DNA from: Candidatus Cloacimonadota bacterium
GTDB lineage: Bacteria; Cloacimonadota; Cloacimonadia; Cloacimonadales; Cloacimonadaceae
Direction of reading: 5' to 3'
Assembly: GCA_012728875.1 (NCBI GenBank)
Contig: JAAYEF010000031.1
Span: 124,001 to 188,000, forward strand
Length of the DNA: 64,000 nt
Shown here piece after piece: positions 1-64,000 of the stretch. Under the pieces are notes generated by a model. That model made no database searches. It saw nothing but the letters and a program-made list of their open reading frames with translations, and was not told where the DNA came from. A program made the translations under genes and the position numbers. The number at the start of each line of letters is the position of its first letter. The stretch's first letter is position 1.

Positions 1-2
1 GG

Positions 3-1079
3 GACGAGGAAAGCCAGAGTTGGGGCGCGGTGGTGCCGGGTTCACCCCAGCTGCTGGGAAACACTGATGTGCATGTTGCCAAAGACTTATATGGCAATAT
101 GTTCATTTCCTGCTATGACGACGGTTTCACGGTGCTTAACCCCAACGACGAGCTTTTGGCGGAATTTCGCATTCCCAATAGCATCCATCAGCGTTCCATC
201 TATAGCTATCACAATGGCAGACAATATTTTATCGGCACAAACAACGACCGCGGCCTGGTGATCTGGAACCATGATTCCATGCCCGAAACGGATGGGGCGC
301 ACTGGCTGATCCCGGAACCCGCCGAACTGAGCAACTGCGTGATTTACGGCGTGGTGAGCCTGCAAAACCCATATGAGGGCATCCAACACTGGGTGGCTGC
401 CAGCACAGGGCTTTTCATGTGGAACGAAAATGATTGGTTCCGCTGGGATACCGCCATCAAGCGTTATAAATACAATAAAACAACCCGGACCTGGACGAAC
501 GACATCCTTTACTATGAGGATGAGGAACGGCTTTACGGCTCGGTGCGCACCACGCCCACAGCCATTTATCTGGATCCTTTCAACCGGGTTTGGATTGGCA
601 GTTTGGAAAACGGCATCAGCATGTATGACCCTGTTATAGAGAGGTTTACAAACTATTTTCAGGATAATTCGCCACTGCTTTCAAATCACATCACCGCGCT
701 GGGCTATCTGCCCCAGGAAGGAGTTTTGCTGATTGGCACTCCGGAGGGGTTAAATACGCTCAGGATAGGAATCTCTGAAAAGCCGGATACCGAATTGCGG
801 CAGTTGGTGGTCTTTCCCAATCCCTTCCATCCGGAAGAGGGTGAAAAAGCCATCATCAGCAACCATCCTGCCGAAACCATGCCTCCGGGGTTGAATCAAT
901 GCAGGATCTACGATGCTGCCGGTGCATTGGTGAGAATCCTGGAGGAAAACGAATTTGCCCGTTTTTCATGGGATGGAAAAAATGAGGCGGGAAAAGCCTG
1001 TGCCAATGGGGTTTATTTTGTGGTGGTGAGTTCTGAAAAGGGGCAGAGGCGGACGGCGAAGATAGCGCTGTTGCGCTAA
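3..1079 (+). CDS. secreted propeller-type protein with FlgD-like C-terminal domain (5' truncated by window edge)
   Basis: The frame is open from base 3 with no stop, so the ORF-track start at 30 is only an internal GTG and the gene begins before the window. The visible 358 residues contain loose repeats of the two-component-regulator-propeller kind (for example 'RVWIGSLENGISMYDP' and 'LLIGTPEGLNTLRIG'). They end in a module starting at 'VVFPNPFHPEEGEKA' with a 'FSWDGKNEAGKACANGVYFV' segment, the hallmark of FlgD-Ig / type-A sorting domains in FCB-group secreted proteins. It is probably an exported, surface-anchored or released protein; its function is unknown. Its stop codon overlaps by 4 nt the stop of the convergent M20 gene. 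The family of the C-terminal domain is clear, that of the repeats less so. Confidence 0.75.
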   Translation, partial: DEESQSWGAVVPGSPQLLGNTDVHVAKDLYGNMFISCYDDGFTVLNPNDELLAEFRIPNSIHQRSIYSYHNGRQYFIGTNNDRGLVIWNHDSMPETDGAHWLIPEPAELSNCVIYGVVSLQNPYEGIQHWVAASTGLFMWNENDWFRWDTAIKRYKYNKTTRTWTNDILYYEDEERLYGSVRTTPTAIYLDPFNRVWIGSLENGISMYDPVIERFTNYFQDNSPLLSNHITALGYLPQEGVLLIGTPEGLNTLRIGISEKPDTELRQLVVFPNPFHPEEGEKAIISNHPAETMPPGLNQCRIYDAAGALVRILEENEFARFSWDGKNEAGKACANGVYFVVVSSEKGQRRTAKIALLR

Positions 1080-2182
1080 TCCGCTTGGATCAAGGCTTCA
1101 AAGACCTGCATGCCCACTTCGATGCAGGCTTCGTTTGGCAAAAACTTTGAGGAATGCAGTGGCTCGGAGCATCCCGAGCCCAGCCAAAACAGCAGACCGG
1201 GATAAATCGAGGTGAAAAAGCCGAAATCCTCGCCGGTGAGCACGATTTCAGCTTCCTGGAAGCTGATGCCGGTCTGAGCGCAGGCGTCTTTTAATCTTTC
1301 TACCAGATCAGTGGCATTGACCACGGGATCGTAGCTGCTCAGCAGCTCAAACTCAAAATCAGCACCGTGTTTTTGGGCAGCCTGTGTGGCATTGTGTTTG
1401 ATAAGTTGGTTGATCTGATCGCTCAGCGCTTTTTCCAGACTGCGTTGCGTGCCCTGCAAAACACAGCGTTCGGGCACCACATTGCGCACGGTGCCTGCCT
1501 CCAGTTTGCCCACATGGAAGATAAGCCTGTGATCAGCAGAGAGTTTTGCCATATCCTGATCCATCAGATCCAAAAAATCCCTGGCAGCGGAAAGGGCGTT
1601 CACACCCTCTTCGGGGAAGGCTGCGTGGGCGGATTTGCCGATGAAGGTAACGTCAAACTCCTGGGGAATGCCGAAAAAAATGCCGGCACGGCTGGAAACC
1701 GTCCCCACAGGCAGGCCGAAAGCTACGTGCAGGGCGAAAGCTGCCTTCACATCGTATTCCTGGATAAGCCCTTCCGCCAGAACGCTTTGTGCGCCACCCT
1801 GACCTTCTTCGGCGGGCTGGAACAGGAAAAGCAGATTGCGCTCAGTGGCTTGGGAAACCACACGTTCGATGAGACCCAAAAGCACCGTCATGTGGATATC
1901 GTGACCGCAGGCATGCATCAGTCCCGGATGCTGTGAAGCAAAATCACAGCCAGAGTTTTCCGACACGGGCAGGGCATCCATATCTGCGCGGAAAAGCATG
2001 TAGGGACCGGCGCCATGGCTGTATTCCACCAGAATGCCGGTGTTTGAGGAAAATTCGCGGATGCGGATGCCGGGCAGCTTTTTCAGATGGCTTAAAAGCA
2101 GCTTTTTGGTCTGGTTTTCCTGGAACGCCAGTTCAGGGATGCGATGTAGTTCGCGACGGATGTGTTGGAGGTTCAGGCTCAT
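1076..2182 (-). CDS. M20-family amidohydrolase / N-acyl-amino-acid deacylase
   Basis: A 368-residue metallo-amidohydrolase of the M20D (hippurate hydrolase / N-acetyl-diaminopimelate deacetylase) group. Metal-site motifs are visible in order: 'FRADMDALPV', 'MHACGHDIHMT', 'PAEEGQGGA' and near the C-terminus 'LTGEDFGFF'; the dimerisation-domain 'GKSAHAAFPEEG' lies between. The track start is too far upstream. I chose the ATG at 2182 because it gives the usual N-terminus 'MSLNLQHIRRELHRIPELAF' and forms an ATGA overlap with the stop of asd, with which it must be co-transcribed. That neighbour makes an N-acetyl-LL-diaminopimelate deacetylase (lysine/peptidoglycan pathway) a reasonable guess, but peptide or indole-acyl substrates are equally possible from sequence alone. 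Confidence 0.85.
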   Translation of the reverse strand: MSLNLQHIRRELHRIPELAFQENQTKKLLLSHLKKLPGIRIREFSSNTGILVEYSHGAGPYMLFRADMDALPVSENSGCDFASQHPGLMHACGHDIHMTVLLGLIERVVSQATERNLLFLFQPAEEGQGGAQSVLAEGLIQEYDVKAAFALHVAFGLPVGTVSSRAGIFFGIPQEFDVTFIGKSAHAAFPEEGVNALSAARDFLDLMDQDMAKLSADHRLIFHVGKLEAGTVRNVVPERCVLQGTQRSLEKALSDQINQLIKHNATQAAQKHGADFEFELLSSYDPVVNATDLVERLKDACAQTGISFQEAEIVLTGEDFGFFTSIYPGLLFWLGSGCSEPLHSSKFLPNEACIEVGMQVFEALIQAD

Positions 2183-3159
2183 GAAATTCCTGCCAGTTCG
2201 GCGTGTTTCAACATGATGCGCACGGCATTGGACGCAGCTCCCAGGCGAATGTTGTGTCCCAGATTCCAAAAGCTGAGGCTGTTTTTGTTGGCACCCTGAC
2301 GCAGTCGGCACACGTGGGAGGCATTTGAATTGCCCAGTTCGCGCGGCGTGATGTAGCTATTTTCTTCAAACACAATGGATTCGGCATCCTTGAGCGCTTC
2401 GGCGGCGAGGGCGGGGTCCGTCTGGGTTTCAAACTCCGCGTGTATGCTTTCGCTGTGGCCGTAATACACTGGCACGCGCACGGTTGTGGCGCTGATTTCC
2501 AGTTCGGGAATTTCCAGAATGCGGCGGGTTTCAAAGTGCATTTTTTCTTCTTCCTGGGAATAGCCGTCGTCGTTGAATGCACCGATTTGGGGGATCAGAT
2601 TCAGGTCGATCAGCTTGGGATAGATGCCGTTGTCGCCGCTGCCGGCGCGTTGGGCTTCCAGAGTTAGAATCCCTTGGTGTCCGCTTCCGGAAACGGATTG
2701 ATAGGTGCTGACCACCACTTTGCGCAAGCCGAACAGCCGGTTCAAAACAGCCAGCGGCAAAACCATCTGGATGGTGCTGCAGTTTGGGTTTGAGATGATG
2801 CCACGGTAGTTTTCCAGCAGCCGTCCGTTTATTTCTGGAACCACCAGCGGGATCAGCGCATCCTGGCGAAATCCGGAGGAATTGTCGATCACAACCGAAC
2901 CCGCGGCGGTTGCCAAGGGTGCAAAACTGCGTGCGACACCTGCGCCGGCGGAATAGAGCACATAGTCGAACGGATCCTGCAACGAACTGTCTGTCAGTTC
3001 TTTAACCACGAGGGCGGTATCCTGAAAATAGAGGGTGCTTCCTGCCGAACGCGCGGAGGCGAAAAGCTCCAGGCGTTCAACCGGGACGTCAAATTCCTCC
3101 AAGCAGCTTATCATCATGCGGCCCACTTCACCGGTGGCACCAACAATTGCAATTTTCAT
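2179..3159 (-). CDS. asd: aspartate-semialdehyde dehydrogenase
   Basis: Converts aspartyl-4-phosphate to aspartate-4-semialdehyde with NADPH, the branch point to lysine/DAP, threonine and methionine. The 326-residue protein has the N-terminal nucleotide-binding 'MKIAIVGATGEVGRMM', the catalytic cysteine in 'ISNPNCSTIQ' (about residue 127), and 'STYQSVSGSGHQG' and 'RVPVYYGHSESIHAEF' with the substrate-binding Arg and acid/base His. Length is normal. The start at 3159 is preferred over the track start because it begins the Rossmann strand directly and has an AAGGA-type ribosome site; the extra 14 residues of the track have no family match. Transcribed divergently from the tRNA gene, first gene of a two-gene operon with the M20 deacylase. 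Confidence 0.93.
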   Translation of the reverse strand: MKIAIVGATGEVGRMMISCLEEFDVPVERLELFASARSAGSTLYFQDTALVVKELTDSSLQDPFDYVLYSAGAGVARSFAPLATAAGSVVIDNSSGFRQDALIPLVVPEINGRLLENYRGIISNPNCSTIQMVLPLAVLNRLFGLRKVVVSTYQSVSGSGHQGILTLEAQRAGSGDNGIYPKLIDLNLIPQIGAFNDDGYSQEEEKMHFETRRILEIPELEISATTVRVPVYYGHSESIHAEFETQTDPALAAEALKDAESIVFEENSYITPRELGNSNASHVCRLRQGANKNSLSFWNLGHNIRLGAASNAVRIMLKHAELAGIS

Positions 3160-3235
3160 GGGAAAAATCCTTGATTTTTGAATTAATATTTGCCAAACCA
3201 AATACAGCGGGGTGCATCATTTGTCAATGCAAAAC

Positions 3236-3265
3236 TTGACAAAAAGCGGCGGGCGGGGATTTATG
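3236..3265 (+). promoter_or_regulatory. candidate sigma70-type promoter of the tRNA-Arg gene
   Basis: A perfect TTGACA at 3236-3241 is followed after 18 bp by a weak -10 candidate TTTATG (3260-3265), 12 bp before the mature 5' end of the tRNA. The -35 box is convincing, the -10 is poor (TATGTA at 3262 is an alternative). Confidence 0.35.
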
Positions 3266-3277
3266 TACGCAAATCGC

Positions 3278-3353
3278 GCCCCAGTAGCTCAGGGGATAGA
3301 GCAGCGGTTTCCTAAACCGTTGGTCGGATGTTCGAATCATCCTTGGGGCGCCA
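3278..3353 (+). tRNA. tRNA-Arg (anticodon CCT)
   Basis: A 76-nt cloverleaf with encoded CCA. The acceptor arm GCCCCAG pairs with TTGGGGC (one G-T pair), the D arm is GCTC/GAGC, the anticodon stem GCGGT/ACCGT encloses loop TTCCTAA giving anticodon CCT (reads AGG), and the T arm GGATG/CATCC encloses TTCGAAT. All invariant positions are in place. It lies 15 bp upstream of the exoribonuclease gene, so the two may share a transcript. Confidence 0.97.
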
Positions 3354-3368
3354 TTTTTAAAGGATTTT

Positions 3369-5297
3369 ATGGCCAGATACGCAGAGGGAACCGCCGTCCT
3401 TTTTTACCAAAAGGCGGAGCTTAGATTGGGGATGATTGCCGCCATGGGGGCACGCGGCTGCGGGGTTTTGGATTTGGATGGCGTCACTATTGAACTTACT
3501 GAGAAACGCTTTGTGCTTAGTTCGCAAACCCCCTTGCTGCCAGCATCTGGCGAGGCTTTGCATCATTTTGCCCAAGAGGTGGAAGCTGCCGGCAAAGCTT
3601 TTGCCTCTGAACATATTCAGGAGCTTTTGGGAGCCTTGAACAAGGCATTCAGCTTTGAGGAAGCCTGTGCCGTCCTTAACTTAAACTCGGACGCCCAACG
3701 CTTTGCCTTCTTTTTATATCTGAAGCAGAAAGAGGAGATTTTTGCCCCCAAAAAAGGCCTGTATCAGATCCGAAATGCAGAGGAGCGGCAGGCATTTCTG
3801 AACCAACGCGAGCAAAGCCGTCAGCGGGAACATTATCTGGCTGAGGTGGCGGAATATTTGGAAAGCTTTGGCAAGGGAGAAAGTCCACACTTGGAAGAAG
3901 GAATGAGGGAAAGGCTGAAGCTGGAGCTGCGTGGCCTGCAATTGCAAAATGGGTCAAAAGATTTGGCAAGGATTTTGCGAGCGGGCTTGGAAGGAATGGA
4001 GGCTTATGAAGGCAGACTCAAGGAGCTGCGCCTGGCTTTGGGCGATGTTTTCACTGATACTGACCCCATGGCAGCGGAAAGCGGGATCCCAGTTGCCTTT
4101 AAGCCGGGTTTGGAAAAAAAGATCCTGGATGCAGAGCTTGTTGTGCAAAATCCTGCAAAAACAGCTTCAGGCAAAAGTCCCGAAGCTTTTTCCATCGACA
4201 TTGCCGGCACGCTGGATTTTGACGATGCCATTTCGCTGACACCGGGGGAAAATGGCTGGACCCTGGGCATACACATCAGCGACGTGGCGGGTAGAATTCC
4301 CGCACAGAGCCAGCTTTTTGTCGAAGCCAGACAGAGGGCGGCATCGCTGTATCTGCCCGGGGAAAGCATTTCCCTGTTGCCGGAAACACTTACCCGGAGC
4401 GAGTTTCCGCTCCTGGCAGGAACGGAAAAGCCGGCGCTTTCGCTGTATGTGGAACTGGATAGGGAACTACGCCTGGGAAATTTTGAGTTCCGGCTGGATA
4501 GAGTAAAGATAAAGAGGAATTACAGTTACCAGGAATTCGATGCGGAACTGAGCGATCCAGACTTCGCACCCTTATACAGGCTTGCCCAAAAACTGGCGCG
4601 AGAACGCGACGATGATGAAAAATCCGAAATTTCGCGTTTTTACTGGCAATTGAAGGTGCAAAACGGCGAGATTACCATGATTAAAACAGACAATCTCAGC
4701 CCTTCACGCAGCATTGTGGAAGAGCTGATGATACTGTATAACAGGCTGTTCGCAAAACGCGCCACCGAAAGCGGGCTGCCCTTTCTGTATCGCAATGTGG
4801 CGGGCTTTGAAGAAAACGAAGAGACTGAACCGAGGGCGCAAATCCAAGCCTATCTTTCCACCGAGGCCAGGTTTCATCCCGGAGTGGGCTCGGAAGCCTA
4901 TCTGCATGCCAGCTCACCCATCCGCAGATTTGCCGACATCGTGAACCAGATGCAGTTTCAGGCTTTTCTGCAGGGGCAAGCCCCAGCCTTGGGCAAAGAT
5001 GAACTGGAAAACCTGATACCCGAGTTGGAAAAAAGATTGCTGCTCTTGAGGCAGGTGGCACGGCGCAGCGAAAGCTATTGGCTGCTGCGTTTTTTACAGC
5101 AGAAGCATCTGGGCGAGCCGCTGGACCTGATTTTGCTGAAACGCCTGCGCCAAGGCTATCTGGCGGAACTGACCCGCTGGGAAAAGCGGCTGGTGGTACA
5201 TTGTGACAGTCTGCCGCCTTTGCAGACCCCCGTGAAGGCTGTGTTCAGTTCTGTAGATCTGCGGGAACTGAGCGCAGAAGCAGAAATCAGTTATTAG
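3369..5297 (+). CDS. RNB-domain exoribonuclease (RNase II/R family)
   Basis: A processive 3'-5' exoribonuclease, cytoplasmic, expected to degrade single-stranded RNA to nucleotides. The 642 residues match the length of RNase II rather than RNase R. The RNB catalytic domain starts with 'SIDIAGTLDFDDAISL' (about residues 275-290, the Mg-binding aspartates) and has the downstream 'HASSPIRRFADIVNQMQ' motif (compare TSPIRRYADLVNH). The first 240 residues are poorly conserved and I cannot assign clear cold-shock folds there; the C-terminal S1 region is also short. Start ATG at 3369 has AAAGGA upstream. The 3' end overlaps by 4 nt the stop of the convergent gene. Confidence 0.87.
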   Translation: MARYAEGTAVLFYQKAELRLGMIAAMGARGCGVLDLDGVTIELTEKRFVLSSQTPLLPASGEALHHFAQEVEAAGKAFASEHIQELLGALNKAFSFEEACAVLNLNSDAQRFAFFLYLKQKEEIFAPKKGLYQIRNAEERQAFLNQREQSRQREHYLAEVAEYLESFGKGESPHLEEGMRERLKLELRGLQLQNGSKDLARILRAGLEGMEAYEGRLKELRLALGDVFTDTDPMAAESGIPVAFKPGLEKKILDAELVVQNPAKTASGKSPEAFSIDIAGTLDFDDAISLTPGENGWTLGIHISDVAGRIPAQSQLFVEARQRAASLYLPGESISLLPETLTRSEFPLLAGTEKPALSLYVELDRELRLGNFEFRLDRVKIKRNYSYQEFDAELSDPDFAPLYRLAQKLARERDDDEKSEISRFYWQLKVQNGEITMIKTDNLSPSRSIVEELMILYNRLFAKRATESGLPFLYRNVAGFEENEETEPRAQIQAYLSTEARFHPGVGSEAYLHASSPIRRFADIVNQMQFQAFLQGQAPALGKDELENLIPELEKRLLLLRQVARRSESYWLLRFLQQKHLGEPLDLILLKRLRQGYLAELTRWEKRLVVHCDSLPPLQTPVKAVFSSVDLRELSAEAEISY

Positions 5298-6904
5298 TCC
5301 GTCCTGTTGATAACGACAGCCTCCAAAAGCGAGCCACGAGGAGGAATTCCCGTGCCTGAGGAGATCCGGAAAAACTTTCGCGATTCCAAGTTCAGGCTTA
5401 TGCCATTGAAAGCGGCAGGCACATAACCCAGGCAGCTCCAATCTCCATAAGGGTCATCGGCGGCATGGATGCAATACCATTCCGCACCAATTTGAGGCAT
5501 CCAATACAGGGTGATTCTATTGTTATCCAAGATCATTTCCGGAGCAGCCGGAGGTGCCAAAAAATCCACGAATACGGGGTAGGGTTCATTTATCAAGCCC
5601 AAGCCATCGGAGAAAACACCTTGAACCGCGTAGTTATGCCATCCGTATGGGACCCCGTAGTCGAGATAGCTTTCTGCAAAACCAAAAGAATGAGGTATCT
5701 GTTGCAGGAAGAGCCCATCCCGGAAAATATTGATGGCCTGAACCGCAGCTCTGGATTCTTTGGCAAGAGCTGTATAATAATCGATGATTATAGACAAAGT
5801 TACAGTATTTTGCGATACAGAGGCGTTCTGAATCCATAAGACTGCTCCATAGTTGTTGTCGCACACACCGGAGAACCGATATTCATGAAGGCTGCGCCCA
5901 AGATCGTCTTCCACGGTCAAAGTGGCTCTTTGAGGCAGTGAATCTTCAACCTGGGGATGGAAGATAACCGAAAATGTGTAGGGGTGATCAGCAGTAATTT
6001 GAACAGGCAGATCCGGAGCATTCAAACTATATGCTTCATAAGCATCGCAAATCAGCTGAATATCATCGTGACCAATTTCCATGGTCCCCCCGCCAAGGTT
6101 GTAGATGGTAAATTCCCGGCTCGGTTCATGACCAACCGGCAGATAGCCGAACCAGAAGTCTTCATCATCGGGATCAATTGAATAGATCGGCGGATTCTCC
6201 ACATTAACATAATAGGGCTGGGAGAGATGGCTGCTAACTCCTTGAACCTGATAGTAATGCAAGCCTTCGGGGACACAGTAATGCGTATATTCATACCACC
6301 ATACAGAATCATCAAATTCAATTGTATCCAGCAAGTCTCCATCAAAATATATGTCAAAGAGACCGAATATGCCTTTGGGGATTTCAGCATTACGTCCAAT
6401 GGGGCAGGCTTCCTCCCAATGGATGGTAACGTTGTTTCCATCTACGGTGACGTTAGTTATCCAAACAAAACAGTAAATGGGTGGTCCGGTAACGAAGGCT
6501 TCAAGCAGGTATGAATACTCCTCCAATTCATCCGAGCCTATTCTTAGCACCAAATTCGCGGATACGTACACATCCTCAAGATCCCTGGGCCATAACTCCA
6601 CATATAATTCGAACGATTCATGAGGTTCAAGCAGCCCAGAGTTTTCACAATTTTCTCCCAAAACCATAAAAGATTGAGTGTAGTCATTACCAATTGACAG
6701 CTCAAACTGGAGGGTTTCATTGCCAAGGTTGGTGAGAGTAAAATACTGAACTAAAGGCAAGCCAGGATTTACCTCACCCCAGTTGTAGCCTTCCGGCTCC
6801 AAACTGAAATGAACAGAATTCTGCGTTTTCAGGGGCTGACCCAAACCGGCAGCCAAAGGAAACGCAACAAGCAGCACCGACAAAAAAATAAGAGCAGTTC
6901 TCAT
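5294..6904 (-). CDS. secreted protein with Hydin/ASH-type beta-sandwich domains
   Basis: A 536-residue exported protein. The start at 6904 was chosen because it follows a near-perfect ribosome site (AAGGAGGAAAG) and opens with a signal peptide 'MRTALIFLSVLLVAFPLAAG'; the longer track start has neither. Two ASPM-SPD2-Hydin-like (choice-of-anchor D) segments are visible, one after the signal peptide ('YNWGEVNPGLPLVQYFTLTN') and one in the middle ('FWFGYLPVGHEPSREFTIYN'). They alternate with fibronectin-III-like stretches that contain 'HYCVPEGLHYYQVQGV' and 'DYGVPYGWHNYAVQGV', an internal duplication. There is no C-terminal FlgD-like domain. Function unknown; probably a surface or periplasmic adhesion-type protein. 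It is divergent from the CotH gene. Confidence 0.7.
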   Translation of the reverse strand: MRTALIFLSVLLVAFPLAAGLGQPLKTQNSVHFSLEPEGYNWGEVNPGLPLVQYFTLTNLGNETLQFELSIGNDYTQSFMVLGENCENSGLLEPHESFELYVELWPRDLEDVYVSANLVLRIGSDELEEYSYLLEAFVTGPPIYCFVWITNVTVDGNNVTIHWEEACPIGRNAEIPKGIFGLFDIYFDGDLLDTIEFDDSVWWYEYTHYCVPEGLHYYQVQGVSSHLSQPYYVNVENPPIYSIDPDDEDFWFGYLPVGHEPSREFTIYNLGGGTMEIGHDDIQLICDAYEAYSLNAPDLPVQITADHPYTFSVIFHPQVEDSLPQRATLTVEDDLGRSLHEYRFSGVCDNNYGAVLWIQNASVSQNTVTLSIIIDYYTALAKESRAAVQAINIFRDGLFLQQIPHSFGFAESYLDYGVPYGWHNYAVQGVFSDGLGLINEPYPVFVDFLAPPAAPEMILDNNRITLYWMPQIGAEWYCIHAADDPYGDWSCLGYVPAAFNGISLNLESRKFFRISSGTGIPPRGSLLEAVVINRTD

Positions 6905-7321
6905 GATCTTTCCTCCTTGATCATGCGGGTTGAAGGTGGAGTTTATATACATAACCAAAAATTGGATATTTAAATTATCTGTCAAGAGATTTCTGACAAA
7001 TATTTTAATGATTCTCAAACCTTGAACTAGCGAGGGCGAAGAGAAAAAAAGGCTGGACAGAAAAAGGGTTCTTGTAGATTTTGAATTTTATGTTTGTTTT
7101 TGGGGACATGTTTTGGATGTCTCCGCATATCCGAAAACCCCCAAAAGCTGATAACGCCATGATAATTAATAAGATAGGACGCTGCAATTGTGTAAGCGAC
7201 CCGGCGGAAGCGTGATTTGGCAAATGATTGATTTCTATCGTTGTATTCCCAAACCAAGAGATAGAGAATAATAAAACTGATATTTGCTGCCATATATGAT
7301 CAATCCATTGAGGAGGAAAAA
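6905..7321. other. 417-bp divergent intergenic region
   Basis: Lies between the minus-strand secreted protein and the plus-strand CotH gene and must hold both promoters. I see a TTGACA on the minus strand (6985-6980) without a good -10, and on the plus strand the 38-bp ops-like element at 7177-7214. The two minus-strand ORFs of the track here (7005-7355 and 7027-7293) have no ribosome site or recognisable protein and are not annotated as genes. Confidence 0.6.
7177..7214 (+). promoter_or_regulatory. ops/JUMPstart-like element, copy A
   Basis: A 38-bp sequence beginning GGACGCTGC and ending CCCGGCGGAAGCGTG. It matches copy B (17578-17615) at 31 of 38 positions with no gaps. Its 3' end differs at one base from the ops core GGCGGTAGCGTG that recruits RfaH in enterobacterial polysaccharide operons, and a TGTAA lies 7 bp before that core as in the JUMPstart consensus I recall. 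It sits 107 bp upstream of the CotH start, a leader-like position. Confidence 0.6.
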
Positions 7322-10300
7322 ATGACAAAGTATGTGAAACCAACGGCTCTGGCATCGTTGCTGTTTTTCTTTTTTATTTGTGCAATTTATGGAAGTAGCA
7401 GCACCATGCCGATTTTGTCCAACAGGGCGATTTACGGAGTATGCATCAACGAGTTGATGGGGTCAAACGAGACCATCATTGCAGACAATGATGGCGATTA
7501 TGAAGATTGGGTGGAGTTGTGGAACCATGGCGAGGAAGCTGTGAGCCTGGAAGGCTGGGGTTTGTCCGACAAAGCTTCCGAGCCCTTCCGCTGGGTTTTT
7601 CCCGCGGTGGTTCTGCAGCCAGACCAGTTTATGCTCGTTTGGTGTTCCAAAAAAGACAGAGCTGTGGCAGGTGCACCCCTGCACACCAATTTTGGGATCA
7701 GCTCCAGTGGGGAAGAGATATTCCTGACACATCCTTCCGGGACTTTGGCAGATTTGGCCCCAGCCATAGCATCACAAGCTGATATTTCCGTGGGACGATT
7801 TCCGGACGGGACCGGTCCCTGGTTTTTCTTTGACCAGCCCACACCTCTGGCGCCAAACACATCCCCCTATTACACGGAGATTTTGGCTCCTCCAGTTTTT
7901 TCAATGCCCGGCGGTTTTTATTCGGAAGGTTTCGATTTGTTGCTCACCCATCCTGATCCGGAGGTGACCGTTGTGTACAGTCTGGACGGCTCCGAACCCG
8001 ATCTTGGCAATCTCAACGGAACAGTCTATCAATACAAAAACAGCTACAGGGCCAGTCCCTCCAATCCGGAGGCTCCCATGCTGGAAAATAGTTACCAATC
8101 GCATCTTTATCAGGCTCCCCTTCTGATTCATGATCGTTCTCCTGAAGCGGATAAGATGAGCCAAATGTCTTCCACCTACGATTATATTCCCGCCTATTTT
8201 CCATCGAACCCGGTAACAAAAGGGACGGTGGTGCGAGCCAAGGCCTTCAAGCCCAATGCTTTGGCCAGTGAAACAATTACGAACACATATTTCGTGTTTG
8301 CCGAAGGGCGGGGCAGATACCAGCTTCCAGTTGTGTCCTTCAGCGTGCAGGAAGATCTGTTCTTTGATTATCAGAATGGAATCTATACGGCTGGCGTGGA
8401 CTTTGATACCTGGCGGGCAAGCAATCCAAATTCCACTGCGATGGGAAGCATTGGAAACTGGACCCGCAGTGGTGAAGAGTGGGAATACCCGGCGCATTTC
8501 GAATTGTTTGAAACCGAGAGCAATAACGCGGCGTTAAGCCAAAGAGTAGGTTTTCGCCTTCATGGCGGATGGAGCACCCTGTATTCCAGAAAATCACTGC
8601 GCCTCTACGCGCGTGATATCTATGGTACCAGCAGTTTTGACCACAACATTTTTAAAGATCAACCCTACAGCTCCTACAAGCGTATTATTCTAAGGAATTC
8701 CGGTAACGACTATCACAGAACCCAGCTCAAAGACGCCACCATTCAAGAAATTTGTAAAAACTTGCATTTTGACACCCAAGCCAGTCAACCCTCTGTGCTT
8801 TTTGTGAACGGAGAATATTGGGGCATACATAATATACGTGAAAGATATGATAAACACTATCTTGCCCGTGTGTATGGAGTGGATTCCGAAAACCTGGACC
8901 TTTTGGAAACCTATTCAGACATCAACGAAGGTGACCGCGTTCATTTCAATGCGATGATGACATATATCCGCAACCACAATCTGAGCAACCCAACCTACTT
9001 TGAGCATGTATCCACTTTAATGGATATCGAAAACTTCATGGATTACCAGATTGCCGAAATCTTCATCCGCAACCACGATTGGCCCGGCAACAACGTCAAA
9101 TATTGGAGATTGAGGACCAATGCCTACCTGCCCGATGCCCCCTATGGGCATGATGGTCGTTGGCGCTGGCTGATGTATGACACAGATTTGGGGTTTCTCA
9201 ATGCTGCTGAAAGCGCGGACAACACTTTGATCTGGGCAACCACCCACGGGAGCGCGCATTCCACCAAGATTCTAAACGGCCTGCTTAAAAACCAGGGTTT
9301 TAAAACCGCTTTCATCAATCGTTTTGCCGACCTGATGAACAGCCACTTCGCCCCTGCGCACATGATTGAGATAATTCAAAAGAATAAAGCCGTCATTGCC
9401 CCGGAGATCCCGGAGCAGATCGTGCGTTGGAAAGTTCCCACAACCCAGGCTCAATGGAATAATTTTGTAAATTGGATGATCGCCTTTGCAAACAACAGGC
9501 CTGCGCATCAACGCCAACATTTAAGGGATTTCTTTGATATCCCCGGCGATATTCTGGTAACTCTGGATGTGAACGACAACCAGCAGGGGCTGCTGCGCAT
9601 CAACAGCATAGATGTTTCTGACGGCACCCCCGGCATAAACGAAGCGCCCTATCCTTGGGACGGCATCTATTTCCACGGCATCCCCATCGAGGTGGAAGCC
9701 AAAGCCTTGCCCGGTTATGTATTCAGCCATTGGGAAGGCGATGCCCAAGGGACGGAACCCATATTAACTCTGACTCCGGATGGTGACTTATATTTGAAAG
9801 CCGTGTTCACCCAGAGCGGCCTGAGCGACGCCGAAATCATCCACTATTGGCATTTCAATTCCCTTCCCGATGGAACCCTCATTTCGGTCGCATCAGACTA
9901 TTCCGTGTTGGGAACCGCCACCATCACCTATCCCGGCACGGGTGACGGCTATATGGACAGACGCACCCACCGTGCCGCCGATCCCGTTTCAAACCTGAAC
10001 CTGCTGATGGGTCAGGAACCTAATCAAGGCGCTGTCCTGCGTTTGCGCAACCCCTCGGACACGAGGGAACTGATTGTGGAAGCTCCCAGCACAGGCTTCC
10101 AAACCATCAGCGGAGCCTATGCCACATCCCGCACCAGCAACGGCGCCACCCAGCAGGAACTGTATTATTCCACAGATGGCGGTGCAAGCTGGACCCAGAT
10201 CGGCTCCACCTACAGCCTCCCTGAGCTTCCTGACTGGATTTTGAGGACATTTGACATTTCCAGCGATGAAGCTGCCAACAACAACGAAAACCTGATGTTC

Positions 10301-11584
10301 CGGATTCATTTTACGGGAGAGAATACTGACAACGCATCTGGAAACGACAGGCTCGACAACTTCAGCCTGCACGGGATTCCCTTGCCCGAGGTGAATCTGC
10401 CGCCTCTGGTGATTGAGATTCCCGCGCTCCAAAAAGCCATTGAAGAAGGTGACGCTCTGCAGATTGAGCTGGGCAATCTTTTCCAGGACCCGGAAAATGA
10501 TTTCCTGAGCTTCACGGTCGGTTCATCCCGTCCGGATTTTGTTCAGGCTCAATTGCTTGGCGATGTTTTGAGCCTCACACCCCTCAGAAGAGGAGACGCC
10601 CTCATCACAGTTTCTGCCAACGACGGCTTCAATGAAGATGTCAACATCGAGTTCAAGGTTTTGGTCTATCCCAAAGCCTACAGCTTCAGCGATTCCGGCT
10701 ACAGCTTCAATGCCTGGGATGCCGGCACCCCGGAATTGGTCTATCCTCAGCACATGCTGTTCCTGCAATCCGACGTGGATGACCCCGGCTTGGCCCAGCC
10801 ATTGGAACATGCCTATCACATCGAACACGATGACTATCACGCAAGCGACTCCGGCAGTATCGGTTATCCCTATCAGCTCACAGGCCGCAGCCGCCTCAAC
10901 GGTTTGGGCGAGGATGGCATATCCTTTATCAACACCGGCCGCGGCCGCGATCTGGGCGGCGCCTTGCTGGCCTTGAACACCGTTGGCGAAGAGGAACTGG
11001 AGCTAAGCTGGCTGGGTGGCACGCTTTTGCGCAACAATCGGGTGTATGCCATCCGCCTGCAATATCGCATCGGCATCGATGGTGATTTCAGTGACTTTCT
11101 GATGGATGGCAGTCCGGTGGAATACCTCGCCGCCAACGATGGTGACAGCCAGGTTTTCAGCGGTTTGCAGCTTCCCGCCGAGCTTTTGGGACAGGAATAT
11201 CTGCAGCTGCTGTGGAAATATTACCACGTCAGCGGCGGCAGCGGTTCCCGTGCCCAGTTGCGTCTGGACGAGATCAGCATTCGGCGCCCGGATGCAGGAC
11301 TTCCCCCGGTGGAAGAGCTGAGGATCAGCCACGTTCCAGAAAGCGAGGGGATCCTGCTTGAGTGGAACCATCCCGGCACCGTGAGCAGATTCCTGATCTA
11401 CAGCAGTGATATGCCATATTTCAGCCCGGATGCCGAAAACTTCCTGACCGCGGTGGACTATCCTCAAACCCAATACCTCGATCCCGAGCCTCAGGACAGA
11501 AGGTTTTACATTGTGATCGCGGAACGGGATGCAAACGCCGCAGCCGGCACAGGAAGACGTCAGATCCATAAAAATACAAAATAA
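7322..11584 (+). CDS. large exported lamin-tail / CotH-kinase-domain protein
   Basis: A 1420-residue exported protein with a signal peptide in the first 25 residues and a strong ribosome site (GAGGAGGAAAAA). Domains in order: lamin-tail domain about 38-155 ('INELMGSNETIIADNDGDYEDW'-type start); chitobiase-C/Fn3-like domain about 180-320 ('VVYSLDGSEPD'); CotH-family atypical kinase domain about 335-700 ('GFRLHGGWSTLYSRKSLRLY', 'WRWLMYDTDLGFL' with the DxD expected at the metal site); a beta-repeat with 'GYVFSHWEGDAQG'; a jelly-roll-like part; a cadherin-like part near 1040-1110; and a C-terminal Fn3-like domain. CotH enzymes phosphorylate serines of secreted proteins, so this may modify surface proteins. 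No FlgD-like sorting domain is present. First gene after ops-like copy A. Confidence 0.85.
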   Translation: MTKYVKPTALASLLFFFFICAIYGSSSTMPILSNRAIYGVCINELMGSNETIIADNDGDYEDWVELWNHGEEAVSLEGWGLSDKASEPFRWVFPAVVLQPDQFMLVWCSKKDRAVAGAPLHTNFGISSSGEEIFLTHPSGTLADLAPAIASQADISVGRFPDGTGPWFFFDQPTPLAPNTSPYYTEILAPPVFSMPGGFYSEGFDLLLTHPDPEVTVVYSLDGSEPDLGNLNGTVYQYKNSYRASPSNPEAPMLENSYQSHLYQAPLLIHDRSPEADKMSQMSSTYDYIPAYFPSNPVTKGTVVRAKAFKPNALASETITNTYFVFAEGRGRYQLPVVSFSVQEDLFFDYQNGIYTAGVDFDTWRASNPNSTAMGSIGNWTRSGEEWEYPAHFELFETESNNAALSQRVGFRLHGGWSTLYSRKSLRLYARDIYGTSSFDHNIFKDQPYSSYKRIILRNSGNDYHRTQLKDATIQEICKNLHFDTQASQPSVLFVNGEYWGIHNIRERYDKHYLARVYGVDSENLDLLETYSDINEGDRVHFNAMMTYIRNHNLSNPTYFEHVSTLMDIENFMDYQIAEIFIRNHDWPGNNVKYWRLRTNAYLPDAPYGHDGRWRWLMYDTDLGFLNAAESADNTLIWATTHGSAHSTKILNGLLKNQGFKTAFINRFADLMNSHFAPAHMIEIIQKNKAVIAPEIPEQIVRWKVPTTQAQWNNFVNWMIAFANNRPAHQRQHLRDFFDIPGDILVTLDVNDNQQGLLRINSIDVSDGTPGINEAPYPWDGIYFHGIPIEVEAKALPGYVFSHWEGDAQGTEPILTLTPDGDLYLKAVFTQSGLSDAEIIHYWHFNSLPDGTLISVASDYSVLGTATITYPGTGDGYMDRRTHRAADPVSNLNLLMGQEPNQGAVLRLRNPSDTRELIVEAPSTGFQTISGAYATSRTSNGATQQELYYSTDGGASWTQIGSTYSLPELPDWILRTFDISSDEAANNNENLMFRIHFTGENTDNASGNDRLDNFSLHGIPLPEVNLPPLVIEIPALQKAIEEGDALQIELGNLFQDPENDFLSFTVGSSRPDFVQAQLLGDVLSLTPLRRGDALITVSANDGFNEDVNIEFKVLVYPKAYSFSDSGYSFNAWDAGTPELVYPQHMLFLQSDVDDPGLAQPLEHAYHIEHDDYHASDSGSIGYPYQLTGRSRLNGLGEDGISFINTGRGRDLGGALLALNTVGEEELELSWLGGTLLRNNRVYAIRLQYRIGIDGDFSDFLMDGSPVEYLAANDGDSQVFSGLQLPAELLGQEYLQLLWKYYHVSGGSGSRAQLRLDEISIRRPDAGLPPVEELRISHVPESEGILLEWNHPGTVSRFLIYSSDMPYFSPDAENFLTAVDYPQTQYLDPEPQDRRFYIVIAERDANAAAGTGRRQIHKNTK

Positions 11585-11594
11585 AGGCAAGCTA

Positions 11595-12290
11595 TTGAAA
11601 GCGATAATTCTTTCAGGTGGATTGGGAACCAGATTAAAACCCTTCACCGAAGTGATTCCAAAGCCGCTTTTACCCATCGGGGAGAAAGCGGTTTTGGAAA
11701 TCCAAATCGAACACTTGCGTGAACACGGGTTCACGGACATTTATCTGGCAACGAACTACAAGTCGTCCTACATTGAAAACTTCTTTGGCGATGGCAGCAA
11801 ATATGGAGTCCATCTGCAGATCAGCAAGGAAGACAAACCCCTGGGCACGGTGGGTCCGGTCAAACTCTTGGAAGATAAACTGGACGATGCCTTCCTGGTG
11901 ATGAATGGAGATATCCTCACCCTTTTGGACTATGGAAAAATGTACAGTTTTGCCAGCAGCCAGGAATCGCTGCTCACGATTGGGACCAAGGAAATCATCA
12001 CCCCCTTCCAGTTTGGAAACATCTACACGGAAGGGGATTTTGTGACGGGTATAGACGAAAAACCGGATATCCGAACCACAATTCTGGCGGGGATTTACAT
12101 CTTCAAGCCCGCAGCCTTGGATCTGATTCCCGCGGATACATATTATGGCATGGACACGTTCATCAAGGACATGATCGCGCACTCACGCCCCATAACCCAC
12201 TATCCCATAAAAGAATACTGGCTGGATATCGGCCGGATAGACGATTATGAGAAGGCCCAGGAAATCTATAAGGAACGCTTTGCGACCTAA
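11595..12290 (+). CDS. sugar-1-phosphate nucleotidyltransferase (GT-A NTP transferase fold)
   Basis: Activates a sugar-1-phosphate with an NTP. The signature 'AIILSGGLGTRLKPFTEVIPKPLLPIGEKA' opens the protein, followed by 'FLVMNGDILT' (metal-binding Asp) and 'YWLDIGRIDDYEKA' near the end; about 231 residues, short and without a C-terminal LbH domain, as in RfbF/HddC/mannose-1-P guanylyltransferase-like enzymes. The track start at 11529 lies inside the CotH gene. I place the start at the TTG at 11595, 10 bp after the CotH stop, with AAAGG just upstream, because the protein then begins right at the fold. Which NTP and sugar are used cannot be told; its neighbours are an FAD oxidoreductase and an SDR. 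Confidence 0.85.
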   Translation: MKAIILSGGLGTRLKPFTEVIPKPLLPIGEKAVLEIQIEHLREHGFTDIYLATNYKSSYIENFFGDGSKYGVHLQISKEDKPLGTVGPVKLLEDKLDDAFLVMNGDILTLLDYGKMYSFASSQESLLTIGTKEIITPFQFGNIYTEGDFVTGIDEKPDIRTTILAGIYIFKPAALDLIPADTYYGMDTFIKDMIAHSRPITHYPIKEYWLDIGRIDDYEKAQEIYKERFAT

Positions 12291-12293
12291 GCA

Positions 12294-13403
12294 ATGGAAC
12301 AGGTTAAAACGCTTGTAATCGGGGCGGGAGCAGTGGGTTTGGCAGTTGCACGCGAACTTGCCCAGGATGATCCCGATCTGGTGCTTGTGGACAAGGAACC
12401 CAGTTTTGGCCGCCACACCAGCAGCAGAAACAGCGAAGTGATACACGCCGGTCATTATTATCAGCCGGGCTCGCTGAAGGCCAGGCTCTGCGCGGAAGGA
12501 AATTCGCTGCTCTATAACTTCCTGGAAAGCAACGCCCTTCCCCACAAAAAAACGGGTAAAATCATCGTTGCCACCAATGAAGCCGAGATCTCCGTGCTAA
12601 ACAAATATATGGAACTGGGAACGATAAACGGCGTCCCAGACATGCGCATGATGAGCAAGGCTGAAACCCAAGCCCTGGAACCGCGGGTGAAATGCGTTGC
12701 CGGGCTACATCTCCCCAGCACCGGCATCTTCGACACCCATGCCTTCATGCAGTGTTTGGAACAGCAGGCGGAAAAACTGGGCGCCTTTGTGGTTTACGGC
12801 ATGGAAGTGACACAGATCCAAAAGCAGGCGGATCGCTATCTGGTAAGTTTTACCAACGGCGATGTGTTTGAATGTGAGCAGGTGCTAAACTGTGCCGGAC
12901 TTTGGGCGGATCAAGTTGCACAAATGGCTGGCATCGATCTGCAAAGCTCCTCCCTGAAACAGCATTGGTGCAAGGGCGAATACTATAAAAGCACCAAAAT
13001 CAAGGATATCAAGCATTTGATCTATCCGGTTGCGGATCCCGCCGGCATTTTTCTGGGCATCCATCTCACCCTGAACCTGAATGGTGAGGTGAGATTTGGC
13101 CCCAACGCCTTCTATGTGGACCGCATCGACTACCAGTTCGAGGACAAATATTTGGAAGATTTCCATGTGTCCGTGAACCGCTATCTGGATGTGCCGCTTG
13201 TGGATTTGGAACCGGACGACACCGGCATCCGTGCCAAATTGCAGGGTCCCGAGGATGGCTTCCGGGATTTTTATATTCAGGAGGAATCATCCCACGGACT
13301 TTGTGGCTTGGTGAATTTGATTGGCATCGAATCCCCCGGCTTGACTGCCAGCCTGGCGATCGCGCGCCATGTGGCGGCTTTGTTGAAACTCAAGCGGGAT
13401 TAG
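12294..13403 (+). CDS. FAD-dependent oxidoreductase of the L-2-hydroxyglutarate oxidase (LhgO) family
   Basis: A 369-residue DAO-type flavoprotein. It begins with the dinucleotide-binding 'VIGAGAVGLAVARELA' and carries the LhgO-like 'SSRNSEVIHAGHYYQPGSLK', a motif of L-2-hydroxyglutarate dehydrogenases. The C-terminal 'GLVNLIGIESPGLTASLAIA' is also typical. It starts 3 bp after the nucleotidyltransferase stop, so it is in the same operon. Here it could oxidise a 2-hydroxy acid that decorates the glycan, or a sugar acid; a housekeeping role in 2-hydroxyglutarate repair is the alternative. Family clear, substrate not. Confidence 0.83.
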   Translation: MEQVKTLVIGAGAVGLAVARELAQDDPDLVLVDKEPSFGRHTSSRNSEVIHAGHYYQPGSLKARLCAEGNSLLYNFLESNALPHKKTGKIIVATNEAEISVLNKYMELGTINGVPDMRMMSKAETQALEPRVKCVAGLHLPSTGIFDTHAFMQCLEQQAEKLGAFVVYGMEVTQIQKQADRYLVSFTNGDVFECEQVLNCAGLWADQVAQMAGIDLQSSSLKQHWCKGEYYKSTKIKDIKHLIYPVADPAGIFLGIHLTLNLNGEVRFGPNAFYVDRIDYQFEDKYLEDFHVSVNRYLDVPLVDLEPDDTGIRAKLQGPEDGFRDFYIQEESSHGLCGLVNLIGIESPGLTASLAIARHVAALLKLKRD

Positions 13404-13444
13404 CTTAAGATATTTTAATTATATACAGATAAGAAGGAGACTAC

Positions 13445-14416
13445 ATGAAAGTTCTGGTCACCGGAGCAGCCGGATACATTGGATCGGTTCTGGTTCGCCA
13501 GCTTCTGAAGCAAGGAAAAGAAGTTTTGGCGGTGGACAAGTTGATGTTTGGAGGCGAAAGCCTGATTGGAGTTTACAACGACCCGCTATTCAGCTTTGTG
13601 AAAGCGGACATCACCGATGTGCAAAGCATGAAACCATTGCTGGAAGCCGCGGACGCGGTGGTCCATTTGGCAGCGATCGTGGGCGACCCCGCCTGTGCCC
13701 AGCAGCCGGAATTGGCGAATACCATAAATTGGGAGGGCAGCAAAAAGCTGCTGGAGCTTTGTTCGCAAACCCCGGGCGTGAAACGCTTTATCTTTGCCTC
13801 CACCTGCAGCAACTATGGCAAAATGGAAGGAGATGATTTTATCACCGAAGAATCTCCCATGCGACCGGTTTCGCTTTATGCGGAACTGAAAGTGAAGTTT
13901 GAAAACCATCTGCTGAATACTGAATTTCGGGACGACCTCTGCGTCACAGCCCTGCGTTTTGCCACCGTTTATGGCCTTTCTCCGCGCATCCGTTTTGACC
14001 TGACCGTGAACGAATTTACCCGTGATGTGGCTTTGGGCAGAGAATTGGTGATTTTTGGGGAGCAATTCTGGCGTCCTTATTGCCACGTGGAAGACCTCGC
14101 CCGTGCCTGTATCCATGTCTTGGATGCCGAGCCTTCGCAGGTAAACAAAAACGTGTTCAATGTGGGAGACACCCAGGAAAACTACCAGAAAAAGATGCTG
14201 GCGGAAGAACTGGCGAAGTTGATTCCCAGCATGAAGGTCAAATATGTACAAAAAAACGAAGACCCCAGAGATTACCGGGTCGCGTTTGAAAAGATCAAGA
14301 ACACGCTTGGCTTCCAGATCAGTAAAAAAGTGCCGGATGGAATGCGGGAGATCATCAGCATTCTGGGTGACGGCATTATTGCCGACCCCGACAGCCCCAA
14401 ATATAAAAACACTTAA
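13445..14416 (+). CDS. NAD-dependent epimerase/dehydratase (extended SDR)
   Basis: A 323-residue extended SDR acting on a nucleotide sugar. It has the N-terminal 'VTGAAGYIGSVLVRQLL' glycine motif, 'FASTCSNYG' and a Y-A-E-L-K catalytic YxxxK, then 'RPYCHVEDLARACIHVL' as in many 4-epimerases. It does not carry the RmlB-, GMD- or GalE-specific motifs, so the exact reaction is open. Start ATG has AAGGAG at good distance. A 41-bp gap separates it from the LhgO-like gene. The preceding nucleotidyltransferase probably supplies its substrate. Confidence 0.83.
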   Translation: MKVLVTGAAGYIGSVLVRQLLKQGKEVLAVDKLMFGGESLIGVYNDPLFSFVKADITDVQSMKPLLEAADAVVHLAAIVGDPACAQQPELANTINWEGSKKLLELCSQTPGVKRFIFASTCSNYGKMEGDDFITEESPMRPVSLYAELKVKFENHLLNTEFRDDLCVTALRFATVYGLSPRIRFDLTVNEFTRDVALGRELVIFGEQFWRPYCHVEDLARACIHVLDAEPSQVNKNVFNVGDTQENYQKKMLAEELAKLIPSMKVKYVQKNEDPRDYRVAFEKIKNTLGFQISKKVPDGMREIISILGDGIIADPDSPKYKNT

Positions 14417-14774
14417 GAGGAATCTGTATGCCCGGCTGCCTGGAACTTTGAAAAATGATTTATCAGCCCAGAACCAAATTGATTAGTCGAGATCAATGTT
14501 CTGCGTCCTGATGACGAACTTCCCAAAGTGTAAGAGCTTACGATCAGCCCTGTTTCAGAGGGTATGAAAACTCATCAAAAACCCCCTCGTCTGCCAGACT
14601 TTCCGATAAATACAGTAATCGATAGTGTCCTTTGCGTGGATAATGCCCTGCCATGGAGACTTTTTTATACAGAATTCCCTTTTGGAAAAAGCTCAAACAA
14701 GCTTAGAAACCAAAATTTTGAATCTACACTGACATTTGGGACCAGCTTAGAAAATTCATTTTGGAGACAAGAAA
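14417..14774 (+). other. 358-bp gene-free stretch
   Basis: AT-richer than the upstream genes and marks the change to the AT-rich cassette 14,775-17,478. The short ORFs of the track (14244-14486, 14564-14824) show no recognisable protein and the second overlaps the next gene in another frame. I see no repeat, RNA or clear promoter in it. Confidence 0.5.
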
Positions 14775-15929
14775 ATGCCATTGGTAAGAGATATAACTCA
14801 AAAACTCTATTTTTATGCCATTAATTTCAACAGAGCCTTATGTTATCATAGTATATTTCGCAAGATTTTGAAGGGTAAGCAGTTGCCGGATGTTAAGCCA
14901 GAGATAAGAAAGGACTACAAGACTTTATGGAAATCTATTGGAAGGAATCCCGGATCTTTGTTTCTCAAGTGTATGATTAGTATATCCGGGGTTGAATCTC
15001 CTTATTATGTGACAGACTATATATATTATACAGCCATAGAACCTATCCTTAACTACACATTATTTAGCTATCCTTATAACGACAAGAATTTTTATGAGCG
15101 CTATCTGAGCGAATATGCCGATCTGTTTCCACGTGTTTACCTTAGAGGGATGAACAGTTCTTTTTATGACAAAGACTACAAATGGTTAACTGACAAGGAA
15201 GCTGAAAAGATTATTTTGAATTTGAATCCTGATTACGAATACATTCTGAAACCGGCAACAGAATCGGGAGCCGGGAAAAACGTAAGTTTGCTCAAATTCA
15301 AGAACAACCTGGCTTACATTGATGGGGAAGAGATCAAGGTTTCGGATCTTCTAAATGGTTTACGACAGGGGATATACCATAATTTTGTGCTGCAAGAAAG
15401 GATTAAACAAAGCGATTGGTTTGGACATATTGGCTCTGATGCAACCAATATTATAAGAATTTTTACCTATAGATCGGTTAAGACGAACGAAGTCCACATA
15501 CTACACTCATATTTCAGGTATGCATATAAAAACGAAAAGTTTTTGCACTATTTAAAACACGGAGGTTTACGACAGGGAATCAGTCCCGAGGGTTTTCTGG
15601 ATGATTTCGCGATGGATTATTACGGGAACAAATTCAGCGCCACAGAACATGTGGATTTTTACAAGACTGCCAAAGTTCCCCACTATGAAAAGATGGTTGC
15701 ATTAGCCAGGGAAATTGGCAGCAAATATACATATCATCGCCTATTGGGGTTCGATTTTATTGTGGATTCAAACGAAGAGGTTAGGGTGCTGGAATTGAAT
15801 ACGCGTCAAATTGGCAGGCTTCACCACCAAATGATAGCCGGTCCCTTATTCGGCGAATTTACAAACGAGGTGGTCGAATATTGCCGTAACAACAAAAAAT
15901 CCCCATTTCTATACCCTTACTATAAATGA
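14775..15929 (+). CDS. sugar-transfer-associated ATP-grasp protein
   Basis: A 384-residue ATP-grasp ligase of the group found in exopolysaccharide loci. The central part has 'EYILKPATESGAGKNVSLLK' (nucleotide-binding lysine and flexible loop), 'FVLQERIKQSD', and 'LLGFDFIVDSNEEVRVLELN' with the Mg-binding Glu and Asn at the end of the fold. Such enzymes ligate a carboxylate to an amine and are presumed to add amino-acid-like groups to sugars. Start ATG with GGAG 9 bp upstream. It is followed closely by a GNAT acetyltransferase and an amino-acid racemase, and all three are AT-rich compared with flanking genes, which suggests acquisition as a cassette. Confidence 0.78.
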   Translation: MPLVRDITQKLYFYAINFNRALCYHSIFRKILKGKQLPDVKPEIRKDYKTLWKSIGRNPGSLFLKCMISISGVESPYYVTDYIYYTAIEPILNYTLFSYPYNDKNFYERYLSEYADLFPRVYLRGMNSSFYDKDYKWLTDKEAEKIILNLNPDYEYILKPATESGAGKNVSLLKFKNNLAYIDGEEIKVSDLLNGLRQGIYHNFVLQERIKQSDWFGHIGSDATNIIRIFTYRSVKTNEVHILHSYFRYAYKNEKFLHYLKHGGLRQGISPEGFLDDFAMDYYGNKFSATEHVDFYKTAKVPHYEKMVALAREIGSKYTYHRLLGFDFIVDSNEEVRVLELNTRQIGRLHHQMIAGPLFGEFTNEVVEYCRNNKKSPFLYPYYK

Positions 15930-15953
15930 CGTTGTCATAAGCAGGAATATATT

Positions 15954-16430
15954 ATGATTAGTATAAATCAGGTTGACACACTTGAGAGTCTTGAACGTTT
16001 CGTTGATCGCAGTGCTGTGGAATTATTCATTCACAATGAGATGAAACCGTTTCATGATCCGGTCTCGGCGATAAGCAAATCTTTGGACTACGCTTTTTCC
16101 AAAGACGAGGGGAAGGGTGGATATGTTCTTGTTGCCTTGGAAAACAATGTTTTGGTAGGCATCACAGTTGTAAACCAAAGTGGAATGGATGAATACATTC
16201 CCAGTGTTTTTTTGGTTTATATTGCCGTGAAGGAATCCCACAGGGGAAAAGGCTTAGGCAAGAGTATGATCAAGCGGGTGATTAAGAATTCGCCAAGCTC
16301 TATCGCCCTACATGTGGAATATGATAATCCTGCTAAAAAACTGTATGAGAATATTGGTTTTGTGTCAAAATATGCTGAAATGCGCTACGAAGGGGAGTTG
16401 GAAAATGGCAACAGTAAAAATCCATATTGA
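15954..16430 (+). CDS. GNAT-family N-acetyltransferase
   Basis: A 158-residue acetyl-CoA-dependent acyltransferase. The acetyl-CoA motif A is visible as 'VAVKESHRGKGLGKSMIKRV' and the C-terminal 'YDNPAKKLYENIGFVSKYAEM' is the usual motif B. It lies 24 bp after the ATP-grasp gene and overlaps the racemase start by 26 nt, so the three are translated together. It probably acetylates an amino acid or amino sugar of the same cassette. Substrate unknown. Confidence 0.85.
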   Translation: MISINQVDTLESLERFVDRSAVELFIHNEMKPFHDPVSAISKSLDYAFSKDEGKGGYVLVALENNVLVGITVVNQSGMDEYIPSVFLVYIAVKESHRGKGLGKSMIKRVIKNSPSSIALHVEYDNPAKKLYENIGFVSKYAEMRYEGELENGNSKNPY

Positions 16431-17478
16431 CAGAATATATGATAATATCGAGAAAATCCACGCTTTGATGGCAAAAAACGATAAAGAATGGTCGTTGGTA
16501 ATAAAATGTCTGGGCGGAGAGCGCGAGATAATTGCAATGGTGTTGGAACACCCGCTGATAAACAAAATCCACTCCATTTCGTCGACCCAGTGGCAAGAAT
16601 TGAAGCTGGTCAAGGAACTGCACAATAATTTGAGAACAATTGTGATCAGGCCAACCTTCGACAAATATGGCGGGGAAATCGTTGCAAACAGTGATATCTC
16701 TTTGGAAACCTCGCTTGCCACCATACAAAGCTTAAATTTCGATGCCAAAAAAGCAGAGAAAATTCACAATATCATTGTCATGATTGAAATGGGAGACCTG
16801 AGAGAAGGCATTAAAAGAGAGGGTTTGATCCCATTTTATAATAATATCTTTGAACTTGAAAACATCAAGATTGTAGGCATTGGAGCCAATCTTGGTTGTA
16901 TGTTTGGAGATTTACCCACTTACGATAAATTGTTGCATTTGGTGCTCTACGGTCAGCTCCTTGAGGCAAAATACAATCATAAAATGGAGCTGATTTCTGG
17001 AGGAACCTCCATAACACTTCCTCTCTTGGACACTGGAGAAGTGCCTCTTGGGGTCAATCATTTTCGGATTGGTGAAGCGGTGTTTTTGGGAACCACACCC
17101 TATACCGACAAAAGATATGCCAATCTTAATACAGATTGTTTTGAGTTTGAAGCCAATATACTGGAACTATACAGGAAAGAGAGCCTGCCAGAAAAAAATT
17201 TGCGGCTAAGCGCCAATAATGTCGCTGGTTCAGCTTCAACTGAACACGGCAGCTATAAGGCTCTTGTTGATTTTGGGAAAATTGACGTTGATCCCAGAAA
17301 CCTTATCTCAACTGATAAGAAAGTAAAGTTTTTTGGCAATAGTTCCGACCTGTCTGTTTACGACTTGGGAGAAAACACCCGGGGATATAATGTGGGGGAT
17401 GTGTTGACATTTAAATTGAAATATATGGGGCTTACCCGGTTAATGAACTCTAAATACATTGAAAAAACAATGCTATAA
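16405..17478 (+). CDS. PLP-dependent amino-acid racemase (alanine/ornithine racemase fold)
   Basis: A 357-residue alanine-racemase-fold enzyme. The PLP lysine is in 'WSLVIKCLGG' (about residue 34); 'IIVMIEMGDLREGI' and 'ELISGGTSITLPLL' are typical of the ornithine racemase (Orr)/YhfX branch, as is the C-terminal 'YNVGDVLTFKLKYMGLTRLMNS'. I moved the start from the track position to ATG 16405, which has AAGGGGAG upstream and begins 'MATVKIHIDRIYDNIEKI' as in the family. It should make a D-amino acid, most simply to be ligated onto the glycan by the neighbouring ATP-grasp protein. Confidence 0.82.
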   Translation: MATVKIHIDRIYDNIEKIHALMAKNDKEWSLVIKCLGGEREIIAMVLEHPLINKIHSISSTQWQELKLVKELHNNLRTIVIRPTFDKYGGEIVANSDISLETSLATIQSLNFDAKKAEKIHNIIVMIEMGDLREGIKREGLIPFYNNIFELENIKIVGIGANLGCMFGDLPTYDKLLHLVLYGQLLEAKYNHKMELISGGTSITLPLLDTGEVPLGVNHFRIGEAVFLGTTPYTDKRYANLNTDCFEFEANILELYRKESLPEKNLRLSANNVAGSASTEHGSYKALVDFGKIDVDPRNLISTDKKVKFFGNSSDLSVYDLGENTRGYNVGDVLTFKLKYMGLTRLMNSKYIEKTML

Positions 17479-17577
17479 CCAAATTAGGTAAATGTTCAGA
17501 GCAAGGTTCCAAAATAGTGTTGTACCCCAAAATGATGTCTGCCTAACACAAATCAATACAGCGCATTAGCCAAGCCT

Positions 17578-17615
17578 GGACGCTGCCTCTTTGCAAGCAA
17601 CCCGGCGAAAGCGTG
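17578..17615 (+). promoter_or_regulatory. ops/JUMPstart-like element, copy B
   Basis: Second copy of the 38-bp element, GGACGCTGC through CCCGGCGAAAGCGTG, 31 of 38 bases identical to copy A and in the same orientation. It lies 103 bp upstream of rmlA, the first gene of the main polysaccharide unit, nearly the same distance as copy A from its gene. ACGCT at the 5' side and AGCGT at the 3' side could pair. The ops core here has two changes from GGCGGTAGCGTG. The rest of the 240-bp gap shows nothing clear. Confidence 0.6.
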
Positions 17616-17718
17616 GGGTGAAAGCTTCCATAAAGCTATCAATTTCCTTATGTGACAAAAATAAGAAAACCAAAACCGATTTAACCTTTTAGCCTCCAAA
17701 CCCTGTTAAGGAGTTCCG

Positions 17719-18582
17719 ATGAAAGGAATCATTCTCGCCGGCGGCTCCGGAACCCGCCTGCACCCTTTAACCATTTCCGTCAGCAAACAATTGATGCCGG
17801 TTTACGACAAACCGATGATCTACTATCCGCTTTCCACCCTGATGCTCACCGGCATCCGGGAGGTTTTGATCATCACCACCCCTGAAGACCAAGCCAGTTT
17901 CCAAAAGCTTTTGGGCGACGGAAGCCAACTGGGCATGCGCTTTGCATATCAGGTGCAGGCGGTTCCCAACGGCCTGGCCCAGGCTTTTGTGATTGGTGCC
18001 GATTTTGTGGGTTCAGACAAAGTCTGCCTGATTTTGGGCGACAATATCTTCTACGGTGCTGATCTCGCCAAACGTTTGGATAAATGCACCGACCCCGATG
18101 GCGCAATCGTTACAGCCTACCCTGTGAAAGACCCCCAACGCTATGGAGTGGTGGAATTTGACCACAAAAACCAAGCCATCAGTCTGGAAGAAAAACCTGC
18201 CCAGCCAAAATCCAATTTCGCCGTCCCCGGACTCTATTTTTACGACAACAGCGTCTTGGAAGTGGCGGCAAAGCTCAAGCCCTCAGCCCGGGGCGAATAT
18301 GAGATTACGGATGTGAACAAGACCTATCTGGCGCAGGGAAAGCTGGATGTGATTGCCTTTGGACGTGGCACAGCCTGGCTGGATACGGGAACCTTTGAAA
18401 CGCTCTTGCAGGCTTCGCAGTTTGTGGAAATCATCGAACACCGCCAGGGCTTCAAAATCAGTTGCATCGAAGAAATCGCCTACCGCAAGGGCTTCATCGA
18501 CAAAGAGCAGTTGCTCAAGCTCGCCGAACCCATCAAAAAAAGCGGTTATGGCGAATATCTCATCAGCTTGGTTGGGGAATAA
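17719..18582 (+). CDS. rmlA: glucose-1-phosphate thymidylyltransferase
   Basis: Makes dTDP-glucose from dTTP and glucose-1-phosphate, the entry to dTDP-deoxysugars. The 287 residues are full length and typical: '[37 protein letters not shown]' at the N-terminus, 'ILGDNIFYG', 'VEFD' and 'GTAWLDTGT' follow. Ribosome site AAGGAG before ATG 17719. It heads the long plus-strand unit after ops-like copy B. No rmlB, rmlC or rmlD gene is recognisable in the window, so the next step must be encoded elsewhere. The product probably feeds the aminotransferase/2,3-dehydratase/ketoreductase set at 31.7-35.3 kb. Confidence 0.95.
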
Positions 18583-18790
18583 ATCAAATTAATGTCTTGA
18601 ATGTTTTCCCAGGACTGCGCTCGAAGAGGATGAAGAACCGAATTCTTTGGATTGGATAAGAATTTTTGAACAACGGAAAGGATAAGAATATTTTGCAAAC
18701 AGATAAATGTAACAATCACGTAAATGGCAACTTAAAAGACATTGGATCGGCAAACTTGTTGGGCTTGATTGCCAGGGAAGGAGATCGATA

Positions 18791-20320
18791 ATGCCGGCAG
18801 TAAACAACCAATACATCAAGAATATCGGCATTATCTCGCTGGGCCCCTTGGTTTCCACAATAATCGGTTTTTTTGCGGAGCCTTGGATTTCACGTATGTG
18901 GGGGCCCATTCCCTGGGGTGTTGGCGCATATTACACATCGGTGATGAACATCTTGTCGGGCTTGATGTTTTTGCGTTACAATTTTGCCATTGTGCAAGCC
19001 AGCACCAAGGAAAAGGCATACAACCTTGTGGCACTGTCTCTGCTGATAATGACTTTGATGCTGGTGATAGTTGCGCCCTTTTACAAGCAGATCAGCCAAT
19101 ATGGAAAGGCGGACTTTCCCTTTGAGAAATATGGGGCGGTCATGTTTCTTTCTGCCGCCATAACTTCCCTGGCAATTCTGTTGAGGTTTTGGTTTTCAGG
19201 GCAGAAGAAGTTTGTTGCCATCTCCGGCTCCATGATTTTGAGTTCCATTTCCAACACCGCCTTGCTGCTCATTTTCGGTGCTTTGGGCAAGGTGAGCGAA
19301 GGTAACATGATCTTCATCAGGGTGTTGTCCAATGTGCTGGTGACGGGGGTGCTGCTAATATCCTTTATCCGCAGAGATTTTTGGGAGATGCTGCGCAGCG
19401 TTAGTCTGAAAGGCATTGTTTCCGTGGCAAAGGAATTCAAGCGCTATCCTCTTTATGAGTATTGGGGTTTCGCGGCGAATGCAGTTTCTGTGGGCGTCCC
19501 GATCTTTCTGATCACCCGCTATTGGGGTCAGGAAGCCACTGGACTTTATGCCAAAGCCAACAATATCCTGGCCATGATGCTAAGCTTCGCGGGAAGCTCG
19601 GTGAATCAGGTTTTGCACAAGGAGGCTGCCGACATTGTGAACCGCGGCGAGAGCCCTGCCACACTTCTGATGCAGACCAGCGCCGGCGTGTCCAGATACA
19701 TGATTTTTCCCTCTGTGTTTTTAATCCTGCTGGCTCCGGAATTTTTTGGAGTGCTGCTGGGCAGCCGCTGGCATATTTCCGGAGTTTTTACCCAATACAT
19801 GACAATCTGGACATTCACTGCCATTTTATCAACCTCAGTATTGCCCATGTTTGGGATTCTTAACAAACAGCTTCAGCTTTCGGTGTTCACCATCACAACC
19901 TTGGTTCTGCGGGTCTTAATCCTGATGGGCATGGGCAGGAGGGGCGCGGATATTGTGTTTGCCACCGCGGTTTTCGCGTTTGCCAATGCTTTGGTTTTAG
20001 TGATTAAAACGATGTACATCATGTTCCAAAGTGGGGTCAATTTGGGTAAGTTTGGGGCGATACTCGGAAAATATCTGCTTGTGCTGCTTCCTTATATTGC
20101 TGCGGTGTTGATTATGAAGCATCTATTAAATCTCAGCGACCTGCTTCTGGTGATCATCAGCGTGGCGCTCGCCCTGCCCTATGTTTACTATTTTTACCTC
20201 TATAAATCTGAATTGGCTGACATGGTGCTTGCCAAGGGAAAAAACATGCTGCCCCTAAATGGGAGGTTTGCAAATCGTCACCTTGAAGAGATGCAAGATC
20301 CGGGGGATAAAGATATATGA
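18791..20320 (+). CDS. wzx: polysaccharide flippase, Wzx-type (MOP superfamily)
   Basis: A 509-residue integral membrane protein with about 12-14 hydrophobic segments, expected to move lipid-linked repeat units across the inner membrane. The N-terminus 'NIGIISLGPLVSTIIGFFAEPWISRMWGP' is typical of Wzx/RfbX proteins, and the hydrophobic pattern continues through the last 'LLVIISVALALPYVYYFYLY'. Start at ATG 18791 with a good AAGGAG. A 208-bp gap after rmlA holds nothing I can identify. A second flippase of another subfamily is at 37.2 kb. Confidence 0.85.
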   Translation: MPAVNNQYIKNIGIISLGPLVSTIIGFFAEPWISRMWGPIPWGVGAYYTSVMNILSGLMFLRYNFAIVQASTKEKAYNLVALSLLIMTLMLVIVAPFYKQISQYGKADFPFEKYGAVMFLSAAITSLAILLRFWFSGQKKFVAISGSMILSSISNTALLLIFGALGKVSEGNMIFIRVLSNVLVTGVLLISFIRRDFWEMLRSVSLKGIVSVAKEFKRYPLYEYWGFAANAVSVGVPIFLITRYWGQEATGLYAKANNILAMMLSFAGSSVNQVLHKEAADIVNRGESPATLLMQTSAGVSRYMIFPSVFLILLAPEFFGVLLGSRWHISGVFTQYMTIWTFTAILSTSVLPMFGILNKQLQLSVFTITTLVLRVLILMGMGRRGADIVFATAVFAFANALVLVIKTMYIMFQSGVNLGKFGAILGKYLLVLLPYIAAVLIMKHLLNLSDLLLVIISVALALPYVYYFYLYKSELADMVLAKGKNMLPLNGRFANRHLEEMQDPGDKDI

Positions 20321-20344
20321 CATCAAGGAGCCTGAGTACGTTTT

Positions 20345-21481
20345 ATGAATAATAAACCGGCAAGTTCGATATTTAATAATAGTGTTTATGATAGATTACT
20401 CTATGCTGTTCGAAAGTATACAGTGGGAAAATGGATAGCTGACTTTGTTTCTCTGCCTTTGATATTTTTTTCACAGGATTGGAAAAATGCCAAAAGATTT
20501 TCCCGGTACTGAGCCCAAAATGGATACAAAAACACTCTCTGGGACGCGATTCGGTCTCGTTTCAAGTATGGAAGCAGCTTGGAAAATTATTATAATTACA
20601 GGTTTTACGAACAAAAAGAAGTGGAGAGAGCTGCTTGGATAACCTACAGACACAGGATTTGTTTTTTCAGAAAGGTAAACCCTGCAAAATATAAGCATTT
20701 GGTAGACGACAAGGTCCAAGCCTCTCAATTTATGGCGGAATTTATCAAAAGGGACTTTTTTCCACTTTCCGATATTTCCGAGCTGGACGATGCCGTAGAT
20801 TGGATTCTACAACGTGACGAGGTGGTAGTCAAACCACGATTTGGAATGGATGGCAAGGGAGTTAGATTCATCAAATCCAGCCTGGGCAGGGACGCTTTGC
20901 GGCAATTTCTGAAAGATAGCTTGCAGACGGGCGCACAGACAATTGAAGAATTGATTGAACAGCATCCCCAAATGAGTGCCTTGCATGCTGATTCTGTCAA
21001 CACTTTGAGGATTCAAACCGTGTTGCACAACGATGAGGTGCACATTTTGGGAGCCGTGTTGCGCATTGGTAATGGAAGCAGGATTGACAACATGGTTTCA
21101 GGCGGCCTGGCTGCGGCGGTGGACATTGCCAGCGGTAAGGTGATGAGCGCCGGTTATTTTATGGATATCACAAAAGGATCCAGCCTCACAGAGCATCCGA
21201 TTACGGGGATCAGGATTCCCGGCTTTGAAATACCTTTCTGGCAGGAGACTTTGGATTTTGTGAGGCAGATGGCAACGCGTTTGCATATGTTAAAAGCATT
21301 AGGCTGGGATATTGCCATTTCATCCAAGGGTCCGGTATTGGTGGAATATAACCGTATATGGGGAACCACCACATTTCAGGTACCTTATAAAAAGGGGCGC
21401 CTGCAGGAATTGGCTCCCTTCATGGATCCCAACTGCCTTTACCCTGTACAGCGCAAACATCTTTCCGGATTAAAGAAGTGA
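20345..21481 (+). pseudogene. sugar-transfer-associated ATP-grasp gene interrupted by an in-frame TGA
   Basis: The track shows only 20579-21481, but the same frame reads back from ATG 20345 with one stop, TGA at 20510-20512. Before the stop it encodes 55 residues ending 'WKNAKRFSRY'; after it the frame continues 'AQNGYKNTLWDAIRSRFKYG', the normal N-terminal region of this family ahead of 'YYNYRFYEQKEVERAAW'. The ATP-grasp body follows: 'EVVVKPRFGMDGKGVRFI', 'NTLRIQTVL' and the C-terminal 'PVLVEYNRIWGTTTF'. It starts 24 bp after the flippase, with AAGGAG 14 bp upstream. Either a nonsense mutation, a sequencing error, or reinitiation (TTG 20579) giving a shortened enzyme. Confidence 0.7.
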
Positions 21482-21629
21482 GATTATGTATAGATCTTTC
21501 GGTGTTATCGTTCCCAATATGGCTTATACGTTCATTATCAAAATAAAGAATGAGATCGATAAACAGAGTTACTGTATCCATGGAATCTGCCAAGCTAACC
21601 ATGGCCAATATAACTTGTAGGAGGTTAAT

Positions 21630-22091
21630 ATGCAAGCCAGCCCAATAGGACACTATTTTGAGGAATTTCAAGCTGGTGATGTGATCAGGCATTCCGCCAG
21701 CAAGACCATTTTTGAAAGCGATAACAATCTCTTCAGTTTGCTCACCATGAACCATCATCCCTTGCACACGAACAAGGATTTTGCCGAAAAAAGCCAACAT
21801 GGGCAGATTTTGGTGGTGGGAACCTTGGTTTTCAGCATTGTGGTGGGAATGACGGTACCGGATATCAGTGGCAAGGCCATTGCCAATCTGGAATATGAGA
21901 AAGTGGAGCACCTGGGACCGGTGTTTATCAACGACACGCTCTGGGCTCAGACCGAGATTTTGGAAGCGAGACCGTCAAAATCCAAAGCTGACCGCGGCAT
22001 CATCCATGTGGAAACCACAGCCTTCAATCAGCATGACAAACCGGTGCTGAGATATCGTCGTCACGTGCTGATTGCCAGAAAAGGAGAATGA
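21630..22091 (+). CDS. MaoC-like (R)-enoyl-CoA hydratase/dehydratase
   Basis: A 153-residue hot-dog-fold enzyme. 'GHYFEEFQAGDVIRHSASKTI' is the typical MaoC opening, and 'FSLLTMNHHPLHTNKDFAEKSQHG' carries the catalytic-site pattern Asn-His with the following His of the hydratase motif. It hydrates or dehydrates an acyl-CoA thioester. Ribosome site TAGGAGG. The next gene, one base downstream of its stop, is a CitE-like CoA lyase; MaoC/CitE pairs are known from mesaconyl-/methylmalyl-CoA chemistry, so the two may act on one branched hydroxyacyl-CoA. Such a pair inside a polysaccharide locus is unusual. Confidence 0.85.
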   Translation: MQASPIGHYFEEFQAGDVIRHSASKTIFESDNNLFSLLTMNHHPLHTNKDFAEKSQHGQILVVGTLVFSIVVGMTVPDISGKAIANLEYEKVEHLGPVFINDTLWAQTEILEARPSKSKADRGIIHVETTAFNQHDKPVLRYRRHVLIARKGE

Positions 22092-22092
22092 G

Positions 22093-23001
22093 ATGAACGA
22101 AATCATCATGCGCAGCCTGATGTTTGTGCCGGGACACAACGAAAAACTGCTTGCCAGCGCTTCCAGATCCGACGCGGATGTGCTGCTGTTGGATCTCGAA
22201 GATTCCGTGCAGCCGGAAGCAAACAAACCCCTGGCACGCAAGACCATTGCGGAATGGGTCAGTTCCGGCAGGTTGAAAAACTATTATATCTTTCCCCGGG
22301 TGAACGACCGCGAGAGCGGCCACCTGATCAAAGATGTGCAGGCTCTCACCATACCAGGCATACACGGTTTCATGTATCCCAAATCCCGCACCGGCAAAGA
22401 CATATATTTTTTTGATAAACTGTTGGAAACAATTGAATATGAAAAAAAGATTCCGGTGGGCACGTTCAAGATCATCCCTTTGATCGAAACCAGCGGCGCG
22501 GTGTTGAACGCCCAGGATATCTGCCAGGCCTCAAAACGTGTGGTGGCAATTGCCTTTGGCTGTGAAGATTTTGTCAGCGATTTGCAGGGCATACACGATC
22601 ACGCAGGACAAAGCATCTTCACCCCCCGAGCCTTGATTGCGCTGGCTGCACGTGCCAACAACGTGATACCCATAGATACCGTCCATATCAACGTCCACGA
22701 TTTGGAAGACTTGGAACAAAACCTGATAATTGCCAAAAATATGGGCTTTGAAGGCATGCTGGTATTGCATCCCAAGGAACTGCCCCTGGTGCATCAATAT
22801 TTTTCACCCACCCAGCAGGAATATGACGACGCGGTGGATATGTTGCGGCTCTATGATGAATCGCAAAAAGAAGGAAAAGGTGTGGCTGTGAAAAACGGAA
22901 AATTCATCGGACCGCCCATGGTGATTGCAGCGAAAAAGATTTTGCAAAGGCATGATATGATTGACGCCAGGCAAAAAGCGCTTGGGCGCGAGCGGGAATG
23001 A
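22093..23001 (+). CDS. CitE-like HpcH/HpaI aldolase (CoA ester lyase)
   Basis: A 302-residue TIM-barrel lyase. The start at 22093 (AAAGGAG upstream, one base after the MaoC stop) gives the typical 'MRSLMFVPGHNEKLLASA', followed by 'ADVLLLDLEDSVQPEAN' (Mg-binding site), 'IPLIETSGAVLNA' and 'AIAFGCEDFVSDLQG'. Relatives cleave or form citramalyl-, malyl- or methylmalyl-CoA. It is joined to the following CapK-type gene by an ATGA overlap. Together with MaoC it may produce or consume a short hydroxyacyl-CoA used to acylate the glycan; this is inference from gene order. Confidence 0.87.
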   Translation: MNEIIMRSLMFVPGHNEKLLASASRSDADVLLLDLEDSVQPEANKPLARKTIAEWVSSGRLKNYYIFPRVNDRESGHLIKDVQALTIPGIHGFMYPKSRTGKDIYFFDKLLETIEYEKKIPVGTFKIIPLIETSGAVLNAQDICQASKRVVAIAFGCEDFVSDLQGIHDHAGQSIFTPRALIALAARANNVIPIDTVHINVHDLEDLEQNLIIAKNMGFEGMLVLHPKELPLVHQYFSPTQQEYDDAVDMLRLYDESQKEGKGVAVKNGKFIGPPMVIAAKKILQRHDMIDARQKALGRERE

Positions 23002-24284
23002 AACAGATGAAGTTGCCCAGCCACATCACACAGGCACCGGAAATCCTCCGCCAATTTATGTTTTACCAAAAGAGCCAACACTGGAGCCGGCAGCAGATTT
23101 TAGACTATCAAAATTCCAAACTCAAGGAAATAGTGGCTTATGCCGGAAAATATGTTCCCTATTACCGTAAACTGTTCCAGGACATAGAGCTGGATACAAG
23201 CTCCTTCAGGGGCATTGAAGATTTGGATAATATCCCGTTTTTGGACAAGGAAACGCTGCGCAGCAGACAGGAAGAATTCATCGCGGATACGGTTCACGAT
23301 TTGGACGCACGCGTGGAAAAAACCAGCGGTTCCACAGGCACACCTCTGCGTCTGATGATAGACAAACACAGCCGTGCAAATAAATATGCCGCCTACGCGC
23401 GCGCCTATCGTTGGGCAGGTTATAGCCCCGGTGCTCTGCGCTTTGTGGTCAAAGGGTTTTCCGAATCCAAATCCAAGGATTGGGGCTACGATGTTTTGCG
23501 GAATATGATTTACCTGAATTCAAGCAGGATGAATAAAGAGAACTGCCTGGAGGTGGCAAAGCTGGTGAGCAAGCTCAAACCATCGATATATGAAGGTTAT
23601 GCTCGAAGCTTCATCGATTTACACAACCAGATCAAAGATGAATGCAAGCTCTCTTCCCCCAGGGGAATTTTTGTGTATGGGGAAACGGTGACCCCGGGCA
23701 TCAGGGATCATGTGCAAAAGGTCTTCGGATCCCATCTCTTCGATTTTTACAGCCACGCCGAAAACTCCGTCATGATCTGTGAAAAACCGGATGGGCGCAG
23801 ATATTTGATGGAGGATTTCTTCTATCCTGAGCTTATCTGCGCAGAAGCAAAACCCGCGGAAGAAGGCTATGGTGAATTGGTGGGAACCAGTTTCTACAAC
23901 TATGCCATGCCTTTTATCCGCTACAAAACAAGGGATTATGTGAGGCTTGCCCCAGATCAGAGTAAAAACTTCCGGGAAGTGTTGAGTATCGAGGGCAGGA
24001 TGGATGATTATATTTTAATGCCCGACGGCAGAAAAATTTACTTTGCGGAAGGGGCACTTGGTTATGCTGAAGGGATTGTTGCGGCGCAATATATACAGGA
24101 TGAGACGGATCATCTGACTGTGAATCTGATTGTGGAAGAAGGTTTTTCCGCAAACAGCTATCCCCTGATCACGCAGGGCTTGGTTAAGAGACTGGGACCC
24201 AGTCTCAGATTCAGTTTTAAGATTGTTTCCGAATTGGAAAGGAAAGATTCCGGAAAAACACCCTTTATCATCAGAAAAATTTGA
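22998..24284 (+). CDS. PaaK/CapK-type adenylate-forming enzyme 1
   Basis: A 428-residue member of the phenylacetate-CoA ligase-like family found in capsule loci (CapK). The N-terminal 'WSRQQILDYQNSKLKEIVAYAGKYVPYYRKLF' and the phosphate-binding loop 'KTSGSTGTPLRLMID' are characteristic; 'FDFYSHAENSVMICE' is the position of the adenylate-binding YGxxE, here altered, and 'IRYKTRDYVRLAP' contains the ribose-binding Asp. It should activate a carboxylic acid as adenylate or CoA ester. Start overlaps the CitE stop (ATGA). The next gene is a paralogue with an almost identical C-terminal part. Confidence 0.85.
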   Translation: MKQMKLPSHITQAPEILRQFMFYQKSQHWSRQQILDYQNSKLKEIVAYAGKYVPYYRKLFQDIELDTSSFRGIEDLDNIPFLDKETLRSRQEEFIADTVHDLDARVEKTSGSTGTPLRLMIDKHSRANKYAAYARAYRWAGYSPGALRFVVKGFSESKSKDWGYDVLRNMIYLNSSRMNKENCLEVAKLVSKLKPSIYEGYARSFIDLHNQIKDECKLSSPRGIFVYGETVTPGIRDHVQKVFGSHLFDFYSHAENSVMICEKPDGRRYLMEDFFYPELICAEAKPAEEGYGELVGTSFYNYAMPFIRYKTRDYVRLAPDQSKNFREVLSIEGRMDDYILMPDGRKIYFAEGALGYAEGIVAAQYIQDETDHLTVNLIVEEGFSANSYPLITQGLVKRLGPSLRFSFKIVSELERKDSGKTPFIIRKI

Positions 24285-24295
24285 GCTCTCTTGAT

Positions 24296-25585
24296 ATGAA
24301 ACGAACCCTAACAGACGCCAGGCTATATGCTTACTGCTACTTATTTTACAAAAAGAGCATCCATTGGAGCCGTCAACAGGTAATCGACTACCACGACAAA
24401 AAACTCAAGGAAATGGTGCTCCATGCAGGCAGACATGTTCCCTATTACCGCAAGCTTTTTTCCGAGGCAGGCATAGACCCCGAGCGTTTCCGGGGTTTGG
24501 CAGACCTGGATAGGATACCTCTGTTGGACAAGGAAACCCTGCGCACCCGCCACAAAGAATTTGTGGCAGACAATGCGGATAAATATTATCCATTTTGGAG
24601 CAAGACCAGCGGTTCCACCGGCACCCCTCTGAATATCATGCTTGACCTGAGCAGCAAAAGGCACAAGCAGCGGGTGATAGCCCGTGCGGTTTACTGGGCA
24701 GGGGCAAAAAGAGGCGGCTGCATGTTCAAGCTCAAGGGATTGAGCGAATCCAAACCCAAGGATTACGATTATGAACCCAAGGAAAACCTTGTTTATTTGA
24801 ATTCCAGCCGTTTGACCAAAGAAAATTGTCTCGCAGCGGCAAAACTTATCCAACTTCATCAACCCCGCTTCTTTATTGGCTATGCCCGGTCTTTTGTTGA
24901 CTTCCATAAAACCATTACCGAAGCCGGTTTAAGCATCCCCAATCCGGTGGGCATATTGTGTGAGGGAGAAACTATAACGCCCGCCATCAGGGCCTACGTT
25001 GAAGAAGCCTATCAGACCCATATTTTTGATCAGTATGGAAACATTGAAGGTTCGGCGATGGCTTGCGAAATGCCTGACCACAAGCGCTATTTGATGGAGG
25101 ACTTTTTTCTGCCGGAATTGATTGACGCGGATGGCAAGGCAAGCGCAAACGGTTATGGAGAATTGGTGGGAACCAGTTTCCATAACTATGCCATGCCTTT
25201 TATTCGTTACAAAACAAGGGATTACGTGAAACTTGCCCCGGCTCAGGATAAAAACTTCCGGGAAGTGCTGGAAATCGAAGGCAGAATGGATGATTGTCTT
25301 TTAATGCCCGATGGCAGGAAAATATACTTTGCGGAAGGGGCGCTTGGTTATGCAGATGGGATTGTTGCGGCGCAATATATACAGGATGAGATAGACCACC
25401 TGACCGTGAATCTGATTGTGGATAGCCACTTTCAAAAGGATAGTTTCCAGCAGATTGAGGAAGGTCTTCGCAAAAGGATTGGAAACCAGATGCGCTTCAG
25501 TTTCAAGGTGGTGCCAGAGCTTGAGAAGAAAGGATCGGGGAAAACGGCTTTTATAATCAACAGGATACAACATAGCGACCTATGA
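24296..25585 (+). CDS. PaaK/CapK-type adenylate-forming enzyme 2
   Basis: Paralogue of the preceding gene (429 residues). 'WSRQQVIDYHDKKLKEMVLH', 'KTSGSTGTPLNIML', 'FDQYGNIEGSAMACE' (YGxxE intact here, unlike the first copy) and 'IRYKTRDYVKLAP' are present. From about residue 280 on, protein and DNA are nearly the same as in copy 1, whereas the first half is clearly more divergent, which points to duplication followed by gene conversion. The track start TTG 24281 overlaps the previous stop; ATG 24296 matches the N-terminus of copy 1 better. Substrate unknown. Confidence 0.85.
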   Translation: MKRTLTDARLYAYCYLFYKKSIHWSRQQVIDYHDKKLKEMVLHAGRHVPYYRKLFSEAGIDPERFRGLADLDRIPLLDKETLRTRHKEFVADNADKYYPFWSKTSGSTGTPLNIMLDLSSKRHKQRVIARAVYWAGAKRGGCMFKLKGLSESKPKDYDYEPKENLVYLNSSRLTKENCLAAAKLIQLHQPRFFIGYARSFVDFHKTITEAGLSIPNPVGILCEGETITPAIRAYVEEAYQTHIFDQYGNIEGSAMACEMPDHKRYLMEDFFLPELIDADGKASANGYGELVGTSFHNYAMPFIRYKTRDYVKLAPAQDKNFREVLEIEGRMDDCLLMPDGRKIYFAEGALGYADGIVAAQYIQDEIDHLTVNLIVDSHFQKDSFQQIEEGLRKRIGNQMRFSFKVVPELEKKGSGKTAFIINRIQHSDL

Positions 25586-25743
25586 AAAGAACACCAAAAA
25601 AATGGCAAGCCAGGGTTTGGCTGCTCCAAACTCAAGATGCGCACTTTCAATTTTTTTTTAACGAGACGCAGCAATCCTTTTTCTGCCATTGATGATGACA
25701 GCTATTTAGATAACGAAATAAAACACAATAATTCAAGGAGAAA

Positions 25744-26808
25744 ATGATGCCCAGGACGTTAGGATTCCTTTCGATGCGCTTCGAAGAAGAAGAAAAAAGA
25801 GATTTTCGCCCCGGGTTTTTTGCTAAATTACGAGATTTACCAAATCCTGTTTTTTTAGAAGAGACTTATGGAAAAAAACTTGGCTATATTCCTGAAGACT
25901 ATCTACAGGTAAACTCAAAAATACAATTTCTTCCACGCGATGAGGTCTGGAAGTCGGACATCGTGATTAGCGTGCGCACACCACCAGAAGATGAACTGAA
26001 GGCTTTAAAACGAGGGTCAATCTTTTTTTCAATGTTGCATTATCCAACTCGCAGGAAAAGGACGACCATGCTTGCGGATATGGGGGTAAGGCTATATTCA
26101 ATGGATGCGGTTACAGACGAATTTGGTCACAGGATGATCCAAGACTTTTCGGGAACGGTGAATAACGCATTGGTCAAAGGCATGGAGGTTCTTGACAGGC
26201 AAAAACCCCATCTTGAAAAAATCAGGGTGCTGATTCTGGGTTCTGGAGAGCTGGGCAAACTGGCTGTCGACCATGCTATTCACGCTTCACAAAAACCCGT
26301 GATAGCTGTGTCGGTGGGCAGAAAGATCACTGGTAATCAAGCCCTGATAAAAGAATTGCTCCAAGAATCAGACATTTTGATAGATGCAACTTTCAGGAAT
26401 GACCCAAGACAGCATATTTTGGAAAATGAGCAAATTGGTCATTTGCCCCCTGACTCCATAATAATTGACATTAGCGCTGATGACTACGATGTTAATATGG
26501 ACCCCATTCAAGTGAAAGCTATTGAGGGAATACCCACTGGAAACTTGGGTAGATATATTCTTGCACCAGACGATGTCTCTTATGAGAAAATTCCTCCACA
26601 AGTGTGCAGCAAAGAGAGAAGAACGGTGGTTAGCTGTAATGCTTGGCCTGGCGTTAATCCCCATGCCTGTTTGGACAGATATGAGATTCAAGTGGAACAC
26701 TTTATCAGAATTATGGCGGTCAAGGCTTACGACCTGGATCCAAGTTCCAGCGACCCTTATGAAAGAGCCCTGCACAGAGCCAAAAATAATGAGAAACATC
26801 GATTATAA
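25744..26808 (+). CDS. alanine dehydrogenase / PNT N-terminal family protein
   Basis: A 354-residue NAD(P)-dependent enzyme. The N-terminal half resembles the AlaDH/PNT substrate domain ('VFLEETYGKKLGYIPEDYL', 'SDIVISVRTPPEDELKALK'), and a Rossmann motif 'VLILGSGELGKLAVDHA' follows near residue 160. Members include alanine dehydrogenase, saccharopine dehydrogenase-like proteins and N5-(carboxyethyl)ornithine synthase; the length and the modified Rossmann loop fit the last group as well as the first. In this locus it may make an amino acid or N-carboxyalkyl amino acid for glycan decoration. AAGGAG precedes two adjacent ATGs (25744 and 25747). A 158-bp gap upstream holds nothing clear. Confidence 0.65.
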   Translation: MMPRTLGFLSMRFEEEEKRDFRPGFFAKLRDLPNPVFLEETYGKKLGYIPEDYLQVNSKIQFLPRDEVWKSDIVISVRTPPEDELKALKRGSIFFSMLHYPTRRKRTTMLADMGVRLYSMDAVTDEFGHRMIQDFSGTVNNALVKGMEVLDRQKPHLEKIRVLILGSGELGKLAVDHAIHASQKPVIAVSVGRKITGNQALIKELLQESDILIDATFRNDPRQHILENEQIGHLPPDSIIIDISADDYDVNMDPIQVKAIEGIPTGNLGRYILAPDDVSYEKIPPQVCSKERRTVVSCNAWPGVNPHACLDRYEIQVEHFIRIMAVKAYDLDPSSSDPYERALHRAKNNEKHRL

Positions 26809-26895
26809 ATGGAATGAGCGCGGTTTTGGGGTCAATCCCTTGCTGCCTCGGCTCTTTGTTCCAGCAGATAATCCTCTGCAATCTTCCTCGTGTCA

Positions 26896-26916
26896 CCCCC
26901 GATTTTTTATCGGGGG
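26896..26916. repeat. 8-bp perfect hairpin with T5 loop
   Basis: CCCCCGAT and ATCGGGGG enclose TTTTT in the 285-bp gap between the AlaDH-like gene and the GT2 gene. It is not followed by a T run on either strand, so it is not a canonical intrinsic terminator; it may stabilise an mRNA end or attenuate. The rest of the gap holds nothing else I recognise. Confidence 0.55.
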
Positions 26917-27093
26917 CCTGTCGGTGATTTCCAATCTGACATTTTTGCGGGAAGCAAGCGTGTACAGGGCGCATCCAAGGAAAATGAATTTATTGGATTC
27001 TTACACTTATAAGAGGAATGATTTGAACCTCAATGGAATCCGCTACCGGCGTAAACCTTCGTTTGAACTATAAACTAAATTGGAGAAAGCTTT

Positions 27094-28032
27094 GTGAGTA
27101 AATTATATGATGGTCTGGGTCTATCTGTTGTAATCCCTGTTTACAATGATGAAACAGTGCTCCCTGAGCTTTTTAACCGTTTGCTGCCAGCTTTGGAAAA
27201 AATCACCAATAAATTTGAAGTAATCCTGGTGGATGACGGAAGCAGAGACAACTCATATCAGGTCATGAGGGAGTTGAAGCAAGTTCATGAGCAACTGGTT
27301 TTGATCAAGCTAACCCGCAATTTTGGCCAGTCCAATGCCATAACAGCAGGATTGGACAACGCCTCAAACGAGTATATAGCAATAATGGACTCTGATTTGC
27401 AAGATCCGCCGGAGTTTTTGCAAGACCTTCTGCATGCATGCATAAGCAGTGGCAAAGATATGGCAATTGCCAGACGGATCACCAGAAAGGACAGTTGGTT
27501 CAAAAAGACCGCATCCAAGATTTTCAATAAGATTTCTTTTTGGGCAACCACAATCAGCATAGAGCCCGGCATGGGGGTGTATCGAGTTATGACCAAAAAA
27601 TCGTTTGACAAGATCAAAGACGTGCAGGAAATAACCGGAACAACATTAAGTCTCATGTATTGGAGTGGGTTCAGTTATGAGGCTGTTGACATGAACCGGG
27701 ATCAAAGATTTGCCGGCAAAAGCGGTTATACAACCCGAAAAATGTTCCGCCTGGCCATGGATCGGATTTTCTCTTACTCTCTATGGCCTTTACGATTTGC
27801 CACCATGTTGGGATTTGTAGTGGCATTACTGAGTTTTATTGCCGGTTTGATGATCATCATCAGAAGGCTTTTCTTTTTTGTATCGGTTCCAGGTTGGGCA
27901 TCCAGCATGGTTTTGATTCTGTTTATGTTTGGCCTGAACTTCATCATTATGGGCATGATGGGCGAGTATCTTGGAAGAATATACCTGGAAACAAAACAAA
28001 GGCCCAAATATGTCATTGAGGAGAAGATATGA
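27094..28032 (+). CDS. family-2 glycosyltransferase, GtrB/ArnC/DPM-like, membrane-anchored
   Basis: A 312-residue polyprenyl-phosphate sugar transferase type. GT-A motifs are 'SVVIPVYNDETVLPE' at residue 11, 'VILVDDGSRDNS', and the DxD with the hallmark 'DSDLQDPPE' (99-107). Two C-terminal transmembrane helices follow ('FATMLGFVVALLSFIAGLMI' and 'SMVLILFMFGLNFIIMG'). Such enzymes load a sugar from a nucleotide onto undecaprenyl phosphate. GTG start with GGAGAAAG upstream. Its stop overlaps the next ATG (ATGA), linking it to the NeuD-like acetyltransferase. Confidence 0.88.
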   Translation: MSKLYDGLGLSVVIPVYNDETVLPELFNRLLPALEKITNKFEVILVDDGSRDNSYQVMRELKQVHEQLVLIKLTRNFGQSNAITAGLDNASNEYIAIMDSDLQDPPEFLQDLLHACISSGKDMAIARRITRKDSWFKKTASKIFNKISFWATTISIEPGMGVYRVMTKKSFDKIKDVQEITGTTLSLMYWSGFSYEAVDMNRDQRFAGKSGYTTRKMFRLAMDRIFSYSLWPLRFATMLGFVVALLSFIAGLMIIIRRLFFFVSVPGWASSMVLILFMFGLNFIIMGMMGEYLGRIYLETKQRPKYVIEEKI

Positions 28033-28688
28033 AGGAAAAAATCATCATCATAGGTGGCAAAGGCTCGGCAGTGGTGCTGGCTGAGCAGATCCTCCATGCT
28101 GTTCAGAATTTCAACGCCGATTATGAGTTGCTGGGTTTTTGCATTGATGATCCACTGTTGGGAAGCGAGATCGCCGGTTTCCCCATATTATGCAAACGTG
28201 ATGAACTGACCCAACGGTATAACGCATATTCAGACGTAAAGTATTTCTTTGCCCTTTATAAACCGACCTGCATGGAAGAGAGAGTTCAGTTGTTTCAGGA
28301 TATGGAGCTTCCCAGAGATAAATTCACCAATTTCATACACCCCCTCTCCTATGTGGCCCGAAGTGTGAAAATGGGTGTGGGCAATGTGATTTGTTCAAAC
28401 GTTACCGTTAATTGCAATGCTACAATGGGAGACTACAATACTTTAAACGGCAATGTGCTCTTTGGCCATGATTCAAGCTTGGGAAATTGCAATATATTGG
28501 CAGGAAGCGTCACCATCAGCTCGGAAATTGAAATAGGCAATGGGAATTTTATCGGGTTGAATTCCACTATTCGAGACAGGGTAAAGATCGGGGATTTTTC
28601 AATCATCGGAATGGCCTCAACAGTTCTTCACGACGTGGCTTCCCGCACAACTGTAGTCGGTTCCCCTGCCAAACAGGTAATAAAATGA
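28029..28688 (+). CDS. NeuD/PglD-like sugar O- or N-acetyltransferase (LbH)
   Basis: A 219-residue protein with an N-terminal PglD-type Rossmann-like part ('KIIIIGGKGSAVVLAEQI'-like opening) and a C-terminal left-handed beta-helix built of hexapeptide repeats ('VICSNVTVNCNATMGDYNTL', 'IGNGNFIGLNSTI'). It ends in 'VGSPAKQVIK', the usual tail. It transfers an acetyl group from acetyl-CoA to an amino sugar or sugar hydroxyl. It overlaps both neighbours by 4 nt, so it belongs with the GT2 and the aminotransferase-like gene. Confidence 0.85.
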   Translation: MKEKIIIIGGKGSAVVLAEQILHAVQNFNADYELLGFCIDDPLLGSEIAGFPILCKRDELTQRYNAYSDVKYFFALYKPTCMEERVQLFQDMELPRDKFTNFIHPLSYVARSVKMGVGNVICSNVTVNCNATMGDYNTLNGNVLFGHDSSLGNCNILAGSVTISSEIEIGNGNFIGLNSTIRDRVKIGDFSIIGMASTVLHDVASRTTVVGSPAKQVIK

Positions 28689-29626
28689 TCATTGCTCAAA
28701 GAGCAAGCGCGATTCTTTATCGGTATCTGAGATCATATCCGGATGGATGTTTTATCCTGCCCGCAAATATCTGCCCGATCGTTCCCCTGACCTTTCATAA
28801 AGCGGGAGTTCAATTCGAATTTTTCGATATCAGCCAGGAAGACCTGTGCCTTGACGAAACAGCCGTCCTGGATGCTATAAATGCGAGGCCGGGACACTAC
28901 ACAGGAGTGCTGTTCAATCATAGCTATGGTGTGCAAATAGACAAGGCGCCGTTTTTTTCCAGGATTGCATCGTTGGATCCAAGCATCAGCATCATAGCGG
29001 ATCGCTGCCTTTGCTACCCAGATTTTGGACCTCCTGCCCCAAATGTGAGCATGGAACTATACAGCAGCGGAGCCAAGAAGGCAGTGGATATAGGCTGGGG
29101 CGGTTACGCCAAGACTGCCGATCATGTTCTTTTGGATATCCCTGCCACTCACTTTGATCCAGTTTCCGAAAAAAAAATAGAAGCTCAAATCAGGATTGCA
29201 GTCGAGCAAAAGATGCCGCTTGAGATTGATGATGAAAATTGGCTGAATACCGACATTCCTGATTGCAGGTTTGCGGATTATCAAGCTCAAATCGAGGCAT
29301 CGATGCAGACCGCCATTTCACATCGGAGCATAATTAATAAAATCTATGATGAGTATTTACCCGACCACATTAAAATGGCTGTCGGATACCAAAATTGGCG
29401 ATACAACATCGTAACAGAAGTTAAAGACAAGATATTGCAAACACTTTTTGGCAATCGCCTCTTTGCAAGTTCACATTATCTGTCTGCCAACGTACTTTTT
29501 AGGGATCAGAAGGAATTTCCGAACACAACAAATCTCAGTAAGCAAGTGATAAACCTGTTCAATGATTTTCATATAACAGAGCATCAGGCTAAACTTGCAT
29601 GCAAACTAATTTTGGAATTGCTTTGA
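28685..29626 (+). CDS. short DegT-like PLP-fold protein
   Basis: A 313-residue protein related to sugar aminotransferases but about 60-70 residues shorter. 'FILPANICPIVPLTFHKAGVQFEFFDI' matches the DegT region around the second strand, and 'SSGAKKAVDIGWGGYAK' occupies the PLP-lysine position with a candidate Schiff-base Lys. It lacks the usual N-terminal substrate-lid region and the 'GT-A-L' phosphate cup of DegT enzymes. It may be a specialised aminotransferase or an inactive relative. Overlaps the NeuD-like gene by 4 nt and is followed after 52 bp by the LUD gene. Confidence 0.6.
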   Translation: MIIAQRASAILYRYLRSYPDGCFILPANICPIVPLTFHKAGVQFEFFDISQEDLCLDETAVLDAINARPGHYTGVLFNHSYGVQIDKAPFFSRIASLDPSISIIADRCLCYPDFGPPAPNVSMELYSSGAKKAVDIGWGGYAKTADHVLLDIPATHFDPVSEKKIEAQIRIAVEQKMPLEIDDENWLNTDIPDCRFADYQAQIEASMQTAISHRSIINKIYDEYLPDHIKMAVGYQNWRYNIVTEVKDKILQTLFGNRLFASSHYLSANVLFRDQKEFPNTTNLSKQVINLFNDFHITEHQAKLACKLILELL

Positions 29627-29678
29627 ATAATCAGATAGAGTGGCCTGACAACAAGGCCAAATTCTTAAGGAAGGCGAA

Positions 29679-30464
29679 ATGAAGACCGTGGACGAACTTG
29701 ATTTTTCTGCTGAAACCCAGAAACTTTTTGAAATTAAAGCAGGGGCTATCAAGCGTACATTTGAGCAGCGCCGGATACAAACCCAATTGCTTGATGATGA
29801 AGAGGCTGTAAAGGCTTTCATCACAGAGTTTATTGCCAAGCGCCCAGAGATAAAAAGCATTGCATTCAGCGATGGCGTAACTTTGTATCAGTTGGACCTG
29901 TTCAATTGGATCCAAAAACAGTATGGCCCCAAAGGATTCATGATAAACCAACCATTGGAAAGGTCTGAAACCGGCCAATATGCCATATTTGGTGAGCAGC
30001 CACCGGGCAGGATGAATATCCCTTATAATGAGTGGAAGATACTATATGACAAATGGTATGACAATCTGAGGATGTCTTTGCTGAGCGATTTGTTGATCGT
30101 AAGCGCTAATGCGGTTACCATGAACGGAGAGATAATTTCAGTGGATGGGCTTGGCAACAGGGTGTCCGGCATGATTTTTGGTCCCCGTCATGTGCTTTGC
30201 ATCGTTGGGCGCAACAAGATCGTGAATGACCAGGCAAGTGCTTTGGACAGGATCCACAATCATGTGGTTCCGCTCACTTATCTGAGGCACAACCTTAAGC
30301 ACTGGTGCAAATTTGAGGATGTGCCTTGCCTTAAGATTGGCAAATGCGTAAAATGCAGCCATCCTGAGAGCTCATGCCTCAACACCGTGGTAGTCAGGGG
30401 TCAGGTTAAGCAGCATCAAGATAGATTGCACCTGATCATAGTCAACCAGGATTTGGGTTTTTGA
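29679..30464 (+). CDS. LUD-domain protein (LutC/DUF162 type)
   Basis: A 261-residue LUD protein. The core 'LLSDLLIVSANAVTMNGEIISVDGLGNRVS' and 'VLCIVGRNKIVNDQASALDRI' are diagnostic, and the C-terminal cysteine cluster 'CLKIGKCVKCSHPESSC' is usual for stand-alone LUD proteins of anaerobes. Family members take part in lactate utilisation with iron-sulfur partners (LutAB), but no LutA/LutB is present here, and the flanking genes are for sugar modification. AAGGAAGG-type ribosome site before ATG 29679. Role here unknown. Confidence 0.82.
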   Translation: MKTVDELDFSAETQKLFEIKAGAIKRTFEQRRIQTQLLDDEEAVKAFITEFIAKRPEIKSIAFSDGVTLYQLDLFNWIQKQYGPKGFMINQPLERSETGQYAIFGEQPPGRMNIPYNEWKILYDKWYDNLRMSLLSDLLIVSANAVTMNGEIISVDGLGNRVSGMIFGPRHVLCIVGRNKIVNDQASALDRIHNHVVPLTYLRHNLKHWCKFEDVPCLKIGKCVKCSHPESSCLNTVVVRGQVKQHQDRLHLIIVNQDLGF

Positions 30465-30477
30465 GAAAATTGTTTTT

Positions 30478-31677
30478 ATGATGAAAGAAAAACTCGCCAT
30501 CCTGGGAGCCAGCTATCTGCAGAGACCGCTGGTGGAAAAAGCCAGGGAAATGGGAGTTGAAACACATGTGTTTGCCTGGCGTGAAGGCTGCGTGGTGGAA
30601 GATATCGCGGATCATTTTTATCCGGTTTCCATCCTTGATCAGGAAGAAATACTGCGGATTTGTGAGAAAATACAAGTTGCCGGCATCACTTCCATCGGTT
30701 CCGACATTGCCATGCCCACGGTGAGCTATGTGGCAGAAAAACTGGGGCTGAAAGCAAACAGTACCCATGCCACGCGGATTTCCACAGACAAATATGAGAT
30801 GAGGAAGGCGCTTTCTGCGGCTGGGATAAAATGCCCCGGATTTCAGCAAGTGGAGATGGGTTCGGGAATCCGGGAAATCTCCTTTGGCTTTCCCATGATG
30901 GTAAAACCGGTGGACCGATCCGGATCCTTGGCGGTGACCAAGGTGAAAAACCAGCAGGAACTTGGGCAAGCCATAGAAAAGGCCGGGAAGGTTTCGCTGT
31001 CGGACAGGGTGATTGTGGAAGAATTTGTGGAAGGTCGTGAGTTTTCCGTGGAGATGATTTCCTATGAAGGCAAGCATCATCCGATTACGATTACGGATAA
31101 AATCACCAGCGGCGACCCCTATTATGTGGAACTGGAACAACACCAGCCGGCAGCGCTGGATGAAGTGACTGCGGGCAGGATAAATGATTTGGTCATCAAG
31201 ACTTTGGATGCCTTGGAGCTTAAAAATGGAGCCAGCCACACGGAAGTTTTGCTTACCAAAGAAGGTGAACTGGTGGTGGTGGAAGCTGCCGGCAGGATGG
31301 GAGGTGATTTCATTGGCTCGCACATGGTACCGCTTTCCACCGGTTATGATTTTCTGAAAGCTGTGATCGAAGTTGCGCTGGACCGCTTTTCCGGGATTGA
31401 GCCTTCACAGTTTAAGATGGCTCACAGCGGTGTTTTTTATGTACTCCCCAATCCTGGCGTCATCAAGAAAATTGTAGATCACTCTCAAAGATTTGAGCAT
31501 GTGCGCCTGGCTGTGCCCATTTTGAAGGTGGGGGACAGGGTCGATGAGATTGTGGACGGCTCCGGCAAGCGGGCCGGGATTGTTTTGTATGCGCATCCTT
31601 CGCAGAGGCTCTTTTTGAATCCGGGAAAGGTGCTGGTTTTTGAAACTGAGCGGCTTTCCAAACAAGAGGGAGATTAA
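30478..31677 (+). CDS. ATP-grasp ligase (CarB-like fold)
   Basis: A 399-residue ATP-grasp enzyme. 'LAILGASYLQRPLVEKAREMG' is the preATP-grasp domain, 'DKYEMRKALSAAGIKCPGF' starts the nucleotide-binding domain, 'FPMMVKPVDRSGSLAVTKV' has the ATP lysine and 'GASHTEVLLTKEGELVVVEAAGRMGG' the metal-binding Glu and Asp/Glu of L-amino-acid ligase-like enzymes. It forms an amide or thioester from a carboxylate via an acyl phosphate. It sits 13 bp after LUD and 24 bp before wecE, so it may add an amino acid to the 4-amino sugar made by WecE. Confidence 0.85.
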   Translation: MMKEKLAILGASYLQRPLVEKAREMGVETHVFAWREGCVVEDIADHFYPVSILDQEEILRICEKIQVAGITSIGSDIAMPTVSYVAEKLGLKANSTHATRISTDKYEMRKALSAAGIKCPGFQQVEMGSGIREISFGFPMMVKPVDRSGSLAVTKVKNQQELGQAIEKAGKVSLSDRVIVEEFVEGREFSVEMISYEGKHHPITITDKITSGDPYYVELEQHQPAALDEVTAGRINDLVIKTLDALELKNGASHTEVLLTKEGELVVVEAAGRMGGDFIGSHMVPLSTGYDFLKAVIEVALDRFSGIEPSQFKMAHSGVFYVLPNPGVIKKIVDHSQRFEHVRLAVPILKVGDRVDEIVDGSGKRAGIVLYAHPSQRLFLNPGKVLVFETERLSKQEGD

Positions 31678-31701
31678 AACCACTGTGAAAATGAACTGAT
31701 T

Positions 31702-32853
31702 ATGAACATACCTTTTAATATACCCTACGCTACCGAACAGGAAATCCGGTATGCCACCCAAGCCTTGAAATCCGGACGCCTGTGTGGCAACAATCAATTT
31801 GCCAAGCGGGTTCAGGCGCACTTGGCAGAGAAACATGGCTTGCAGAATGCGTTTTTAGTTCCGTCCGGGACAGCCGCGCTTGAAATGGGAGCCTGGCTTG
31901 CAGGTTTGCAGCCCGGCGACGAGGTGATCCTGCCTTCCTACACTTTCAGTTCCACAGCCAATGCGGTGGTGCTGACCGGAGCCAAACCGGTTTTTTGCGA
32001 GATTGACCCCAAAACCATGAATGCGGATCCTGAGCATATCCGGGAGCTCATTACCCCAAAAACCAGGATGCTTTTGCCCATCGACTATGCCGGTATTCCC
32101 TGCGACATGGAAAGTATTGTATCCATCGCGCAGGAGCATGGATTGATCGTGATGGTGGACGCCGCGCAATCTTATGGCAGCCGTTATCAGGGAAAGGCTT
32201 GCGGGAGCCTGGGCGACCTTGCCACCTTCAGTTTCCACGAGACCAAGAATATCAGTTGCGGAGAAGGCGGAGCCTTGATGGTGAACCGTGAAGACTGGCT
32301 GCAGCGGGCAAGTTTTCTGCAGGAAAAGGGAACAGACCGCAGCTTGGTGCTGTATGGTCAAAAAACGAAGTATCACTGGGTGGATATCGGCTCCAGCTAT
32401 CTTCTTTCCGACATTTTGGCTGGCGTGCTGCTGGCGCAGTTGGAATGTGAAGACCGGATTTTGGAGCTGCGCGGCAAAGTGACTGCCGCTTATCTGGAAT
32501 TTTGGAAGCCCTACGCGGAAAAGGGCATGGTTCAAATTGCTCCTTACGGGCAATATGAGAAACTGAACAGCCATGCTTTCTGGGTGGTGTTCGATTCTGA
32601 AACAAACAAGGAAAAATTCCTGTTGGGCCTCAAGGAAAGGGGGGTGTATGCCTATATAGGCTATATGCCTCTGCACTCGGCTCCCATGGGTCAGAAACTG
32701 GGTTACAAGCCTCAGGATCTGCCCCGTACCCAGGAGATTGCCGCCAGAATCGTGAGACTGCCGCTGTATGCGGAATTGGCAAACGACGGTTTGGATTACG
32801 CTCTGGGAAGCATGGAACTGGTATTGGAAACCATATACGGTGACAAAAGATAA
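31702..32853 (+). CDS. wecE: dTDP-4-amino-4,6-dideoxyhexose transaminase (WecE-like)
   Basis: A 383-residue DegT-family aminotransferase. 'NIPYATEQEIRYATQALKSGRLCGN' and the PLP-lysine context 'SFHETKNISCGEGGAL' (Lys about 182) are the signature of the RffA/WecE branch, which aminates C4 of a dTDP-4-keto-6-deoxyhexose using glutamate. Length is normal. The next gene, an EvaA-like 2,3-dehydratase, begins inside its last codons, and a Gfo/Idh reductase follows. In that company its substrate could be the 2-deoxy version of the usual sugar, giving dTDP-4-amino-2,4,6-trideoxyhexose; this last step is inference. Confidence 0.88.
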   Translation: MNIPFNIPYATEQEIRYATQALKSGRLCGNNQFAKRVQAHLAEKHGLQNAFLVPSGTAALEMGAWLAGLQPGDEVILPSYTFSSTANAVVLTGAKPVFCEIDPKTMNADPEHIRELITPKTRMLLPIDYAGIPCDMESIVSIAQEHGLIVMVDAAQSYGSRYQGKACGSLGDLATFSFHETKNISCGEGGALMVNREDWLQRASFLQEKGTDRSLVLYGQKTKYHWVDIGSSYLLSDILAGVLLAQLECEDRILELRGKVTAAYLEFWKPYAEKGMVQIAPYGQYEKLNSHAFWVVFDSETNKEKFLLGLKERGVYAYIGYMPLHSAPMGQKLGYKPQDLPRTQEIAARIVRLPLYAELANDGLDYALGSMELVLETIYGDKR

Positions 32854-34318
32854 GATTCTAAAGTTCAAAAAAAGCCTGAGCCGGGTGTGTGGTGACTATG
32901 CCCAAACCCTGGAGTTCGAGCTGTTTTTTTCCGCGCTGATAGATTTTAACCCCTTTGGCGATACAAGCCAGGTCTTGGAATGGCTTTCAGGGCTGAACAG
33001 CAGGCAGTATTTTGAGGTGGAGGAAGTTCCCTTTGCGAACTTGCAACAGTGGCATTTCAGCCCCCAGACAGGTGATCTTCAGCACCACAGCGGCAAGTTT
33101 TTCAGCATCCGGGGCTGCAGGGTGCTTGATGTGAAGACGGGGGAAACCCTTTGGGACCAACCGATCATCGATCAGCCAGAGGTTGGCATCCTGGGCATCC
33201 TGTGCAAAAAGATGGATGGGGTGCTCTATTTTTTGATGCAGGCGAAGGCGGAGCCGGGGAACATCAACACCTATCAGCTTTCACCCACGGTGCAAGCCAC
33301 ACGCAGCAATTTTTTACAGGTACACGGTGGAAAAAAGACCAGGTATCTGGATTATTTCAGCGGTGAGCGCAAATGCAGGGTTGTGATTGACAGATACCAA
33401 TCCGAGCAGGGCGCGCGGTTTTTGGGCAAGCGTAACCGCAATCTGCTGGTGCTGGATGAAAGCGGCTCCGATGTGGAATTGGGCGAAAATTTCAGATGGC
33501 TGACCCTGGGGCAAATCAAAAGCCTGATGGAGCGCGACAACACCGTGAACATGGACACCCGCTCGGTGATTTCGCAGATCCACTATTGGGGCTACCATCC
33601 GGACCTTGACCATGAGGCGCTTGCCAAAGTGATATCCGAACACAGGGACTTGGTGGCGCGCAGCGATTTTTGGCTACTGGCTGTGCTGGGAGGCTGGGAC
33701 AATTTTGGCAACTTGGATCAGACAGATAAAATCTTGAACAAACTGGCGTGGACACGTCACTATTCTTTTAAAGACAAGGCTGCCGTGCCCTTGAATTCCG
33801 TGCAGGAATGGAAAATCGGCGAACAGATGATCGAACATCGGGAAGGCAGGTTTTTCCAGGTGCTGGCTGTGAGTGTGCGGGCAAATAACCGGGAAGTTGG
33901 ACACTGGGATCAACCCGTGATCAAACAAAGGCATGAAGGGAAAATAGGTCTGCTCGCGGCTCCCCAATACGGCGCCATTCATTTTTTAACGCAGATCAAA
34001 ATGGAGCCCGGGCTCTACGATATGTTTGAATTGGCGCCCACGGTCCAGTGTATTGTGCAAAACCGTGTTTTCCACAATCAGCCCGCGTATCTGGAGCATT
34101 TTGAAAACGGAACCAATGTTTACGCGGCCCGGCAATCAGAGGAAGGTGGCAGGTTTTACCGAGAGTGCAGCCTGAACATGATTCGGGTGCTGGATGGCTT
34201 CAATGATCTGGAACCTGTGGAAGGCTTTGTGTGGATTCCCCTGCGCCAATTGAAAGAGCTGCTGCGTCACCAGCAGGTCGTTAATGTGGAGCTGCGCAGT
34301 CTTTTGGCATATTTTTAA
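32840..34318 (+). CDS. NDP-hexose 2,3-dehydratase (EvaA-like)
   Basis: Removes the C2 hydroxyl from a dTDP-4-keto-6-deoxyhexose, the first step to 2,6-dideoxy sugars known from antibiotic pathways. The 492-residue protein shows the family's internal duplication: 'WDQPIIDQPEVGILGIL', 'QAKAEPGNINTYQLSPTVQAT' in the first half and 'WDQPVIKQRHEGKIGLL', 'QIKMEPGLYDMFELAPTVQC' in the second. The track start reads through wecE in another frame; I use GTG 32840, which overlaps wecE by 14 nt and begins just ahead of the conserved region, though the ribosome site (GGAA) is weak. This enzyme in a Gram-negative polysaccharide locus is notable. Confidence 0.87.
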   Translation: MTKDKILKFKKSLSRVCGDYAQTLEFELFFSALIDFNPFGDTSQVLEWLSGLNSRQYFEVEEVPFANLQQWHFSPQTGDLQHHSGKFFSIRGCRVLDVKTGETLWDQPIIDQPEVGILGILCKKMDGVLYFLMQAKAEPGNINTYQLSPTVQATRSNFLQVHGGKKTRYLDYFSGERKCRVVIDRYQSEQGARFLGKRNRNLLVLDESGSDVELGENFRWLTLGQIKSLMERDNTVNMDTRSVISQIHYWGYHPDLDHEALAKVISEHRDLVARSDFWLLAVLGGWDNFGNLDQTDKILNKLAWTRHYSFKDKAAVPLNSVQEWKIGEQMIEHREGRFFQVLAVSVRANNREVGHWDQPVIKQRHEGKIGLLAAPQYGAIHFLTQIKMEPGLYDMFELAPTVQCIVQNRVFHNQPAYLEHFENGTNVYAARQSEEGGRFYRECSLNMIRVLDGFNDLEPVEGFVWIPLRQLKELLRHQQVVNVELRSLLAYF

Positions 34319-34327
34319 AGGAATATT

Positions 34328-35305
34328 ATGAATAAAACAGCGTTCGGCATTGTGGGATGTGGCTATCAGACTGTGAGGAATATGGCGCCCGCCATGGCCA
34401 AATGTGAACAGGTATATATGGCGGGTTGTTACGACAACGACCCCGCCAAGGCGAAGGCTTTGGCGCAAAACCATGGCATCAGGGCTTATGACAGCCTCAC
34501 GCAGCTTCTTGAGGATACAAGCATTGATGCCATCTATGTGGCCACACCCACTGTGTCCCATCAGGAAATCTGTCTTGCCGCTGCCGCCGCCGGCAAACAT
34601 ATCCTTTGCGAAAAATCTTTGGCCATGGACCTTGGGCAGGCTCAAAACATGGTTGATGCCTGCAAAGCCCGGGGTTTGAGCCTGGTGGAGGGTTTCATGT
34701 ACCGGCACCATGCTCAGCATAAATATGTGCAGGAACAGATCTGTGGGGGAGAACTTGGCAAACCATGGCTGTTTGAGGCTTGGTTCGGTTTTCCCGCCCT
34801 TCCTCAAACAGATTTTCGCAGGAACAAAAACTTGGGCGGCGGGGTGATTTTGGATGCGGGTGCCTATACCGTGCATGCTGCCAGGAATTTTTTTGGCAGA
34901 GAACCCAGGCGGATAGTCAGCGTTATCCACCACGACGAAAATGGCTTGGACATACAGGGCAGGGTCCTGATGGATTTTGGGGATCAGCAATCCGCGCAGT
35001 TGGCATTTGGCATGGACAATGGCTATAAAAACAGCTACTCGATTTGGTGCGAAAAAGGTGAAATCTGGCTGAAACGGGCTTTTTCCATGCCCGCTTCGGA
35101 ACTGCCGGTCTGTTTTGTCAAAACCCAAGGCCTGCTGCGTGAACACCAACTGGCGCCATGTGACCATTTTTTGGAGGAATTGAAAGCCTTTTGCGGCTTG
35201 GACGACGCCGGCAGGGAAGCCCATTACCTCGATATCATTGGCCAGGCTGAGGCCATGTCCCAGATTGCCGCTGCGGGCTCAAGCAACACTGGCACGCTAA
35301 CATAA
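34328..35305 (+). CDS. Gfo/Idh/MocA oxidoreductase, probable dTDP-3-ketohexose reductase
   Basis: A 325-residue NAD(P)-dependent oxidoreductase. 'FGIVGCGYQTVRNMAPAMAK' is the nucleotide-binding turn; 'YVATPTVSHQEICLAAAAAGKHILCEKSLAMD' includes the catalytic-region 'EK' of the family; 'GGGVILDAGAYTVHAARNFF' is the C-terminal-domain motif with the catalytic Asp and Tyr/His positions. The position 9 bp behind the EvaA-like dehydratase fits the known partner 3-ketoreductases of the KijD10 type, which reduce the unstable 3,4-diketo product. AAAGGA precedes the ATG. Confidence 0.82.
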   Translation: MNKTAFGIVGCGYQTVRNMAPAMAKCEQVYMAGCYDNDPAKAKALAQNHGIRAYDSLTQLLEDTSIDAIYVATPTVSHQEICLAAAAAGKHILCEKSLAMDLGQAQNMVDACKARGLSLVEGFMYRHHAQHKYVQEQICGGELGKPWLFEAWFGFPALPQTDFRRNKNLGGGVILDAGAYTVHAARNFFGREPRRIVSVIHHDENGLDIQGRVLMDFGDQQSAQLAFGMDNGYKNSYSIWCEKGEIWLKRAFSMPASELPVCFVKTQGLLREHQLAPCDHFLEELKAFCGLDDAGREAHYLDIIGQAEAMSQIAAAGSSNTGTLT

Positions 35306-35371
35306 ATCAAGCTCATTAAAACAAAATCCGGTACAAAACATTATGGTTTCAAACCCGAAGGACAAAAGATT

Positions 35372-37108
35372 GTGAAAACAAAGAACACACATTATTGGCT
35401 GTTTTGGCTGCTCTGCCTGGGAATCATCCTTGTTTCCTATTCCTCCTATTTTATTTGGGGTAGCAAATCCTTTTTATCGGTTGGGGATGGGCTGGATAGC
35501 AATCATGTCCAAAATTTGATGTCCGCTGAAAAGTCCTGGCGCTTCGGGGAGGGTGAACCCAGCGAATCCATCAAGGTTGCCGCCGATCCCGGTGTGGTGG
35601 GCTTTGTTAAAAAAATACCGGGTCCCCAAAAAGCTCTCTATATTTTTTTCCAACCCTATTATGCCGACGTGATCAATCGCGTCTTAATCAGCCTGATTGG
35701 CTTTTTGGGAATGTTGCTTCTATTGAGCGCAATGTACCCCCGAAGCAGGTATCCCGGTCTGGAATTTGAGGTCATCAGGTTTGGGGTCGCGCTGGCATTT
35801 GGGCTGCTAAAATTCTGGCCTTACGCGGGCATTAGCGTTTCCGGACTCCCTTTGATCTTTTGGGCATATTTGAGCGTCGATCGCCATAAGCTTTGGGCTT
35901 TCCTCACAGCGGTTGTTTATGCCTATTATTCTTCCCTGGCGCTGGTGGGTGTCTTCCTTCTTATCGCCTTGGGAATCTCTGAACTTTGGCTTTGGATTAA
36001 AAAAAGGGGAAGCTGGAGGCGGGTGCTTTGGATTGCTTTCCTCACCTTGGTATACGTGCTGGCAAATATCAGTTTGGTGATGAGCGCCCTGGCGCCTAAG
36101 GTGGCCAGCCATCGCAGTGGCTTCAGCGCGGTGGGCTTTTTTGCGGATAACCAGCAAACCGTCCTGAATTTTTTGCGCATGTTTTTTTCAAACTATGGAC
36201 ACAACGCCAGCTATCCCTGGCTCATCATTCCCTTGGGTTTATTGGCACTCTTGCTGGCTTTCAAGGGTAAGTCTCCTGAAAAACGCAAGCATTTGATCCT
36301 GCTTGGAGCATATACGATTTTGGCTTTGGCTGGCGCGATATTTGGCAACAGATACATTTACTCCCTGCAGAGCAGGATACCGCTGTTGAAAATGTTTCAG
36401 CTTCAACGTTTCTTCTGGCTGCTGCCCTTGCTGCAATACCTGATCTTCGCGAGTTCTCTGGTGATAGTTGCCAAAACCAGGCTCAAAAAAGCGATTTATC
36501 CTCTCCTGCTGGTGCAGATCGGAATTTTGGCGTTTTATGTGAATTATAACACCAAGCAATGTGTGAAGAGCTATGTATTGAACAAACCGGTTTCCCCGCC
36601 AAGTTATGAGGAGTTCTACAGCCCTGCGCTTTACCGGGGAATTCAGCGACAGATCGGTCGACCCACCACTGAATACAGGGTGGCATCTCTGGGCTTGAAT
36701 CCAGCGGCAGCATTGTACAACGGTTTCTACACTGTGGATGGATATTTTTCCGGTGGTTACCCTTTGGAGCACAAACAGAACTTTGGCAAAGCCATCGAGG
36801 GTGAACTTGAAAAGAATGAACATTTGGCAACTCTATTTTATAACTGGGGCAGCACCTGCTATCTGTTTTCAGATGAGATTGACCGTTATTATGGATATAA
36901 TGGAAATGGTATCCCCATGATTGATAAACACGAGGAAAGGAGCATCGAATATCTCGCCATTGATACTGCCAGTCTGAGGGACATGGATTGCGAGTATATC
37001 TTTTCCGCCCTGCCAATCTCCCAAGCCGGTGAATTGGGACTTAACTATGTTGCCAGCTATGAACATAGCTCTTCTCCCTACAGAATCTATCTGTATTCGA
37101 TTGAATAA
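35372..37108 (+). CDS. multi-pass membrane protein, DUF6044/GT-C-like
   Basis: A 578-residue integral membrane protein with about ten hydrophobic helices in the first 410 residues, then a soluble C-terminal part. The N-terminal extracytoplasmic loop has 'VGDGLDSNHVQNLMSAEKSW', resembling DUF6044/YfhO-like proteins and acidic loops of GT-C glycosyltransferases. It may transfer a sugar from a lipid carrier on the outer face of the membrane, adding a side branch. GTG start with AAGGA upstream. Assigned from topology and one motif only. Confidence 0.5.
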   Translation: MKTKNTHYWLFWLLCLGIILVSYSSYFIWGSKSFLSVGDGLDSNHVQNLMSAEKSWRFGEGEPSESIKVAADPGVVGFVKKIPGPQKALYIFFQPYYADVINRVLISLIGFLGMLLLLSAMYPRSRYPGLEFEVIRFGVALAFGLLKFWPYAGISVSGLPLIFWAYLSVDRHKLWAFLTAVVYAYYSSLALVGVFLLIALGISELWLWIKKRGSWRRVLWIAFLTLVYVLANISLVMSALAPKVASHRSGFSAVGFFADNQQTVLNFLRMFFSNYGHNASYPWLIIPLGLLALLLAFKGKSPEKRKHLILLGAYTILALAGAIFGNRYIYSLQSRIPLLKMFQLQRFFWLLPLLQYLIFASSLVIVAKTRLKKAIYPLLLVQIGILAFYVNYNTKQCVKSYVLNKPVSPPSYEEFYSPALYRGIQRQIGRPTTEYRVASLGLNPAAALYNGFYTVDGYFSGGYPLEHKQNFGKAIEGELEKNEHLATLFYNWGSTCYLFSDEIDRYYGYNGNGIPMIDKHEERSIEYLAIDTASLRDMDCEYIFSALPISQAGELGLNYVASYEHSSSPYRIYLYSIE

Positions 37109-37167
37109 ATGTCCTGCGCGACACTGCACTCTGCCAAAAAACCTGTAACTGACATTGATGGACCAAA

Positions 37168-38460
37168 ATGAATAATATGATCTCGAAAGTGCTCAAGCTG
37201 ATTTCTGTCAATTTGGGCGGGCTTCCCAAAAAGCTCGCAAATGCTTCCATGTATTTTTCCGCGTCTTTGGTGCAGGTGGTGGTGGGGCTGATTCTTTCCC
37301 CCATCCTGTCCATGCATCTGGGGCACAGGGATTTTGCCATTGTGGGATACTTTAATTCCTTCAATGCCTTGTTTGTGCCCCTCACAAGTTTTACGCTTAG
37401 CTCCTTCTATGGCAAGCATTATTTTGTGGTGAACCAGGCCCAGCGGGAAAACATGAGGAAAACCATTGCCTCCACACTCTTGGTTTTCGGTTTGGCGTCA
37501 ACCGTGGTGATCTTGGCGATTTTCTGGGTTTACACCCGGCTCTATGATACCGGCTACGGCTTTTTCCCCTACGCGCTGCTTTGCTATTCGAACCTCGTGT
37601 TCAGCAATATCTATGCCTTCTATCTACTCAACTTGAGACTGTCAAAAAAAGCGACTAACTTTTTGTGGGTGAATATCGCCCACCATGGCGCCTATCTGTT
37701 GGCGATGATTTTGCTGTGCGCGGTGTTGAAATTTGGTGCGGCGGGAAGCTTGGCAGGCACTTCCGTGGTTTCGCTTGTGTTTGGTTTGTTTTTCTTTTTC
37801 AAACTCACAGACAGAATCAGACTGGACAAAAAGATATTGAAGGACGCGCTCCGTTTTTGCTGGCCGCTGATCCTCGCCGGGTGCATCGATTATTTTACCA
37901 ATGGCGTGGACAGGGCCATGCTGGCAGGCTTCAAAGATGATGTGAACCTGGGGTTATACAGCATCGCGCTCAGGTTTTCCGGCTATATCTATATGTTCTA
38001 TGCCGCCATTTCCATGACTTTGGAGCCGGATTTTTTCCAAGCGCTTTCCACGAAAAGATACGGCAGGATGGTCAAAATATCCCTGGGCCTGATTTTGATG
38101 AATCTGTTGGTGGTGGGAGCCTTCGTTGTTGCCGCCCCCCTGATTCTGAAAATACTCACTGTGGGCAGATACACTGCCGCCAGCAGGCTGGCACGCATCA
38201 TGGCCTTAAAAAATATCAGCGCTTCGGTGTTCTTTATCATCTCCACTGTCATCATCATCAAGGGTTACACCAAAGTGGCTCTGATCAACAAGATTGTGGC
38301 GGCAGTGTTCGTGAGCTCGCTTTTCCGTTTTCTGATCAGCAAGTACCAGTTTGAGGGTGCCGCCTGGGGCCAGGTGTTATCCTACGTGGTCTTTACCCTG
38401 GTGAGCGGCTTGTTCCTGGTGTATAAGCTGGCTCAGAAAAAAAGGCTCAAAAGCGCGTGA
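37168..38460 (+). CDS. second oligosaccharide flippase (MOP superfamily)
   Basis: A 430-residue membrane protein with about 12 hydrophobic segments, family of polysaccharide exporters. Typical features are 'NASMYFSASLVQVVVGLILSPILSMHLG' at the first helix and 'LILAGCIDYFTNGVDRAMLAGFKDDVNLGLYSIALRFSG' mid-protein, where Wzx proteins carry 'DR..l......ea.G.Y..a'. It differs in length and subfamily from the flippase at 18.8 kb, so the region may encode machinery for two glycans, or two units that merged. A second ATG lies 9 bp after the first. Confidence 0.83.
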   Translation: MNNMISKVLKLISVNLGGLPKKLANASMYFSASLVQVVVGLILSPILSMHLGHRDFAIVGYFNSFNALFVPLTSFTLSSFYGKHYFVVNQAQRENMRKTIASTLLVFGLASTVVILAIFWVYTRLYDTGYGFFPYALLCYSNLVFSNIYAFYLLNLRLSKKATNFLWVNIAHHGAYLLAMILLCAVLKFGAAGSLAGTSVVSLVFGLFFFFKLTDRIRLDKKILKDALRFCWPLILAGCIDYFTNGVDRAMLAGFKDDVNLGLYSIALRFSGYIYMFYAAISMTLEPDFFQALSTKRYGRMVKISLGLILMNLLVVGAFVVAAPLILKILTVGRYTAASRLARIMALKNISASVFFIISTVIIIKGYTKVALINKIVAAVFVSSLFRFLISKYQFEGAAWGQVLSYVVFTLVSGLFLVYKLAQKKRLKSA

Positions 38461-38473
38461 GGATGATTCAAAA

Positions 38474-39661
38474 ATGAAAATTGCCTGGATCTGTCATTTT
38501 AGCAACGCTGAGGTTCGTAAAGCCCTGAAACTGTCTGACCAGGTCCATTCCTTCGCGCCTTGGATCACCAATACCATCAAGGTGTTCGAAAACAATCCCG
38601 AACATGAGCTGCATGTCATTGCTCCGCATAGATTTTTGAAACGGAGCACCAGTTTTGAAACAGAAGGAGTGCACTACCATTTTTTCAATCCTGGCATTCC
38701 CTTTTGGGGGAGGCAGTGGCCGTCTTTTTTTCGCTGGGATTTATGGACCGGGTTCAAGAAAAATAACAAAAAGGTGGGGAACTGGGTGAATGCCATCAAG
38801 CCTGTTGTGATCCATCTTCAGGGAGCTGAAAACGCATATTATTCATCTTCCATCTTTCAGTTTCAAGGGCGCTACCCCATTGTGGTGAACCTGCAGAGGA
38901 TGGATCCCAGTTTTTACTATGATCTTTCCCGGGAAGCAAAAACGCGGCGGGCTGTGGAAGAAAAGATTTTAAAAAATTTTCCTCATTTTTCAATCCGCAC
39001 CCAGACCATGGAGCAGGACCTGCTTTCCGTAAATCCAAATGCCCAAACCCACTGGGTGCGCTACAACATTCCCCAACCCCGTGCCTGTGAGACGGGCCCC
39101 AAGCAGTACGATCTGGTCTTTTTTGCCCGGGTGAGCCCCAGCAAGGGAATCGAAGATTTGCTGCGGGCTGCGGGAACGCTCACGGGTGAAATTCCCGGTC
39201 TTTCGCTATGTATAATTGGTGGAGTAAGCTCTTCATACAGGGAATATCTGAACGAAATGGCGGCACCAAGCGGACTGCGCCTCGTGTGGAAAGGCCTCCT
39301 GCCCGAGATTGACGATGTGCACAAAGAGGCATGCAAGGCGCGGGTGTCTGTATTGCCCACCCATCAGGATATCATTCCGGGCACGATAGTTGAAAGTATG
39401 CAGCTCGGTATTCCCGTGGTGAGTTACAAGGTTGGCAGCATACCGGAATTGAACGCTGAAAATGAATCGCTGCTCTTGGTGGAAAAAGGAGATATTCAGG
39501 GCCTGGCTGTTCAGATAAAAAAACTGCTGACGGATGAGGAATACGCTGCCCAATTGGCGCAACAAGCCCAAAGGACCATCAATAAGTTTATTGTTAGCGA
39601 GGATGTGTTGGGGCAGCATATTGCCTGTTACACCCGTGTGATGGAAGATTTCCATAAATAA
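38474..39661 (+). CDS. family-4 type glycosyltransferase (GT-B)
   Basis: A 395-residue cytoplasmic GT-B enzyme. The acceptor half begins 'KIAWICHFSNAEVRKALKL'; the nucleotide-sugar half begins 'DLVFFARVSPSKGIEDLLRA' and has 'HQDIIPGTIVESMQLGIPVV', which carries the E-x7-E donor-binding element in a variant form. GAGG lies before ATG 38474, 13 bp after the flippase. The donor sugar cannot be read from sequence. Confidence 0.85.
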   Translation: MKIAWICHFSNAEVRKALKLSDQVHSFAPWITNTIKVFENNPEHELHVIAPHRFLKRSTSFETEGVHYHFFNPGIPFWGRQWPSFFRWDLWTGFKKNNKKVGNWVNAIKPVVIHLQGAENAYYSSSIFQFQGRYPIVVNLQRMDPSFYYDLSREAKTRRAVEEKILKNFPHFSIRTQTMEQDLLSVNPNAQTHWVRYNIPQPRACETGPKQYDLVFFARVSPSKGIEDLLRAAGTLTGEIPGLSLCIIGGVSSSYREYLNEMAAPSGLRLVWKGLLPEIDDVHKEACKARVSVLPTHQDIIPGTIVESMQLGIPVVSYKVGSIPELNAENESLLLVEKGDIQGLAVQIKKLLTDEEYAAQLAQQAQRTINKFIVSEDVLGQHIACYTRVMEDFHK

Positions 39662-39753
39662 ACGAATTAATTGCACCCTGGACAAGACTCAAAACATCCA
39701 GGATGCGCGGCCATGAATAATTGGCAAATAATATGATAAAACGGGAAAACGAG

Positions 39754-40932
39754 ATGAAACCTGAACTTTTGGTGGATTTTATCCGGGAGCTGTATGCTAG
39801 CACGGAATTCATCCCTCTGCACGAACCCTTCTTTGGCGATGGCGAAAACAAATATGTAAACGATTGCCTTGCGAGCAGGTTCGTATCCAGCGTTGGAAAA
39901 TATGTGGATCTTTTTGAGGAAAGGATTTGTGCCTACACGGGAGCCACCAGCGCTGTGGCTACGGTAAATGGAACCGCCGCTTTGCACATCGCTCTTCTTT
40001 TGGCTGGAACAGGTCCCGGGGACCTGGTTATAACCCAGCCCCTCACCTTCGTGGCCACCTGCAATGCCATCAGCTATTTGGGTGCCCAGCCGGTTTTCGT
40101 GGATATTGATCAAAAAACCCTGGGCATGAGCCCAGATGCGCTTCAACTTTGGCTTGAAGAGAACGTGGATGTCGTTGTGGATAAATCTGCCACATCTTCA
40201 GAATCTCAATTCAAAGCGGTTCATAAACAAACCGGAAAACGGGTGGCAGCCTGTGTACCCATGCACAGTTTTGGTCACCCCTGCCAAATTGATAAAATCA
40301 TTTCCATTTGCGATACTTACGGCATACCGGTCGTGGAAGATTCCGCGGAATCCCTTGGCAGCTACTACAAGGGGCAACACACCGGCACTTTTGGCAAGCT
40401 GGGCATCCTGAGTTTTAACGGGAATAAAACCATCACCACCGGAGGCGGGGGCATGATTTTAACAAACGACGAGCATCTGGGCAAACTGGCAAAACATATC
40501 ACCACAACGGCAAAAAAGCCCCATCCTTGGGACTATGAACACGATATGGTGGCCTATAATTACCGGATGCCAAACATAAATGCCGCCCTTGGCTGCGGCC
40601 AGATGGAGCTGCTGGACGGGTTTTTGGAAGATAAAAGAGAAACCGCCTCGCGCTACCGTGATTTTTTCGCTAAGCAAAATGGGCATTGTTTTGTTGATGA
40701 ACCCCGGGACGGCAAGTCCAATTTTTGGCTGAACGCCGTTCTTGCCTCCAGCCCCGAAGATCGTGACCTCCTGCTTAAGGTCACCAACGGGGCTGGAGTG
40801 ATGACACGCCCCGCCTGGATTTTGATGAATCGGCTGGAAATGTTCAAAGATTCCGCCTGCGGAGACTTGAGTAATGCCAGCCACATAGCCAGTCGTCTGG
40901 TAAATTTGCCAAGCAGTGTGAGGAATACATGA
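39754..40932 (+). CDS. LegC-family sugar aminotransferase
   Basis: A 392-residue DegT-family PLP aminotransferase. 'FIPLHEPFFGDGENKYVNDCL' and 'SRFVSSVGKYVDLFE' are diagnostic for the LegC branch, which aminates C4 of UDP-4-keto sugars (legionaminic and related pathways); PLP lysine in 'SFNGNKTITTGGGGM' (about residue 225). No NeuB-type synthase is visible, so a nonulosonic acid is not implied. The track start is a TTG; I prefer ATG 39754 because 'MKPELLVDFIRELYAS' aligns with the family start, though ATG 39733 is possible. Its stop overlaps the next start (ATGA). Confidence 0.83.
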   Translation: MKPELLVDFIRELYASTEFIPLHEPFFGDGENKYVNDCLASRFVSSVGKYVDLFEERICAYTGATSAVATVNGTAALHIALLLAGTGPGDLVITQPLTFVATCNAISYLGAQPVFVDIDQKTLGMSPDALQLWLEENVDVVVDKSATSSESQFKAVHKQTGKRVAACVPMHSFGHPCQIDKIISICDTYGIPVVEDSAESLGSYYKGQHTGTFGKLGILSFNGNKTITTGGGGMILTNDEHLGKLAKHITTTAKKPHPWDYEHDMVAYNYRMPNINAALGCGQMELLDGFLEDKRETASRYRDFFAKQNGHCFVDEPRDGKSNFWLNAVLASSPEDRDLLLKVTNGAGVMTRPAWILMNRLEMFKDSACGDLSNASHIASRLVNLPSSVRNT

Positions 40933-41483
40933 AAAAGAAATTCAGAGTGTATCTAAGATCATTTGAACCCGGAGACCATCTTTTATTGCATAAATGGCGC
41001 AGTGACCCGGAGATTGCGATTCCGTTCAGTGCCACAATGCGCTTCACATCCACACTCAACGAACAAAAATGGCTGGAGGACAGGGTTTTTGACAAAAACA
41101 GCGTTAGCTGCGCCATTTGTCTTAAGGAAACCGACGAATTCATCGGGTGCATCTTTATCAGCAAAATTGATATGCTGCATAAAAATGGCGTTGCCGGTTG
41201 GTTTGTGGGAGAAAAAAAACACTGGGGCAAAGGCTACGCGACTGATGCCCTGGTTTTGATGTTGCGACACGCTTTTTACGATAAAGGTCTAGAAAGGGTT
41301 TGGTCTGGTGTGTTTGAAGACAACATGGGCTCCTTGAAAATGGCGGAGAAATGTGGCTTCAAAGTGGAAGGGCTGATGCGCAAAGCCTATTATGTGGACG
41401 GCAGCTTTAAAAACAGTGTGGTGGTGGGGGTGTTGAGGGAGGATTTTGAAGCAGTGCTGGCTGATTATGAGGATATCGTATGA
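40929..41483 (+). CDS. RimJ/RimL-type GNAT acetyltransferase
   Basis: A 184-residue GNAT protein, probably N-acetylating the 4-amino sugar produced by the preceding LegC-like enzyme. 'VYLRSFEPGDHLLLHKWRSDPEI' is the usual RimL-type opening, 'HWGKGYATDALVLMLRHAF' the acetyl-CoA loop, and 'DNMGSLKMAEKCGFKVEGLMR' the C-terminal motif. It overlaps both neighbours by 4 nt, consistent with tight coupling to the aminotransferase (compare PseC/PseH-like pairs). Confidence 0.88.
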   Translation: MKKKFRVYLRSFEPGDHLLLHKWRSDPEIAIPFSATMRFTSTLNEQKWLEDRVFDKNSVSCAICLKETDEFIGCIFISKIDMLHKNGVAGWFVGEKKHWGKGYATDALVLMLRHAFYDKGLERVWSGVFEDNMGSLKMAEKCGFKVEGLMRKAYYVDGSFKNSVVVGVLREDFEAVLADYEDIV

Positions 41484-42565
41484 CAATGAACTCCAAAACT
41501 GGAATATGCACGCTCGCCGATGCTCAGGCATGGGAAGCTCTGCATTCCCGGTTGGGTCGGCAAGCCCCGCCCTTTTTTGGCCCTAATTATCATCGTGTAG
41601 TGGATCCAGCGGGAACAGAAACAGAGTGTTTTTGGAGTTCCAAGGACGAAAACAACTTTCTCTACTATCCATATTTGAAGAAAAGCCTTAACGGTCTTGG
41701 TTACAATCTGGATGATGAATATTGCGACATCAGCGGGGCTTACGGCTATAATGGACCCCTTGGCAGGGTGAAGGATCCGGGCTTTGTTGAGTCTTTTAAC
41801 CATGCGCTGCTGGATTATTTTGCCCAAGTCAGGGTTGTGACGGAATTTGTGCGCTACTGCCCACTTTCAAACAACAGACGCTTTCATCTTTACACTCAGC
41901 AAATAGATGTGTTGGACAACGTTTACATCGATCTCTCCCAGGGGCAGGACTGGGTATGGAAACATTCCTTTGAACACCGGGCACGCAAAGCCATCCGCAA
42001 TGGCGAGGGTCATGGTCTGAAAACTGTGATTCACCGGGGAAGCGAGATTGTGGCTGAAGAGATTGAAGTTTTACATGAAATCTACACCAGCACCATGCAG
42101 CGTAATGAGGCGGATGAATTCTATTTTTTTGACAGAAGTTTTTTTGAAGGACTGGTTGCCAATCTGGGCCATCAGAGCCTGCTGGCACTTAGCTATTATG
42201 AGGACAAGGCCATTTCGGCGGAATTGCTGCTTTTGGGTGGAACCCTGGCCTACGGCTTTTTGGGCGGAACTCTAAGTGAATATTATCAATACAAGGCCAA
42301 CAGCTTCCAGCGCTGGGAACTGGTTAAATATCTCTGCGCACATGGCTTTGAAAAATATTCCCTGGGCGCCAGCAGCGCGCGGGGCGATGGGATCCATAAG
42401 TTTAAGATGAGTTTTGCCCGGGGCTGTGCGAATCTATTTTATATTGGAACCAAGGTGCATTTGCCAGAAGTGTATGTCCAGCTACAAACGCAATGGAGCG
42501 AAATGTATCCCGAAGCCGCCAAAATGCATGCCAACAAGATTCAAGGTTACAGGATCAGATTTTGA
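41480..42565 (+). CDS. FemAB/BioF2-like GNAT acyl- or aminoacyltransferase
   Basis: A 361-residue protein of the FemAB-related double-GNAT superfamily. 'KHSFEHRARKAIRNGEGHGLK' is the typical segment before the second GNAT domain, followed by 'IYTSTMQRNEADEFYFFDRSFFEGL' and 'YSLGASSARGDGIHKFKMSFA' near the end. Relatives transfer amino acids or fatty acyl groups to cell-envelope acceptors. ATGA overlap with the RimL-type gene. Acceptor and donor unknown. Confidence 0.75.
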   Translation: MTMNSKTGICTLADAQAWEALHSRLGRQAPPFFGPNYHRVVDPAGTETECFWSSKDENNFLYYPYLKKSLNGLGYNLDDEYCDISGAYGYNGPLGRVKDPGFVESFNHALLDYFAQVRVVTEFVRYCPLSNNRRFHLYTQQIDVLDNVYIDLSQGQDWVWKHSFEHRARKAIRNGEGHGLKTVIHRGSEIVAEEIEVLHEIYTSTMQRNEADEFYFFDRSFFEGLVANLGHQSLLALSYYEDKAISAELLLLGGTLAYGFLGGTLSEYYQYKANSFQRWELVKYLCAHGFEKYSLGASSARGDGIHKFKMSFARGCANLFYIGTKVHLPEVYVQLQTQWSEMYPEAAKMHANKIQGYRIRF

Positions 42566-42598
42566 ACCTTTGACTGTCCATGCAACGTTTTAAGATAC

Positions 42599-42618
42599 CT
42601 GCCGCACCATCGCGGCAG
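42599..42618. repeat. 7-bp perfect hairpin
   Basis: CTGCCGC and GCGGCAG enclose ACCATC, 34 bp after the FemAB-like gene in a 153-bp gap. No T run follows, so it is not a classical terminator; it may be an RNA-stabilising or weak attenuating hairpin. Confidence 0.45.
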
Positions 42619-42718
42619 CAGTTGAAGCCGGATATATGGAAAAAGTGCCGGGATATGAGGCCTTGACAAATGCGCTGTAGCAAAAGAATTGAATAAACCA
42701 AAAAATTGAGAGGTAATC

Positions 42719-43639
42719 ATGAAAGAGTCAGCAGTGTTGTTAATCACATTTAACCGCCCCGAGAGTACGCGCGAGGTCTTGAAAGCCCTCCAAAAAGCAA
42801 AGCCCAAGCGTCTTTATGTCTTTTCAGACGGAGCCCGCAACGAAGAGGAGCAAAAGATTTGCCAGCAAGTTAGAGATATGGTAATTGAAATGGTTAACTG
42901 GGATTGCGATCTAAGGCGCAAAGTGATGGAATATAACCTTGGCTGCGGCCCGGGACCCTTCGCCGCCATGAATTGGGCTGTGGAAGAAGAAGACCGCATC
43001 ATCATTCTGGAGGATGACTGCGTCCCCTCTCCCGCTTTTTTCCCATATTGTGACTATCTTTTGGACAAGTTCCTGGACGACCGGCGTATCTGGCTGTTGA
43101 GCGGAAACAACTACTGTCCGGAGTTTCCGCTTCCGGCGGATTACGCGTTCACGCGCTACGCGCATAGCTGGGGCTGGGCAACCTGGCGCCGCTGCGTCAA
43201 GCAGGTGGATTTGGAAATGCGGGATTACCCTGAATTCAGGGATAGAAAGCTGCTCTATTCGCTCTTGCCGCGTAAAGAGGCGGACTATTTCATGAGGTCT
43301 TTAGAGCGTACCTACACGGATAAAAGCAGGATGGGGCATATCTGGGATATTCAATTTGGTTTTTGCGTGCGCAAAAACTCCGGCATGGGCATCATGCCCA
43401 GGGCGAACTTGGTAAGCAACATTGGCTACGTGGGCACCCACAGCGAACAAAGGAACCGTTTTCACGACCATCCTGTAGATGATAGCTTCAAGATTGTTCA
43501 GGAGCCTGTTTGCGTGGCGCCTGACTATCTGCACGACAGATATCACTTTAAACATCATTGGCTGGGTGGATCCGGACTGCAAAGATCACTAAATAAAGCC
43601 AAACGTAAAGCAAGAAAACTATTAAAGGCAAAACCTTGA
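42719..43639 (+). CDS. GT-A glycosyltransferase (nucleotide-diphospho-sugar transferase)
   Basis: A 306-residue GT-A-fold enzyme. It starts 'SAVLLITFNRPESTREVLKAL', has 'VFSDGARNEEEQ' and the metal-binding 'IIILEDDCVPSPAFFPYCDYLL' near residue 100, then 'AHSWGWATWRRCVKQVD', a conserved acceptor-side motif of this bacterial GT group. It overlaps by 4 nt (TTGA) the Wzy-like gene. Ribosome site GAGAGG before ATG 42719. Sugar unknown. Confidence 0.85.
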   Translation: MKESAVLLITFNRPESTREVLKALQKAKPKRLYVFSDGARNEEEQKICQQVRDMVIEMVNWDCDLRRKVMEYNLGCGPGPFAAMNWAVEEEDRIIILEDDCVPSPAFFPYCDYLLDKFLDDRRIWLLSGNNYCPEFPLPADYAFTRYAHSWGWATWRRCVKQVDLEMRDYPEFRDRKLLYSLLPRKEADYFMRSLERTYTDKSRMGHIWDIQFGFCVRKNSGMGIMPRANLVSNIGYVGTHSEQRNRFHDHPVDDSFKIVQEPVCVAPDYLHDRYHFKHHWLGGSGLQRSLNKAKRKARKLLKAKP

Positions 43640-44946
43640 CAAAAACCAAACTACTGTTCTATTTGGCGGGCTTGGTGCTGACCCTGATTGTTCTCAGGCT
43701 GATTCCCGCGAATCTGGATTGGCGGATAGCCAACGTCAGGATCTTAAGTCTGGAGCTGTGGATAGCCATTTTTTTGTTTTTCGTGGCCATCTACAAGCCG
43801 AATTCTTTTTTCAGCAGGGATATGATTTGGGCATATGTGTACGCGCTGATGGTTCTTGTGATGGACATCCTGGGGCATTTGAAGTTTTCGTCGTCAACTT
43901 GGATGACTGCTCAGGTGCGGCCCTTCCTTGTGGCACTCATCTTGTATCAGGTGTTTCTGGTCGGGCCAGACCCCAAGCAGATGCAAAAAATGGTGCTCTT
44001 TATAGTTGCCATTATTGGCATCTCATGTTTGATTAACATTGTGGGTTTAATGCGCAACCCCTTGGCGGTGAGGTTTGTAGTGGGTGGTGCGGAAGGCGCG
44101 GAAGGAAGAGATCGTTTCACCAGAATGGGTATTTCGAACTATGGATTTTTTTCGGGGCTCCCAACTTTGTTACCGGTCTTGTTCTACTCCTTCAGAAAAA
44201 CGGCCCAAAAAAAGTTCAAATGGCTTTTTGGAATTGTAATATTCCTGGTGGTTTGGGCGGTTTTTCTCAGCGCGTTTACAGCCCCATTGCTGATTGCCTT
44301 GATGGCACTCGTATTGTCAATTTTTGGCAATGTTCGAAGCAGGAGGGCCTATACCTTTGTGTTGGTCGCGGTGGTGGGCTTGATCTCTTTAATATATCCT
44401 CCCCAACTTGCCTTCAATCATGCCATCGATGGTTTGATCAGCATCACTCCCACGGAAGCCGTCAGACGACGCCTCAACGATATTAAGCTGGCATCCCAGG
44501 AAGGCATTGAGGTTACATCCACCGGCAGAACAGAAACTTCGGTGGAACAGCGTTTGCAAAGGGTGTTTTGGAATGTTGAAACCGTTGCCAGGTATCCATT
44601 GTTCGGTTCTTCGAAAAACACCAACCCTGAGGCTTTTCATCTCTTCTGGTTATATTTCCTGGCTTCTTTCGGTTTTTTGGGATTTCTTCCCTTTTTCTTG
44701 TCGTGGTTAACACATATTCGGAGAAACAAAAGGGTTTTCGATCAAGATTTTTGGTTCTACTACGTTTTGTCCTTGTTGACGTTCTTCACTATGGGATTGA
44801 TTAAAAGCATCACCGGATGGTTCATGTATTTGGCGCCCTTGTTCATCGTTCCCGCCATGTACTATCTCACCTATGAAATTCCTGAACCCGGCTTGGAAGC
44901 AACAGGCGAATCTGCTGTTCAAGCCTCCAAGGGAGCCTTGCAATGA
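43636..44946 (+). CDS. wzy: O-antigen/EPS polymerase-like membrane protein (Wzy type)
   Basis: A 436-residue protein with about 11 hydrophobic helices and a large loop (about residues 265-330), the topology of Wzy polymerases and O-antigen ligases. The loop holds 'EQRLQRVFWNVETVARYPLFG', and 'FWLYFLASFGFLGFLPFFLSW' follows, close to the Wzy_C pattern. It would join lipid-linked repeat units in the periplasm. Starts with TTG overlapping the previous stop and ends with an ATGA overlap. Sequence conservation in this family is low; the call rests on topology and context. Confidence 0.72.
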   Translation: MTKTKLLFYLAGLVLTLIVLRLIPANLDWRIANVRILSLELWIAIFLFFVAIYKPNSFFSRDMIWAYVYALMVLVMDILGHLKFSSSTWMTAQVRPFLVALILYQVFLVGPDPKQMQKMVLFIVAIIGISCLINIVGLMRNPLAVRFVVGGAEGAEGRDRFTRMGISNYGFFSGLPTLLPVLFYSFRKTAQKKFKWLFGIVIFLVVWAVFLSAFTAPLLIALMALVLSIFGNVRSRRAYTFVLVAVVGLISLIYPPQLAFNHAIDGLISITPTEAVRRRLNDIKLASQEGIEVTSTGRTETSVEQRLQRVFWNVETVARYPLFGSSKNTNPEAFHLFWLYFLASFGFLGFLPFFLSWLTHIRRNKRVFDQDFWFYYVLSLLTFFTMGLIKSITGWFMYLAPLFIVPAMYYLTYEIPEPGLEATGESAVQASKGALQ

Positions 44947-46304
44947 GCCTGCTTTTTTTCAGCGACCTGTTCAGTGGTAAAACGGTTCGAAAACATTACC
45001 GATTTTACTCGCAAACCCAATGGTATGATCAGGAGCAAATGCGAGGCTTTCAAAAGGCCAAACTTGTGCGCTTGTTGAAACACTGCCGGCAAAACCTGCC
45101 CTATTATGCCAATGTTATGAAAAACCTGGGCATGGAACCGGAAGACATCAAGGAGCCCGGGGATATTGTTTGTTTTCCTGTGTTGACCAAAGAGCTTATC
45201 CTCGAACACAAGGATGAATTTGTGCCCCATAACCTTAAAGATATCAAAGGCGTTAAGAGCGGCTTCACCGGCGGAACCACCGGAGGCGCGTTTCCCAAGC
45301 GTAACGATGCTGCCACCCGCAGTTCCAGTTGGGGTGCCTACCAACGTTTTTACGATTGGATGGGAATTGGTCGCAATGATGAGAAAGTTGACCTGATGGG
45401 CGGATATGCTCAGAGCAAGAAATTGCTCGTCCGCCTGAAGGGACAGATGTTGGACAAAGTTCATCACAGCCATTCCTTCGACACCTACGAGACCTTTGAA
45501 CGCAATTTTTCGCGGCTTGTGCAGCTGTTGCAAACGCGGGATATCAAGCTGATTAGAGCTTATACACAATATCTGCACAACATGGCTGTAGAGATGAGGA
45601 ACCGTGGCTTGAAGTTTCAGCTTAAAGCCATCATGACCACCGCGGAGCCACTGTTTGAAGAACACCGTGCCCTGTTCAGGGAAGTGTTTGCTTGTGAAAC
45701 ATTCGATCAATACGGTTGCGGTGAAATTGGCAGCATAGCGTTTGAATGTGAGCATCACAATGGCCTGCATGTTACTGAGGAACGTGTTTTCCTGGAAGTG
45801 GGAAAAAATAAGGAATTGATTCTTACAGATTTGGATAATTTTGCCATGCCCCTCATCCGCTACATGAATGGCGACGAAGCGGAACTGGATGAACAAGCCT
45901 GCACTTGCGGTCGAAAGAGCCCGCTGATAAAATGGATTAAGGGACGGACCATTGATTATCTGACTGGTCCGGAAGGTCAATCGCTTCATAGCTCCTATCT
46001 TTGGAAGATCATATATGAGTCCGGTATCGCTCCGCGACGTAATCTGCAAAAATTCCAAGCCCTGCAAACCAGCAGCGAACACATCAAGTTTAGATATGTG
46101 GGCCAAAAATTCGACGCGGATGAGGAAGCCTTGTTAGAAAAGTTGATCCGGGAAAAATTGGGAATGGTAACCCTTGTTTTTTCCAACGAGAGCGACATAG
46201 AAAATTCGTCCTCAGGAAAATACATGCCAGTGGTGAACCAAACCCTGCAGTCATCTTTCAAACCTGAGCCTGAGACAGATATTGGCAAGAAATCGGAGCT
46301 GTGA
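44943..46304 (+). CDS. PaaK/CapK-type adenylate-forming enzyme 3
   Basis: A 453-residue CapK-like protein. 'YDQEQMRGFQKAKLVRLLKHCRQNLPYY' is the usual N-terminal helix pair, 'SGFTGGTTGGAFPKRND' the phosphate-binding loop, 'FDQYGCGEIGSIAFECE' the YGxxE region with Cys and 'IRYMNGDEAELDEQACTCGRKSPLI' the ribose-binding Asp followed by a possible metal-binding CxC. Only distantly similar to the pair at 23-25.6 kb. ATGA overlap with Wzy; the next gene starts right after its stop. Likely activates an acyl group for the glycan. Confidence 0.82.
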   Translation: MSLLFFSDLFSGKTVRKHYRFYSQTQWYDQEQMRGFQKAKLVRLLKHCRQNLPYYANVMKNLGMEPEDIKEPGDIVCFPVLTKELILEHKDEFVPHNLKDIKGVKSGFTGGTTGGAFPKRNDAATRSSSWGAYQRFYDWMGIGRNDEKVDLMGGYAQSKKLLVRLKGQMLDKVHHSHSFDTYETFERNFSRLVQLLQTRDIKLIRAYTQYLHNMAVEMRNRGLKFQLKAIMTTAEPLFEEHRALFREVFACETFDQYGCGEIGSIAFECEHHNGLHVTEERVFLEVGKNKELILTDLDNFAMPLIRYMNGDEAELDEQACTCGRKSPLIKWIKGRTIDYLTGPEGQSLHSSYLWKIIYESGIAPRRNLQKFQALQTSSEHIKFRYVGQKFDADEEALLEKLIREKLGMVTLVFSNESDIENSSSGKYMPVVNQTLQSSFKPEPETDIGKKSEL

Positions 46305-47642
46305 ATGAATCGGACTGATCTTACATTTTACCTGATGGGCAAAAAATATGGCTTCGATCTGAAAAAAATGGTGGATTTCACCATGCAAAGCCAGTATTGG
46401 TCTGCGGATGAGATTCACAAGTATCAGCTTGAAAAGCTGCAAAAGATGATCCACCACGCCTATGCCAAGGTTCCATATTACACCAAGCTGATGCGGGAAA
46501 TGGGCATGGAGCCCGGCGATTTTAAAGCCATTGATGATCTTGCCGCTTTTCCCATTTTGCGCAAAGAGACAATCCAGGCAAATCCTGAAAGTTTTCTGGC
46601 TTCAGACTGGAAGCGCCACCACCCCCTGCAAAGATCAACCGGCGGCACCACAGGAATTCCTTTTGCCTACTATAACGATGTGCTGAGTTGGGGATTGAAT
46701 TGGGCAACGAAAATCAGGACCTTCGCCTGGGGCGGCTATCAGCTCGGTCGGGACAGGATTGCCGTTATGAAGGGTGGATCCATGATGAGAGAAGGTAAGC
46801 TGTCCCTGCGGGCAAAACTGTGGAGATTTTTGCAGCGAAACTATTCCATCCCCATTGCGCGGATGAACTCTGAGGAGATGGAACAGGGCATCCAGGACAT
46901 CCAAAGATACAAGATCCGGTTTTTACGTGGATATCCCTCGGCATTGCTGGCTTTGGCAAAACACTTGAGCCAAACAAATAGGACCATACCGATGAAGGGA
47001 ATATTTACCACGGCGGAAATGCTGTTCCCTGAACACCGGGAAGAAATTGAAAAGGTCTTTATGTGCCCCATCAATGATGCCTATGGCTGTGGAGAAGGCA
47101 TGGTTGGTGCCAGCCAATGCGAAATGCACAGTTCCTATCACATTCATGTCGAAACATCTTATCTTGAGCTTGTGGATCAAGACGGTCAAGCCGTTCCGGC
47201 AGGGGTGGAAGGAGAAATCATTGCCAGCTCCCTGCATGATTTTGCCATGCCCTTTATCCGCTATGCGCCAGGCGACCGCGCCGTATTCGGGGAAGGAAAA
47301 TGTGCTTGTGGGAGGAGCTTGCCACTGTTTGATGCCATCAAAGGCAGGGCCTCGGACTTGATTTATCTGCCAAACGGAAATGTCATCAACGGCTTATCCC
47401 TGCCTTTTGAAATGCTGGGAAAGATTTTAAAACAATTTCAGCTTGTCCAGGCGGAAGATGATAGATTGCTGTTGAATGTTGTTCCCCAGCCTGGTTTTAC
47501 TGCCAAAGATCGGGCCTGGCTGCAGGACTATCTCACAAGTGTGGCTGGCGATGGCGTGCGTGTGGAAGTTAAGGAATTACAGGAGATAGCGAAAACGGAA
47601 GCGGGAAAATTCCGCTATGTGATCGCCAAAAAAAATGTCTAA
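46305..47642 (+). CDS. PaaK/CapK-type adenylate-forming enzyme 4
   Basis: A 445-residue paralogue of enzyme 3, with 'QYWSADEIHKYQLEKLQKMIHH', 'RSTGGTTGIPFAYYND' (phosphate loop), 'NDAYGCGEGMVGASQCEMH' and 'IRYAPGDRAVFGEGKCACGRSLPL' (again CxC after the Asp). The ATG follows the preceding stop with no gap, so translation is coupled. Two adjacent CapK genes again, as at 23 kb, suggests these enzymes act in pairs. Its 3' end overlaps the next glycosyltransferase by 8 nt. Confidence 0.82.
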   Translation: MNRTDLTFYLMGKKYGFDLKKMVDFTMQSQYWSADEIHKYQLEKLQKMIHHAYAKVPYYTKLMREMGMEPGDFKAIDDLAAFPILRKETIQANPESFLASDWKRHHPLQRSTGGTTGIPFAYYNDVLSWGLNWATKIRTFAWGGYQLGRDRIAVMKGGSMMREGKLSLRAKLWRFLQRNYSIPIARMNSEEMEQGIQDIQRYKIRFLRGYPSALLALAKHLSQTNRTIPMKGIFTTAEMLFPEHREEIEKVFMCPINDAYGCGEGMVGASQCEMHSSYHIHVETSYLELVDQDGQAVPAGVEGEIIASSLHDFAMPFIRYAPGDRAVFGEGKCACGRSLPLFDAIKGRASDLIYLPNGNVINGLSLPFEMLGKILKQFQLVQAEDDRLLLNVVPQPGFTAKDRAWLQDYLTSVAGDGVRVEVKELQEIAKTEAGKFRYVIAKKNV

Positions 47643-48708
47643 ACCTCTCACCTTGGTTTGTTCCTGCCGGATGGGACCGGGAACCTTGGAAGCCAAACTG
47701 GTTCCGCTTGGCAGGGTGGAAAAAGTGGATAGGATAATCGTCTTGCGCAAGACCGCGGGTCCACCCATTCCCAAAGTGGAGTATCGGATCTTGCCAAAGC
47801 TTTGCCGCCATCCACTGTTGAACATCATGATTACGCCCATCTTGATGGCGCGCATCGGTTTCCGGCAAAAAGCGGACTATTTTTTAGCCTATCACTATAA
47901 GCCGCATTTCTTTTTTGCGGGCTTTGCGTCCTTATTGACCGGGATTCCCTATATTTTGGGTCAAACCGGACAGGATATCCAAAAAGCTGCCAACAAAAAG
48001 ATGATGGGGCCCATTCTGATCGCCGTGCTTCGGCGCGCCGCGGTTCTAAATGTGCCCGGGAACAAATCACTCTCCTTTTGGAAAGAAAAGGGAGTGAAAA
48101 AAGTGCAGCAGCTTCACAGTACGGTGGATACAGATTACTATCACCCATCGGATCAAGCCAAGGAATTCGATTTTATCTATACGGGCAGGATGGAAGACTA
48201 CAAGGGTGTGGATTTGATTTTGCAAGCCTTTGCCAAGGTTCAAAGAAAACATCCCGAAACAAAGCTTGCCATCGTTGGTTATGGTTCCCGGGAAGCCGCT
48301 TTGAAAAAACTGGCACTTGAGCTGGGATTGGCTTCCAATGTGGTTTTTGCAGGTTTCCAATCCGATGTCCGGTCTTGGCTCCAGCGTTCCCGCGTTTTTG
48401 TGATGGCATCATATACGGAAGGTTTGCCCTGCGCGTTGATGGAGGCGATGAGCTGTGCCATGATTTGCATCAGCTCCCATGCCGGCAATATACTAGACAT
48501 CCTGCGCTCCGGAGAAACAGGGTTTGGCTTCGATTGTGGTAAGCTCGAGGCTCTTTCCAACCACATGGAATTCGTGCTTTCAGCAAATGAAGGCCTGGAT
48601 GCCATCGCCAAAGCCGCTCGTGCACAGATAGTTCAAAAACATTCCCATGCTTCCGCTGTTGAGAAGTGGAATTCACTGTTCGAAGATATGGAGGCCAAAC
48701 GCTCATGA
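47635..48708 (+). CDS. family-4 glycosyltransferase (GT-B)
   Basis: A 357-residue GT-B enzyme. The donor domain starts '[21 protein letters not shown]' and contains '[23 protein letters not shown]' with the E-x7-E motif of retaining GT4 enzymes. The N-terminal half is shorter than usual but starts with a normal first strand. It overlaps CapK-4 by 8 nt and the next gene by ATGA. Donor sugar unknown. Confidence 0.88.
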
Positions 48709-49181
48709 GAAGAAAAAGAAGCGCTCTGGCAGTGTTGCGAGGGCTTTGGGTGAGGTTTTTACATCATTTGGCAAGACACTGTTTCCCCAGCGTCATACGG
48801 GTTTTTTTACATCGTCTCCGTGGTGTCAGCATCGGCAAAAATGTTTTTATTGGACTGGATGTTGCCATCGATGATGACGGACCCCAAAGGGTTAAAATTG
48901 AGGATAATGTTTTCATCACCGCGGGCTGCATGTTGTTGACCCATCAACGTGACCTTCGTAAATACCGCAGAAACACCTGGGTGGGGGCTCAGCCTTTCAT
49001 CCAAGCGGATATACGCATCCGGGAAGGCGCCCATATTGGCATTGGCTCCATTGTTATGCCCGGTGTGACCATTGGCAGGGGCGCTGTGATTGGAGCTGGT
49101 TCAGTGGTAACCAAAGACGTGCCGGATTATTGTTTGGCATTGGGAGTTCCGGCAAAGGTAATCAAGGAGTTTGAACCATGA
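48705..49181 (+). CDS. hexapeptide-repeat acyltransferase (LbH)
   Basis: A 158-residue maltose-O-acetyltransferase-like protein. Hexapeptide turns are seen in '[15 protein letters not shown]', '[21 protein letters not shown]' and '[29 protein letters not shown]', ending '[17 protein letters not shown]'. It probably O-acetylates a sugar of the repeat unit. The track start is inside the previous gene; ATG 48705 forms an ATGA overlap and is preferred. Also overlaps the downstream lipoprotein gene by 4 nt. Confidence 0.88.
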
Positions 49182-50641
49182 AATCTTTTAACAAATCGCA
49201 AAAACAAAGGTGGATGACAGTAGTCTTTGTTGCCCTGTTGCTTGTTTTGGGAGCCTGTAACTGTTTTAAACCCAAAACATTCAAGATTCAAGGCAGAGTG
49301 TATGGAATCACAGAACAGGGGGGAGAGGCCTTGGCCAACGCCACCATCATGCTTTTCGAGCCGGATGAAGTGGATGCCTCCGTGCAACAGCTTCAAATGG
49401 ATTATGCCGGCATCGGCGCCTCAAATTCTTGGCAGGAGCTGTTTGATCACAGAACCCGGGAACCCTTGCTCAAAACCGTGGCCGACGCTGAAGGGAATTT
49501 TACCCTGGAAGGCTTGGAGAAAGGCAACTATGTGTTGGTGACCTTTTTGGATGCCTGGGGCTTTCGATATCAAACGGTTAGTATTGTTAAGGAAGATGTT
49601 ACTGGCGTGCAGCTCGATCTCTATCCGGTAACGAGCTTGCCGACTGTGTTAAATGAGGATTTTTCGATGCTGGAAGGCAGGGTGTACCAGGCTCCCCCGG
49701 GCTTGATCCAATTGGCTGGCTCCACCCTGAAGTGTAAAGGCAACGCGGTTTTGCTCATGGAAGAAGGCGGCGAGGCAAGCTTTCATGGCGATCTCAGCAT
49801 AGAGGAGGGGGCTTCATTAAGGATCATGTCCAAGGATAGGATTTATTCCAGTTCATATTCCGAACAAGCTCCCAAACGCTATAACCAGATAAGCCTCCAC
49901 GGAAACCATGATTCAGAGATCAGAAAGCTCCTGCTTCAGGATTGCGTCTACGGTTTGCGTGTGCTGGGAGTTAACGGACTTACTCTGGTGGATTCACGCG
50001 TTCGTCCACTTTATACCGCCTTGGTTGTCTCCAATTCCAATAATGTTTCGATTCTCAACTGCACTGTCACCGGATCGCGGGAATCGTCCCTGGCGGCGCT
50101 ATATGGGGAAAACAGCAACCATGTTTCAATAAGCAAATGCCATTTTTACCTCAATCGAAACGCCATATTTCTCAGCAATTGCGCGGAATCTGAAGTCAGG
50201 GAAACCTTTTTTGATCAAAACAGTGCAATGGATGTTCACTTTGGGGAAAACAGCACCGGCAAGCTTGAGTATTGTTCTTTCCCAAATTCAAATCTGGCGG
50301 TTTACAACTACAAGGGACAGATCCAAGTGCACAGAAACGAGATCACGGCAAAAACCGGGATTTACAACTATCAGCTAAGAGCATCATTCTCGGCAAATTA
50401 TAACAATTTCGATTGCAGCGTCTATGCTGTCAAATCCAAGGGCATCTTCTACAATTCACCTATTTTACATATGGACGCAACGCAAAACTATTGGGGCACG
50501 ACAGACACCGCCAGGATTGACGAGTTGATTTACGATAGAAACGACGAAGATCCGCAGGACGTAAATTATAGCCTGCTGAAAACAGTCGTTGATTACAGAC
50601 CCTTCAAAAGCCAAAAAAACACTGCGGGTATCCCCAAATAG
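49178..50641 (+). CDS. lipoprotein with carboxypeptidase-regulatory-like domain and parallel beta-helix
   Basis: A 487-residue exported lipoprotein. The signal peptide ends in a lipobox 'LLVLGAC' with Cys at about residue 27. A beta-sandwich of the carboxypeptidase-D regulatory type follows ('[26 protein letters not shown]', '[23 protein letters not shown]'), then from about residue 170 a right-handed beta-helix rich in Asn ladders ('[15 protein letters not shown]', '[21 protein letters not shown]'). Such helices bind or cleave polysaccharide, so it may be a surface glycan-binding protein or lyase; no catalytic residues are evident. ATGA overlap with the acyltransferase shows it belongs to the glycan operon. 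Confidence 0.78.
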
Positions 50642-50654
50642 GCATAGTGTTTAA

Positions 50655-51755
50655 ATGAATATTCTGATTGATATAAACCATCCTGCCCAGGTTCATTATT
50701 TTAGAAACCTTTATCATATCCTGAAGGACAGGCACAATTTAGTGGTGACCACCAAGGATGTGGAACTGCAAACCCGTTTGCTGAAGGCTCACGATATCCC
50801 CTATATTTCCTTTGGTAAAAAAAGCGATTCTCTGATGGGTAAGTTTTTTCGGCAAACCGGATACAGTCTCAGAAGTCTCAAAATCATGAAGGAACACGAC
50901 ATCGATGTGGCGTTCGGATCTTCCGTGTCAAACGTGCACGCGGCAAAGTTTTGCAAAGCCATATCCATCGCCACCACGGATAGCGATTTGTCTGTATTGC
51001 CTCTTTCCGCCAAATTTGTCTATCCCTTGGCAAACTTTTTGATGACACCTGACGCGCTTGCTTTTCAAAAAGTTAAAAACCAAATTTGCTATCCGGGCTT
51101 TCAGGAACTTGCCTATCTGCATCCGCAGAGATTCACACCTGACCAATCGGTTTTGGCGGAAAACGATTTATCAGAACACGAACCGTTTTTCGTACTTCGT
51201 TTCACAGCCTTCAAGGCTCACCATGACGTTGGCATGTATGGATTGTCTTTAGACCAAAAACAAAAATTGGTGTTACTGCTTGAGAAACACGGACGGGTGA
51301 TAATTACAACGGAAACAAAGCACACTCAGTTTGAAAAATATGCTGCCAAATCCAGTCCAGAAAAAATTCATTCACTGCTGTATTATGCCAAAATGCTGAT
51401 CTGTGACAGCCAGACCATGACCACGGAGGCGGCGGTTTTGGGCACGCCTGCCTTTAGGTGCAACACCTTTGCGGGCAAATTAAGCGTAATTGAAGAAATA
51501 GAAAAAAAATATGATTTGGCATACAGTTATCATCCACGTCACTTCGACTGGATGTATGAAAGGATCAAAATTTTACTGGCAGACCCTGATCTCAAAGAAA
51601 AATGGAACCTTAAGCGACAAAGAATGCTTAGGCAAAAAATCGATGTAACTGCATTTTGGGCATGGCTGCTGGACAATCATCCCCGCTCTGAAATGCAGGT
51701 GATTAAGGGAGAATGTGATTTTGAGCAATTCAAACAAAAGACCTGGGTTGAGTAG
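50655..51755 (+). CDS. DUF354-family glycosyltransferase-like protein
   Basis: A 366-residue GT-B-like protein. 'MNILIDINHPAQVHYFRNLYHIL' is the diagnostic DUF354 opening, and 'KMLICDSQTMTTEAAVLGTPAF' near residue 250-275 is the conserved UDP-sugar-side motif shared with MurG-like enzymes. It is probably a glycosyltransferase of the polysaccharide, which is where DUF354 genes usually occur. Starts 13 bp after the lipoprotein gene; the ribosome site is weak. Its end overlaps the next acyltransferase by 41 nt. Confidence 0.82.
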   Translation: MNILIDINHPAQVHYFRNLYHILKDRHNLVVTTKDVELQTRLLKAHDIPYISFGKKSDSLMGKFFRQTGYSLRSLKIMKEHDIDVAFGSSVSNVHAAKFCKAISIATTDSDLSVLPLSAKFVYPLANFLMTPDALAFQKVKNQICYPGFQELAYLHPQRFTPDQSVLAENDLSEHEPFFVLRFTAFKAHHDVGMYGLSLDQKQKLVLLLEKHGRVIITTETKHTQFEKYAAKSSPEKIHSLLYYAKMLICDSQTMTTEAAVLGTPAFRCNTFAGKLSVIEEIEKKYDLAYSYHPRHFDWMYERIKILLADPDLKEKWNLKRQRMLRQKIDVTAFWAWLLDNHPRSEMQVIKGECDFEQFKQKTWVE

Positions 51756-52359
51756 ACTTCTTAAAATAAAGGACATTCTAAACCGCAGGCTCACCATTGC
51801 GATTTGCGGAATCCGTTTTCGCTTTCGCAAACGCCTGGGTTTATTGGGAAGGATGCAGGCCGGCTCTGGTTTTGTTCTAAACGGAATTCCGTGGGTGAGA
51901 AACTATGGGAAGATTATCATTGGGGACGGGTTTGTTTGCAATTCTGGTAAAAAGCAAAATCCAATTGGAGGCGATACCGTTTTGCGGCTTGCAGTCTATG
52001 AAAACGCCATTGTAAGAATTGGCAATCAGGTTGGCATCTCAAACAGCACGCTGGTGTGTAAAGAATCCATCACAATTGGCGACAAAGTCCTGATCGGAGG
52101 CGGGTGCAAAATATGGGACACGAATTTTCATTCACTGGATTTTGAATCCCGCACTTCATCCAAAGATACAAATGTGAAATCGGCGCCCATTGTGATTGAA
52201 GATGGAGCTTTTGTTGGAGGAAGCAGCTTGATTATGAAGGGAGTCACCATTGGTCGCCACTCGATTGTGGCAGCTGGGAGCGTTGTTACAAAAGATATAC
52301 CGCCTAACGAGATTTGGGGCGGCAACCCCGCCAAATTCATCCGAAAGCTCGAAAATTAG
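51715..52359 (+). CDS. hexapeptide-repeat acyltransferase (LbH)
   Basis: A 214-residue LbH acyltransferase. An N-terminal basic, partly hydrophobic leader precedes 'GKIIIGDGFVCNSGKKQNPIGG', 'IVRIGNQVGISNSTLVCKESITIGDKVLIGGG' and the C-terminal '[32 protein letters not shown]'. The residues 'WDTNFHSLDF' carry the catalytic His of the CAT/MAT group. Start GTG 51715 (AAGGGAG 3 bp upstream) or TTG 51721 (9 bp) cannot be separated. Probably O-acetylates a sugar; gmd and fcl follow. Confidence 0.85.
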   Translation: MILSNSNKRPGLSRLLKIKDILNRRLTIAICGIRFRFRKRLGLLGRMQAGSGFVLNGIPWVRNYGKIIIGDGFVCNSGKKQNPIGGDTVLRLAVYENAIVRIGNQVGISNSTLVCKESITIGDKVLIGGGCKIWDTNFHSLDFESRTSSKDTNVKSAPIVIEDGAFVGGSSLIMKGVTIGRHSIVAAGSVVTKDIPPNEIWGGNPAKFIRKLEN

Positions 52360-52398
52360 ATAAAATCAATTAAAAACCACCATAAGGAAAATAAACAA

Positions 52399-53451
52399 AT
52401 GAAAAAGGCTCTAATCACAGGAATAACGGGGCAGGATGGGTCTTATCTCGCTGAATTTTTGCTGGATAAAGGTTATGAAGTCCATGGCATGATTCGCAGA
52501 TCATCATCATTCAACACACAGAGAATAGATCACATCTACCAGGATCCTCACAATAAAGACGTAAGACTTTTTTTACACTACGGAGATCTGTGCGATTCCA
52601 GCAATCTAAATCGTTTGCTGGAAAAAATTGCACCAAACGAAATCTATAACCTTGGTGCCCAATCCCATGTGAAGGTTTCTTTTGAAGTGCCGGAGTATTC
52701 TGCCGAGGTTGATGCGCTTGGCACGCTCAGGTTGCTGGATGCCATCAAGGATACAAAAATCCAAGCCAAGTTCTATCAAGCCTCAACCTCTGAATTGTTT
52801 GGAAAAGTGCAGGAAATTCCCCAAAAAGAAAGCACCCCCTTCTATCCCAGAAGTCCCTATGCTGCAGCCAAACTCTATGCATACTGGATTGTGCGAAACT
52901 ATCGCGAGGCGTATAAGCTTTTCGCCAGCAATGGAATCCTGTTCAACCATGAATCTCCCAGGCGCGGGGAAACATTTGTTACCCGCAAGATTGTGATTGC
53001 GGCCGTTAACATCAGCCTGGGCTTGCAGGAGTGCTTGTATCTGGGAAATATCGATGCGAAAAGGGATTGGGGTTATGCTCCGGAATATGTGGAGGGAATG
53101 TGGAGGATTTTACAAGCCGACGGTCCGGATGACTTTGTGCTTGCCACAAACAAGACGAATACCGTTAGAAGCTTCGTGGAAGCCGTTTTTGCAGAGTTGG
53201 GAATCACTTTGGACTGGCAGGGTGCCGGTGTTGATGAGGTGGGTATCGATACCAAAACAGGTAAAACGGTTGTGCGCATTGATCCCAAATATTTCCGTCC
53301 CACCGAAGTGGAGATTTTGGTTGGTGATTATTCCAAGGCAAAAGAAGTATTGGGCTGGGAGCCCAAGGTTATGATGCCGGAATTGGTGCAAATAATGGTG
53401 GAGGCAGATCTCAAAAGGATAAAAGCCAGAATCGGAAGAAATAATGAATAA
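52399..53451 (+). CDS. gmd: GDP-mannose 4,6-dehydratase
   Basis: First step from GDP-mannose to GDP-L-fucose or GDP-rhamnose: forms GDP-4-keto-6-deoxymannose. The 350-residue protein shows the GMD signatures '[19 protein letters not shown]', '[17 protein letters not shown]', '[17 protein letters not shown]', '[14 protein letters not shown]', catalytic '[12 protein letters not shown]' and '[16 protein letters not shown]'. Length and motifs are canonical. ATAAGGAAA precedes ATG 52399. Overlaps fcl by 8 nt. Confidence 0.96.
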
Positions 53452-54502
53452 GCAGGACAAAATATATGTGGCTGGGCACAATGGATTGGTGGGCTCTGCC
53501 ATAGTTCGCAAACTGAAAGAACAAGGTTTTAACAACCTTATCTATGGAAGTTTTGATAATCTTGACCTAAGAGATCAGGCTGCCGTTGAGCATTTTTTTC
53601 AAACCAACAAACCCGACTTTGTTTTTCTGGCGGCTGCAAAAGTTGGAGGCATTCACGCCAACAGCCATTATCCTGCTGAGTTTATCTATGATAACTTGAT
53701 GATCGAAGCCAATGTGGTCCATGCCGCTCATCAAACAGGCGTGCAGAAGCTTCTTTTTTTGGGAAGTTCATGCATCTATCCTCGCTTGAGCCCACAGCCC
53801 ATCAAGGAAGAATATCTCCTCACAGGGGAACTGGAGCCAACAAATGAGCCCTATGCAATTGCCAAAATTGCCGGGATTAAGCTTTGCGAATACTATAATA
53901 AGCAGTATGGGGACAACTTTATTTCAGCCATGCCAACAAATCTTTTTGGCCCCGGAGACAACTACCATTTGGAAAATTCTCATGTTTTGCCAGCAATGAT
54001 CAGGAAAACCTATCTGGCCAAACTTCTGCAAAGAAATGACTTTGCTGCGATAGAAAAAAATATCAGGCTTCATGAGGGCTTGAACCTGACTGAACCTGAA
54101 CTGGTCTCTTTTTTGGAAAGGTATGGCGTCAAACGTGAAGCGAAGCAGGTTAGCCTGGCTTTGTGGGGAACAGGAACACCTCGCAGAGAGTTTCTTTATG
54201 TTGACGATTTGGCTGAAGCGCTTCTATTTTTGATGGAAAATTATAACGGGACACAACACGTAAATGTGGGAACCGGAGAGGATGTTACCATTAAAGAAGC
54301 TGCACAAATGATTAAAGAAAAGATCAATTTTGATGGTGAACTTAAGTGGGATTCAAGCAAACCTGATGGAACTCCGCAAAAGCTTCTTAATATCAAAAAA
54401 ATCAAGGACTTGGGCTGGAAGCCCAAGCATACATTTGCGCAAGCGCTCCAATTGACGATAGATGGTTATTTGTCCCTGTTTGATCCAAACACGCATCCAT
54501 GA
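53444..54502 (+). CDS. fcl: GDP-L-fucose synthase
   Basis: Epimerase/reductase that turns GDP-4-keto-6-deoxymannose into GDP-L-fucose with NADPH. Motifs: '[18 protein letters not shown]', '[13 protein letters not shown]', 'FLGSSCIYP', catalytic '[18 protein letters not shown]', '[11 protein letters not shown]'. At 352 residues it is about 35 longer than the E. coli enzyme because of a helical insert near residues 185-225 ('[20 protein letters not shown]'), a form also seen in other phyla. With gmd it shows the glycan contains L-fucose or a derivative. ATGA overlap with the following glycosyltransferase. Confidence 0.94.
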
Positions 54503-55707
54503 ATATTGTAGTAATCACAGACGCGAATTTTACCAAACAAACTGCTGTGGTTAACAGGCTTAATGCCTATAGCCGGGGGTTGGGCGAACTGGGCAACCAA
54601 GTCTATATCTTGGCTTTGGATAATGATCAAAATTCGCTTGAGCAAACGATTGAAGCTTACCCGGCGATTAACTATATTGGTTTTGGTAAAAAAACTTCCA
54701 CAAATGGAATTTCACGATACAAAAATCTGTTTTTATCAGGTAAGGCTGCCGCCGGATGGCTTAAAAACAAGCACGCAAAAGAAAAGATCTCCGCTCTCAT
54801 CTATTATGGAATGTTGGCTCCCGTAAGGCCATCGGTCAGTCCAATATGCGTCAAACACGGTATTCCAACTTATGATGAGATTACCGAATATCCATTCCTG
54901 GGAAGGCAAAAGAAGCTTTATCGAAGACTGGAATATTGGTTTTTCATGAATCATTTCGTTCTGAAAAACAGCGGGATACTATGCATTTCCACAGGCCTTA
55001 AACGCTTTATGGAAGAACATCTGAGAGCAAAAAAGTCTGAGATTCCCGTAAAGTTGTTTGGCATCATGGTGGAAACGGATAAGTTTGAATGTCCAAATGA
55101 TTACGCGGCTCAAAACAGTGATTTTTTTGATGGCGACCCTTTTTTGGTCTATTGCGGCAGTATGTATGGTGAGAAGGATGGAGTGCCAGACCTGATCAAA
55201 GCTTTTTCGATGGCTGCCGAAAAAAATGACAAAGTGAGACTTGTAATTATTGGCGATAACTCCAACAGGCAAAAGATGAAGCAGATCAACCAGGCCATGG
55301 CGGAAGTGAACTGCAGTGACAGAATTATCTTTACAGGCAGGATTGATTGGAGCGAAATGCACAGATATATGTGCGGGGCAACGGCACTTGTATTGGCCAA
55401 ACCTGCCAATCAACAAAACGAAGGAGCATTTCCCACCAAGCTGGGAGAGTACCTGGCTTGTGGAAAACCGATTATTTGTACCGCGGTGGGAGATATTCCC
55501 TTGTTTTTAAAACACGAAAAAAATGCCTTGCTTGCAAAGCCCGGAGTTCCCGGCGACTTTGCGCAGCAAATTCTGCGTTGCGTGGAAGATTCGAGATTGA
55601 GGGAACAATTATCCCAAAGCGCACTCTTGCTTGCTCACGAAACCTTTTCTCACTTGCATCAAGCTCAAGATTTAATTGATTTGTTCAAACTTGAAGCCCA
55701 GGGATAA
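54499..55707 (+). CDS. family-4 glycosyltransferase (GT-B), candidate fucosyltransferase
   Basis: A 402-residue GT-B enzyme of WbuB-like type. The donor half contains 'PFLVYCGSMYGEKDGVPDLIKAF', 'IIFTGRIDWSEMHRYM' and 'GAFPTKLGEYLACGKPIICTAVGD', with the E-x7-E equivalent around 'KLGEYLACGKP'. Translational coupling to fcl (ATGA) makes use of GDP-fucose plausible, but this is only positional evidence. Confidence 0.85.
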   Translation: MNIVVITDANFTKQTAVVNRLNAYSRGLGELGNQVYILALDNDQNSLEQTIEAYPAINYIGFGKKTSTNGISRYKNLFLSGKAAAGWLKNKHAKEKISALIYYGMLAPVRPSVSPICVKHGIPTYDEITEYPFLGRQKKLYRRLEYWFFMNHFVLKNSGILCISTGLKRFMEEHLRAKKSEIPVKLFGIMVETDKFECPNDYAAQNSDFFDGDPFLVYCGSMYGEKDGVPDLIKAFSMAAEKNDKVRLVIIGDNSNRQKMKQINQAMAEVNCSDRIIFTGRIDWSEMHRYMCGATALVLAKPANQQNEGAFPTKLGEYLACGKPIICTAVGDIPLFLKHEKNALLAKPGVPGDFAQQILRCVEDSRLREQLSQSALLLAHETFSHLHQAQDLIDLFKLEAQG

Positions 55708-55742
55708 CCAAAACTGCGTTTTGTGACTAAAGGCTATACCTG

Positions 55743-56141
55743 ATGGTGTTTAAATTAGTTTTTTGGGGTTGGTTTATGCTTATTTTGGCATTGAACGTTA
55801 TCCCCTTGGGGGACGCTGCCAACCAAACCCTCCACAACACTCTGTTTGAAGATTTCAGTTTCTTGCGCTTGGACTATCTTGTCCATTTTTTTGCATTTTT
55901 GTTTTTTATGGTGCCCATACTGCTTGGAGCAATGCTCGATAAGCCGGTCTTCAAGGAGAAGGCTCCCTTGAAATACGCCCTGCTCATCATCCCTTCTGCC
56001 ATTGTGTTTGAGGCCCTGCAGTTTTTTGTGCCTTTCAGGAAGTTCAATCCCATCGATATGATTTACAATCTGGCGGGAGCATTGTTGGGATGTCTGATCG
56101 TTTTTATTTTCCTCAAATTCAGCCGGAGCGCCCAAAAATGA
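55743..56141 (+). CDS. VanZ-like membrane protein
   Basis: A 132-residue protein with four hydrophobic helices. 'DYLVHFFAFLFFMVPILLG' and 'FEALQFFVPFRKFNPIDMIYNLAGALLG' are the two conserved VanZ motifs. Function of the family in polysaccharide loci is unclear. It starts 35 bp after the glycosyltransferase and overlaps the deacetylase gene by 4 nt. Confidence 0.8.
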   Translation: MVFKLVFWGWFMLILALNVIPLGDAANQTLHNTLFEDFSFLRLDYLVHFFAFLFFMVPILLGAMLDKPVFKEKAPLKYALLIIPSAIVFEALQFFVPFRKFNPIDMIYNLAGALLGCLIVFIFLKFSRSAQK

Positions 56142-56899
56142 GAGACTTTACACTATCCATCTACATCAAACTTTTAAAGACTATGCAAGATGCGGGCTAC
56201 ACTGCCCAAACCTTCCAGGATTTTTTACAAAATCCCCTGCCAAAGGCTGTGATCTTGCGGCACGACGTGGATAGAACACCAAAAAATGCCCTAGCTTTCG
56301 CGCAAGCTGAGAGTAAAATGGGATTACAGGCGAGCTATTATTTTAGGATTGTCCCAGTAACCTTCAAACCCGACATCATCAAAGAAATTGCCGCCCTGGG
56401 TCATGAAATCGGTTACCACTACGAAGATATGGATCTCTGCCGAGGCGAGATACAATGCGCCCACAAATCTTTCACGGAAAACCTGGCTCGGCTGAGGGAA
56501 TTGGTGTCTGTCAATACAATCTGCATGCATGGTAGCCCTCTTTCTAAATGGGACAACAAGGTTTTATGGAAATATTTCAATTATCATGATTTGAGTATTG
56601 TTGGAGAGCCTTACTTTGATGTTGATTATCATAAAGTTTTCTATCTAAGTGATACTGGGAGGAAATGGAATAATATTGGAGCAAGCATAAGAGATAAAGT
56701 TGATACTGGCTTCGATATAAATGTTGACAGCTCCTTCCACATGATTGACCTATTCAAAGAAGGTATGCTTCCTGATCAGATAATGATCAATAGTCATCCA
56801 CACAGATGGCACAACGGATATTTGCGCTGGTTCGGTGAATTTACTCAACAGGGAATCAAAAACATCGTAAAGAGGCATATAATAAGGATTAACGGATAG
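56138..56899 (+). CDS. polysaccharide-deacetylase-like protein
   Basis: A 253-residue protein related to the NodB deacetylase fold. 'AVILRHDVDRTPKNALAFAQ' supplies the metal-binding/catalytic Asp pair and 'GHEIGYHYEDMD' the first histidine region; 'MINSHPHRWHNG' near the C-terminus gives another histidine. It may remove an acetyl group from an amino sugar. The track start is in the previous frame; ATG 56138 overlaps the VanZ stop (ATGA). From about here to 58,610 the DNA is much richer in A and T. Confidence 0.75.
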   Translation: MRDFTLSIYIKLLKTMQDAGYTAQTFQDFLQNPLPKAVILRHDVDRTPKNALAFAQAESKMGLQASYYFRIVPVTFKPDIIKEIAALGHEIGYHYEDMDLCRGEIQCAHKSFTENLARLRELVSVNTICMHGSPLSKWDNKVLWKYFNYHDLSIVGEPYFDVDYHKVFYLSDTGRKWNNIGASIRDKVDTGFDINVDSSFHMIDLFKEGMLPDQIMINSHPHRWHNGYLRWFGEFTQQGIKNIVKRHIIRING

Positions 56900-56904
56900 A
56901 CAAT

Positions 56905-57825
56905 ATGAAACGATATGCATTATGGACCAATGACGTCGAAACAACTTCAATTTGGTACAATGAATTGAGAGATGAGACAGGACGAAAAGTGATGGATGTT
57001 GGTTTGCCACTGTTGCTTGATCTTTACGATAAATATTCGATACGAACAACTTTCTTTGTTACAGGTTACATAGCCAAATTGATTCCTGGATTGACAAAAG
57101 AGTTGGCAAACCGAGGTCATGAAATTGGGTCTCATGGGTTATCTCATACAAAAAATAACGGTTTTGACGTGATGCCCTACAGTAAACAAATACAGCATCT
57201 GTCTGATAGCAAAAAATTACTTGAAGATCAATGCGGGAAGAAGGTTATTTCCTTTAGGGCGCCAGCTCTGCGAGTTAGCCCAAAGACTGCTTCAGCACTT
57301 ATAGAAACAGGATTTTTAATAGATAGTTCAGTAGCATCGCAACGATTTGATTTGTTTCTATCATATGGGGCAAAAACAAAACTGAAGTGGTTTTACGCAC
57401 CAAGAAGACCATATAGGGTTGATGCTAACAACATTTTTTCAGCCGGATCAAGCAACTTAATAGAAGTACCCTTGTCTGCTATGATTATTCCATATGTTGG
57501 GACTCTTATGCGAATATCACCCACAACCACTAACATAATACGAAGCCTTCTTAATTATGAATCCGGTTTCACTGGGAAACCGATAGTTTTTGATATACAC
57601 CCAAACGAATTCATTGATGAATCTGAAGAGCCAAGAACTATATCAAGAAGATCAAAATCTCGGTTATCATATTTATTCAGAGATCAACTTCGGGCGAAAA
57701 TGAAAACAAAAAATCTAGGATTACCGGCGATTGAATTGTACGAAAGACAATTGGCATATTTCGACAGTAGAGGTTATCTTAGCTGTTCCTTAAGTAATTA
57801 CTGCGCAGAAGAAGGTCTGATATGA
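56905..57825 (+). CDS. NodB-type polysaccharide deacetylase
   Basis: A 306-residue deacetylase. 'LWTNDVETTSIWYNE' holds the catalytic Asp, 'TTFFVTGYIAKLIPGLTKELANRGHEIGSHGLSHT' the His-x3-His metal motif, 'ISFRAPALRVSPKT' motif 3 and 'VFDIHPNEFID' the C-terminal His. It is close to the WbmS/PuuE-like branch found in O-antigen loci. Starts 5 bp after the previous gene and shares an ATGA overlap with the formyltransferase, so deacetylation followed by formylation of an amino sugar is possible. Strongly AT-rich. Confidence 0.83.
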   Translation: MKRYALWTNDVETTSIWYNELRDETGRKVMDVGLPLLLDLYDKYSIRTTFFVTGYIAKLIPGLTKELANRGHEIGSHGLSHTKNNGFDVMPYSKQIQHLSDSKKLLEDQCGKKVISFRAPALRVSPKTASALIETGFLIDSSVASQRFDLFLSYGAKTKLKWFYAPRRPYRVDANNIFSAGSSNLIEVPLSAMIIPYVGTLMRISPTTTNIIRSLLNYESGFTGKPIVFDIHPNEFIDESEEPRTISRRSKSRLSYLFRDQLRAKMKTKNLGLPAIELYERQLAYFDSRGYLSCSLSNYCAEEGLI

Positions 57826-58610
57826 AAATATGGATAATAACCATGGAAGACCCGGTATATACTGTAGATTTTATTAAGACAATCATTTCGGAATGCAAGT
57901 ATGATGTGTTGGGGCTAACGATTACTCGTGGAAATAGATTCAAGATTGGAAAAGGCAAATCAAAAGTACTATATGCTCTCAGTTTATTTATTATTATGGG
58001 AATACCGTTTTCTGCAAAATTGTTGTTGAAGAAAATAAGATATTCATTTACTAAGAAATTTTTTCCATCATCACCTCTTACATTGTCGGGGTTTGCAAAG
58101 AAAAATGGTCTGATTGTTAATTATGTGGCTAATCCCAATTCTAAGAGCTTTTTGGAAAAACTCAATGATTACGATATAGACGTTATTATTAGTCAGAGTC
58201 AACATATACTTAAACGCAGATTGTTATCCATACCTTCAATAGGCGTGCTAAACAGGCATAATGCATTGTTGCCAAAAAATCGTGGTAGACTTACACCATT
58301 TTGGGTTTTGTATAAGAAAGAAAAAGAAACTGGGGTTTCTATTCACTTTGTTGACGAAAAAATTGATTCCGGTAGCATTGTGCGGCAAGTGAAATATGAT
58401 GTGCCGCCTAATGCAACATTTGGCAAAATCGTCAATGAAAACTATCAACGAGCAGCACACGCAATGTTAGATGCGCTTGATATAATTAAACAGGGCGAAA
58501 TAAATCTAATACGTAATGATGATGAACATAGTACATACAATTCGATTCCAACCTTTAGACAAGCGCTCGTATTTCGCCTAAGAGACCCAATTGGCATATT
58601 TAGGATGTAG
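57822..58610 (+). CDS. formyltransferase-family protein (probable amino-sugar N-formyltransferase)
   Basis: A 262-residue protein with the formyltransferase core: 'VLNRHNALLPKNRGRLTPFWVLY' contains the Asn and His of the catalytic triad, and 'TGVSIHFVDEKIDSGSIVRQ' the Asp. Related sugar enzymes transfer formyl from N10-formyl-THF to 4-amino-4,6-dideoxy sugars. The first 90 residues are variable. It closes the AT-rich block and is the last gene of the long co-directional unit before the GxxExxY region. Substrate inferred from the aminotransferases upstream. Confidence 0.78.
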   Translation: MKIWIITMEDPVYTVDFIKTIISECKYDVLGLTITRGNRFKIGKGKSKVLYALSLFIIMGIPFSAKLLLKKIRYSFTKKFFPSSPLTLSGFAKKNGLIVNYVANPNSKSFLEKLNDYDIDVIISQSQHILKRRLLSIPSIGVLNRHNALLPKNRGRLTPFWVLYKKEKETGVSIHFVDEKIDSGSIVRQVKYDVPPNATFGKIVNENYQRAAHAMLDALDIIKQGEINLIRNDDEHSTYNSIPTFRQALVFRLRDPIGIFRM

Positions 58611-58621
58611 ATAAAAATAAA

Positions 58622-58818
58622 CAGATTGCCGATTCAAATTCAGCAATGGTAACCCAAGTAAATCAAGATCAATTTAAGCCATCGACGCACTTTCCCGCCT
58701 GCACCACAAGCAAATTCTAACCTATCTGAGGCTGACTGGCTTGAAACTTGGCTACTTGGTTAATTTCAATACTGATACCATCAAGGACAACATCAAACGA
58801 TTTGTGAATAATTTATAG
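58622..58818 (+). pseudogene. decayed GxxExxY gene with remnant of left repeat
   Basis: The frame 58678-58818 encodes 'IDALSRLHHKQILTYLRLTG' and ends 'NFNTDTIKDNIKRFVNNL' before TAG. This aligns with the C-terminal third of the two intact GxxExxY proteins at 59.85 and 61.95 kb (compare 'LPVHKQQLFNYLKLSDLKLG'). A TAA lies directly upstream in frame and the whole N-terminal part including the GxxExxY motif is missing. Upstream at 58622-58634 CAGATT and CCGATT resemble the left repeat units of the neighbouring intact copy, so this looks like a whole module with an internal deletion. Confidence 0.75.
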
Positions 58819-58836
58819 ATCCTGCGATAATCTGCG
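58819..58836 (-). repeat. right repeat remnant of the decayed GxxExxY module
   Basis: Read on the minus strand it gives CGCAGATTAT then CGCAGG, one good and one partial copy of the CGCAGATTA unit that flanks the intact gene at 59.85 kb, and it lies immediately after the stop of the pseudogene. Confidence 0.55.
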
Positions 58837-58873
58837 TTTTTTTCAGCGCCCATCCGCGGGAACCTGAGGCAAC

Positions 58874-59803
58874 ATGAAATACTTAGTCACTGGCGGAGCC
58901 GGCTTCATCGGCTCAAACATCGTTCAAGAGCTCCTGCGTCAAGGCAAGGAAGTGCGGGTTTTGGACAACTTTGCCACCGGCAAACGCGAAAACATCCTGC
59001 CACTGCTCAAAAATCCACAGCTCAGCCTGTTTGAGGGCGACCTGCGCTCCTTCCATATCGTGCGCGCCGCTGTGAAGGGCGTGGACTACATTCTGCACCA
59101 AGGCGCACTGCCCTCTGTGCCGCGTTCCATCACGGACCCCATCACTTCAAACGATGTGAATATCCTGGGCACCCTGAACCTTTTGGAAGCGGCTCGCGAA
59201 TTTGGCGTAAAACGCGTGGTATGTGCCTCTTCCTCATCCATTTACGGCAACAGCGAAAGCCTGCCCAAGGTGGAGGAAATGCCCGTGAATCCCATGTCAC
59301 CCTATGCGCTCACAAAATATGCCCAGGAACGCTATTGCCAGGTGTTTTACCAGCTCTATGGCCTGGAAACCGTTTCCCTGCGCTATTTCAACGTGTTCGG
59401 TCCCAACCAGGATCCCAGTTCCCAATACAGTGCGGTGATCCCCAAATTCATCCGTCTCATCCAGCAGGACAGGGAGCCCGTGATCTACGGCGATGGCAGC
59501 CAAAGCCGCGACTTCACCTATGTGGAAAACAACGTTTGGGCAAACCTCCAGGCCTGCACAGCCCCCAAAGCCGCGGGCGAAGTGATCAATGTTGCCTGCG
59601 GAGAGCGTTACACCCTGCTGGACCTGGTGCAAATGATCAACAGCATCCTGGGGAAAGACATCCAGCCGCGCTTTGAGCCGGAACGTCCCGGAGATGTGAA
59701 ACATTCGCTGGCGGGGATTGAAAAAGCGCGGGAGCTGCTGGATTATGAGGTGCGGGTGGATTTCCGTGAAGGCCTTGCACGCACAATTGATTATTTCAGT
59801 TAA
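58874..59803 (+). CDS. UDP-hexose / UDP-N-acetylhexosamine 4-epimerase-like SDR
   Basis: A 309-residue extended SDR. 'KYLVTGGAGFIGSNIVQELL', 'HQGALPSVPRSITDPITSNDVN', 'VCASSSSIYGNSESLPKVEEMPVNPMSPYALTK' (Ser and YxxxK) and 'RYFNVFGPNQDPSSQYSAVIPKFI' are those of the WbpP/TviC/GalE2 group, which interconvert UDP-GlcNAc and UDP-GalNAc or the uronic acids. It is not an RmlB. GC-rich again compared with the block before it. It lies between the decayed and the intact GxxExxY modules. Confidence 0.88.
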   Translation: MKYLVTGGAGFIGSNIVQELLRQGKEVRVLDNFATGKRENILPLLKNPQLSLFEGDLRSFHIVRAAVKGVDYILHQGALPSVPRSITDPITSNDVNILGTLNLLEAAREFGVKRVVCASSSSIYGNSESLPKVEEMPVNPMSPYALTKYAQERYCQVFYQLYGLETVSLRYFNVFGPNQDPSSQYSAVIPKFIRLIQQDREPVIYGDGSQSRDFTYVENNVWANLQACTAPKAAGEVINVACGERYTLLDLVQMINSILGKDIQPRFEPERPGDVKHSLAGIEKARELLDYEVRVDFREGLARTIDYFS

Positions 59804-59807
59804 GGTT

Positions 59808-59837
59808 CACGCAGATTACGCCGATACCGCAGATTTT
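59808..59837 (+). repeat. left 9-bp repeat array of GxxExxY module 2
   Basis: Three units at exactly 9-bp spacing (CGCAGATTA, CGCCGATAC, CGCAGATTT starting at 59810, 59819 and 59828), beginning 4 bp after the epimerase stop and ending 14 bp before the GxxExxY start. The 30 bp match the right array (60249-60278) in inverted orientation at 26 of 30 positions. Confidence 0.8.
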
Positions 59838-59851
59838 AAAAAGATAAGTTA

Positions 59852-60247
59852 ATGAAGATCAACGACATCAGCTATCAAATCAGAGGCGCCATATTTGATG
59901 TCTATAACGAGCTTGGACCAGGCTTGTTGGAAAATGTTTATGAAAAAGCCATGGTGCACGAACTTCAAACCAGAGGCTTGAACGTGCAATGCCAAGTTCC
60001 CATCGAAATTTTGTACAAGGGCAAGCCCTTGGGAATGCACTACAAACTTGACATGCTGGTGGAAAATACCGTGGTGGTTGAACTGAAATCTGTGGAAACC
60101 CTGCTGCCGCTGTTTAAAAAGCAGCTTGAGACCTATCTCAAACTATCCGGAAAACCTTTGGGAATTCTGGTGAATTTCAATACCAACAACCTGAACAACA
60201 ACATCATACGTATAGCCAATTGCCCAGACAATCAGGAATTAAAATAA
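59852..60247 (+). CDS. GxxExxY protein (PD-(D/E)XK nuclease-like)
   Basis: A 131-residue member of the GxxExxY family. The name-giving motif is 'GPGLLENVYEKAM' (G-L-L-E-N-V-Y), preceded by 'DISYQIRGAIFDVYNELG'; 'YKLDMLVENTVVVELKSVETL' provides the D...ExK of the nuclease-like core, and 'FKKQLETYLKLSGKPLGILVNF' is the conserved end. Function is not established. Here it is enclosed by inverted arrays of 9-bp repeats. It has no obvious link to polysaccharide synthesis and looks like an insertion between the epimerase and the sugar transferase. Confidence 0.9.
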   Translation: MKINDISYQIRGAIFDVYNELGPGLLENVYEKAMVHELQTRGLNVQCQVPIEILYKGKPLGMHYKLDMLVENTVVVELKSVETLLPLFKKQLETYLKLSGKPLGILVNFNTNNLNNNIIRIANCPDNQELK

Positions 60248-60248
60248 A

Positions 60249-60278
60249 AAAATCAGCGTAATCGGCGCAATCTGCGTG
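60249..60278 (-). repeat. right 9-bp repeat array of GxxExxY module 2
   Basis: Inverted counterpart of 59808-59837. Read on the minus strand it gives CGCAGATTG, CGCCGATTA, CGCTGATTT at 9-bp spacing. It starts 1 bp after the GxxExxY stop and ends 5 bp before the ATG of the sugar transferase, leaving that gene without a visible ribosome site. Confidence 0.8.
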
Positions 60279-60283
60279 CAAAC

Positions 60284-61891
60284 ATGAAAAATAAAAACCT
60301 CCGCATCTTCCTCCTCATCCTCCTCGACGTTCTCATCGTCCTTTTTTCCTTCCTCGTGATGGCAAAATTGCGCACCGGCACCCGACGCATGTTGGCGGAT
60401 TTCGTTTGGTGGCGAGCATTTTTCGCCTTTGTGGGCATCTGGATCGTGGGCGGTCTTTTTGGCGGAAAATACCATCTGGAAAAGGTTTCCCGGGGCAAAA
60501 ACATGCTGCGCCAGATCATCCAAAGCGACTTGGCCGCCGTCGCCATGATCTTCGGTTTGATCTACGTTTTCGGCCAATTCCGCTTTTCCCGCAAGATCGT
60601 TTTGGGCACCATGCTGGGCACTTTCGGTTTGGAACTCTTCATTTTCATGGGCATCTATTATGCGCTCAGTTTCCGCCGCGAAAACCGCAATTATGCCTCG
60701 ACACCCATCACCACCAAATCTCCAGCCCTGGAGGAAGCGCAAAGCCCCATCGACATTCTGCAAATCCCCAAAACCATCCCCGCCATCAGCCACAATGTTT
60801 ATTCCCCCATCTTTTCCGAAAAGGGCATTGAAGCCAGCTTGAGCCAGCCCCTGCGCCAAAACTATCTGCGTCAATTTGAAGAACTCTGCGATTTTTTGGA
60901 GGAATATCTGGATCTAAACCGCTTTGCGGACGCCGAAACCCTGATCCTGAATTCCGAAGTTCTCTTCAACGTCGAAAAAGAACTTCCCTCCTCGCGGCAG
61001 ATGTTTATCAACCTGCATCGCATCAACGACTTGCGCCGTCTGAACGTCTATCTCATCAAGGTGAGCGAACTCCTCAAAGACGGCGGTGTCTTCATCTGTC
61101 ACGGACAAACCATCACCGAACGGCGCACTCACTTCAACCGAAAATACAGCCCCATCCTCGGTCCGCCGCTCTATTTCCTGGATTTCCTTTTGCGCCGCGT
61201 GATGCCCAAACTTCCCATCTTCCAAGGCTGGTATTTCGCACTCACCCGGGGCCAAAACCGCGCCCTCTCTGAAACCGAGATGCTGGGGCGTTTCTATTTC
61301 TGCGGTTTCGAACTGGTCCACAAGCGCGAAATCGACGGCCTCATGCACTTCATCCTGAAAAAAACCAATCCTCCCCGCACAGACCAAAACCCAAGCTACG
61401 GCCCGCTGATCCGCCTCAAACGCCTGGGCCAAAACCGCAAGGTGATCTATCTGCGCAAATTCCGCACCATGCACCCCTACAGCGAATATCTGCAGGATTA
61501 CGTTTTCCAAACCAACGCCCTGCAGGAGGGCGGAAAATTCAAAAACGACTTTCGCGTGACCTCCTGGGGTAAAGTTATGCGCAGCTTGTGGATAGACGAA
61601 TTGCCCCAATTCTACAATTTCTTCCGCGGCGAACTGGCATTGGTGGGTGTGCGTGCCCTCAGCGAACACTATTTTTCCCTGTATCCCCCTGAGATGCAGG
61701 AACTTCGCCTCACGCTCAAACCCGGCCTTATCCCGCCTTTTTACGCCGACCTGCCCCAAACCTTTGAGGAAATTGTGGAATCCGAACGCCGCTATATTTT
61801 GGCAAAACACAAAAAACCCTTCGCCACAGATTGGAAATATTTCTGGACCGGGCTGTGGAACATCATCTTTGCCCGGGCACGCAGTAAGTGA
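60284..61891 (+). CDS. polyprenyl sugar-phosphate transferase (bacterial sugar transferase domain)
   Basis: Initiates repeat-unit assembly by moving a sugar-1-phosphate onto undecaprenyl phosphate. The 535 residues begin with four hydrophobic helices (to about residue 130). A middle part (about 190-380) follows with 'SRQMFINLHRINDLRRLNVYLIKVSELLKDGGVFICHG', resembling a methyltransferase-like fold. The catalytic domain ends the protein with 'YLRKFRTMHPYSEYLQ', 'LWIDELPQFYNFFRGELALVGVRAL' and 'RLTLKPGLIPPFYAD'. The membrane re-entrant helix normally just before the 'GP...R' motif is not visible. No Shine-Dalgarno; the right repeat array of the GxxExxY module reaches almost to the ATG. Confidence 0.82.
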   Translation: MKNKNLRIFLLILLDVLIVLFSFLVMAKLRTGTRRMLADFVWWRAFFAFVGIWIVGGLFGGKYHLEKVSRGKNMLRQIIQSDLAAVAMIFGLIYVFGQFRFSRKIVLGTMLGTFGLELFIFMGIYYALSFRRENRNYASTPITTKSPALEEAQSPIDILQIPKTIPAISHNVYSPIFSEKGIEASLSQPLRQNYLRQFEELCDFLEEYLDLNRFADAETLILNSEVLFNVEKELPSSRQMFINLHRINDLRRLNVYLIKVSELLKDGGVFICHGQTITERRTHFNRKYSPILGPPLYFLDFLLRRVMPKLPIFQGWYFALTRGQNRALSETEMLGRFYFCGFELVHKREIDGLMHFILKKTNPPRTDQNPSYGPLIRLKRLGQNRKVIYLRKFRTMHPYSEYLQDYVFQTNALQEGGKFKNDFRVTSWGKVMRSLWIDELPQFYNFFRGELALVGVRALSEHYFSLYPPEMQELRLTLKPGLIPPFYADLPQTFEEIVESERRYILAKHKKPFATDWKYFWTGLWNIIFARARSK

Positions 61892-61916
61892 AAACACTTG
61901 GACAGCATTAGCTCAT

Positions 61917-61949
61917 ACGGATCAAACGGATATAACGGATCAAACGGAT
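61917..61949 (+). repeat. left 9-bp repeat array of GxxExxY module 3
   Basis: ACGGAT occurs four times at exactly 9-bp spacing (61917, 61926, 61935, 61944) with 3-bp spacers CAA, ATA, CAA. The last unit contributes the first two bases of the GxxExxY start codon (ACGG-ATG). The inverted partner is at 62348-62380. Confidence 0.85.
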
Positions 61950-62343
61950 GAGGTTGATATATCAGGAGTTAACGCAGGAGATTCTGGGCGCTTGCATGGA
62001 AGTTTACAACCAGCTTGGAAGTGGATTTTTGGAAGCAGTCTATTGCGATGCTCTGGAATACGAATTTTCCCTGAGGGGCATCCCTGCCAAGCGCGAAAAA
62101 GTATTTTATATCTCATATAAAGACAAACAGTTAAGTAAATACTACAAGGCGGACTTCCTCTGCTTTGATAAAATCATCCTGGAGATCAAGGCAGTTGACA
62201 AGATCCTGCCCGTGCACAAGCAACAGTTGTTTAACTATCTGAAACTCTCAGACTTAAAACTCGGCTATGTCATCAATTTTGGTGGCATCAAACTGGAATG
62301 GGAGCGCATACCCAATCTCTATTCCAAGCCACAAACCAACTAA
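61948..62343 (+). CDS. GxxExxY protein (PD-(D/E)XK nuclease-like)
   Basis: A 131-residue GxxExxY protein. 'ELTQEILGACMEVYNQLGSG' then 'GFLEAVYCDALEYEF' carries the motif (G-F-L-E-A-V-Y); 'YYKADFLCFDKIILEIKAVDKI' gives the D...ExK; 'VHKQQLFNYLKLSDLKLGYVINFGG' closes it. It is diverged from the copy at 59.85 kb, so the two are not a recent tandem duplication. The ATG lies at the edge of the left repeat array, and no ribosome site precedes it except the array itself. Confidence 0.9.
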   Translation: MRLIYQELTQEILGACMEVYNQLGSGFLEAVYCDALEYEFSLRGIPAKREKVFYISYKDKQLSKYYKADFLCFDKIILEIKAVDKILPVHKQQLFNYLKLSDLKLGYVINFGGIKLEWERIPNLYSKPQTN

Positions 62344-62347
62344 AACC

Positions 62348-62380
62348 ATCCGTTCAATCAGTTTTATCAGTTTTATCCGT
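62348..62380 (-). repeat. right 9-bp repeat array of GxxExxY module 3
   Basis: On the plus strand ATCCGT, ATCAGT, ATCAGT, ATCCGT at exactly 9-bp spacing (62348, 62357, 62366, 62375); read on the minus strand these are ACGGAT/ACTGAT units with mostly AAA spacers. The 33 bp match the left array in inverted orientation at 27 of 33 positions. It begins 4 bp after the gene's stop. Confidence 0.85.
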
Positions 62381-62409
62381 ATAAAATTAATACTACCGAG
62401 GCCAAACCC

Positions 62410-63708
62410 ATGAAACGTCTTCTCTTCCTTTTGATTTTGATTATTTCCGCCGCTCTCTTGCCCGCCCAAAGTCTGGCAACTCAGCCCACACCCCAGCCCC
62501 TGCCATACTTTCAAGATTTTGTAACCCTTATCTGGGGCTCGGGTATTTATCCTGAAGGAATGCAGGGTTGGAGGATTGGAGGAATGTCGGACGCATATAA
62601 TCTCTCGGAACCCGTGAGTAATAGACCCATGGAAGCTGGGGCGGACGCTTCTACAACCCGGGCAAACCTGCAAAATTATAAAGGAAAAATCGGCTTCATC
62701 TGCAGCGATATTGCAGACATAAGCCTGGTCTTCGCAATTCAAACCACCGGACAAAGAAATATTTCGCTTTCCTACGACATCATGACCATCCGTAATCCCT
62801 ACGGTTACCTGGGTAGCAACCGCATCAATGAAGCCACCATGCTCTACAGGGTGGGCAATTCGGGTCCCTTCACCATGCTTGATGGGCTTGAATATGTGAA
62901 CAACAGTATCCTCAAGACTTCAGCGGGCGACACCAGCCCTCAAAAATTGGAATCCAGGTCCATTGTTCTGCCTGCTGAATGCGAAAACCAGCCTGAAGTC
63001 CAATTGCGTCTGGCTTCAAGGTATGTCAGTGGTTCCGGGGGCTCACCCGGTTTTACCATCGACAACATCGTTGTGACCGGCGAAGAGATGCCAACCGTGC
63101 CAGTGATCCTCTCATCCTTCACTGCCACAGCGCTTTCCACGGCTGCGGTGCGTTTGGATTGGTGCACCCAGTCCGAAACCGGAGTTTTGGGTTTCTACCT
63201 GCTGCGCGGCAAGCATGATCCCGCCTCCGCAGAGTTGATCTCGGCGCTGATTCCTGCCACAAACAGCTCTCAAACCCAAAACTATTCCCACACGGATTCA
63301 AGCCTCACCGAACCGGGTTTGTATCACTATTGGCTGCAAATTCTGGATCTGGATGGCAGCCAAGCCTGGCACGGCCCCGTCTCCGTTATCTTGCAAAGCG
63401 CCTCCGATTCCCAAACTCCGCAAATTCCCCTGCAAACCGGCATCACCTCCGTTTTTCCCAATCCCTTCAATCCCGACGCCTTTATTGAATATCATCTGGA
63501 AAAGGCAAGCCCCGTCAGCTTCAGCATTTACGACAAGCGCGGCAGGTTGATCCGCCGCCTCGAGCCCGCCCCGCAAAACGCCGGCAGCCACCGGCTCTAT
63601 TGGGATGGACTGGATGGCAGTGGAAGCCCCTGTCCCACAGGCATATATCATATCCGCATGGACGCCGGCAGCCAAAAATATTTTGCCCGCGCCGCGCTCA
63701 TCAAATGA
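62410..63708 (+). CDS. secreted protein with FlgD-like C-terminal sorting domain
   Basis: A 432-residue exported protein. The signal peptide is 'MKRLLFLLILIISAALLPAQ'. A jelly-roll-like domain follows ('PYFQDFVTLIWGSGIYPEG'-type opening, 'SRYVSGSGGSPGFTIDNIVV' at its end, about residues 30-225), then a Fn3-like segment typical of FCB exoproteins ('LSSFTATALSTAAVRLDWCTQSETGVLGFYLL'), and the terminal domain from 'SVFPNPFNPDAFIEYHLEK' to 'GIYHIRMDAGSQKYFARAALIK'. It probably leaves the cell through a type-IX-like or similar route. Substrate or partner unknown. Confidence 0.82.
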   Translation: MKRLLFLLILIISAALLPAQSLATQPTPQPLPYFQDFVTLIWGSGIYPEGMQGWRIGGMSDAYNLSEPVSNRPMEAGADASTTRANLQNYKGKIGFICSDIADISLVFAIQTTGQRNISLSYDIMTIRNPYGYLGSNRINEATMLYRVGNSGPFTMLDGLEYVNNSILKTSAGDTSPQKLESRSIVLPAECENQPEVQLRLASRYVSGSGGSPGFTIDNIVVTGEEMPTVPVILSSFTATALSTAAVRLDWCTQSETGVLGFYLLRGKHDPASAELISALIPATNSSQTQNYSHTDSSLTEPGLYHYWLQILDLDGSQAWHGPVSVILQSASDSQTPQIPLQTGITSVFPNPFNPDAFIEYHLEKASPVSFSIYDKRGRLIRRLEPAPQNAGSHRLYWDGLDGSGSPCPTGIYHIRMDAGSQKYFARAALIK

Positions 63709-63885
63709 TGTCGAAGCACCTGAGACCAAAAAGATTAGAAACCTAACACCCATTTTACATGCTTTTCCAAGCCCCAAACCGGTCAAAAAAAGCTTGCCAA
63801 AACACACATGTTTTTTAAACTTGTTCCAAGAGACTGGAATTTTATCCAAACAATTCATAACACACTCGTAATTCAGGGAGGAATT

Positions 63886-64000
63886 ATGAAAAAGATATTT
63901 TTTGTTTTTGCCCTGCTGTTGATGGCAGGATTGGTTTTTGCGCAGACTCCGTTTACAGCAACCTACACATTTGGCAATGACGGTAACGTTGCCAGCTTTG
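63886..64000 (+). CDS. start of a secreted protein (3' truncated by window edge)
   Basis: An ATG at 63886 with a strong GGGAGG site 5 bp upstream opens a signal peptide 'MKKIFFVFALLLMAGLVFAQ', followed by 'TPFTATYTFGNDGNVASF' up to the window end with no stop. The beginning resembles the exoproteins common in this group. The 177 bp before it hold no gene. Confidence 0.8.
   Translation, partial: MKKIFFVFALLLMAGLVFAQTPFTATYTFGNDGNVASF

Follow-up and report, generated by a model that had tools for sequence, protein, structure and literature searches.

A 38-bp leader element shared by two glycan units of a Cloacimonadota genome, possibly a divergent loading site for a NusG paralogue

Two long glycan gene clusters in the genome of a Candidatus Cloacimonadota bacterium are each preceded by a copy of the same 38-bp sequence, which occurs at no other site in the assembly and which keeps, in both copies, the pause bases of the Escherichia coli ops element. 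The same genome encodes a specialised paralogue of NusG, and the gene for this protein lies beside nucleotide-sugar genes. The 38-bp sequence is very likely a regulatory leader element. We tentatively read it as one specific to this genome, and possibly as a divergent site at which the NusG paralogue is loaded; the conserved paralogue is the sturdier discovery of the two.

The window (the whole stretch of DNA that was analysed, 64 kb in length) contains copy A of the element at positions 7177-7214, 107 bp 5' of the ATG at 7322, and copy B at 17578-17615, 103 bp 5' of the ATG at 17719. Both copies are on the plus strand, and they are identical at 31 of 38 positions in an ungapped alignment; the coordinates, strand, identity and distances given in the original prediction all proved exact on recheck. 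The likeness stops sharply at 38 bp, with no alignable similarity between the flanks of copies A and B. That prediction also proposed a genome-wide motif scan, expecting matches only in the leaders of long operons, and the scan bears this out: in the assembly, which spans 2.17 Mb and is about 90% complete, a search at up to three mismatches finds two sites only, copies A and B, both in leaders of glycan units, and controls with reversed patterns give 0 matches. A covariance model built from both copies likewise has two genome matches at E<=10, again copies A and B. The elements have a G+C content of 63%, against 38-43% in the leaders that contain them.

Might the repeat have arisen by chance, or through an artefact of assembly? 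Dispersed repeats are common in these genomes, which lends this explanation some support, but we consider it very improbable. The probability of such a match is 4e-13 per ungapped pair of 38-mers; at the window's composition, pairs of such likeness are expected about 0.002 times across its 64 kb, and 7e-8 times when just two 400-bp leaders are compared. Moreover, the two copies differ from each other and have different flanks, which speaks against a duplicated assembly.

Copy A precedes unit A, whose first gene (7322-11584, plus strand) encodes a CotH kinase / lamin-tail domain protein; the rest of the unit, up to 17478, consists of nucleotidyltransferase, FAD oxidoreductase, epimerase, sugar-transfer ATP-grasp and racemase-like genes. 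Unit B begins with a glucose-1-phosphate thymidylyltransferase-like gene (RmlA; 17719-18582, plus strand) and is followed, as far as about 63708, by glycan genes in an almost continuous plus-strand run. The G+C content of both units (47-48%) is below that of the sampled parts of the genome (about 50-51%). In position and strand, the element would fit a leader signal of long glycan clusters, having the same orientation as the predicted transcripts. No promoter or transcription start was located for either unit, which counts against reading the element as a loading site.

The locus is variable among relatives: RmlA was found in 13 of 50 family genomes, and its orthologues in relatives do not have the same leader. 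This variability, together with the arrangement of the two copies as direct repeats that stand 10.4 kb apart and flank unit A, would fit a leader or boundary segment that was copied or rearranged within the locus, with no specific regulation beyond that of a promoter region. Such an origin seems improbable to us, considering that the similarity breaks off at 38 bp, that the differences between the copies cluster in a predicted loop (see below) instead of being spread out, and that no recombinase was recognised among the scanned proteins of unit A.

Two further features of the locus deserve brief mention. A hairpin (CAACG...CGTTG, 7341-7360) with a T-rich run after it lies about 127 bp 3' of copy A, within the beginning of unit A's first gene, and could be an attenuator; sites of this kind, hairpin plus T-run, are no commoner than in shuffled sequence. 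Within the glycan cluster, two short, mutually similar proteins are encoded at 59852-60247 and 61948-62343; they resemble the GxxExxY family.

The 3' part of the element invites comparison with ops. The ops-like core of copy A, GGCGGAAGCGTG (7203-7214, plus strand), matches the E. coli sequence GGCGGTAGCGTG at 11 of 12 positions, with T6 replaced by A, and that of copy B, GGCGAAAGCGTG (17604-17615, plus strand), matches at 10 of 12, with both G5 and T6 replaced by A. The earlier comparison with ops, a one-base difference, is right for copy A; in copy B, two bases differ. The TGTAA reported 7 bases before the core is present in copy A only and reads TGCAA in copy B. The pattern common to both copies, GGCGNNAGCGTG, equals ops apart from the central bases 5-6; which bases differ (6 in both copies, 5 in copy B) had been left out of the earlier description. 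Positions 1-4 and 7-12 are identical to ops in both copies, and these include the consensus-pause flanks GG.......GTG and the C3:G8 pair. In E. coli ops, the outer bases set the pause and C3:G8 has an architectural role, closing a hairpin in the non-template strand; G5 and T6 are the sole bases that form a network of specific hydrogen bonds with RfaH, and G5A and T6A, which abolish or weaken RfaH recruitment, rank among the most damaging substitutions in vivo (PMC5995543). It is this G5 + T6 core that neither copy retains. Because the outer positions are kept and the central two are changed, both copies appear as consensus-pause hairpins with altered read-out bases, GA or AA in place of the GT read by RfaH.

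The similarity extends to the layout of the E. coli JUMPstart, whose reference sequence was checked against E. coli genomes: GCT-N10-AAGC-N5-core here, compared with GCT-N12-AAGC-N4-core in JUMPstart. The elements of both systems have AAGC 4-5 nt upstream of the core, a predicted stem-loop before it, and a location in the leaders of long surface-polysaccharide operons, whereas the 5' stem of the Cloacimonadota element is unrelated in sequence. In statistical terms the likeness to JUMPstart is modest. Out of 20,000 dinucleotide shuffles in each case, 57 for copy A (about 0.003) and 542 for copy B (about 0.027) reached the local alignment score, and unrelated stretches of the host genome align to JUMPstart with higher scores.

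A stem-loop is predicted in the 5' part of each copy. In the minimum-energy fold of copy A (7177-7201, plus strand), GG pairs with CC and CGCTGCA with TGTAAGCG, and the whole resembles the E. coli JUMPstart, a stem-loop followed by the ops hairpin. In copy B (17578-17602, plus strand), the predicted stem-loop (GCTGC/GCAAGC, -7.8 kcal/mol) competes with an outer ACGCT/AGCGT stem (-9.6 kcal/mol), the fold with the outer stem being slightly preferred. Four of the seven differences between the copies fall within the predicted 6-nt loop (positions 10-15), and the difference at position 17 preserves pairing, G-U becoming G-C. The chance of finding four mismatches in this way is 0.006 for a stretch named beforehand and 0.11 for any 6-nt stretch. 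None of the RNA folds is better than those of dinucleotide shuffles (z of 0.55 for copy A), and for that reason the structure is put forward as a suggestion only, drawn from the pairing that the two copies share.

These features also bear on a different reading, namely that the two neighbouring units are co-regulated through some other shared leader element that resembles ops by coincidence: perhaps the operator of a DNA-binding regulator, or an RNA read by another protein or a ligand. The element is private to the host genome, as would be expected of a local regulon, the inverted outer arms ACGCT/AGCGT are exact in both copies, and the ops likeness is only modestly significant; Rfam has no family match to the element, which as an RNA would then be uncatalogued. 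On the other hand, the conserved block ends, in both copies, exactly at the pause-consensus bases of ops, and no regulator was recognised among the scanned proteins of the units. For a dimeric operator in particular, the 25 nt that separate the 5-bp arms would be an unusual gap. We regard fortuitous likeness as possible if doubtful, following closely behind the reading of the element as a loading site.

Which factor might be loaded? The host genome contains two NusG genes. One is a canonical nusG, which scores above its NCBIfam cut-off and lies just upstream of ribosomal-protein-like genes that we take to be rplK and rplA. The other is a second NusG-like gene of the sort that the original prediction had proposed to look for, a UpxY/RfaH-type paralogue of 189 aa encoded beside the nucleotide-sugar genes on contig C6 (G000:C6:95546-96112), away from both glycan units. 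Its best NCBIfam match is to UpxY (72.6 bits), followed by RfaH (54.9), LoaP (39.7) and NusG (28.4), and it falls below the cut-offs of the first three families alike (100, 144.5 and 125 bits, respectively); its Pfam NusG match is 39 bits. The structure model, which is moderately reliable (mean pLDDT 69), combines an NGN domain with a C-terminal domain predicted to consist of beta-strands, with structural matches to NusG, RfaH and Spt5, those to NusG and RfaH being the best. With an NGN domain, a KOW-type C-terminal domain and a separate canonical nusG in the same genome, the protein belongs among the specialised NusG factors. It is not RfaH proper, as judged from the model score and from the residues of the ops-binding patch (K10, H20, R23 and R73 in RfaH): K10 corresponds to K31 and H20 to Y41, and R73 falls in a gap and has no counterpart. 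K31 and other NGN residues are invariant in 25 aligned orthologues of the paralogue.

Two known systems offer instructive parallels. UpxY, of the Bacteroides capsule operons, is also a specialised NusG paralogue. However, UpxY genes are multiple, each residing inside the operon under its control (PMC7593976), whereas the Cloacimonadota paralogue is a single gene located elsewhere in the genome, is nearly universal in the phylum, and scores below the UpxY cut-off. In the LoaP system of Bacillus, one NusG paralogue is associated with two long operons, dfn and mln, that have a near-identical hairpin in their leaders (PMC12691694), which resembles the arrangement proposed here. LoaP differs in reading an RNA hairpin with a UNCG loop; the loops predicted here are not UNCG, and the LoaP score of the paralogue is likewise below its cut-off.

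Orthologues of the paralogue are found in 47 of 50 family genomes, mostly in single copy, within a conserved run of genes that includes an epimerase and a UDP-glucose-dehydrogenase-like gene. Reading the neighbours from their translations, we take the gene usually upstream of this run to be ahcY-like; in at least four genomes (L024, L030, L039 and L041), another dehydrogenase-like gene stands in its place. In a sample of the phylum that was spread evenly over a larger group, NusG homologues number exactly two in about 61 of 71 good genomes (>=90% complete and <=5% contaminated). Two homologues are therefore the rule in Cloacimonadota, not the single NusG gene that the original prediction had named as evidence against it. 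Specialised NusG paralogues are usually patchy in distribution. Within an incomplete collection of papers, we found none on NusG paralogues in Cloacimonadota; RfaH is mostly confined to Proteobacteria (PMC7593976).

The best single explanation of the element, and one that we hold tentatively, is that it serves as a divergent, ops-like site at which the resident NusG paralogue is loaded. In this model, the element would be a cis-acting leader signal of both glycan transcription units. RNA polymerase, transcribing through it, would pause at the consensus-pause bases GG.......GTG of the element's 3' end. The paralogue would next be loaded by the GC-GRAA-GC mini-hairpin of the non-template strand, by the upstream RNA stem-loop, or by both, and it would stay on the polymerase and prevent termination over 10-46 kb. 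Since the bases read by RfaH are changed and the paralogue has no residue corresponding to R73, recognition, if any, would be of a divergent kind. The link between element and paralogue is a plausible one. Antitermination by a NusG paralogue, as originally proposed, is favoured by the placement of the element in leaders, the pause bases, the JUMPstart-like layout and the second NusG; against it stands the absence of the motif elsewhere.

This absence extends over a wide range of genomes. A search of 60 relatives at up to three mismatches gave no match to the element, and no non-coding copy was found in 12 congeners and about 125 genomes of the phylum, most of which have the paralogue. The exact pattern of the 3' part has 0 matches in a set of 85,462 species, each represented by one genome, from which the nearest records were possibly left out, and a search of viral contigs gave no match either. 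Among 411 leaders of glycan regions, taken from the host genome and its congeners, alignment revealed nothing convincing beyond copies A and B. If the motif were the loading site of a conserved factor, it should recur, and its absence elsewhere counts against the claim that it marks a phylum-wide system, which is not supported. The conservation in related species with the factor that characterises ops was also not found. It should be noted that the assemblies of the congeners are in fragments and may lack leader regions, and that the site may change fast.

Several candidates that emerged from these searches were rejected. The covariance-model matches in five congeners are mutually similar and, judged by their translation, belong to a coding sequence, apparently that of a Glu-tRNA(Gln) amidotransferase-like gene, and are not leaders. 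The pattern AAGCN{3,6}GGCGNNAGCGTG has ten matches in 125 phylum genomes, and all eight of those outside the window lie in predicted open frames. A match in G010 from the leader alignment falls within a predicted frame that adjoins a glycosyltransferase match. Finally, about 1.2 Mb of a single-contig genome of the same family (G021) was examined and found to contain dispersed repeats but no ops-like leader. Dispersed repeats made of TTAATCAAG units were observed on contigs C27 (L057) and C15 (L060, L061) of G000 and in G003 (L084, L087), as exact or near-exact copies located between genes.

A broader reading, which we consider unlikely, is that the near-universal specialised NusG of Cloacimonadota loads at species-specific, fast-changing leader elements, each combining a stem-loop in the RNA with a consensus pause whose read-out bases are altered, and that the two copies described here are the first recognised example. 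To our knowledge, loading signals are known for very few other NusG paralogues. A paralogue that nearly every good Cloacimonadota genome encodes beside nucleotide-sugar genes, combined with a two-copy candidate loading site in one species, would make it testable how such factors find their operons outside Proteobacteria, and also how quickly the signal shifts under a protein that is itself retained.

One additional hairpin was observed at L110 (G011:C64), where GCCGGC-GGAA-GCTGGC, with a similar CGGCGGAAGC core, lies about 32 bp upstream of the gene that opens a 9-kb run containing a glycosyltransferase; it may be unrelated to the element.

Follow-up and report, generated by a model that had tools for sequence, protein, structure and literature searches.

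N-acylated sugars can be supplied from hydroxyacyl-CoA: the antA enoyl-CoA hydratase of the anthrose operon feeds an N-acyl group in this way, and 3-hydroxybutyryl groups are found on Qui4N and Pse. A different hydratase is encoded in the RipB/RipC (itaconyl-CoA hydratase and citramalyl-CoA lyase) and Ich/Ccl systems, in which a MaoC gene is paired with a CitE-like gene. The lid Asp of such lyases is conserved across the CitE-like superfamily and the malate synthases, with the malyl-CoA thioesterase group, which carries Glu, as the exception (PMC3832036). On the glycan side, N-linked 4-malyl, 2-hydroxyglutaryl and 3-hydroxybutyryl groups occur on bacterial amino sugars, and glycans with N-malyl, 2-hydroxyglutaryl or 3-hydroxy-3-methylbutyryl groups have been described from Pseudoalteromonas rubra, Vibrio vulnificus, Shewanella and Tenacibaculum (Flexibacter) maritimus (PMC3210612).

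The locus analysed here lies in a stretch of 64,000 nucleotides (the window) of contig JAAYEF010000031.1 from a Candidatus Cloacimonadota bacterium. The original prediction had placed five genes in it, coding for a MaoC-like hydratase, a CitE-like lyase, two CapK adenylate-forming enzymes and an AlaDH-family enzyme, and had read them as one pathway for an unusual acyl decoration of a sugar. All five open reading frames were confirmed on the plus strand (Table 1), as was the tight packing of the first four. The start of the CitE-like gene is given as TTG 22072 in the list of open reading frames; an ATG preceded by AAAGGAG is the likelier start and lies one base behind the MaoC stop codon, and four-base overlaps join CitE to CapK1 and CapK1 to CapK2. 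The AlaDH-like gene stands apart, with gaps of 158 bp before and 285 bp after it. Glycan genes flank the run on both sides, coding for nucleotidyltransferases, ATP-grasp proteins, a flippase, an ArnC-like GT2, NeuD, DegT and an NDP-hexose 2,3-dehydratase.

Table 1. Genes of the run and recurrent partners in the window
Feature	Position	Strand	Evidence
MaoC-like hydratase, RipB/Ich - mesaconyl-CoA hydratase type (Asn41/His46)	21630..22091	+	PF01575 9e-20; NCBIfam RipB_Ich 127 bits
CitE-like protein with Gly-lid (FIGPP)	22093..23001	+	PF03328 2e-39
CapK1, PaaK-like adenylate-forming enzyme, core motifs intact	22998..24284	+	NCBIfam/PDB PaaK relatives
CapK2, tandem paralogue of CapK1 (58% identity)	24281..25585	+	NCBIfam/PDB PaaK relatives
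AlaDH/PNT N-domain (AlaDh_PNT_N) oxidoreductase	25744..26808	+	PF05222 6e-14
ArnC-like polyprenyl-phosphate glycosyltransferase (GT2), recurrent partner	27094..28032	+	found in 18/47 loci
NeuD/PglD-type sugar N-acyltransferase, recurrent partner (36/47 loci)	28029..28688	+	TIGR03570 145 bits, just below the cut-off of 160.8
Protein of unassigned family, PLP-aminotransferase-like by eye	28685..29626	+	no Pfam or NCBIfam match; adjoins NeuD in L021, L031 and L052
DegT/DnrJ sugar aminotransferase, recurrent partner (family in 26/47 loci)	31702..32853	+	PF01041 2e-84
Membrane protein with DUF6044, possibly a glycosyltransferase; recurs as a partner in Cloacimonadota	35372..37108	+	PF19510 1.5e-124

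The MaoC gene is the sole copy in its 2.17-Mb genome. Among solved structures its best relatives are MaoC 4e3e and the beta-methylmalyl-CoA dehydratase 8hgn, and the nearest of these act on mesaconyl- or beta-methylmalyl-CoA. Judged by sequence, the protein is of the RipB/Ich/mesaconyl-CoA hydratase kind: it has the Asn..His signature and is paired with a CitE-like protein, with a score of 127 bits that lies below the curated RipB/Ich cut-off of 340 (NF038241). Asn41 is found in 51 of 52 relatives and His46 in all 52. The signature, TMNxHPxH, is common to six of seven catabolic MaoC relatives, while the seventh (L064) reads TFNPAQLH. The missing canonical catalytic Asp was considered as a peculiarity of this MaoC and rejected; since Asn41 is common to RipB-like catabolic MaoCs, it is a mark of the subfamily and not a defect. 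In catabolic clusters the RipB-like relatives adjoin CoA ester lyases and CoA-transferases. The window resembles RipB/RipC and Ich/Ccl in the gene pair and in the Asn/His signature, but differs in its glycan-synthesis context, and no CoA-transferase (RipA) was recognised in the part of it examined.

When genome contigs were scanned with the CitE protein, 40 loci with 51-79% identity among the sequences aligned were obtained, 39 bacterial and one archaeal, from ten named phyla (Bacteroidota, Cloacimonadota, Delongbacteria, Calditrichota, Omnitrophota, Electryoneota, Verrucomicrobiota, Bacillota, Actinomycetota and, for the archaeon, Woesearchaeota). Nearly all of these genomes are metagenome-assembled, so that phyla with a single member could reflect mis-binning. 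Neighbours were re-annotated by profile search with the window proteins and cluster representatives, and the CitE-scan loci together with ten longer Cloacimonadota regions gave 47 usable loci. In 39 of these 47, which span ten named phyla and two domains, the MaoC gene immediately precedes CitE. This and the other neighbour counts overstate the number of independent loci, because closely related Cloacimonadota contribute and the same or near-identical genomes recur (L059 and L113). Nearly all loci with the pair are glycan loci, and the identity matrices of the two proteins are correlated (r 0.73, Mantel p 0.0005, 40 pairs). These data support the view that MaoC and CitE form one conserved functional unit tied to glycan loci, and they contradict, for this pair, a chance adjacency of central-metabolism genes. 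Of 125 Cloacimonadota genomes, about 23 lie above the score gap and are counted as carriers of the CitE family with the Gly lid described below. In Bacteroidia, only one of 395 sampled genomes matched at E <= 1e-85, and this was the seed itself; the genes are thus rare there. Such a patchy distribution would fit horizontal transfer among phyla. Culturable carriers of the pair are Sunxiuqinia elliptica, Maribacter luteus and Maribacter antarcticus.

The AlphaFold model of the CitE-like protein (pLDDT 93; TM 0.88 to human CLYBL) retains the fold of CLYBL and malyl-CoA lyase including the C-terminal lid. In HMMER alignments E132 and D159 match the Mg ligands (E141 and D168) and R69 matches Arg76 of Rhodobacter sphaeroides malyl-CoA lyase, and all three are invariant in 57 sequences. 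Malyl-CoA lyase, human CLYBL and Rv2498c share this predicted fold, these Mg ligands and this Arg. Unlike in these enzymes, position 229 is Glu instead of Gln, and G273 aligns ungapped with the catalytic Asp299 of malyl-CoA lyase. The lid position is Gly in all 55 family sequences that reach this column. The Asp is retained in citrate lyase CitE, in two catabolic CoA ester lyases and in the ~400-aa CitE relatives that Cloacimonadota themselves encode; the lyases near RipB-like catabolic MaoCs likewise have Asp, except for a Glu in one (Tistrella). In a quick tree with long reference branches, the Gly-lid proteins group as a single clade (SH-aLRT 94), and the nearest named relatives of the window protein are from Cloacimonadota. 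Across the family E229 never varies, and H198 and H234 hardly do. Of the original prediction of a hydratase with a CoA lyase, the linkage of the two genes with one another and with glycan loci stands, but the absent lid Asp was missed. Because malyl- and citramalyl-CoA lyases use this residue, the name CoA lyase cannot be assumed and C-C bond chemistry is not assured. The new residues are invariant across phyla, which would suggest changed function and not decay. We prefer, over a loss of function, a remodelled condensing or cleaving enzyme that may use another proton carrier, with E229, H198 and H234 as candidates.

A catabolic RipBC cluster, converting itaconate or citramalate to acetyl-CoA and pyruvate and lying in a glycan locus by chance, is very improbable. 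The sequences are indeed related to the RipB/RipC and CitE families, but the NCBIfam cut-offs for RipB, RipC and CitE are all missed (for the CitE-like protein 113 vs 375 bits with RipC/Ccl NF038242 and 187 vs 443 bits with CitE TIGR01588). In addition, the lid Asp is absent from all members with that column, no CoA-transferase was recognised in the part of the window examined, and the glycan neighbours recur across phyla. The separate Cloacimonadota relative, in which the Asp is present and which lacks an adjoining MaoC gene, also speaks against this reading.

CapK1 and CapK2 are PaaK-like by NCBIfam and PDB relatives, with no Pfam match. The PaaK/CapK core motifs (phosphate loop, Arg-Asp motif and C-terminal Lys) are present, in CapK1 as SGSTGTP, RYKTRD, GRxDD and a C-terminal GK. 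A CapK gene lies directly downstream of CitE in 16 of the 47 loci. The proteins at this place belong to two distant subfamilies, with 33-58% and about 17-21% identity to CapK1, respectively, and both retain the adenylation core motifs in the sequences shown. In one Cloacimonadota locus (L021) the CitE is 79% identical to that of the window, yet the CapK is of the other subfamily (~19% identity). CapK is hence a lineage-dependent partner with swapped subfamily, and its place in the module, as originally proposed, is upheld only for some lineages. A further tandem CapK-like pair, 20-26% identical to CapK1 and CapK2, is found downstream in the window at 44943-47642.

The position of CapK also bears on a reading of the Gly-lid protein as a thioesterase or acyl-CoA handler: MaoC would hydrate an enoyl-CoA, CitE would release or edit the acid and CapK would re-activate it for amide formation. 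The CapK genes adjoining CitE in 16 loci suit hydrolysis followed by re-activation, the only published lid exception, the Glu of malyl-CoA thioesterases, likewise changes function (PMC3832036), and some loci hold a second CitE-like protein (CitE2) whose lid residue is Glu or Thr, four of six lacking the Arg69 equivalent. We regard this reading as unlikely, as the thioesterases carry Glu and not Gly, and in most loci no CapK directly follows CitE, which would leave the freed acid without an evident activating enzyme. CitE2 itself lies beside the pair in L031:333-1193, L035:8665-9510, L050:8729-9547, L055:8689-9528, L022:4130-4948 and L032:4277-5095 and is absent from the window; a mixed oligomer of CitE2 and CitE with shared active sites is conceivable.

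The fifth gene was rejected as a member of the module. AlaDH was found in none of 97 relatives (one of 98 genomes overall), and the window protein gave no match in the 40 CitE-scan loci. A homologue with 39% identity occurs in Acetoanaerobium, where the neighbouring open reading frames, read without annotation, place it outside a glycan locus. Related loci hold at this site PGA_cap (CapA-type) and LPG_synthase_TM proteins or, in part of the Cloacimonadota, a NadA paralogue. One could still imagine all five genes in a single pathway, for instance with AlaDH producing an acyl group of the amino-acid or opine type that CapK then activates; the shared strand and order and the occupation of the NadA or PGA_cap site might be cited in its favour. 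Given the missing matches and the gaps on both sides of the gene we find this improbable, and AlaDH is most likely unrelated to the module. Of the five families whose co-occurrence had been proposed as a check, MaoC and CitE are therefore conserved together, CapK is so in part, and AlaDH drops out.

Among the neighbours, a NeuD-type acyltransferase lies within 9 kb of CitE in 36 of the 47 loci and directly downstream in 13, a DegT1-type aminotransferase occurs in at least 26, and the ArnC-like GT2 in 18. An aminotransferase together with an N-acyltransferase, as in pathways to N-acylated amino sugars, is present in the window as DegT and NeuD. Some loci without a downstream NeuD (L046, L049 and L051) have an Antibiotic_NAT N-acyltransferase (PF02522) instead, and in four (L023, L041, L050 and L055) CitE lies in sialic or pseudaminic acid-type loci with NeuB, PseG and PseF homologues, as named from reading of the sequences. 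In Cloacimonadota a block of the order MaoC-CitE-CapK-NadA-LPG_synthase_TM-GT2-NeuD-WbqC-DegT-DUF6044 recurs, some copies being truncated or one gene short. The identities of NeuD and CitE correlate weakly, with r 0.44 for neighbouring genes and 0.05 where NeuD is distal, so that NeuD may act on a different sugar; a role of NeuD in the acyl transfer is less secure for this reason.

Gene order, recurrence, pairing, residues and predicted fold are the observed basis of the pathway that we propose. MaoC and the Gly-lid CitE would derive from a RipB/RipC (Ich/Ccl) hydratase-lyase pair recruited to surface-glycan clusters. From their relatives we infer short acyl-CoAs with an additional carboxylate, of the malyl, citramalyl, mesaconyl or fumaryl class, as the compounds that the two enzymes interconvert. 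The DegT aminotransferase would make an amino sugar whose amino group receives the acyl, with NeuD as the likely transferase, and in the window the ArnC-like GT2 might then load the sugar onto polyprenyl phosphate. In lineages with CapK, activation of the free acid, to a CoA ester or an adenylate, could fall to CapK1 and CapK2. That such a RipB/RipC-derived pair runs in the direction of supply, providing a short carboxylated acyl-CoA for amino-sugar N-acylation with the help of CapK in some lineages, appears somewhat probable to us. The sugar decoration foreseen by the original prediction fits the aminotransferase and N-acyltransferase neighbours, but without AlaDH and with only a partial role for CapK. 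As in the antA-type supply, a hydratase in a glycan operon would feed an N-acyl group; the MaoC-type hydratase and CitE-type protein differ from it and point to dicarboxylic acyls. The acyl kinds known from bacterial glycans (PMC3210612) include ones the pair could make, and 4-malyl has the regiochemistry of malyl-CoA, a likeness at the level of acyl type.

The Gly-lid pair probably makes an unusual acyl decoration via putatively altered chemistry. More tentatively, the lid-Asp-free CitE branch with MaoC may represent a new acyl-CoA chemistry and a surface-glycan acyl decoration not seen before, spread horizontally, for which the NadA paralogue in a Cloacimonadota operon of up to ten genes hints at an acyl group of heteroaromatic or unusual dicarboxylic type. 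In the open-access literature searched, with the terms used, we found no link of MaoC-CitE to an O-antigen, polysaccharide or glycan pathway and no described pathway joining pseudaminic acid with MaoC, and nothing relevant on citramalyl in glycans among the matches listed. A term search of the papers on the Flavobacterium psychrophilum R-group genes gave no mention of MaoC, hydratase or citrate lyase. For the pair, this agrees with the earlier statement that no glycan pathway with this set is described. While acyl-CoA supply for N-acylated glycans is known, this pair and its enzyme chemistry are possibly new. We know of no organism with the pair for which a glycan structure or an enzyme assay has been described. 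If the proposal is right, an acyl-CoA route would be added to glycan biosynthesis, the catalytic rule stated for the CitE-like superfamily would no longer hold, and a gene marker would be at hand for glycans bearing a so-far-unidentified acyl group.

Several other features of these loci were observed. The NadA of the Cloacimonadota block (L111:7855, L114:7312, L118:10987, L057, L059 and L060) is a second paralogue of quinolinate synthase that retains nearly all residues invariant in housekeeping copies, and another NadA copy was found elsewhere in six of the genomes searched. In the window, two sugar-transfer-associated ATP-grasp proteins are encoded at 14775-17478 and 20579-21481; a GNAT and an alanine-racemase-like protein adjoin the first, and amino-acid decoration is possible. 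An FAD oxidoreductase of the DAO family lies amid sugar-nucleotide genes at 12294-13403 and is present in L021 too, and a LUD-domain protein within the glycan locus (29679-30464) has matches in L032, L037 and L054. Finally, two mutually similar small proteins, possibly of the GxxExxY type as judged by eye, are encoded at 59852-60247 and 61948-62343.
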